Below are positions 1 to 25,117 of a stretch of 25,117 nt of DNA, piece after piece; position 1 is the first letter of the stretch, and the number at the start of each line of letters is the position of its first letter. The position numbers and the translations under genes are program-made. Source of the stretch: a virus. The stretch covers positions 1 to 25,117 of the IMG/VR virus record IMGVR_UViG_3300046369_000646, one strand, 5' to 3'. Under the pieces are notes generated by a model. It had not been told where the DNA came from and did not search any database. It worked only from the letters and a program-made list of their open reading frames with translations.

Positions 1-2
1 AA

Positions 3-76
3 CCGAGCTCTTTTGAAGAAATGGGGTCACTTGATGTCGGCGTTGCCCAATCCAAGTTCCAAATCCGAGCTCTTTT
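3..76. repeat. Two direct copies of CCGAGCTCTTTT, 62 bp apart
   Basis: The 12-base word CCGAGCTCTTTT occurs at 3-14 and again at 65-76. It contains the palindrome GAGCTC. No start codon with a ribosome binding site is visible on the minus strand between position 150 and the window edge, so positions 1-150 look like an intergenic region. Whether further copies continue beyond the window cannot be seen. The repeat may be a small tandem unit or chance. Confidence 0.35.
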
Positions 77-93
77 TAAGTTCTCTTACAATG

Positions 94-101
94 GTATTTA
101 T
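94..101 (-). promoter_or_regulatory. Late-promoter-like octamer TATAAATA
   Basis: On the minus strand the sequence reads TATAAATA, the exact T4-type late promoter core recognised by gp55-programmed RNA polymerase. It lies downstream of the DUF5658-like gene and points to the left, so it could drive a gene beyond the window edge. An AT-only octamer is expected a few times by chance in 25 kb, so this is a candidate only. Confidence 0.4.
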
Positions 102-150
102 AACACCATACTACTATTATAAGGACTTTTTCTAAAATTTCAAGGGGGTT

Positions 151-579
151 TTATCTTTTATTGCAATATTTTTTTGCCTGTTTTACTTGGTCAAAGTTAT
201 TTGCAACTACTATGGACATAAGAAAGTTCATTTCGTGGAATGTATCTTCAGTTATTTCGTTGTTTCTTCTATCCACCTCAATAGCAGGTATTAGAATTGC
301 AGTCTTAATTGCAAACATTCTAGCAACTGAAGGAGACTCTCCTACGATTGGATTCATTTCTACGACACAATCGTATTTAAGTCCACGATATGTAGAATAG
401 ATATCTAGTAGTTGAAGAGTATAGAATGCAGTCCAGTCAAACGTACTAGGTGGTTCAGATAGTGTAAACCACGACTGGTTCTGATTTTCCTTTAACTGTA
501 ATAGAGTCGACTTTAGTGAATGTTCTGTTTGGACACTGGAGATATGTTGCTTCGCCCAACAACACGTCCACCCCCTCAT
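151..579 (-). CDS. DUF5658-like small membrane protein, start uncertain
   Basis: The part after the adenylate cyclase stop (about position 455 to 151) reads TAFYTLQLLDIYSTYRGL, then EMNPIVG, then a hydrophobic AIKTAILIPAI segment. This matches the pattern of DUF5658-type membrane proteins (an LQ..D..ST stretch followed by an E-x-NP motif and membrane helices). The function of that family is unknown. The start is the puzzle: between the cyclase stop and the NP motif there is no in-frame ATG, GTG or TTG. The last usable start is ATG at 579, which forces a 125-nt overlap with the cyclase in another frame and gives 142 residues. Alternatives are a non-canonical start, a +1 frameshift fusion from the cyclase, or a sequence error. 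Real coding is likely for the distal half; the start is weakly supported. Confidence 0.5.
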   Translation of the reverse strand: MRGWTCCWAKQHISSVQTEHSLKSTLLQLKENQNQSWFTLSEPPSTFDWTAFYTLQLLDIYSTYRGLKYDCVVEMNPIVGESPSVARMFAIKTAILIPAIEVDRRNNEITEDTFHEMNFLMSIVVANNFDQVKQAKKYCNKR

Positions 580-2308
580 AATTTCTTGTTTGTCCTTCGA
601 GTCTAGCACCAAGGTTGACGGCATCTCCAATGACGGAATAGTCAAATCTAAGTTCTGACCCCATGTTTCCAACGATACACTCCCCAGTGTTAATACCAAT
701 ACCCACATTGATAGGAGGGAGGCCGAGTGGTTTGAGTTCTTCATTAAGTTCCTTGGTTGCAATTAGTATTTCTTCTGCAGACTTGACTGCCATCTCGGCA
801 TGGTCGGGACAATCCAAAGGTGCATTCCAAAAACTCATAATACAATCACCCATATACTTGTCAATTGTTCCATTATTATTTAGTATTATCTTTGTTTGCA
901 TGTCAAGGAATTTGTTAATGAGTTCCACTAATCCCTCGGGGTCGTCTTGTTTCATGTAGTGTTCACTGATTGGAGTGAATCCACATATGTCCATGAACAT
1001 GAATGTAAGTTCCTTTCTATCTCCACCTAATTTAAGTAAATCGGGATTCTCTGCGAGTTGGTCAACCATGTCGGGAGATAAATACTTTTGGAACTGCTTC
1101 TTAATTTCTTCTTTGAGTTGGTAGGTTGTATAGTATTGATTGAAAGAGGCATGACCGAAAACAATTAAGGAGGCAATCGATGAAAAGAAGGTATCGAAAA
1201 GAACGAGCTCTGAAGTCCAAATATAATAACTCCCGAAGATTTGAAGTCCTACAAGTGTTAGACTCATTATCCCCGAAAGAATTGTGGGAAGTTTGTAAAC
1301 CATCCCCAATATCAATACAAGAACTGTCAACAGAAGAACAATCTCAAGCAATCCAAGATAGTAGGATTGTTGTATTTGAACTCCTGACAAAACGGTTTGG
1401 ATATGGTTCGCTTGCACTTCGTGAGGATACAATACACCCACTGGAGTTGAAACTGGATTATTCAATCCCTCAGCAGTTAACCCCCATACAAGAATCTTAT
1501 TAGTAAGATTTAGATTAGGTAAGTCTACTGCAGAAACCCGTTGGAACTCATTCCAATAGGTTACCATAACATCACTCGTTGGAGTGGTGGTAATAGGTTT
1601 GTCCCTACCCATTCGTAACCATTCAACACCTATCTCTGTAATTCTAGTTTGATATGAAGGTTGGTCTGATAATGCACGTAATGTCTCTAGTGCAAGAGAA
1701 GGATATACTTGGTCGTTTGCAGTAACGATTAAAGGTATTGACCTTGTTGTTCCGTCAAAGTTTGCAGTACCCGAAACACTAGGTGTTGCAACTGTAACTC
1801 CAACTCCATAAGTATTGTCCTGAAGAATCCTGATAGGACTTGATATTCCTGAAAAGTTCCACAACCAATCTTTTGCTTCACCTCCACCGAATGTAGAGTT
1901 ACCTACGAATGGTGCAGAACCTTTTTGAGTTTGTGTTGTTGGTGCAGCTGATAAAATTGTTAATCTGTTTATCAATCCTTCTGCAAAAATCTCATCTTCT
2001 CCTGACTGTCTATCAGGTTGGTTAAAGAGTTGAGTGAAAACATGTGTATTAGTGTAATGAGTGTTAAGGAGTAAATCCCTATAGATACTACGTTTTATCG
2101 GATACTGTCCGAACACTTCAAGTGATTTTTCGTCTATGTCTACTAAGACGATGTCATCAACCTGAACTTTCTCCTGACTCTGATGAAGAACATCAAAGTA
2201 AGACCAAGTGATATTATCTACGAGATAGGGAGACCAAATCTTAAGTCCTACAAATACACCTATGGTGATTAGGACTGTTTTCCAACTATACAACTGTCGG
2301 CCAAGCAA
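455..2308 (-). CDS. CHASE2-domain class III adenylate cyclase
   Basis: This is a 617-residue membrane-bound cyclase. Residues about 1-25 form an N-terminal membrane anchor. About 30-310 are a CHASE2 extracytoplasmic sensor (start VDDIVLVDIDEKSL). Three membrane helices follow at about 317-388, then a class III nucleotide cyclase domain at about 434-610. The catalytic set looks complete: metal-binding D440 (FMDICGFT) and D488 (KYMGD), purine-selecting K484 and D556, and transition-state N565 and R569 (NLGAR). K and D at the selecting positions indicate ATP, so cAMP is the expected product. There is no ATG start: TTG at 2308 opens the frame, and a second TTG at 2293 overlaps the upstream 49-residue gene by 8 nt and is equally plausible. 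Neither has a clear Shine-Dalgarno site, so translational coupling is likely. In a phage this would alter host cAMP signalling (inference). Confidence 0.88.
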   Translation of the reverse strand: MLGRQLYSWKTVLITIGVFVGLKIWSPYLVDNITWSYFDVLHQSQEKVQVDDIVLVDIDEKSLEVFGQYPIKRSIYRDLLLNTHYTNTHVFTQLFNQPDRQSGEDEIFAEGLINRLTILSAAPTTQTQKGSAPFVGNSTFGGGEAKDWLWNFSGISSPIRILQDNTYGVGVTVATPSVSGTANFDGTTRSIPLIVTANDQVYPSLALETLRALSDQPSYQTRITEIGVEWLRMGRDKPITTTPTSDVMVTYWNEFQRVSAVDLPNLNLTNKILVWGLTAEGLNNPVSTPVGVLYPHEVQANHIQTVLSGVQIQQSYYLGLLEIVLLLTVLVLILGMVYKLPTILSGIMSLTLVGLQIFGSYYIWTSELVLFDTFFSSIASLIVFGHASFNQYYTTYQLKEEIKKQFQKYLSPDMVDQLAENPDLLKLGGDRKELTFMFMDICGFTPISEHYMKQDDPEGLVELINKFLDMQTKIILNNNGTIDKYMGDCIMSFWNAPLDCPDHAEMAVKSAEEILIATKELNEELKPLGLPPINVGIGINTGECIVGNMGSELRFDYSVIGDAVNLGARLEGQTRNYEGVDVLLGEATYLQCPNRTFTKVDSITVKGKSEPVVVYTI

Positions 2309-2435
2309 AAAAGAATATGTATAGACAAATACATATCAATGAAAGACCAAGAAATGCAGACCAAATTCCTGACCACATTTTTCTTCTTCTTTTAATTCGA
2401 TATTCGTTTACTAGTTCTACTACTCTTTTATCCAT
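2286..2435 (-). CDS. 49-residue single-span membrane protein
   Basis: Starting at ATG 2435, this short frame encodes a basic N-terminus (MDKRVVELVNEYRIKRRRK) followed by one hydrophobic helix of about 22 residues ending in FFFAWPTVV. The start overlaps the IscU stop codon by 8 nt (ATGGATAA), and the end overlaps the start of the cyclase gene, so it is embedded in the operon. The positive-inside arrangement suggests N-in, C-out. I recognise no family. Its tight position between the Fe-S scaffold and the cyclase argues that it is genuinely translated, but there is no independent Shine-Dalgarno site. Confidence 0.6.
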   Translation of the reverse strand: MDKRVVELVNEYRIKRRRKMWSGIWSAFLGLSLICICLYIFFFAWPTVV

Positions 2436-2826
2436 CACTTTCCCAATCCTCTATTGCCTTTCTAATTGAATCTTCTGCAAGAACACTGCAGTGTAATTTA
2501 ATTGGTGGTAATTCCAATGCATCTGCAATGTCCTTATCCTTAATTTCTTTTGCTTCTTCTATGGTCAACCCTTTAAGTAAATCCACAAATAGTGAACTGG
2601 ATGCAATTGCACTTCCACAACCATACGTTTTAAACTTGACATCGACTATACGATTGTTGCCTGGGTCTATTTTCAATTGAAGTTTCATTACATCACCACA
2701 TGCAGGAGCTCCTGCCATTCCAGTTGCAACAGTTGGGTCTTTTGGGTCAAATCTTCCAACAGAGAATTGTTCGGGTGCATTGAGAACACCTTCGAATCTA
2801 TCGATTACTTTCTTTGAATATGCCAT
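2428..2826 (-). CDS. iscU: IscU/NifU-N type Fe-S cluster scaffold protein
   Basis: This 132-residue protein spans a complete IscU fold. The three cluster-ligand cysteines are all present: C43 in GAPACGDV with D45, C70 in TYGCGSAIASSS, and C113 in LHCSV. It also has LPPIK at 106-110, the counterpart of the LPPVK motif by which IscU binds its HscA/Hsp70 chaperone. Length and motifs match bacterial IscU. The protein should accept sulfur from a host cysteine desulfurase and hand clusters to target proteins, possibly including phage-encoded ones. No desulfurase or chaperone is encoded nearby, so it would depend on host IscS/HscA. A TATAAATA octamer sits 5 nt before the ATG inside the 3' end of the preceding gene, and no Shine-Dalgarno site is visible. 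Confidence 0.93.
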   Translation of the reverse strand: MAYSKKVIDRFEGVLNAPEQFSVGRFDPKDPTVATGMAGAPACGDVMKLQLKIDPGNNRIVDVKFKTYGCGSAIASSSLFVDLLKGLTIEEAKEIKDKDIADALELPPIKLHCSVLAEDSIRKAIEDWESDG

Positions 2827-2827
2827 A

Positions 2828-3403
2828 CTAGTATTTATACACGAAAATGTTCTTTCCTTTAGTTCTATGATAATGTGCAGTACCTTCTTCTAATGCATCT
2901 TTAATCTTTTGTGCATATGGTTTCAATACACCATGTGCATCCTTTGTCCTAATCGTCTTGTCGTGGTATCTTCGGTCTCCATGTATGATAACTCTATCAA
3001 ACTTAGTTTGTCCTATGTAATCGAAGTTGGTTGCTTTATAGATGATTCCCTCATGTCCATATTCATTATCTGCATAACTAACTACAGTCTTACCACCCCA
3101 ATCCTTTTTAAGTTGTCTTAGGGATGCACCAATAAAAAAACTTTCAGTGTTCTTTGGAGTGTCATCAATGCAACAGAGTCTTCTAAGTTCTATTACATCC
3201 TCTTTGTTATCTCCGTATTTCATCCACTGGTTCATCATAGCAAACCTACCATAGAACATTGCACCTTTCATTTGTTCTTCGTGGAACAATGCATAACAGT
3301 AATCTGCAATACATCCGTTGATTGATTTTGAATAGTGATGAGTTTCTATGAAGTCTTTTATGTCTGACCTCTCGACTCTTTTGACCGACCAGTTCTCAAA
3401 CAT
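2828..3403 (-). CDS. Mom-like GNAT-fold acyltransferase (putative DNA modification)
   Basis: The 191-residue protein has the conserved layout of phage Mom-like proteins: an ELRRLCCIDDTPKNTESFFIG block near the centre, then LRQLKKDW, then VVSYADNEYGHEGIIYKATN and FDYIGQT. These blocks resemble the acyl-CoA-binding core of the GNAT fold as seen in the Mu Mom family, which modifies adenines in phage DNA to evade restriction. The function here is assigned by family only; a different acylation target is possible. The gene starts with a TAATG overlap at the end of the 86-residue membrane protein and ends immediately before iscU. Confidence 0.72.
   Translation of the reverse strand: MFENWSVKRVERSDIKDFIETHHYSKSINGCIADYCYALFHEEQMKGAMFYGRFAMMNQWMKYGDNKEDVIELRRLCCIDDTPKNTESFFIGASLRQLKKDWGGKTVVSYADNEYGHEGIIYKATNFDYIGQTKFDRVIIHGDRRYHDKTIRTKDAHGVLKPYAQKIKDALEEGTAHYHRTKGKNIFVYKY
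2832..2839 (-). promoter_or_regulatory. Late-promoter-like TATAAATA directly before iscU
   Basis: The minus strand reads TATAAATA-CTAGT-ATG. The octamer matches the T4 late promoter core exactly and ends 5 nt before the iscU start. With late-promoter geometry, transcription would begin at or next to the start codon, giving a leaderless or nearly leaderless message. It lies just upstream of the acyltransferase stop codon. Confidence 0.5.
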
Positions 3404-3663
3404 TAACTAAATTTCTTTTGTATCCTTTTGTACATATAATATATAGAGAGTCCGTAAGTTGCAAGTATTGTCATTGTGAATCCTATGTAGACCAACTCTA
3501 TAGGTGTCAAGAAAAGAATTTGCCATACGAAATCAGATGCAGCTTCTACGTCACCCAAAGATTCAGGCATAACCATATCGTTTTCTTCGAAGAGGTCTAA
3601 TATGTCGTCATACTCTTCTTCAGTTAGACATTCATAAAACTCGGGTGGACATTCTGATTTCAT
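3403..3663 (-). CDS. 86-residue membrane protein downstream of curlin
   Basis: I choose ATG at 3663 because it forms an ATGA overlap with the stop of the curlin-like gene; an upstream in-frame ATG at 3705 would lie inside that gene. The product has an acidic N-terminal half (LTEEEYDDILDLFEEND) and one membrane helix at about 47-72 followed by a short basic tail (YKRIQKKFS), which predicts N-out, C-in topology. No family is recognised. Its coupling to a secreted curlin-repeat protein suggests a role at the inner membrane during secretion or export, which is inference. Confidence 0.7.
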   Translation of the reverse strand: MKSECPPEFYECLTEEEYDDILDLFEENDMVMPESLGDVEAASDFVWQILFLTPIELVYIGFTMTILATYGLSIYYMYKRIQKKFS

Positions 3664-4295
3664 TGTTGTGTGACTGATACTGAACAACCAGTAGTTGTTT
3701 GACAATTTTGTGTTAGTGTATATGATTTGTTTGTTGAACCTTCTTGTAAAAGATTCAATATTGTTGGATAGTTTCCTTGTAGTGTAATTTGTGCATTATG
3801 ATTTCCCGAACCCTTCTGCATGATACTGGAATCTGACCCAGTTGCACTTCCATAGAAGTAAGTGTGTGCATAGTGTGAACCACTACCCGACTGGTGTATT
3901 TCGTGGTCTACTGAATTTGAGTGAACGTCTATGTTATGTGTATGACTTCCGTTTTGATATACATCTACTGTATTACTATTGCCCCATATGTGTCTACCAT
4001 AAGTTGCACCACCACTTTGTTCTACGTTTTCAGTATTGTTAGTTCCGTCTACATCACCACCCCATGACTTTCCTGGCCCCCAGTAAGAGACCCAAGATAT
4101 AGAGTTTCCATTTCCTGTTTGCAATAGATTGAATGTGTTTCCACTATGTGCAAAAGAAAACTTAATTTCATTATCATAACCTTGTTGTGTTATGTTGAGT
4201 TCCACATCTCCCGAGGAAACCTGCTCAACATGGACGTGGTTATCCCCAGCCCATGTTAGAGGTGTCAATAAAATTAATAATAAACTTTTTTTCAT
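3660..4295 (-). CDS. Secreted curlin-repeat protein (second curlin)
   Basis: The start is ATG 4295 (TAATG overlap with the preceding small gene), which places a signal peptide MKKSLLLILLTPLTWAG at the N-terminus; the ATG at 4307 would add four residues in front. The mature part is rich in N, G, Q, S and carries about seven curlin-like strand-loop units: ITQQGYDN, LLQTGNGN, VEQSGG, VYQNGSHTHN, IHQSGSG, IMQKGSGNHN and LLQEGSTN. These fit the Q-x-G-x-x-N pattern of CsgA/CsgB repeats. The total is 211 residues. The C-terminus contains C198 and C204 (C-x5-C), unusual for curlins and shared with the other curlin here. It is expected to be exported by Sec and then by CsgG to form extracellular amyloid-like fibre. 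Confidence 0.85.
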   Translation of the reverse strand: MKKSLLLILLTPLTWAGDNHVHVEQVSSGDVELNITQQGYDNEIKFSFAHSGNTFNLLQTGNGNSISWVSYWGPGKSWGGDVDGTNNTENVEQSGGATYGRHIWGNSNTVDVYQNGSHTHNIDVHSNSVDHEIHQSGSGSHYAHTYFYGSATGSDSSIMQKGSGNHNAQITLQGNYPTILNLLQEGSTNKSYTLTQNCQTTTGCSVSVTQQ

Positions 4296-4444
4296 TAGAT
4301 AATCCATAAAAATAATAATGTAAATACTACTCCCTTACTGAATGATAACCATAACATATGGTAATCGTCTAGTCTCATTGCATCTTGAAATCCAGTTAAC
4401 TGAAATTCATGCCATTGACGAAGTTTCTCTAATATACTATTCAT
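4295..4444 (-). CDS. 49-residue single-span membrane protein in curli cluster
   Basis: ATG 4444 is preceded by a good Shine-Dalgarno site (AGGAGA, 6 nt before ATG). The frame encodes an amphipathic N-terminus (MNSILEKLRQWHEFQLTGF) and ends in a hydrophobic helix (GVVFTLLFLWII). The stop overlaps the start of the second curlin gene (TAATG), so the two are translationally coupled. No family is recognised. The strong ribosome binding site makes this a convincing small gene. Confidence 0.75.
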   Translation of the reverse strand: MNSILEKLRQWHEFQLTGFQDAMRLDDYHMLWLSFSKGVVFTLLFLWII

Positions 4445-4453
4445 ATATTTCTC

Positions 4454-5590
4454 CTAGTTTGTTTGTGTGATGGTAATATTTATAGACGAACCATCACCCA
4501 CCTTAATTAGTGAACCTTTTTCGTCTGTAGTGGTTCTAATCGTTGCTTGTGCATAGATTGGGATTTTAATAGAGATAATTCCCTGTACTTCCCTGTAGAA
4601 CCAAATTTGACCAAGACCCTTGTCAACAATTGTATTGTATTGAGAATCTTTATCAAACCCAAATGCAGTTCCTTCTATCCTTGCAACTCCGAAAGGGTCT
4701 GCCTTTCTTTCTGCATCAATACCAACCTTTCGGTCAATCTCTAAAACTACATCTAGTAAATCTTGTAAGAAATCGACATCTAATAAGTCTCTGTCGAGTT
4801 CTGTATATTCCAACTCATCATCTTCAAAGTAGTCCTCTTCTAAATCATTGAACTCTAGGAAGTCCACATCTAAAATATTACTACTATCATTTTCTCCACC
4901 ACTGGATTCTTCTGCAACTTGTTCTTGAATCTCTTCGGGTGGATTGACAATAAACATGTTATCAATCATACTTGCATCAATACCACTAACCGTTACTGGT
5001 TTAGTAGGTGAATCATCAAAAGAAGATACCATTGTCGCCTGATATGCTTCATCAAGTGTGATACTTCCTCCTGCATTACTGACTATGATTTTTCCCGAAG
5101 GATTACCAAATTCATCGGGAAGCAATATAACCAATGACCTTCCGATTTCATCAATACTGGTAGTGAAATCTGTTCCAACCACAGCAATTTGTGCTGTAGG
5201 TGTCGACACTTTAATATTACTTTTCTTTATCTTACCACCGAAACCCGAAGCAAATCTTGCTGTTCCTTGTGCCATTCGTATGGCCATTTTGGATTTGGAT
5301 GGGTCGGGGTCGTAATATACCTCGTCAATCCAAACCTTGGAGTGTTCTGTTAAGTCCAGTCGTTCTTCACCTTTGAACTCAATCTTCATTCTCCCATTCT
5401 GAGTTTGTGCTGTATCATACATCAACACATCGGGTTCAGTATTTGCACTGACAACAGAAGACTCTCCGTCTCTCTGAAGTCCTGCTGAACCTTTGTATTC
5501 TATAATCTCACCTATCGGTTCACCTTGAAGTGAACCAATAAGTAAAAGACTACTCGCCAGAATCTTTCTGAACGATATCAATATTTGCAT
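4454..5590 (-). CDS. Secreted FecR-domain protein
   Basis: The 378-residue product starts with a signal-peptide-like segment (FRKILASSLLLIGSLQGEP). A FecR domain follows at about residues 60-195, including MAIRMAQGTARFASGFGG, VSTPTAQIAVVGTDF and a glycine-rich beta segment. FecR domains occur in periplasmic sensors and in secreted surface proteins; here no transmembrane signalling helix is seen after the signal peptide, so a periplasmic or surface role is more likely than iron signalling. A strongly acidic block (about 240-285) precedes a C-terminal beta-rich domain. The start overlaps the end of the first curlin gene by 41 nt with no clear Shine-Dalgarno site; TTG at 5581 is an alternative. 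Position between two curlins suggests a structural or assembly partner (inference). Confidence 0.72.
   Translation of the reverse strand: MQILISFRKILASSLLLIGSLQGEPIGEIIEYKGSAGLQRDGESSVVSANTEPDVLMYDTAQTQNGRMKIEFKGEERLDLTEHSKVWIDEVYYDPDPSKSKMAIRMAQGTARFASGFGGKIKKSNIKVSTPTAQIAVVGTDFTTSIDEIGRSLVILLPDEFGNPSGKIIVSNAGGSITLDEAYQATMVSSFDDSPTKPVTVSGIDASMIDNMFIVNPPEEIQEQVAEESSGGENDSSNILDVDFLEFNDLEEDYFEDDELEYTELDRDLLDVDFLQDLLDVVLEIDRKVGIDAERKADPFGVARIEGTAFGFDKDSQYNTIVDKGLGQIWFYREVQGIISIKIPIYAQATIRTTTDEKGSLIKVGDGSSINITITQTN
4477..4484 (-). promoter_or_regulatory. Late-promoter-like TATAAATA before the second curlin unit
   Basis: TATAAATA on the minus strand lies within the last codons of the FecR-like gene and 32 nt upstream of the 49-residue gene start. 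That distance leaves room for a normal leader with the AGGAGA ribosome binding site. It may give separate late expression of the small membrane protein, second curlin and 86-residue protein. Confidence 0.45.
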
Positions 5591-6278
5591 TAGAAGTCAC
5601 GAAAGATACATCAATAATACCACTACATGACTGACCACTTGGACAACCTGTAGTTCCACTTTTCTGAATGATATCTATATCATTTGAACCACCAGTTAAG
5701 ATTGCAGTGATTTTGTTATCAGTTGCATCTGATTGGTTAGTGTTAATATCATTTGAATCTCCAGTAATAGTCCAGTTCCAAACTGCATTATCACTATCTA
5801 TTTTAGTAGTGAATACGTTTGAATCTCCAGTTAACACTAAATCCCAGTTAAGGTATTCTGCAGATGCATCATATCCGACATCAATATCGAATGTATTTGA
5901 ATCACCTGTCACAGTTCCTAACATGTTTAAGTTATCTGCACTACCAACATATCCTACGTTCCAATCCATTGAGTTAGAGTCACCAGTAAAAGTTAAATTT
6001 ACTGTTGAACTATCTGCAAGGAAAGGCCCGAACAACTTATTGTTATCTCCGTCTTGTAATAATGTTAAACTGTTAGATGCACCAGTGATAATCATATCAG
6101 CAGATGTTCCTGAGAAATCATCTAATCCGACTTTGTTTCCATAACCCCTTTGAGTGAAATTTAAAATTAAATTGTCACCTGTCTGTTGCAACCAAATCTC
6201 GTTATCATCTGCACCAGCAGATACGAAACCAGTTAACCCTAATGATAAACATAATGTAATGAATAATTTATTCCTCAT
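5550..6278 (-). CDS. Secreted curlin-like repeat protein (first curlin)
   Basis: The 242-residue product begins with a clear signal peptide (MRNKLFITLCLSLGLTGFVSAG). The mature region opens with curlin-like units (WLQQTGDNLILNFTQRGYGN) and then carries six T-G-x-S-N loops at residues 65, 98, 124, 150, 172 and 195, the last spaced 22-26 residues, close to the 22-23-residue repeat of CsgA. C212 and C218 form a C-x5-C near the C-terminus. The start lies inside the end of csgG (11-nt overlap) with GAGG about 7 nt upstream. The order CsgF-CsgG-curlin supports export through CsgG. TGDSN loops are diverged from canonical curlin, so fibre properties may differ. Confidence 0.82.
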   Translation of the reverse strand: MRNKLFITLCLSLGLTGFVSAGADDNEIWLQQTGDNLILNFTQRGYGNKVGLDDFSGTSADMIITGASNSLTLLQDGDNNKLFGPFLADSSTVNLTFTGDSNSMDWNVGYVGSADNLNMLGTVTGDSNTFDIDVGYDASAEYLNWDLVLTGDSNVFTTKIDSDNAVWNWTITGDSNDINTNQSDATDNKITAILTGGSNDIDIIQKSGTTGCPSGQSCSGIIDVSFVTSNANIDIVQKDSGE

Positions 6279-7176
6279 TTTGTTTTTCCTCTATTTCATG
6301 GAGTTCGTTTCTCCCATGAGTTCCATGGGGGTGACGATGTCCATCTTTAATTACCCAAAAACCTCTATCGTGTCCTTGGTATATTAATTCTAAGACTGCA
6401 AGTTCAATTGCAGAACGAGTAGCTTTCGACACCCCTTCATTTTTTGCAACCCCGTCTTCAACTTCCACTAATTGGGTGTCCATGTCCATAAATTTGAACA
6501 CGTCATACCCACCACCAGTACTAAGAATAGTCTTAGTGGTTTGTACATTAAGTAATATTTCTCCTGTAAGAACTGAGATTCCTCTTAGACTTACAGTCAC
6601 CACATCTCTTCGATAGGAAACCGATGCTCCAACACCAAGTGTTCTTGCACCCCTACCACCACTTTCGATGTTAGTGTCATAACCAATTATCCCACCATCA
6701 AGTAGGATACCAGCAAACAAGAGAGGTTGAATACCCGTTGGGGAATCCTCATTACCTTCTTGATTTGCAAAGTCTTCTCTAGCAGAACGAACAATCTGTC
6801 TCTCTCTTACAAGTGCATCTAAATTTGTTCTCTCTACTACTCTAAACCATTTACCTTTTCCAGCAGTCTTAAGTGCATCAATCAAGAATGCTTCTGCACC
6901 TTGGGTCACTGCAGTTGAGAATGATGCAACTCCATCCATCCTCTTCCTCTGTCCTGTCTTATCTAAGAATCCATAAACTGCAACCACTGGCATTGTCTCT
7001 GCAGCTGGTAAGTTTGAAAGTTCTTGATAGGTTGGTATCTTCACAACCTTTGCTTTTTCTATACAAGTGCCTACCTTACTCATTACAGTTGAGTCACACG
7101 AATCATAAGACGAAGGAATACTTGCACACCCACTGGTGAGCAAGATAACTAATCCTACCAATCCGACAATTCTCAT
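6268..7176 (-). CDS. csgG: CsgG curli secretion channel lipoprotein
   Basis: The 302-residue protein has a lipoprotein signal with lipobox LLTSGC (C17), then the CsgG core: MPVVAVYGFLDKTGQ, RVVERTNLDALVRERQI, PLLFAGILLDGGIIGYDTN, GARTLGVGASVSYRRDVVTVSLR and a C-terminal helix region with AIELAVLELI. This is the outer-membrane oligomeric pore that secretes curlins in Enterobacteria and relatives. Length is slightly above E. coli CsgG (277), from a charged, histidine-containing tail (GHRHPHGTHGRNELHE). It follows csgF by 2 nt and overlaps the first curlin gene. It appears intact. In the phage it would need host Lol and Sec export. Confidence 0.93.
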   Translation of the reverse strand: MRIVGLVGLVILLTSGCASIPSSYDSCDSTVMSKVGTCIEKAKVVKIPTYQELSNLPAAETMPVVAVYGFLDKTGQRKRMDGVASFSTAVTQGAEAFLIDALKTAGKGKWFRVVERTNLDALVRERQIVRSAREDFANQEGNEDSPTGIQPLLFAGILLDGGIIGYDTNIESGGRGARTLGVGASVSYRRDVVTVSLRGISVLTGEILLNVQTTKTILSTGGGYDVFKFMDMDTQLVEVEDGVAKNEGVSKATRSAIELAVLELIYQGHDRGFWVIKDGHRHPHGTHGRNELHEIEEKQNEE

Positions 7177-7178
7177 TT

Positions 7179-7643
7179 TTAGAAACTTCCTGTACCTACT
7201 GGTATGTCTAAAGTTGTTGTTGTTCCGTCTTCTGCAACGATTGTTAGTCTGATAAATTCTGCACCATCTTCACCAACCAATTTTTCGTATGTGACTGTAT
7301 TACCTTCAATAGAGAAGACACCATATGATGCTGCTTCTCCGTTAGAAAACATATTTTCTACTAACTGTTTTGCTATCTGAGCATAAATTCTACTTTCGAC
7401 ATTTCTAAGAAATTTTGCAAGGGTAGTGTTATTTGCCTCACGTTCTGCTTTTGCAATTCGGTCTTCTATGTCTTGTGCTATCTTATCACGTCTTGATTTT
7501 TCTTGATTCTCAATCGTAAGATAATGTGATGATTGTCCTATTCCACTGAATGAAGGACTTTTGAATTTGTGAACTATTTCATCTGCACTTACACTAAGTG
7601 CAAAACAAATACTAATTATTACTATCTTTGGTTTTATCATCAT
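7179..7643 (-). CDS. csgF: CsgF curli assembly factor
   Basis: The 154-residue protein has a signal peptide ending in SVSA and then HKFKSPSFSGIGQSSHYLTIENQ, which matches the N-terminal CsgF segment (PSFGG...LL) that inserts into the CsgG pore. A central helix (about 45-95) and the C-terminal beta-hairpin ending in IPVGTGSF also fit CsgF. In curli systems CsgF couples the secretion pore to fibre nucleation at the cell surface. The start region is ATGATG (7643 or 7640), overlapping the preceding gene by about 32 nt, with GAGG about 10 nt upstream. It is immediately followed by csgG. CsgE is not encoded in the window. Confidence 0.88.
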   Translation of the reverse strand: MMIKPKIVIISICFALSVSADEIVHKFKSPSFSGIGQSSHYLTIENQEKSRRDKIAQDIEDRIAKAEREANNTTLAKFLRNVESRIYAQIAKQLVENMFSNGEAASYGVFSIEGNTVTYEKLVGEDGAEFIRLTIVAEDGTTTTLDIPVGTGSF

Positions 7644-7896
7644 TTACAGTTTTCCTCTTTTCTTCGTTCTCTTTATATTCAAGAACAACATCAACTTTCT
7701 GTTGAAGTCTAATCAAATCTTGGTCAAGCATTCTTACTTGGTCAATCACTTTGATTAATGCAAAGTGTTGTTTTTCAATTTCGGGTTCTAATTGTTCACC
7801 CACAAACCACCAAATATAGTATACAAAGTATCCAAGTCCAACCATCATGACGATTGGAAATCCATATTCTGATATCAGTTGTGCAATTTCTTCCAT
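7612..7896 (-). CDS. 94-residue membrane/coiled-coil protein, holin-like
   Basis: The product has one hydrophobic helix at residues 13-33 (GFPIVMMVGLGYFVYYIWWF) followed by a charged helical tail (QVRMLDQDLIRLQQKVDVVLEY) predicted to be coiled coil. The layout recalls BhlA/UviB-type small holin-like proteins (short N-terminal helix, GFPI motif, one membrane span, charged helical tail). Similarity is by architecture only, so a holin role is tentative. It lies just upstream of csgF, whose start is inside this gene, and 2 nt after the 97-residue gene of similar layout. Confidence 0.65.
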   Translation of the reverse strand: MEEIAQLISEYGFPIVMMVGLGYFVYYIWWFVGEQLEPEIEKQHFALIKVIDQVRMLDQDLIRLQQKVDVVLEYKENEEKRKTVNDDKTKDSNN

Positions 7897-7898
7897 AA

Positions 7899-8192
7899 TT
7901 AATCCCTTCTTACATCAAGTTTCCCGTCCTCTATAAAATTCTCTGCTCTTGCAACTCTCTCTATATCGGGTCTTAACTCTAATGCACTTGACACTAACAA
8001 GTCTATCTTAATCATTTCGTTAGACATTGTTCTTGCACGATTCTCTAAACTCTTACAAAACATGGTAAGGGTCTTGATATCATCCACAACTCCTTCAAGT
8101 ATTTGTTTGATAACTGTAAAGATAAAGAATCCCATCACTAAACTTCCAGCAATAGGGGCTCCGACTTCACTTATCAATCCAAATATATCCAT
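7899..8192 (-). CDS. 97-residue membrane/coiled-coil protein, first gene of curli unit
   Basis: The product has a membrane helix at about residues 10-30 (GAPIAGSLVMGFFIFTVIKQI) and a long charged helical region after it. It shares the size and order of parts of the following 94-residue protein, including the opening pattern (LISEVGAPI versus LISEYGFPI), suggesting an ancient duplication. AAGGG precedes ATG 8192 closely, and a near-consensus late octamer CATAAATA lies 5 nt before the ATG. It is the first gene after the terminator at 8225-8252 and so probably opens the curli transcription unit. Function unknown; holin-like or scaffold. Confidence 0.62.
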   Translation of the reverse strand: MDIFGLISEVGAPIAGSLVMGFFIFTVIKQILEGVVDDIKTLTMFCKSLENRARTMSNEMIKIDLLVSSALELRPDIERVARAENFIEDGKLDVRRD

Positions 8193-8197
8193 ACCCT

Positions 8198-8205
8198 TAT
8201 TTATG
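8198..8205 (-). promoter_or_regulatory. Near-consensus late promoter before the curli unit
   Basis: CATAAATA matches TATAAATA at seven of eight positions, lies 5 nt before ATG 8192 and directly downstream of a strong terminator. The terminator-then-promoter order is what a new transcription unit needs. The 5-nt spacing repeats that of iscU. Confidence 0.4.
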
Positions 8206-8224
8206 ACAATGGTCTAGTGAAGAC

Positions 8225-8252
8225 ACAAAAAAAGGGGTCATAAAGACCCCTT
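8225..8252 (-). terminator. Rho-independent terminator
   Basis: On the minus strand AAGGGGTC pairs with GACCCCTT (8 bp, 5-nt loop; arms 8245-8252 and 8232-8239) and runs straight into a T-rich tract (8225-8231). This ends transcription of the 89-residue SAP-like gene and upstream genes before the curli unit. Confidence 0.9.
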
Positions 8253-8269
8253 CTTAATAACTAAGTATT

Positions 8270-8539
8270 CTACTTCAGTTTCGCATGAATTTCATTAATA
8301 ACTGCAGCTTTAGTACCCGATTTTTTTACTTTAAGATTCTTCTTATCAGCAAGTTCAATCAATTGGTTTTTAGTTAACTTCTTAAGCTCTGCCTTAGATG
8401 TTATACCGTTACCATTTTTATCAGCAACTGGTGCTGACTTGGTTTTAGCAGCAGATGACACTGGTGTTTTACTTCCTTTGTCTTTATTAAAGAAATAAAC
8501 AACACCTACTACTATTAGTATTCCTGCTATAATTTCCAT
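8270..8539 (-). CDS. Membrane-anchored SAP-like domain protein
   Basis: The 89-residue protein begins with a membrane helix (MEIIAGILIVVGVVYFF), continues with an Ala/Ser/Lys/Thr-rich linker, and ends in a helix-extended loop-helix of about 35 residues (LKKLTKNQLIELADKKNLKV, then AVINEIHAKLK). That end resembles SAP or Rho-N-like nucleic-acid-binding domains. The start has a good ribosome binding site (GGGAGA, 6 nt before ATG). It lies directly before the terminator. A membrane-tethered DNA or RNA binder is suggested by the layout; the function is not known. Confidence 0.7.
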   Translation of the reverse strand: MEIIAGILIVVGVVYFFNKDKGSKTPVSSAAKTKSAPVADKNGNGITSKAELKKLTKNQLIELADKKNLKVKKSGTKAAVINEIHAKLK

Positions 8540-8558
8540 AATTTATCTCCCGTTATAG

Positions 8559-8765
8559 TTATTTATCCAGTAAAGGATTTTTGTCTTTTGCCTTACCAAT
8601 TGCAAGTGCTAAGACTTCCAAGTATTTATACACTTTTGCCCAGACTTTGTCGTCTTTAGGTGTTGGTGTTAAACTTATGATGAGTGATGCAATTGAAATG
8701 ACAATTGGTATAATCATTAATAAGTTCCAAATTCCCATAATAAAAGATATGATGCCTGAAAACAT
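8559..8765 (-). CDS. 68-residue hydrophobic phage membrane protein
   Basis: A strongly hydrophobic N-terminal half (FIMGIWNLLMIIPIVISIAS) forms one long helix or a hairpin, followed by LTPTPKDDKVWAKVYKYLEV and a basic C-terminus. ATG 8765 has AGGAGA 6 nt upstream. The PTPKDD block followed by a second helix looks like a conserved small phage membrane protein, possibly holin-like, but I cannot name the family. It follows regA by 34 nt and precedes the SAP-like gene. Confidence 0.66.
   Translation of the reverse strand: MFSGIISFIMGIWNLLMIIPIVISIASLIISLTPTPKDDKVWAKVYKYLEVLALAIGKAKDKNPLLDK
8623..8630 (-). promoter_or_regulatory. TATAAATA inside the 68-residue gene
   Basis: An exact TATAAATA on the minus strand lies within the 68-residue gene, about 83 nt before the SAP-like gene start. 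It could add late expression of that gene. Being inside coding sequence it may equally be chance. Confidence 0.25.
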
Positions 8766-8799
8766 ACTTTCTCCTATATTAGTTATATCTAACTAGTAT

Positions 8800-9213
8800 T
8801 TAGGTATTTTTAGTGTTACCTATGGAGTATTTTGTTGTTAACTTCCACTCATTCTTTTCTTTATGAGGAATAATCTTAATTTGGGATAATGGTGCAATAG
8901 GTTCTGAAACCATGCTTTCATCTACAATTGATATAAGTTTCCATTGTTCTAATAGTTTAACAATAGTGTTTCTTCTACCTATATCTGAATCATCTATACT
9001 TGTAGGTTTACCATCTAATTTGAATAGTTCTTTGAAGTGTGTAATGTAATATTTACCACGTTTATGGAGTATGTGGCATGACTGGAACAGTTCTTGTTCT
9101 CTTCTTGATGCAACACCTATGCGTGTAAGTGTTTCTCTTATCTTTAAAAAGTCGTCTTTTTCGGGGAATGTTATTTCTACTAGGTCTTTGACTAGATTTT
9201 CATTCTCATTCAT
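8800..9213 (-). CDS. regA: RegA-like translational repressor
   Basis: The 137-residue product contains the RegA core: DFLKIRETLTRIGVASR, LFQSCHILHKRGKYYITHFK, ELFKLDGKP and RRNTIVKLLEQWKLISIVD. T4 RegA (122 residues) binds translation start regions of early mRNAs, including those of replication genes, and represses them. ATG 9213 overlaps the gp62 stop by 8 nt (ATGAATGA); an upstream in-frame GTG at 9225 is less likely. The C-terminal tail is longer than in T4. The 62-regA order is the same as in T4, but gene 43 (DNA polymerase) does not follow; small membrane proteins follow instead. Confidence 0.9.
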   Translation of the reverse strand: MNENENLVKDLVEITFPEKDDFLKIRETLTRIGVASRREQELFQSCHILHKRGKYYITHFKELFKLDGKPTSIDDSDIGRRNTIVKLLEQWKLISIVDESMVSEPIAPLSQIKIIPHKEKNEWKLTTKYSIGNTKNT

Positions 9214-9598
9214 TGTTTTGTCCACCTGTTTTCATTCTGTTTTTCAACTCACGGACTTCTTTATCACTCAACACTTCCATGTATTCTTTTGCTTTCAGTG
9301 TTGATACTTTATAATAGTCTTTAATTGTGTCTAATTTTTTACTAAGATAGGGTTTACTCCATTGAGAAAACCTTTGTCTTTTCCTAAGAGTATTTAGTAA
9401 AAAGAGGTATTGAAGACGGTGGTCTAAACCATGTCTACAATTCATTTCATTAGTAAAAAATACAGAATCTTGGTGGTAAGATAATGATTTGTTTATAAGG
9501 AATGGGGCATAGTTCTTCTCTTCGACATCATCAATCATGATATCGTTTTTGTCATAAGAGACAGACTTGACAAAGTCAAAAGGGTTGCGTTTAGACAT
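9206..9598 (-). CDS. 62: Clamp loader small subunit gp62
   Basis: The 130-residue protein begins NPFDFVKSVSYDKNDIM and contains YAPFLINKSLSYHQDSVFF, NEMN, LDHRLQYLFLLNTLRKRQRF and SQWSKP, all characteristic of T4 gp62. With gp44 it forms the gp44/62 clamp loader that opens and places the gp45 clamp on DNA. It is shorter than T4 gp62 (187 residues), like other marine T4-like versions as I recall. It begins with a TAATG overlap at the end of the 89-residue gene and overlaps regA by 8 nt. Confidence 0.88.
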   Translation of the reverse strand: MSKRNPFDFVKSVSYDKNDIMIDDVEEKNYAPFLINKSLSYHQDSVFFTNEMNCRHGLDHRLQYLFLLNTLRKRQRFSQWSKPYLSKKLDTIKDYYKVSTLKAKEYMEVLSDKEVRELKNRMKTGGQNNE

Positions 9599-9867
9599 TA
9601 AGTGTTTCTTACATAAGAATCAAGAAGGTCTTGACCTCTAAGTGGTGTTCCTAGTATAACTGTTTCGTTTTCTGAAGTAGTTCTTTTAACACTGCCATCA
9701 TTAAATTCTACATCTAAAACACTTTTACCACCTTCAGTATCTTGTGGTCTGTTGTCATAATGCATTGAACCCAATGAATGAGCATGTACTGATTTAACAC
9801 CTTGAGACCATTTTTCTGCTTCCAGTTTTAATCTTTGTCTCTCAACTCTATCGTCATATTGACTCAT
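9598..9867 (-). CDS. 89-residue hypothetical between genes 44 and 62
   Basis: ATG 9867 has GGGAGA 6 nt upstream and forms TAATG with the preceding 33-residue ORF. The product is hydrophilic, starting with a charged helix (MSQYDDRVERQRLKLEAEKW) and then a short beta-rich part (VLDVEFNDGSVKRTTSENET). No family is recognised. It sits inside the clamp-loader cluster and is cotranscribed with both loader subunits, so a replication-associated role is possible (inference). Confidence 0.72.
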   Translation of the reverse strand: MSQYDDRVERQRLKLEAEKWSQGVKSVHAHSLGSMHYDNRPQDTEGGKSVLDVEFNDGSVKRTTSENETVILGTPLRGQDLLDSYVRNT

Positions 9868-9968
9868 TATTTTCTCCCTTTTAAAAACATTCTGTCTGCT
9901 TTTCTTTGCATTGATTTCTCTACTTGTGAATCAAACCACATTCTAAACCATTGTCTTAGTTTACCCAT
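9867..9968 (-). CDS. 33-residue basic microprotein between genes 44 and 62
   Basis: ATG 9968 overlaps the gp44 stop by 8 nt (ATGGGTAA) and the frame ends in TAATG with the next gene. The peptide is aromatic and basic (MGKLRQWFRMWFDSQVEKS, then ...RMFLKGRK), predicted to be an amphipathic helix. The same 8-nt overlap style occurs at three other gene junctions here, which supports translation. No family is known to me. Confidence 0.55.
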   Translation of the reverse strand: MGKLRQWFRMWFDSQVEKSMQRKADRMFLKGRK

Positions 9969-10905
9969 TTTTGAATTTACACTCCGACATAATCTCTGTT
10001 AGACATGCAGTGAAGTTAATCTCTGAGTCCATTGCAAATGCAGATTTGTATTGATAGTCTGCAATGATTAGAACTGCAGCTGGTATTGAAGATGGTTCTA
10101 ATCTTTGTTCTAATGCATTGAACACTTTTCTGAATAGTGTATTGAAGTCGTTATCAGAATTCTGACCGACCCACTTTCTCATTCCACTCCAATTCTTTTC
10201 TTTAATCATATCAATAAGTGGGGTGAACTTCTCTTCTGACAAAGATGATAGTATACCCGAATCAATAACACCACCAACACCATATCTCTGAATCTCATTC
10301 AGAACTCTTCTGAAGTCGGGAAAGAATCTCATAACTAATTCTGCAAGAACCTTTTCGTCTGCTTCTATGTTTTCGATATGACAAATACTTTTACATCTTA
10401 ATAACATCTTTTGTGCAAGTACTGGTTTTTCTTTTGGTGCAATTTTAAAATCAATGACTGTTGTTCTTGAATGTAATGCAGGTATGATTCTGTTTTTGTA
10501 ATTACAAGTAAAGATAAATCTACAGTTAGAAGAGAACTCTTCTATGAATGCTCTAAGTGCAGGTTGCACTGATTCTGCAGAAATGTAATCTGCCTCATCA
10601 AGGATAACGACCTTTGGGCCACCTCCCAATGAAACAGTACTTGCAAAGTTTTTGATTTTAGTTCTTAAGGTATCAATAAGTCTACCTTCATCAGAACCAT
10701 TGATTACAATAAAGTCTGCACCTAACTCATTACAGAGAGCCCTAGCAACAGTTGTTTTACCAACACCTGCAGAACCACAAAGTAAAAGATTAGGAATCTC
10801 TCCCTGTTTGACAAACTCCAAAAATTGGTCGTGAAATTCTTTTGGTAGTATCGTTTCCTCAATCTTTTGTGGTCGATACTTTTCTACGTATAAAAATTCG
10901 TTCAT
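9961..10905 (-). CDS. 44: Clamp loader ATPase subunit gp44
   Basis: The 314-residue AAA+ protein has Walker A GSAGVGKTT (44-52), Walker B with DEAD (103-106), sensor-1 region IFTCNY, and the SRT motif (146-148) in which R147 is the arginine finger typical of RFC-type loaders. The C-terminal collar follows. It is the ATPase of the gp44/62 loader that places gp45 on primer-template DNA. Length is close to T4 gp44 (319). The ATG at 10905 is preceded by GGGGAG about 13 nt upstream, a somewhat long spacing. The 106-nt leader holds two hairpins (see 10940-11001). Confidence 0.95.
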   Translation of the reverse strand: MNEFLYVEKYRPQKIEETILPKEFHDQFLEFVKQGEIPNLLLCGSAGVGKTTVARALCNELGADFIVINGSDEGRLIDTLRTKIKNFASTVSLGGGPKVVILDEADYISAESVQPALRAFIEEFSSNCRFIFTCNYKNRIIPALHSRTTVIDFKIAPKEKPVLAQKMLLRCKSICHIENIEADEKVLAELVMRFFPDFRRVLNEIQRYGVGGVIDSGILSSLSEEKFTPLIDMIKEKNWSGMRKWVGQNSDNDFNTLFRKVFNALEQRLEPSSIPAAVLIIADYQYKSAFAMDSEINFTACLTEIMSECKFKNG

Positions 10906-10939
10906 AATAAGTTAGATACTCCCCACCGAGTTTCTAGTA

Positions 10940-11001
10940 CAGTCCACCATGATGAGTTGGACTGCTCCCGTGATAATAGTTGAGACTTGAACTTTAATCA
11001 C
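10940..11001 (-). promoter_or_regulatory. Two tandem hairpins in the gp45-gp44 gap
   Basis: The longest gap in the replication cluster holds two inverted repeats. Hairpin one: arms 10970-10981 and 10990-11001, 10 of 12 positions paired, 8-nt loop. Hairpin two: CAGTCCA/TGGACTG at 10940-10946 and 10958-10964, 7 perfect pairs, 11-nt loop. Neither is followed by a T-tract, so a simple terminator is unlikely. They could set gp44 expression relative to gp45, for example as an attenuator, RNA-processing site or RegA-responsive leader. Confidence 0.55.
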
Positions 11002-11011
11002 TCCAAACAAC

Positions 11012-11680
11012 TTAAGATGCTGTATAAGAACTATCGGGTTCTAATGCAATGAAGTACTCAACTTCAACATCTGTATTTTTAAAGTGTGATATTCCTTTTG
11101 AGGAAACTTGCACTTCATAGTTACCTGTTAGAATTTTTAGATTCTCAATCTTGAAATTCATTTGGTATTTATCTCCATTACCTTCTGCAACCGTTCTACT
11201 AAATGTATTTGATGTTGCATTCTTTTTGTCCTTTACAGTAAGTGTGACAGCAGTTCCATCAGATTCTAAAACTAAATCATTGACACCTAGAACACTAGAT
11301 GCTTTCTGTAAGTCTGTTAATAGAGTTGATGTTATTGTGAATGACACTTCTGAAGAAGGCATGGTTATCATTTTCTCGGGTGCAACAACCATTCCTTCAG
11401 ATGCATAAAAATAATCCATCTTTGAATTGGTGTCTTCTACCGACAATTTTTCGGGGTTGAAATTAAACTCGGGGTCGTCTAACAAAGAAGTTGCACCCAA
11501 GAACTCTGGCAAATTATATATTGCAAAATCCTGTGGGAATGATTCTTCGATTGTAGCAATCGCAAGAATGTTTTTCATGTTAGAAATAGTTTCGAGTTTA
11601 TTTCCAGTTTTAACTCGTATACCCGAGTTTATGGTTGAGAAGTTTTTTAGAACGTCTCTTGTTTCATTACTAATTTTCAT
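11012..11680 (-). CDS. 45: Sliding clamp gp45
   Basis: The 222-residue product has the T4 gp45 pattern: SNETRDVLKNFSTINSGIRV near the N-terminus, FAIYNLPEFLGATSLL, and the C-terminal YFIALEPDSSY. T4 gp45 is 228 residues and forms the trimeric processivity clamp for DNA polymerase and a coactivator of late transcription with gp55. I choose ATG 11680 (TGATG junction with the DUF3310 gene, AAGGAG 9 nt upstream); a GTG directly before it is possible. It is followed by a structured gap and then gp44. Confidence 0.93.
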   Translation of the reverse strand: MKISNETRDVLKNFSTINSGIRVKTGNKLETISNMKNILAIATIEESFPQDFAIYNLPEFLGATSLLDDPEFNFNPEKLSVEDTNSKMDYFYASEGMVVAPEKMITMPSSEVSFTITSTLLTDLQKASSVLGVNDLVLESDGTAVTLTVKDKKNATSNTFSRTVAEGNGDKYQMNFKIENLKILTGNYEVQVSSKGISHFKNTDVEVEYFIALEPDSSYTAS

Positions 11681-11982
11681 CACTTGTGTTTCTCCTTATC
11701 GTGAACATGTAACATAAAGAGAGCATAGTGCAACACTTTTAGTAAGTCAGCCCTATTCCTCCCACCTTTCTTTCCGTATCGCTGTGCATATTTCATTATG
11801 TTTCCGATACAAAAACCTTCACCGTGTCCACTGTCAATTATAAATTCAGTAGACTGGTATTTGTTTAAACTATAATGTTGGTCGTAAGTGTTATCAATAT
11901 AAGAGGCAAGTTCCTTAAGGGACTTGTCCTCGTTATATTTGTAGTCTATTGACTTGACTTTTTTACCGAACATATTAATCAT
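11680..11982 (-). CDS. DUF3310-family protein
   Basis: The 100-residue product contains the DUF3310 signature: a FCIGNIMKYAQRYGKKGG block followed by RADLLKVLHYALFML. Such proteins occur in many phages, usually beside replication or nucleotide-metabolism genes; the biochemical role is unsettled. ATG 11982 overlaps the stop of the AAA+ ATPase gene by 8 nt (ATGATTAA). The gene shares its transcript with the AAA+ ATPase and gp45. Confidence 0.78.
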   Translation of the reverse strand: MINMFGKKVKSIDYKYNEDKSLKELASYIDNTYDQHYSLNKYQSTEFIIDSGHGEGFCIGNIMKYAQRYGKKGGRNRADLLKVLHYALFMLHVHDKEKHK

Positions 11983-13210
11983 TATACTCTGAAGACTCTG
12001 ATTCGTCTAGAGGGTTTTCAGCATTTAAATCAACCCCTGCATCAATCTTAGAATAGAGGTCGAGGATACTATTTCTAGTCTCTTCGTCAAATCTTGAAAT
12101 ACACATTGTGATTGACTTGAGTTTGTCATTGAACATTCTGAATGCATTGACAATGTGAACCAGTCTTCTAGTCGTAACAACATCATCTATTGCACCTTCA
12201 TAGTAGGTTTTTCTGATAATGTCTGCCCAGTCAACAAGTTTGTGACAGAACTCGGTATCAACTTCACCAGTCAATGCCATTTCTTTTTTAAGAATAGACC
12301 TTTCAGTAGTCACTGGTGGATATTCTTGTTGCATTGTGATTGCAAATCTTTCCAACATTGCTTCATTCATGATTTGAGTCCCGATGAATTTACCATCGTC
12401 TGACCCTTGTCCTTTAGTGTTTGCAGTTGCAAGGATTGTGAAACCCTCTGCAGGTGAAACCCACTCACCAGTTTTCTTGATTAGGTATCCTTTACCTTCA
12501 AGAACTGATTGTAGACACATCAACTTGTTTGAACCAAGGTCGACTTCATCTAATAGAAGTACAGCACCTTTTCTCATTGCTTTGATAACTGGGCCTTCTC
12601 TGAAGAGAACGTCCCCACCTTGTAAAGTGTGACCACCCATCAAATCATCTTCATCAGTCTCAATAGTAATATTGACCCTGTAAAGTTCTCTCTTCAACTG
12701 AGCGCAAGTTTGTTCAATCATTAATGTTTTACCATTACCACTTAGACCAGTAACAAATACTGGAAAGAAGATTTTAGACTTAATGATATTCTTGATATCT
12801 TTGAAGTGTCCAAAAGGAACATAGTTTGACATCTTCTCGGGAATGATTTTGACGTTGTCAAGTGAGTTGACAGCAGTGGTTTTTGCAGCCACTGGCATAT
12901 TAGATGGATTTGCAATTGCAGGAATCGGTGCAGATTTTACAGGAGTTTGAACTTCGGGTTCATAACCACCATTGTAACCACTTACAACTGCATGTAGATT
13001 GAAGATACCGTTATCTTTAAAACTGTATCTTGATGATTTAACCCAGTATGGCATACCACCCACTTTATCAAAATCTTCTTTAACGAAGTTGGATTGATTA
13101 GGATATGCTGAGGTTAAACTCTCTAGGAACTCCTTCCTATCGGGTGTAAAATGAAAGTCCTTCCCGTCAATGACGATGGACTCGGTTCTGTCATAAGTTC
13201 TTTGATTCAT
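11975..13210 (-). CDS. MoxR/CobS-like AAA+ ATPase
   Basis: The 411-residue protein has an N-terminal region of about 125 residues, then a AAA+ core with Walker A GLSGNGKT (155-162), Walker B LLLDEVD (218-224) and the sensor-1 stretch ILATANTKGQG. This is the MoxR/CobS group, which remodels proteins or inserts metal ions together with a VWA-domain partner. The VWA protein is encoded upstream at 13771-16155 with a matching promoter, so the two probably work as a pair. In marine T4-like phages such genes are often named cobS, but no cobN or cobalamin genes are present here. ATG 13210 has AAGGAG upstream; the promoter at 13255-13284 gives a leader of about 38 nt. Confidence 0.88.
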   Translation of the reverse strand: MNQRTYDRTESIVIDGKDFHFTPDRKEFLESLTSAYPNQSNFVKEDFDKVGGMPYWVKSSRYSFKDNGIFNLHAVVSGYNGGYEPEVQTPVKSAPIPAIANPSNMPVAAKTTAVNSLDNVKIIPEKMSNYVPFGHFKDIKNIIKSKIFFPVFVTGLSGNGKTLMIEQTCAQLKRELYRVNITIETDEDDLMGGHTLQGGDVLFREGPVIKAMRKGAVLLLDEVDLGSNKLMCLQSVLEGKGYLIKKTGEWVSPAEGFTILATANTKGQGSDDGKFIGTQIMNEAMLERFAITMQQEYPPVTTERSILKKEMALTGEVDTEFCHKLVDWADIIRKTYYEGAIDDVVTTRRLVHIVNAFRMFNDKLKSITMCISRFDEETRNSILDLYSKIDAGVDLNAENPLDESESSEYND

Positions 13211-13254
13211 AATATAGTCTCCTTAGTAAATCAGTTTATTTTCTCATCTTGTAT

Positions 13255-13284
13255 AGTATACAAAAAAGTGTGGGGCATTGTCAA
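13255..13284 (-). promoter_or_regulatory. Sigma70-type promoter P3 (for AAA+ ATPase/gp45)
   Basis: TTGACA, an 18-nt spacer (ATGCCCCACACTTTTTTG) and TATACT on the minus strand. It is nearly identical to P1 and P2 including the spacer, differing at one spacer base. It starts just after the stop of the 94-residue Cys-rich gene and drives the AAA+ ATPase, DUF3310 and gp45. Confidence 0.88.
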
Positions 13285-13286
13285 CC

Positions 13287-13571
13287 CTATTTGCATATTT
13301 GCAGTAAAGATTTTATTGAGTTCTCAATAGGTTTCTCTTTAGGGTTTCCGAACTTGTCCATGTTCAAGTGTCTCTCATAAACACCTTCACCTTGGTTAGT
13401 CCATACTCTAAATGCTTTACACTCAACACCTAGTGTTGCACACTCATTGGTATTATCACATTTAAATTTCTCACATGGACTTGGGCCAACATCTTGAATT
13501 GCATCTGCAAATGCAGAATAATCCGTTTGATGTGATATGTAATATGCTTGGTCTACTTGTAATGTTTTCAT
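13287..13571 (-). CDS. 94-residue cysteine-rich hypothetical
   Basis: The product carries five cysteines: C33 and C38 (PCEKFKC), C44, C51 (GVECKAF) and C93. The four central ones could form a small zinc-binding site. The region around them (NECATLGVECKAFRVWTNQG) looks conserved in style with small phage proteins, but I cannot name a family. The start overlaps the 67-residue gene by 4 nt (ATGA). It is last in the operon headed by the VWA protein and ends just before promoter P3. Confidence 0.72.
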   Translation of the reverse strand: MKTLQVDQAYYISHQTDYSAFADAIQDVGPSPCEKFKCDNTNECATLGVECKAFRVWTNQGEGVYERHLNMDKFGNPKEKPIENSIKSLLQICK

Positions 13572-13771
13572 TGTGTCTTCTCCATAATTGTTTGTAAAGT
13601 GTATCTGTTATCCAGTAGTGTCACTTCAAAAGTGTCTAGGATATAATCGTGTTCCACGATATAAGGTGCTTCCTCATTTCTTGATTGTAGAATCATAACC
13701 CTATTGGTAAAATCCCTGTAATCGTCTCTCTCTAAAATGAATGTCTCATTCATCATATATTTTGCTTCCAT
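13568..13771 (-). CDS. 67-residue hypothetical
   Basis: The start ATG 13771 forms TAATG with the VWA gene stop; internal ATGs at codons 6 and 7 are possible. The product is acidic with alternating hydrophobic residues (YIVEHDYILDTFEVTLLDNR), suggesting a small beta-rich fold. There is no recognised family. It is translationally coupled on both sides. Confidence 0.65.
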   Translation of the reverse strand: MEAKYMMNETFILERDDYRDFTNRVMILQSRNEEAPYIVEHDYILDTFEVTLLDNRYTLQTIMEKTQ

Positions 13772-16155
13772 TATGCTATCTCCTTAATGAATTCATTGGT
13801 TAAAAATCTTGAAGTTGTTTTTGATTTCTGATTTCTTTTGAATGCAGCCATCACTCTAGTTTTCTTTGCATCGATGAACTCTTCTCCAAGTTCATCATTT
13901 CCTGCAGTCCCGAGGGTGTTGGCTGAAGTAAGAAATAATTTGTTGTATCCATGAGCAGAGAATACTTTACCCTCTTTTCTAATCTCTCTCCAAGCAGTAT
14001 CAACATCAATGTCTTTTCTCTTATACTCTTTAGTATGTTCAATGACTGACCACAACTCTCTTTTACCATCCAAGACAAAGTATCCAGTAATGGTAACATT
14101 GCAAGTTTGTGATATCCACTCTAAAATATTTTGAGTTACTGTAAAGGAGTTTCTTCCAACATATCCAGTTGACTCTTCTAATGGGAAAGTCTTGTTTAGA
14201 TATGGGTCGATTAAATCTCTTGACTGTTTGGTTCTCCAAGCATATGAATCATCATCACAGTTCTTTTCTTGTTCAGCATAGTCTTGTTTCTCTTCTTGAG
14301 TCCTTGCAAGTAGGTCTGCTCTATGAGAGAACCCATCAGTGATAACTGTTAGGATTGACTTCTCAATTCCATATTGTTTGTTGAACTCGGGAAGAAGTTT
14401 TCTAAGGAAAACTAGTGTTTGGTCTAATGGTGTTCCACCTAGTCTGAAGTTTCTAGGGTGGAAAGTTGTTTCCAAATCCCAGTATCTTCCATCTTGTTCC
14501 ATAGTCTCAAACCCTTCATAGAACTCATTGTATGTTGTAAGTGCTTTCTCATAGTTTCTCCAACTCATGTTAGAGTTCCACATGTTAGAGTAGATGCAAC
14601 CTAAGTAACTCATCATTTCTTTATGTTTTCTATTGTTCATTTCATTAGATAGAATCTCAATTAGTTTACCACCGTTTCCATAGTAATCATCTTTTTTCTC
14701 TTCTGCTGTATAGTAACAGTCACTGAAAAGATAGATTCTATAAGGGATGTTAACTTTTCTACAGAACTCTGCAAGTATCATTGATTGTTCTAATAGGTCG
14801 GTGACTTGATTGTGAATTGAACCACTCCAGTCAAGTAAAACATTCAACCCGTGGTTTTTACCTTCGGGAAGATATGTAGCTCTTTTGAAAATGTCGTCAA
14901 CGATTTGGTATTTTGCAAGTCTATTCATATCTAACTTACCAGTTTTACCACTGAATGCTTTCTTGGAAAGTTGTGCAGACTGTTTCATTTCAAATTCTTT
15001 TGCCATATGAGCAACAATCTTTTTGTTTTTGTTCTCAAGTTTTTTTGCAACAAAACAACCCCTCTGATAATTTTTAGTCCAAGTATCTTCTTGGGCATAA
15101 TCGGGTTTAGTGTCTACATAGTTTTTCCACTCATTCAAAACTTCTTGGAATGAAATGACATTCTTCTTAATATCAGTATTCTTGAATATTGGTTTTAAGT
15201 TGATTGAAGTCTTAATAATATTTTCTTCTGAAAGAAATTGGTCTTCGTTATTGTGTGCATAGTGTTCAGTGATAGATTCTCTAGCACCATCTTCTTGGTC
15301 GTGGTATCCATTTGTTTGACCACCTTCTTTACCACCAGTAGACTTGACTTGTTCTTCTGCATCATCAGTGTCACCTTCTTGGTCGACCTCATCGTCTGCA
15401 TCATCACCACTGTCGGTGTTTAACTCGGGAAGTGTATCCTCTTCTATTTCATCTTCATCTGAATCTCCACCATCAGAAGATTCTTGAGATTCATTTTCCA
15501 TTTCTTCCATTTCTGATTCTTCTGAATCGTCACCTTCTTCTTCGTCACCAAGGTCAAACATTTGAGGAACTAACATTTCATCATCTTCAGTCCTAGTCTC
15601 ATTCTCTTTAGAATACTCATAGATTGCAGTAGCACATTCAACAACCTCTTCCCAAGTTTTGCATGATTCTGCCATGTCTAGGAATTCTTGTTCTACTTTG
15701 TTGAACTTAAGACCAAGTCTTGAACCAACTTTAGTTTGTAAATTAATTTTGTCAATCAATGAAAGGTCTGCAAGATTTCTTTTCTTAAGTTGGAAGAAGT
15801 CCATTTCCATCAATTCATTGTATGCAGTGAAGAAAGATTTTCTTAATCCTTGGAATTTATTTTTGATTGCTTTCTCAATCCTAACATCTTCTACAACATT
15901 AAGATATCCTTTAAGTGTTCTATTCATTTCTAATGCAGAGTGAAGTCCTTCATAAGGAGTATTCAATGCATGTCCAACTTCATGTCCCATGAATAGGTCA
16001 TAAAGTTCTGCAGACATATCTTCTTTAAAGATAGGACAAGCAAGTATCCTATTCTTAACATCGAAGTATGCAGTTGGTATTTTCTTATGGACAACAGTGA
16101 TGTTCTCTGTAGCCATGAGTTTTGCAAGTTGGTCTTTTTGGTTTTTATTTATCAT
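13771..16155 (-). CDS. HEVGH metallopeptidase-like / VWA-domain protein (CobT-like)
   Basis: This 794-residue protein has three parts. Residues 1-200 carry a zinc-peptidase motif HEVGH (58-62) followed by LNVVEDVRIE, which could supply a third ligand. Residues about 200-270 are a strongly acidic Asp/Glu/Ser region, as in CobT-type proteins. The C-terminal part holds a VWA domain with MIDAS sequence DWSGS (442-446) and a later VITDGFSH. VWA proteins partner with MoxR/CobS AAA+ ATPases; the partner is the next long gene downstream. A peptidase motif fused to this architecture suggests proteolysis or remodelling of a target rather than cobalt insertion. The ATG lies only 6 nt after the -10 of promoter P2, so the message may be leaderless; ATG at codon 14 is an alternative without a good ribosome binding site. 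Confidence 0.85.
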   Translation of the reverse strand: MINKNQKDQLAKLMATENITVVHKKIPTAYFDVKNRILACPIFKEDMSAELYDLFMGHEVGHALNTPYEGLHSALEMNRTLKGYLNVVEDVRIEKAIKNKFQGLRKSFFTAYNELMEMDFFQLKKRNLADLSLIDKINLQTKVGSRLGLKFNKVEQEFLDMAESCKTWEEVVECATAIYEYSKENETRTEDDEMLVPQMFDLGDEEEGDDSEESEMEEMENESQESSDGGDSDEDEIEEDTLPELNTDSGDDADDEVDQEGDTDDAEEQVKSTGGKEGGQTNGYHDQEDGARESITEHYAHNNEDQFLSEENIIKTSINLKPIFKNTDIKKNVISFQEVLNEWKNYVDTKPDYAQEDTWTKNYQRGCFVAKKLENKNKKIVAHMAKEFEMKQSAQLSKKAFSGKTGKLDMNRLAKYQIVDDIFKRATYLPEGKNHGLNVLLDWSGSIHNQVTDLLEQSMILAEFCRKVNIPYRIYLFSDCYYTAEEKKDDYYGNGGKLIEILSNEMNNRKHKEMMSYLGCIYSNMWNSNMSWRNYEKALTTYNEFYEGFETMEQDGRYWDLETTFHPRNFRLGGTPLDQTLVFLRKLLPEFNKQYGIEKSILTVITDGFSHRADLLARTQEEKQDYAEQEKNCDDDSYAWRTKQSRDLIDPYLNKTFPLEESTGYVGRNSFTVTQNILEWISQTCNVTITGYFVLDGKRELWSVIEHTKEYKRKDIDVDTAWREIRKEGKVFSAHGYNKLFLTSANTLGTAGNDELGEEFIDAKKTRVMAAFKRNQKSKTTSRFLTNEFIKEIA

Positions 16156-16161
16156 GTTTTA

Positions 16162-16191
16162 AGTATACAAAAAAGTGAGGGGCATTGTCAA
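16162..16191 (-). promoter_or_regulatory. Sigma70-type promoter P2 (for VWA protein)
   Basis: TTGACA, an 18-nt spacer (ATGCCCCTCACTTTTTTG) and TATACT on the minus strand, with an AT-rich stretch upstream. The spacer is identical to P1. The -10 ends 6 nt before the ATG of the VWA gene, placing the expected transcription start at or beside the start codon. Confidence 0.88.
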
Positions 16192-16193
16192 AT

Positions 16194-16370
16194 TTATTTT
16201 TTAAGTTCAACAAACTTTCTCCTCGATTTAGAAAATTGTTTCATTGGGGACTTAAAGATTATCTCATCTTTAGTTCCAGTCTTGATGTATCCAACTAAGT
16301 GTCCAGCATCATTGACCATGTAAGTGTGATTGGATACTTCCCAATCTGTAATCTCTTTAAGATATTTCAT
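16194..16370 (-). CDS. 58-residue basic hypothetical
   Basis: ATG 16370 forms TAATG with the preceding 102-residue gene. The product reads MKYLKEITDWEVSNHTYMVN, then a GHLVGYIKTGT segment, and ends with a basic FSKSRRKFVELKK. It is a compact small protein, the style of which I recall from marine T4-like phages, but the function is unknown to me. It ends 2 nt before the -35 of P2. Confidence 0.72.
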   Translation of the reverse strand: MKYLKEITDWEVSNHTYMVNDAGHLVGYIKTGTKDEIIFKSPMKQFSKSRRKFVELKK

Positions 16371-16678
16371 TAAGCAACCTCTGTCATTAACATAGTGTAT
16401 GGTTCATAACAACCACTCACACCGATTGCAGAGTTATCACAACCTCTTCCGTCCATCCATATCTCTAAGTCAATTGCATCATAACAATCTGAAGAGAATG
16501 TCTGACCCACAAAATCGGTACTTAGATTAGTCTCAAATACATTCTTACCCAGTCTACTGATAGGTTTTACTGAAAGATAATTAGGAGTAACCTCTTTGAT
16601 TATAGCAGTGGTTGTTATACCATCTATAGTATACTTACAGGTATCATACCCAACTTCTATGTAACTCGTATCCAACAT
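16370..16678 (-). CDS. 102-residue hypothetical
   Basis: The product is beta-rich with four cysteines (positions near 14, 65, 80 and 90: DTCKYT, SSDCYDA, GRGCDNS, VSGCYEP). No family is recognised and no signal peptide is seen. The ATG overlaps the stop of the 65-residue gene (TAATG). It belongs to the P1 transcript. Confidence 0.68.
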   Translation of the reverse strand: MLDTSYIEVGYDTCKYTIDGITTTAIIKEVTPNYLSVKPISRLGKNVFETNLSTDFVGQTFSSDCYDAIDLEIWMDGRGCDNSAIGVSGCYEPYTMLMTEVA

Positions 16679-16875
16679 TAAATAGACCTCGCTTCTTTTC
16701 TAAGTTCAAATAGTTTTGCAATGAAACCATTTGCACCACCTGTAGGACTTGGTACTTCTGCAATACCAAATTCGTTTTCAATTGCAAAAATTACATTCCA
16801 AATATCCTTATCTGCCATAGACAGGATATCTTCCATAATTTCTTGATTAATGTTGTCGTTGTGAATGTTTGACAT
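16678..16875 (-). CDS. 65-residue hypothetical, first gene after P1
   Basis: I choose ATG 16875 because it has a strong AAGGAG site 7 nt upstream; the longer in-frame start at 16932 lies inside the promoter. The product is acidic and helical (INQEIMEDILSMADKDIWNV) and ends with a basic helix (LFELRKEARSI). No family is recognised. Confidence 0.72.
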   Translation of the reverse strand: MSNIHNDNINQEIMEDILSMADKDIWNVIFAIENEFGIAEVPSPTGGANGFIAKLFELRKEARSI

Positions 16876-16902
16876 GTTATCTCCTTTTTTCATTATATAC
16901 AT

Positions 16903-16932
16903 AGTATACAAAAAAGTGAGGGGCATTGTCAA
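16903..16932 (-). promoter_or_regulatory. Sigma70-type promoter P1
   Basis: TTGACA, the same 18-nt spacer as P2, and TATACT, with an AT-rich stretch just upstream. It starts 2 nt after the stop codon of the 2OG oxygenase gene and drives the 65-, 102- and 58-residue genes. The leader would be about 20 nt with a strong AAGGAG site. Confidence 0.88.
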
Positions 16933-16934
16933 AT

Positions 16935-17576
16935 TTATTTTAACTTATTTTTTAGAGTATAAGAGGAGTCTTGAAGGACTTTGGTTCTGTCGTCAATTAA
17001 AAGGTTGTCGGGATTTGAGGTAAACCACATTGCAATAGTATGTCTAGAACACCTTCTTACAGCATTTACACCATGGTAATGGTATATACCTTGGAAAAGA
17101 ATGCCCTCACAAGCACTAGGAGAGTGTGTATAACCATGTTCGGGAAAGTATGTCTCTCCATCTCCATAATTATCGTTAAGGGTTAAGATAAGAGTCCACT
17201 CTCTACTGGGTTGTTGGTCTAGATTTTCGTCTTCTATTTCCCATCTAGAATAAGTGTCTAAGTGTGGTTCTTGAGTACCACCTATTGGCCACTCATTAAT
17301 TGATGTCATTTCGGGATAGACTATTTGTGAGTTTTCTTTATAGATTTCTGCAACACACTGATAACCTATTCTTCTGAATATATCTCGAACCCACTGAGTA
17401 TGGATATGGACTATATCTAATCCAAAGTAATCAGAACCGTCTCCAATACTTCTAAGATGTTTGTGCGTTTTGTGGAAGTGTATCAGTTCCTTTGCTTGTT
17501 GTGGATTCACTAGATTCGGAATCTTTATCAGATTGAAGGGTCTTGATGTACTCTGCAATTGCTCTTCGTTTTTCAT
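16935..17576 (-). CDS. 2-oxoglutarate/Fe(II)-dependent oxygenase
   Basis: The 213-residue protein has the prolyl-4-hydroxylase-like layout: iron ligands H105 and D107 (EPHLDTYS), the GDGETYFPEHG loop, the second histidine H168 (YHYHGV) and R178 in SRHTIAMWF for the 2-oxoglutarate carboxylate. All the expected active-site residues are present. The substrate is unknown; protein side chains, nucleobases and small molecules are all used by relatives. The ATG at 17576 lies 125 nt inside the peptide deformylase gene in another frame, and the first 20-30 residues (FNLIKIPNLVNPQQAKELI) look like a genuine family N-terminus, so the overlap appears real. Confidence 0.88.
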   Translation of the reverse strand: MKNEEQLQSTSRPFNLIKIPNLVNPQQAKELIHFHKTHKHLRSIGDGSDYFGLDIVHIHTQWVRDIFRRIGYQCVAEIYKENSQIVYPEMTSINEWPIGGTQEPHLDTYSRWEIEDENLDQQPSREWTLILTLNDNYGDGETYFPEHGYTHSPSACEGILFQGIYHYHGVNAVRRCSRHTIAMWFTSNPDNLLIDDRTKVLQDSSYTLKNKLK

Positions 17577-18078
17577 TTTCTATTCTTTTCCTTTTTTCTT
17601 TAGGACGTGATTTCAATGCACGTTCTAATTTCAATTTAGATGCTCGTTGTAGAAACACTATACCATTTAAATGGTCTATTTCATGTTGAGCGCATCTTGC
17701 ACCAAGACCATCTAATATCAAAGTGTGTTCAGTACCATCACTGTCTTGATATTTCATTTCTATTACTCTTGCTCTTTTTATCATAAGAAATAAATCGGGA
17801 AACGATAAACATCCCTCTTTTTGTAATTCTGTTTCTTGGGATAGTCTTGTTATTTCGGGATTAAAGAAAGTTTTGTTTCCTGCATCTGCAGTCTTCATAA
17901 CAAAACATCTAACATCTAATCCAACTTGATTTGCAGATAAACCAATACCACCAAATCTATCCATTGCTTCAGATAATAGACTCTCTATTTCCTTTGGGTC
18001 TTCTGATGGATTATCAAAATCAAATTCTAAAGGAGGTGTTCTTAATACCTTTGATGCTTCTTCTACTAATGTATACAT
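17452..18078 (-). CDS. def: Peptide deformylase
   Basis: The 208-residue enzyme has all three deformylase motifs: GIGLSANQ (44-51), EGCLS (88-92) and QHEIDH (131-136), where C90, H132 and H136 bind the metal and E133 is catalytic. It removes the formyl group from nascent protein N-termini. The core ends near residue 150-165; a basic helix (RPKEKRKRIENEKRR) and a Ser/Asp/Glu/Thr-rich tail follow, and the tail overlaps the oxygenase gene by 125 nt. The start forms TAATG with the preceding gene. Marine phages are known to carry deformylases; many lack the C-terminal extension, and this one keeps a long tail. Confidence 0.95.
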   Translation of the reverse strand: MYTLVEEASKVLRTPPLEFDFDNPSEDPKEIESLLSEAMDRFGGIGLSANQVGLDVRCFVMKTADAGNKTFFNPEITRLSQETELQKEGCLSFPDLFLMIKRARVIEMKYQDSDGTEHTLILDGLGARCAQHEIDHLNGIVFLQRASKLKLERALKSRPKEKRKRIENEKRRAIAEYIKTLQSDKDSESSESTTSKGTDTLPQNAQTS

Positions 18079-19214
18079 TATCTATCTACTACTCCACTAT
18101 ATTGTAATTTTAACATACTAAATTTTGCCAATCTTCCTAGTGTTGCGAGTTTCTTACCTTCTCTAACTCCTGCATCACTTCTAATTGTCATCTTCAGTTT
18201 CTTCATTTCATCGGGTGTATCTATATCTATAAACCATTCTTGAACTGATGCTTTATTTAGATATGCTTTAAAACTTGTGACCAGTGGTAATAATGATGCA
18301 AGGTCGTCCCCTTTTTGTTCTGCTGTTTTACCTACTGCTTTTACTAATATTAGTGGAACTTTTGCAGGTTTTTGTAAATTGAAATTATCATATACCCAAT
18401 TTTTGAAATCTTCTAGTGATAATTCATTTAGTGCTTTACACACATGAGTTCTTTGTATTCTTACCATTGCAGCATACAAATTGTTAGACTCTTCTTCATT
18501 TTGAAGATGGTAATCCAAGTATAGTTGTCTGACACCTGCAGTGACTTTTCTATCTCCACTTGCATAAGTACTTTTTGATGCAACCGATTCTATGTTTGGA
18601 ATTTTAGAATACACTGCATCCCAAAGTTCATCTTCCATAGGTTTAAGTGCTGATTCTTTATCCATCTTTTTAAGTTGAGTCTTAACATAAGAGTTTAATA
18701 ATGGTTCTGTAGATTTTGTTGTTCCTGCCTTTAATGAGATACCTAGTATCTCTTTATTTTTAAAGAATACAAAAATATCTCCTGCATGATTTTTAGGAAC
18801 TCCAGTGGGTTTTGCACGATATCCCCATACTACTTTTCGTATAGGTTTAGAAGTATTCAAATCATATAAAAAATTTGTAATGCCAATTGCATTTTCTATT
18901 TTCATCTTAACAAACCTTTCTTCCATAGTGCTGAGTCTGTCTATAACTTCTGCAGCAGCATCTGCATCTGAAGATGCATAAGAGGTTTTTGCACTTTTTA
19001 TATTTAACTTGTAAAGAAACTTTTTAAAATCTTCTACACTATTGGGTCTAAACTTTTTGTTAAATGCTAAACACGGAAACAATTCTGTTATGGATGCATT
19101 TTGTGTAGTTTCACCCATGCTCTTACTCTCTAGTAAGTCAACAGGGATGTCGTAAGAATATGCTAGTTTACTTCTTACTAAAGGTTTCTCTAGATGTTCT
19201 TTAAAAGATTTCAT
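18078..19214 (-). CDS. Conserved phage protein, possible PD-(D/E)XK-like nuclease
   Basis: The 378-residue protein lies between gp46 and deformylase. The most distinctive part is at residues 143-164 (HAGDIFVFFKNKEILGISLK), where D146 and K162 lie at the ends of two neighbouring beta strands, a layout that resembles the D...(E/Q/S)xK core of PD-(D/E)XK nucleases. The usual acidic residue before K is Ser here (SLK), so the assignment is tentative. The rest is helical and has no other motif I recognise. ATG 19214 has a GATAAATA octamer 5 nt upstream and no clear Shine-Dalgarno site. Placement beside the 46/47 nuclease suits a DNA-processing role. Confidence 0.65.
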   Translation of the reverse strand: MKSFKEHLEKPLVRSKLAYSYDIPVDLLESKSMGETTQNASITELFPCLAFNKKFRPNSVEDFKKFLYKLNIKSAKTSYASSDADAAAEVIDRLSTMEERFVKMKIENAIGITNFLYDLNTSKPIRKVVWGYRAKPTGVPKNHAGDIFVFFKNKEILGISLKAGTTKSTEPLLNSYVKTQLKKMDKESALKPMEDELWDAVYSKIPNIESVASKSTYASGDRKVTAGVRQLYLDYHLQNEEESNNLYAAMVRIQRTHVCKALNELSLEDFKNWVYDNFNLQKPAKVPLILVKAVGKTAEQKGDDLASLLPLVTSFKAYLNKASVQEWFIDIDTPDEMKKLKMTIRSDAGVREGKKLATLGRLAKFSMLKLQYSGVVDR

Positions 19215-19219
19215 AGTAC

Positions 19220-19227
19220 TATTTATC
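19220..19227 (-). promoter_or_regulatory. Near-consensus late octamer GATAAATA
   Basis: Seven of eight positions match TATAAATA, with exactly 5 nt to the ATG at 19214, the same spacing as at iscU and the curli unit. It overlaps the gp46 stop codon. It may be a late promoter or a non-Shine-Dalgarno start signal. Confidence 0.3.
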
Positions 19228-20942
19228 TATTCTGCAATTCGGGAGAAGTTTTTATGTTTCTCAAACCTAATTACATCATTAAACTTATCATACAATGCTT
19301 CACCTTTATGTGATATGATGAATGCATTAGTTTTCTCTGTAAGTGTATTCAATAGTTTTAAAAAGTCGTCTGTTCCGTTAGTGTCAAGTGAAGAGTCGAA
19401 CACTTCATCGAGAATGAGCAGGTTAGTGTTAACACTATTTTTCATTCTTGCAATAGTTCTCCATGTAAATAGAATACTTAAATCTATTCTCATTTTCTCA
19501 CCTTGTGAAAAGTTATCGTATTTGAACACATCTCTGAATCTTGACTTGATTGTTTCCTCAAAGGATTCATCTAATTCAAATCCTACAAAGAACTCCAGTG
19601 ATGCAAGATACTTGTTTATCATATTGTTCATTACTGGAACATACTGTTTAATAATCTTCTGTTTAACACCTTGGTCTCTCAACAACATTTGTGCTAACTC
19701 GTAATAGTGTCCTTGGTCTACAAGTGTTTCTTTTTTAGATAATAGTATCTCTAATTTACTTTCATTCTCTTCTATAGATTCATGTGTGTTAGAGGGGACG
19801 TTTGCTTCAATCTGTAGGTCTTCTATTTCTTTGTTAAGTTTCTTTATGTATTTCTGATTAGAAATAATTTCAGTTTGGATAACTGCAATTTGTTTTTGAA
19901 GAGATTCTATTCCTTGTTGGACTTTTCCGATTTCGTCCATTCTGTTGGAGGAGTCTGTGATTGTGTCTTCAATTTGTTGGAGTGCAGATACCAGTTCGTC
20001 CTTCTTCTTCTGTTTCTCTGCGATGTGAGTTTTTTTGTGTTCCTCATCTAATCCTTGTTTACATGTTGGACATTCATCATTCTTTTCATAGAATGATATT
20101 TCTTTTTCTACTTTTCGTCTGTTCTCTTCCATCTTCTTTTCAAACTCTAGAGCTTGTTTCAGACGGTCTCCTTGTGGGTCTCTATCTGAAATTGAAGATG
20201 TTTTTTCTTTAATGGTTTCAGTTTTTAATTCAACCTTTTCCATAAGTGAGTCGACATTATCTTCAGTTTCTTTTATAGTAGACTGAAACTTACCTATCTT
20301 CTCATCACGATTTACACGAAGTGCAGTCAACTGTTCATTCAAACCATTGATTCTCTCTTCCATAATATTTATTTCATGTTCATTCTCACGTTGCTCTACA
20401 ACGTAATTACTGACTCTTTTTCTTAGGATGTCACTCATAGTCGAAAAGATAGATATGTCTAATAGGTCTTCGATAAGACCTCTTCTATCCTTTGCTTTCA
20501 ATTGCATGAATGGGACAAAGTTTGCAGAACCTAAGATTGCAACTTGGGTGAATGAACGATAAGACATCTTAAGAATATTCTTTTCTAATTGTTCTTGGTA
20601 ATCCTTTACTGTTGCATCTTGGTTGACGAATACTCCATCAACATGTATCTCAAACTTATTAGGTTTTGCACCTCGCATAACCTTATACTCTTTTTTACCT
20701 ATGTTAAATTCAACCTCTACTACAAGTCCTTTCTCGTTAACACTATTAATAAGAAGTTCTTTCTTTAAGTTTCTGAACCCACGACCATAAAGACCAAAAC
20801 ACAATGCATCTAAAAGTGTAGATTTACCTGCACCATTCTCTCCAAGTATTAGGGTTGTTTGGTGTGCATTTAGGTCTATCTCTGTAAAATTATTTCCCGA
20901 TGAAAGTAAATTTTTCCATCTTACCTTTTTAAAATTTATCAT
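19227..20942 (-). CDS. 46: Recombination endonuclease subunit gp46 (Rad50/SbcC-like)
   Basis: The 571-residue SMC-type ATPase has Walker A GENGAGKS (34-41), two coiled-coil arms with a zinc hook CPTC (291-294), signature FSQGEK (478-483) and Walker B LLILDEVFD (508-516). The length matches T4 gp46 (560). With gp47 it resects DNA ends for recombination-dependent replication and host DNA breakdown. It starts inside the end of gene 47 (4-nt ATGA overlap). All motifs are intact. Confidence 0.96.
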   Translation of the reverse strand: MINFKKVRWKNLLSSGNNFTEIDLNAHQTTLILGENGAGKSTLLDALCFGLYGRGFRNLKKELLINSVNEKGLVVEVEFNIGKKEYKVMRGAKPNKFEIHVDGVFVNQDATVKDYQEQLEKNILKMSYRSFTQVAILGSANFVPFMQLKAKDRRGLIEDLLDISIFSTMSDILRKRVSNYVVEQRENEHEINIMEERINGLNEQLTALRVNRDEKIGKFQSTIKETEDNVDSLMEKVELKTETIKEKTSSISDRDPQGDRLKQALEFEKKMEENRRKVEKEISFYEKNDECPTCKQGLDEEHKKTHIAEKQKKKDELVSALQQIEDTITDSSNRMDEIGKVQQGIESLQKQIAVIQTEIISNQKYIKKLNKEIEDLQIEANVPSNTHESIEENESKLEILLSKKETLVDQGHYYELAQMLLRDQGVKQKIIKQYVPVMNNMINKYLASLEFFVGFELDESFEETIKSRFRDVFKYDNFSQGEKMRIDLSILFTWRTIARMKNSVNTNLLILDEVFDSSLDTNGTDDFLKLLNTLTEKTNAFIISHKGEALYDKFNDVIRFEKHKNFSRIAE

Positions 20943-22006
20943 AAGTAATTGTGTTGGTCTAATGCTTCATCATATAGGGATGTCATTAAGTCATTGAGTG
21001 GTTTTTTCTTTCCTTGTATTTCTAAACTATCTACATATTTCTCTACGATAGTTAAAGTGTCTTCGATATCATCTATCTCTGAATCATCAAAGAAATCCAT
21101 ATGTTTATTATCATCTACTACTTGTAGGTGAAGAGGATTCTCGGCATGGACTTTATCCAAGAATGTATCAAACCAATATGGATTGTCTTTGTTTATAACA
21201 ATAAGTTTTATAAACTTACCATTCACACTTGATAAGTCCTTTTCAGTTATAGTATCAAAAGTTTCTTTGCTGTCGTCATAGAAAACTTTCTCAAACATTT
21301 CAAGTGGATTGTGAACTGGTGTTATTTCTTGTGTTTCGGTATCGAAGATATGGAAGTATTTGTTGTCTCCATAGTCCGACCATGTGAATTGCATTTGACT
21401 TCCTAAGTATCTAATATTACCAACTTCTGATTTGTGATGGAAATGACCACTCAAGACTTGTTCAAATCTTTTTACATAAGTATGGTCTAATCCATGTGGA
21501 CAATTGAATCCTGGCTGCATCAATGCACCTTCAAACTCAAAGTGACCCCAACATTGGGTTGCCTTTGCAGAGTGTAAAAACTCTACTGTATCTGCATAAT
21601 TTTCGGGATTAATCCACGGAACAAGTGCAATAGGATATCCATCATATTCTTTTACTTCGGGTTCTTGTATAACATTAATGTTTGATTCATTGAATAGTAA
21701 AAGTTCGGGTGAGTTGACATCATTTGTATTCTTATAATAAGTGTCATGATTACCAAGAATTAAATCCATTTGGATTCCTCTTTCTACTAAAGGTTCAATG
21801 AAGTGTTTACGATTAGCATGTAGACTGGAAAAGTTTACATACTTCCTTCTATCAAAGTAATCTCCCAAGTGAATCACTTGTTTGATATCATGTTCATCTA
21901 GATATGGGAAAAATATTTCCTCGTAGAAACGACCTTGATATTTTGCCATTTCCAACATATCCGACCTAACACCTGCATGGGTGTCATTTAAGATTGCTAT
22001 TTTCAA
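20939..22006 (-). CDS. 47: Recombination endonuclease subunit gp47 (Mre11/SbcD-like)
   Basis: The 355-residue calcineurin-like phosphoesterase has motif I NDTHAG (D8, H10), motif II GDYFDRR (D49), motif III GNHDTY (N86, H87, D88), and later WGHFEFEG and SGHFHHKSE supplying the remaining metal ligands. T4 gp47 is 339 residues. It pairs with gp46. The ATG lies directly after the gene 55 stop... in transcription order gp55 comes after it at the adjacent base, so 47 and 46 run in the opposite relation: 55 (22570) precedes 47 (22006), which precedes 46. Confidence 0.96.
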   Translation of the reverse strand: MKIAILNDTHAGVRSDMLEMAKYQGRFYEEIFFPYLDEHDIKQVIHLGDYFDRRKYVNFSSLHANRKHFIEPLVERGIQMDLILGNHDTYYKNTNDVNSPELLLFNESNINVIQEPEVKEYDGYPIALVPWINPENYADTVEFLHSAKATQCWGHFEFEGALMQPGFNCPHGLDHTYVKRFEQVLSGHFHHKSEVGNIRYLGSQMQFTWSDYGDNKYFHIFDTETQEITPVHNPLEMFEKVFYDDSKETFDTITEKDLSSVNGKFIKLIVINKDNPYWFDTFLDKVHAENPLHLQVVDDNKHMDFFDDSEIDDIEDTLTIVEKYVDSLEIQGKKKPLNDLMTSLYDEALDQHNYL

Positions 22007-22570
22007 TTATTCCTCTTCTTCTGAGAAGTTAGTTTCTAAATTATTCTTTGTTGATACTCTTTTAGATTTACGAGGTTTATACTCGACATGATTCATATTT
22101 TCGTTCATCCACTCAACATTTGTGTTAATAAGGGTTGGGTCATGAATGCCATCTATAGTTGTAAATGAATCTAATGTTAATGCAGATTCTATTGTTGACT
22201 TTTGTTTGATGTAAACCTGTTTCTTTTCTTTTTGTATTCTTCTTAAGAAAGCATAGTAACAGATTTGGGTAACATATGCGAATGCATTGTTGGACTTCTC
22301 TACTTTAAAGTTCCCAATGTATTGAATACAGTTTTCAATTGCATCACAAATCATTTCATCTCTATATGTGTAGTTGATGAAGTTTGGTCTTGTAGATAGA
22401 CGGGTTGCAATTTTATAAATGCACTCTCCTATGTACTCTGACATTTGTGGTGCTTCCTTTCCTTCAGAAAGATTGGACTGTATCTGACTTACATAATCTG
22501 CAACTGCAGCTGTAAAGTCTTTATTAGATACATAATGAATTGCTTTTTTGGGGTCTTTTTTTGTTGTCAT
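22007..22570 (-). CDS. 55: Late-transcription sigma factor gp55
   Basis: From ATG 22570 the product is 187 residues, close to T4 gp55 (185). Recognisable parts are KKAIHYVSNKDFTAAVADYV, EYIGECIYKIATRLSTRPNF, YTYRDEMICDAIENCIQYIG and NAFAYVTQICYYAFLRRIQK, the last matching sigma region 2. It directs RNA polymerase to TATAAATA promoters with the gp45 clamp as activator; such octamers are found in the left part of this window. The frame could extend to ATG 22603, but that start sits inside a hairpin arm with no ribosome binding site. AGAGG lies right before the chosen ATG. Confidence 0.93.
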   Translation of the reverse strand: MTTKKDPKKAIHYVSNKDFTAAVADYVSQIQSNLSEGKEAPQMSEYIGECIYKIATRLSTRPNFINYTYRDEMICDAIENCIQYIGNFKVEKSNNAFAYVTQICYYAFLRRIQKEKKQVYIKQKSTIESALTLDSFTTIDGIHDPTLINTNVEWMNENMNHVEYKPRKSKRVSTKNNLETNFSEEEE

Positions 22571-22576
22571 ACCTCT

Positions 22577-22582
22577 ATTATA
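22577..22582 (-). promoter_or_regulatory. -10-like TATAAT just before gene 55
   Basis: TATAAT ends 6 nt before ATG 22570. No convincing -35 lies 16-18 nt upstream, so this may need an activator or be incidental. If used, it would start transcription at about the start codon. Confidence 0.3.
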
Positions 22583-22603
22583 CGGATAATTCTTTAAATT
22601 CAT

Positions 22604-22650
22604 AGAGGGTTTTTGAAATAAAATAATTAAACTTTTTTAAGAAACCCTCT
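22604..22650 (-). promoter_or_regulatory. Large-loop inverted repeat before gene 55
   Basis: AGAGGGTTT and AAACCCTCT form a 9-bp perfect stem (arms 22642-22650 and 22604-22612) enclosing a 29-nt very AT-rich loop. It lies between the 28-residue ORF and gene 55. It has no T-tract, so it is not a standard terminator; it may be an RNA-processing or regulatory structure, or an AT-rich operator. The surrounding interval 22583-22713 contains no gene I can support. Confidence 0.4.
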
Positions 22651-22713
22651 TGTAGAATTTGAAATCATATGATATTATTAATATGTCCCGAGGGGATATA
22701 CTATAATAAGGGA

Positions 22714-22800
22714 TTAAGTGTAGGTTATAACTCTACTCTTTGCAGGATTATTAATTGCACGACTCATTCTATCGATATCACCAACGGCAAGTTCAAACAT
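22714..22800 (-). CDS. 28-residue microprotein before gene 55
   Basis: ATG 22800 has AGG 7 nt upstream and a possible promoter at 22823-22850. The peptide begins MFELAVGDIDRMSRAINNPA and ends with ...SRVITYT. It is soluble-looking with no recognised family. The ordered promoter, ribosome site and frame favour translation, but the length makes this uncertain. Confidence 0.45.
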   Translation of the reverse strand: MFELAVGDIDRMSRAINNPAKSRVITYT

Positions 22801-22822
22801 GCACCAACCTAAAATTGTATAT

Positions 22823-22850
22823 ATTATATAGTGTTTCACAATCTGTCCAA
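22823..22850 (-). promoter_or_regulatory. Possible sigma70 promoter for the 28-residue ORF/gene 55
   Basis: TATAAT (22823-22828) with TTGGAC 16 nt upstream (22845-22850). The -10 is perfect, the -35 is weak. It overlaps the 3' end of the 68-residue membrane protein gene and precedes the 28-residue ORF and gp55. Confidence 0.45.
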
Positions 22851-23042
22851 TCCTACGTTGATTAAGTAAAAGGACAAGAGCATAAAACCGAAAACGAGGA
22901 CTTGCACGACTGACATTATTGCAACTTGTTTCATTGGGTGAACTTCAACAATTTTCTCAATCCAAGATTCATCAGGTGAAAGGTTTACAACCTGTAGTAT
23001 TTTCTTTTCAGTATCGGGTTTTGTAAACCAAGGAACGTACAT
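22836..23042 (-). CDS. 68-residue membrane protein paired with cytochrome c
   Basis: The product has a soluble N-terminal half (VPWFTKPDTEKKILQVVNLS) and one membrane helix at about 41-63 (IMSVVQVLVFGFMLLSFYLI). The ATG forms TAATG with the cytochrome stop, so the two are coupled. The pattern, a short N-terminal segment followed by one helix, recalls small accessory subunits of respiratory complexes, but there is no specific match. A role as a membrane partner for the cytochrome is inference. Confidence 0.68.
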   Translation of the reverse strand: MYVPWFTKPDTEKKILQVVNLSPDESWIEKIVEVHPMKQVAIMSVVQVLVFGFMLLSFYLINVGLDRL

Positions 23043-23485
23043 TACTTTAACTCCACCTCTATAAACTTACCAATCATATTGATATCTGCATCACTCAACA
23101 TTCCTGCTTGAGCCCACATAGTAGAAGACATATTACCGACTGTCTCTCTATTTTTATATGCATTGAGTTTACTTACAATGTAATCTTGTGATTGACCTGC
23201 AAGTTTAGGAAAGACTGCCATACCTTGACCTTCTGCACCGTGACAAGCTGCACACCCACTCCATAGACTTCTAATAGAAGAGAACTCATCTGCATTTGCA
23301 AGTGCATTTTTTCTTTGTTGTATTTCTGATGCAGTTCCGTTCAATGCAACATAGTCAACATAACACTGACCAGTGCATGAAGTATTACTACTATATCCAC
23401 TGTATTCTAAGTTTGGATATACTTTTGCAACAAAGAAAGTTGCGATTGCAATACATCCTAATAGAGACATTCCTAATTCTTTCAT
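23042..23485 (-). CDS. Membrane-anchored class I cytochrome c
   Basis: The 147-residue protein has an N-terminal membrane anchor or signal segment (GMSLLGCIAIATFFVAKV) and a c-type domain with heme attachment site CAACH (C78, C81, H82). Downstream, NMSSTMWAQAGMLSDADINM supplies the axial methionine (M123 or M119) and the LSD-x-DI end typical of cytochrome c4/c553-like domains. An extra pair C37/C41 lies before the domain. Such proteins carry electrons in the periplasm and need host heme-attachment machinery. ATG 23485 has AGGAG 6 nt upstream. It is flanked by tiny membrane proteins in one operon. A phage-encoded cytochrome c is uncommon and suggests redirection of host respiration. Confidence 0.9.
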   Translation of the reverse strand: MKELGMSLLGCIAIATFFVAKVYPNLEYSGYSSNTSCTGQCYVDYVALNGTASEIQQRKNALANADEFSSIRSLWSGCAACHGAEGQGMAVFPKLAGQSQDYIVSKLNAYKNRETVGNMSSTMWAQAGMLSDADINMIGKFIEVELK

Positions 23486-23486
23486 A

Positions 23487-23561
23487 TTATACTCCTGTAA
23501 GTGAAAGTACTGATAAACAAAAAATAAACGTAAGTGTACCGATTTCTAATTTATCTCTCAT
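23487..23561 (-). CDS. 24-residue membrane microprotein
   Basis: ATG 23561 forms an ATGA overlap with the preceding 57-residue gene; the frame ends 1 nt before the cytochrome start codon. The peptide has a short charged N-terminus (MRDKLEIG) followed by a single hydrophobic helix (TLTFIFCLSVLSLTGV). Its codons also carry the AGGAG site for the cytochrome, so it could be a translational coupling peptide as well as a membrane subunit. Confidence 0.5.
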   Translation of the reverse strand: MRDKLEIGTLTFIFCLSVLSLTGV

Positions 23562-23731
23562 AGGGATGCCCTCGATAGATACATTATCATAAATGGTAGT
23601 AAGAACGGAAGAGTCATCAGCACTAGAAATTCGATAGTGTCAACCAGTTTTCTCTTTACAGGTCTAACTTGATGGTTGACTTCTCTAGCTTTTCGCACCA
23701 TGCTCTTCGCAAAAAAAGTTGCTGTGGTCAT
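23558..23731 (-). CDS. 57-residue membrane protein, first in cytochrome operon
   Basis: ATG 23731 has AGGA about 6 nt upstream. The product has a basic N-terminal half (KSMVRKAREVNHQVRPVKRK) and a C-terminal membrane helix (EFLVLMTLPFLLPFMIMYL), predicted N-in. It ends in an ATGA overlap with the 24-residue gene. No family is recognised. The region 23732-23816 upstream is AT-rich with several -10-like words but no promoter I can call with confidence. Confidence 0.65.
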   Translation of the reverse strand: MTTATFFAKSMVRKAREVNHQVRPVKRKLVDTIEFLVLMTLPFLLPFMIMYLSRASL

Positions 23732-23816
23732 GGTTTTCCTAAAGTTAAGTTATAAGTATTTTGTATAATGTGATATAAATCTATGTTATACGCACATATT
23801 TAGACAAACTAAAATC

Positions 23817-24263
23817 CTAATGAATTTTCTTAGGGTCGGATGGTGCAAGAAGAGAATCTTCTTCTAAGAACTGTTCCTCTTCCAGTTTATCTAATTCTTC
23901 ATCTGACATTCCTGCAACTAATTTGTTGATGGTGTCTTTGATGTATTCCATTTTAGGCATCTTGTTGGTTAAAGGGATAGATTCAGTTTCTACCATAGTT
24001 AACCACTTTGAGGATGCTTCATCATAAAAGGGGATGTATTGTTCACTCATTTTACTTCTATGAAGAACATGTTCAGTGTCTATAGAAATCATTGAGTCTG
24101 AACTTACAGGTGTGTAAGGTATAAAGGTTGCAAGAGTATTAGTTAAATCTAATCTTGAAAGTTGACATACCATAGGTGCAGTAATCCTTATAGTATCTCC
24201 TACTTCTTCTACCATACCACAAATCTCAGCACCCGTTATTATTTTTATTACTTCGTATCTCAT
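23817..24263 (-). CDS. Sm-like small protein next to uvsW
   Basis: The 148-residue protein starts with five short predicted strands (YEVIKIITGAEICGMVEEVG, then TIRITAPM, TLATFIPYTPVSSD, SMISIDTEHVL). This layout, a G-x-x-I-x-G-x-V strand, P-M in strand 3 and a PY-P loop, resembles an Sm/LSm barrel. A helical acidic tail follows (MSDEELDKLEEEQFLEEDS). Sm-like proteins bind RNA or act as assembly modules; the exact role here is unknown. The ATG overlaps the helicase stop by 4 nt (ATGA). Confidence in coding is high, in the fold moderate. Confidence 0.7.
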   Translation of the reverse strand: MRYEVIKIITGAEICGMVEEVGDTIRITAPMVCQLSRLDLTNTLATFIPYTPVSSDSMISIDTEHVLHRSKMSEQYIPFYDEASSKWLTMVETESIPLTNKMPKMEYIKDTINKLVAGMSDEELDKLEEEQFLEEDSLLAPSDPKKIH

Positions 24264-25117
24264 AAGTTGAATTGTTTTATTTCGTATTTAAATCCTTCTT
24301 CGTTATAGATATTTATTCTTTCTTTAAGGTGGTTAAGTGTATAGTTATTACATTGTAAATCATCTGCAATGTCAAACAGTCTCATTTCTGTTTTGCCTTC
24401 AGTCTTACGAAGTCCTCTACCAATTGATTGTAGATTTCTAATTCTTGATTTGGATGGTGATGCAAAAACCACATTATCAATTTTCTTAATGTTCACTCCA
24501 GTTGAGAATGTACCATAAGATGCAAGTATAACATTGTCTTCTGCTTTCTCTACGATTGTTCTGACTTCTTCTCTATCAGTTACATCAGTTCCACCGTAAA
24601 CATAGTGTAGTTTATCATCAAGTCTCTTAAACATTTTACCATGTAAGACTGCACCATGTTTCTCTACATATTGAAACAAGACTAATGTATTTCCTTTAAG
24701 TGAATATACAAGATTACAAATAAATTCGTTCCTACTATCATTGCCGACCAAGTAGTCCATCTCTTCTTGGTAGTTTCCTTTCTTCTGTTTAGTATGACGA
24801 AGTATGATACAATCAATTGAAAGATTTGCAATAGTTCCATCTTCCATTAAATCTTTAGTTGATATAACTTTTTTGACTGGGCCGAACAAACCTTCGAGTT
24901 GTAATCTATGAACCTCTGAACCATCCAGTGTTCCAGTAGTTCCAAATCGTATTGCAGTTTTTTTCATCTTCTCTAAGATACCTTTGAGAACATCTGCTTT
25001 GAATAAATGTGCTTCGTCACCGACAACCATATCAAAAGAACTTAACACCTCCTTTGGTGCTTTTGCGAATGATTGCCATGTGGTGATTGTTATTGGTGCA
25101 TCAAACACTTCTTGTCC
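24260..25117 (-). CDS. uvsW: UvsW-type DEAH helicase, N-terminal part outside window
   Basis: The frame is open to the window edge, so the true start lies beyond it; the visible 282+ residues are the C-terminal part. Visible helicase motifs are TTWQS (motif Ia region), VGDEAH (motif II), TGTL (motif III) and in the second RecA lobe VILASYGTFSTGVNIKK (motif V) and QSIGRGLRKTEGK (motif VI). T4 UvsW is a SF2 helicase that resolves R-loops and branched DNA and helps switch from origin- to recombination-dependent replication. It heads the Sm-like gene by an ATGA overlap. Confidence 0.9.
   Translation of the reverse strand, partial: GQEVFDAPITITTWQSFAKAPKEVLSSFDMVVGDEAHLFKADVLKGILEKMKKTAIRFGTTGTLDGSEVHRLQLEGLFGPVKKVISTKDLMEDGTIANLSIDCIILRHTKQKKGNYQEEMDYLVGNDSRNEFICNLVYSLKGNTLVLFQYVEKHGAVLHGKMFKRLDDKLHYVYGGTDVTDREEVRTIVEKAEDNVILASYGTFSTGVNIKKIDNVVFASPSKSRIRNLQSIGRGLRKTEGKTEMRLFDIADDLQCNNYTLNHLKERINIYNEEGFKYEIKQFNL

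Follow-up and report, generated by a model that had tools for sequence, protein, structure and literature searches.

Curli genes are found in abundant ocean phages, and the proposals for their unclear purpose extend from cell clumping to pinholin activity. The unit analysed here raises the question of what the two small membrane proteins at its head contribute. The window, meaning the whole stretch of DNA analysed, is a 25,117-base virus record from a T4-like marine phage. The features of its curli (T8SS) unit are as follows:

8229-8255, minus strand: terminator-like hairpin closing the upstream gene (6 such sites in 6 kb versus 2.4 expected from shuffles)
8198-8205, minus strand: CATAAATA, octamer resembling a T4 late promoter, 5 nt ahead of the A start codon (from the sequence)
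7899-8192, minus strand: protein A, 97 aa, membrane span and helix with a conserved C-terminal DGKxDxRRD-type tail (ORF; PHROG 18771; AlphaFold2)
7612-7896, minus strand: protein B, 94 aa, membrane span and coiled coil with invariant D..R.LD.D.IRL..K (ORF; PHROG 18771; AlphaFold2)
7179-7643, minus strand: csgF (PF10614, E 1e-11)
6268-7176, minus strand: csgG (PF03783, E 6.7e-48), N-terminus lipoprotein-signal-like by eye
5550-6278, minus strand: curlin-like secreted repeat protein (weak PF07012 match, 0.71; position as in HTVC008M and Melnitz), with a signal peptide judged by eye
4454-5590, minus strand: FecR-domain protein (PF04773, E 1.3e-10)
3660-4307, minus strand: second curlin-like secreted protein (weak PF07012 match, 0.089; Melnitz synteny)
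455-2308, minus strand: CHASE2 adenylate/guanylate cyclase (PF05226, 2.7e-27; PF00211, 5.2e-16)

The unit is ordered A, B, csgF, csgG, curlin-like gene, fecR, second curlin-like gene, other small genes and CHASE2 cyclase, with a gap of 2 nt between A and B and an overlap of 32 nt between the B and csgF reading frames. A phage curli unit is recognised by csgF, csgG and curlin-like genes standing together, as they do here, the curlin matches in the window being weak (0.089 and 0.71); Sec-type signals on the curlin-like proteins were judged by eye. The placement of the two proteins at the head of this unit, as given in the preliminary description, was confirmed, with the hairpin and the late-type CATAAATA directly upstream of A, and CsgF and CsgG following. 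The interval between curlin-like gene and cyclase (2428-3705) encodes a NifU/IscU-looking protein (2428-2826) and a 191-aa protein (2828-3403), both named by eye, and a 100-aa membrane protein (3403-3705, also named by eye) that had no match in the Pfam scan.

The Pelagiphages HTVC008M (from gp011) and Melnitz (from gp97) share the gene order of the window, i.e. two small hypotheticals, csgF, csgG, a curlin-associated gene, a gene in the fecR position, another gene and the cyclase; the small genes are annotated 'hypothetical protein', and HTVC008M has one additional tiny ORF before csgF. In the accessible parts of three papers on Pelagiphage type VIII units (PMC7029224, PMC9599517 and PMC9004378), the small genes are labelled hypothetical, are labelled 'HK' or go unmentioned, and there is no description of a paralogous membrane pair, no obligate pairing and no type-I-like-exporter context. 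Within these parts, PMC9599517 places curlin, FecR and cyclase in the Pelagiphage curli unit and has 'HK' genes before csgF, which we infer to be A and B, and PMC9004378 proposes a pinholin-like role for Melnitz CsgG and states that csgA/B are absent. Contrary to the latter statement, the Melnitz record annotates two curlin-associated repeat proteins beside csgG (9898-12692 of locus L138). Searches of the main texts in one open-access library found no description of a pair-cyclase link or of exporter replacement.

A and B were described at the outset as related membrane/coiled-coil proteins with a common opening, and this resemblance exceeds chance. BLASTP aligned 78 residues without gaps at 23% identity (E 3e-7), the Smith-Waterman score was 68, with maxima of 53 among 2000 shuffled and 55 among 2000 locally shuffled sequences, and profile-profile comparison gave a probability of 98.8 (E 7.6e-17, 78 columns). 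Both proteins belong to PHROG 18771, A through residues 1-85 (positions 2-86 of 93, E 1.1e-23) and B through residues 2-88 (positions 2-88 of 93, E 5.2e-25), as do 13/13 diverse members scanned. The record of PHROG 18771 gives no function and merges both paralogues, whereas here the family forms two clades that occur together in every classified two-copy locus. A tree of 202 representatives divided into 67 A and 135 B sequences with a split support of 1.0; four tips in a 'wrong' position were attributed to gene order, since clade profiles gave one A and one B per locus.

Locus sets were built from the best 80 matches per scan, and the frequencies given for listed loci describe this sample. The pooled set of 330 distinct listed loci mixes pair-, CsgG- and cyclase-seeded loci, those with shorter flanks being dropped for each count. 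Exactly two copies of the family were present in all 174 distinct loci with at least 3 kb on either side, among the matches listed, and in 9/9 large phage records searched whole; the seven of the 330 listed loci with a single copy each had less than 3 kb on at least one side and were excluded from the counts. One A and one B were assigned by clade profiles in 317/317 loci with both copies classifiable, among the matches listed (order A-B in 307 and B-A in 10; smallest A/B score gap 65.5 bits), with six two-copy loci that had one classifiable copy only standing outside this count. On sequence grounds, A and B thus present themselves as an obligate pair of homologous small proteins.

AlphaFold2 predicted a helix at residues 3-70, a short helix at 77-84 and a low-confidence tail for A (mean pLDDT 82.3), and a short helix at residues 2-11 followed by a long helix at 13-92 for B (mean pLDDT 87.5). 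We assign the membrane span to the hydrophobic stretch that opens the long helix, after the GxPI motif, and coiled coil to the remainder. Across 44 members, invariant positions were G, L, R, D and R plus a tail D.R.D in A, and G, D, R, LD.D.IRL and K in B, with similar results for 34-35 members, and most of these positions lie in the tail rather than in the span. The N-terminal flank contains on average 0.4 basic and 2.0 acidic residues, and the 20 residues past the span 2.3 basic and 1.9 acidic residues in A and 2.5 basic and 3.4 acidic residues in B. The tail being more basic than the N-terminal flank, the positive-inside rule weakly favours a cytoplasmic coiled coil, with the B tail net acidic. 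A and B probably lie in the inner membrane with the N-terminus out, the coiled-coil tail in the cytoplasm and little periplasmic mass.

In a phage collection of 50,697 records, the pair was found at E<=0.1 in six, namely two HTVC008M entries and four Melnitz strains, each of which also has csgG; CsgG occurs in seven records, the seventh being 1.5 kb long. Among the best 80 CsgG-seeded loci, 66 extend for at least 2 kb ahead of csgG; two family copies are present in 65/66, the exception being L210. The pair-seeded set comprised 253 distinct listed loci, from which loci numbered in the CsgG and cyclase scans were excluded even if found again by the pair scans. Where these listed loci extend at least 5 kb to either side, csgF/G accompany the pair in 70/75 and a CHASE2 cyclase in 72/75; two of the same 75 have TolC/HlyD without csgFG, and L282 and L351 are without both csgFG and CHASE2 cyclase. 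At a minimum of 8 kb on either side, the listed pair-seeded loci have the CHASE2 cyclase in 24/24 cases and csgF/G in 23/24. The co-occurrence with csgFG anticipated in the preliminary description was therefore borne out, homologues standing overwhelmingly beside csgFG and not mostly without them (70/75 pair-seeded and 65/66 CsgG-seeded loci, among the matches listed). The 108 pooled listed loci with at least 5 kb on either side divided into 99 with csgF/G, 5 with TolC/HlyD, 2 with the cyclase only and 2 with none; 106 of the 108 carry a CHASE2 cyclase, and one further pair locus (L351) carries a soluble class III cyclase. Of the best 80 cyclase-seeded loci, 42 had the pair and 38 were without it. 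Each of these 38 stops short of 8 kb to one or both sides of the cyclase, and the pair was present in 21/21 listed cyclase-seeded loci with at least 8 kb on both sides. The cyclase is a slightly more faithful partner of the pair than csgFG. Across 84,980 genomes of bacteria and archaea, a single scan yielded 12 pair relatives, in MAG or binned contigs, of which L282, L289 and L291 were examined for phage genes.

Two loci, L282 (15.7 kb) and L291 (12.4 kb), hold the pair with no tracked curli, cyclase or exporter genes nearby; both are phage-like, with baseplate genes and a primase. The whole MAG record behind L282 contains no class III cyclase and has CsgG on contig C76, which may be unrelated to the pair contig. 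In the record of L291, CsgG is matched weakly (2.5e-6) and two cyclases are present, on contigs that may likewise be unrelated to the pair contig; the genes after the L291 pair encode XdhC, a trypsin-like protein and a transaldolase.

The tracked genes of the 108 listed loci form 15 strings, some being partial forms of others, which on our own reading represent eight curli and two type-I-like arrangements; pair and operon stay neighbours in all of them. The order pair-csgF-csgG-fecR-cyclase is found in 67/108, the pair faces an inverted operon led by the cyclase in 18 loci where the operon is complete and 4 where it is cut, and the pair is split by or interleaved with csgF(/csgG) in 3/108, with the remaining arrangements represented one to three times each. 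Retention of the pair through inversion of the operon argues for function and not shared transcription alone. Several loci within L258-L277 were considered as lacking csgFG and rejected as such, because an inverted cyclase lies beyond the pair, in some of them together with the complete curli operon. L271 has an inverted curli operon beyond the pair, L262 and L277 have CsgG further along the record, and the inverted cyclase suggests an inverted curli operon in the others.

In some phages the exporter itself is a different one. The pair and CHASE2 cyclase adjoin HlyD and a TolC-like outer-membrane protein in L289/L290/L294 (L294 is cut before these), L443, L449 and L445/L338, with an ABC-transmembrane-like protein in the L338 unit and a cadherin-domain protein in L289 and L338, whose 1,299-aa counterpart in L445 matches the FecR profile. 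HlyD is also present in L296, L447/L365, L446/L354 and L453. The L445 record (148,056 b; may be incomplete) contains no CsgG, and its one cyclase adjoins the pair. Likewise, CsgG is absent from the L351 record (159,920 b; may be incomplete), whose only class III cyclase adjoins the pair and matches PF00211 (1.6e-8) with no CHASE2 match; no TolC/HlyD match was found within 16.3 kb around the L351 pair. The earlier proposal, in which the pair is the inner-membrane counterpart of the CsgG pore, is weakened, since pair and cyclase are kept where TolC/HlyD replaces csgFG, CsgG is absent from pair-bearing contigs of 160 kb and 148 kb, and the tail is probably cytoplasmic. A partner specific to CsgG is disfavoured, as the pair is not confined to loci with CsgG (TolC/HlyD units, L351).

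On a tree of 121 concatenated pairs from listed loci, exporter context changes six times, compared with a mean of 7.9 and a minimum of 7 for shuffled labels, so that non-curli loci are grouped little more than chance would group them. The type-I-like context falls on three branches of the pair tree (L289/L296/L449, L445 and L453; enclosing-clade supports 0.88, 0.78 and 0.94).

Two of these loci warrant separate description. L445 at 2513-12515 (likewise L289, L443, L449 and L338) has a phage-encoded type-I-secretion-like unit, then the CHASE2 cyclase, then the pair facing the unit; its 1,299-aa FecR-matching protein is without an obvious signal peptide (the L338 counterpart has a cadherin domain), and its 250-aa protein has an ABC-transporter-like counterpart in L338, with no ATPase match. 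At 9471-10703 of L351, the class III cyclase beside the pair is without CHASE2, and the cyclase type appears to have been replaced while the pair was kept.

The core of the T4-type late promoter is TAAATA. This hexamer is present in the 100 nt ahead of the first pair gene in 208/245 listed loci versus 272/4900 random windows, and within 100 nt upstream of A in 52/66 thinned A-first listed loci versus a shuffle mean of 10.6, suggesting that the pair is expressed late. Among listed loci, TAAATA is found upstream of csgG in 0/244, of fecR in 5/230, of csgF in 94/241 and of the cyclase in 64/251; being common ahead of csgF and the cyclase, it may mark promoters of their own there in some phages. 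The 5-nt spacing between octamer and start codon is the commonest in relatives (61 occurrences in listed loci), and the A message could be almost leaderless.

The reading we prefer, at a probability of roughly 40%, is that the pair acts at the inner membrane as a link between the phage cyclase and the late display of adhesins. The module would comprise a class III (usually CHASE2) cyclase, a secreted surface adhesin and an exporter, either CsgFG or TolC/HlyD type-I-like. The catalytic part of a CHASE2 cyclase is cytoplasmic, and the coiled coil that A and B would form may bind the cyclase, or else the helix driving the catalytic domain. A and B could then pass on or set cyclase activity during fibre or adhesin assembly, with cAMP tuned as adhesins are exported, and the purpose might be an altered surface of the infected cell. 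In sequence, the phage cyclase has CHASE2 and cyclase domains and A/B have neither. Because the pair stays by the cyclase where the curli exporter is replaced, a part in a signalling-and-adhesion module is favoured over an ordinary holin, and because cyclase and pair are found as well with a second adhesin exporter, unrelated to the first, adhesin display is favoured over lysis. A broader version is tentative and on balance doubtful: A/B and the cyclase might be a portable signalling core controlling exchangeable adhesin display (curli or type-I-secreted cadherin), with the pair a new inner-membrane cyclase partner or a cAMP-linked effector. A/B would offer a defined two-protein target for testing a phage cAMP signalling role.

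Several observations count against coupling to the cyclase. L282 and L291 have the pair with no cyclase nearby, and L210 has a cyclase without the pair. By tracked genes only, csgF directly follows the pair in 69 of the 108 listed loci and the cyclase adjoins it in 34, so csgF is the commoner neighbour; the topology is a weak guess, and exporter placement on the pair tree is near random. The list extends to the absence of a cyclic-nucleotide-binding effector from 9/9 large phage records, which would require a host receptor or a response by the pair itself, and to the active site of the cyclase. Asn is the usual transition-state residue in such cyclases, and Ser replaces it in 3/6 aligned phage cyclases. 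The six-sequence alignment divides the phage CHASE2 cyclases into two types, one with Ser at the Asn position.

The counts that favour csgF as neighbour also bear on a different explanation, in which the pair is a dedicated inner-membrane exporter part that energises, gates or docks CsgG and TolC/HlyD alike. Here csgF directly follows the pair in 69/108 listed loci and is interleaved with it in three more, the pair is retained with both exporter types, and the phage units are without a csgE gate (accessible part of PMC9599517, for Pelagiphages). Against such a part, the coiled coil is probably cytoplasmic with almost no periplasmic mass, L351 has pair and cyclase with no CsgG (160 kb) and no TolC/HlyD match (16.3 kb), and the inner membrane is already served by Sec and HlyD. 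Given the Sec-type curlin signals, and HlyD with the ABC-transmembrane-like protein in type-I-like units, the pair would be unneeded as a channel in either context. We regard an exporter part as rather unlikely. It is the form in which the two-membrane secretion assembly of the preliminary description survives, broadened to serve both exporters, while exclusivity for CsgG fails.

The late-type promoter sequence that the pair has to itself, and its frequent position as an independent unit facing the operon, would also suit a surface or superinfection membrane factor that shares the late adhesion island without contacting cyclase or exporter. Small T4 exclusion proteins are short membrane proteins too. 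Such a factor is improbable, as the linkage survives operon rearrangement and a different exporter, and no relative was found in a csgG-less genome of the phage collection.

The architecture of A and B, with a short N-terminus, one span and a charged tail, and their late-type promoter sequence would suit a holin, and a holin or two-component (pin)holin timing lysis or leaking the membrane late, possibly with CsgG, was considered in light of the pinholin-like role proposed for CsgG in the accessible part of PMC9004378. B matches PHROG 4898 ('holin') at 1.4e-5, and 9/13 members match it at E<=1. Membership of B was rejected, as its match covers residues/positions 1-20 only of a 62-aa family and ends at residue 20, and A is not among the PHROG 4898 matches. 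The likeness to PHROG 4898 and YvrJ (PF12841) lies in the opening LIxxYGFPI; YvrJ is matched by 3/13 members (best 0.15), with B at 11.4 bits versus a cut-off of 29.5. A BhlA/UviB-type identity, which the preliminary description had proposed searching for, found no backing in the profiles, PF10960 giving no match at E<=10 in the window or in 13 diverse members. For SPbeta yomB, which we take to be BhlA, hhalign gave B a probability of 11% (29 columns, E 0.0027) and A one of 0.1%. A and B resemble BhlA/UviB in being short, with one N-terminal span and a charged helical tail, and differ in having conserved tail motifs, two paralogues, and cyclase and adhesin neighbours instead of a lysis cassette. 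The relatives, in 6/50,697 phage records at E<=0.1, all with csgG, are less widespread than a general holin would be; a Melnitz-type cell-wall hydrolase is found in 6 listed pair loci (including Melnitz), at its nearest 1.5 kb away; and the invariant positions are mostly in the tail and not in the span. Together with the PHROG 4898 match ending at residue 20 and the missing PF10960 match, these points make a holin decidedly improbable.

That A/B are (truncated) histidine kinases, a possible meaning of the one or two short paralogous 'HK' genes that the accessible part of PMC9599517 puts here before csgF, is very improbable indeed, as the MNHD H-box-like stretch has its His in 16/63 located A representatives (of 67), the other 47 having Asn, Ser or Ala, and in 0/127 located B representatives (of 135), with neither a kinase nor a HisKA family matched in Pfam by any of 13 members at E<=10 and no HATPase_c in 9/9 large phage records (control positive in 14/14 genomes). 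The histidine kinase label was rejected for its unconserved phospho-acceptor His and the lack of HATPase_c. Matches of A/B to solved structures were discarded as generic coiled-coil resemblance (best E 0.0097), and an NCBIfam match of one member to an amidotransferase model (0.0007, others weaker) was judged chance.

L210, the exception among the CsgG-seeded loci, has csgFG, fecR and a CHASE2 cyclase without the pair, and a 123-aa protein with a transmembrane segment and coiled coil upstream of csgF instead. This protein type, unrelated to the pair, occurs at 3084-3455 of L210, 1545-1916 of L455 and 4325-4702 of L325, standing before the cyclase in L455 (near the contig end) and alongside the pair in L325. 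It is a possible functional stand-in for the pair.
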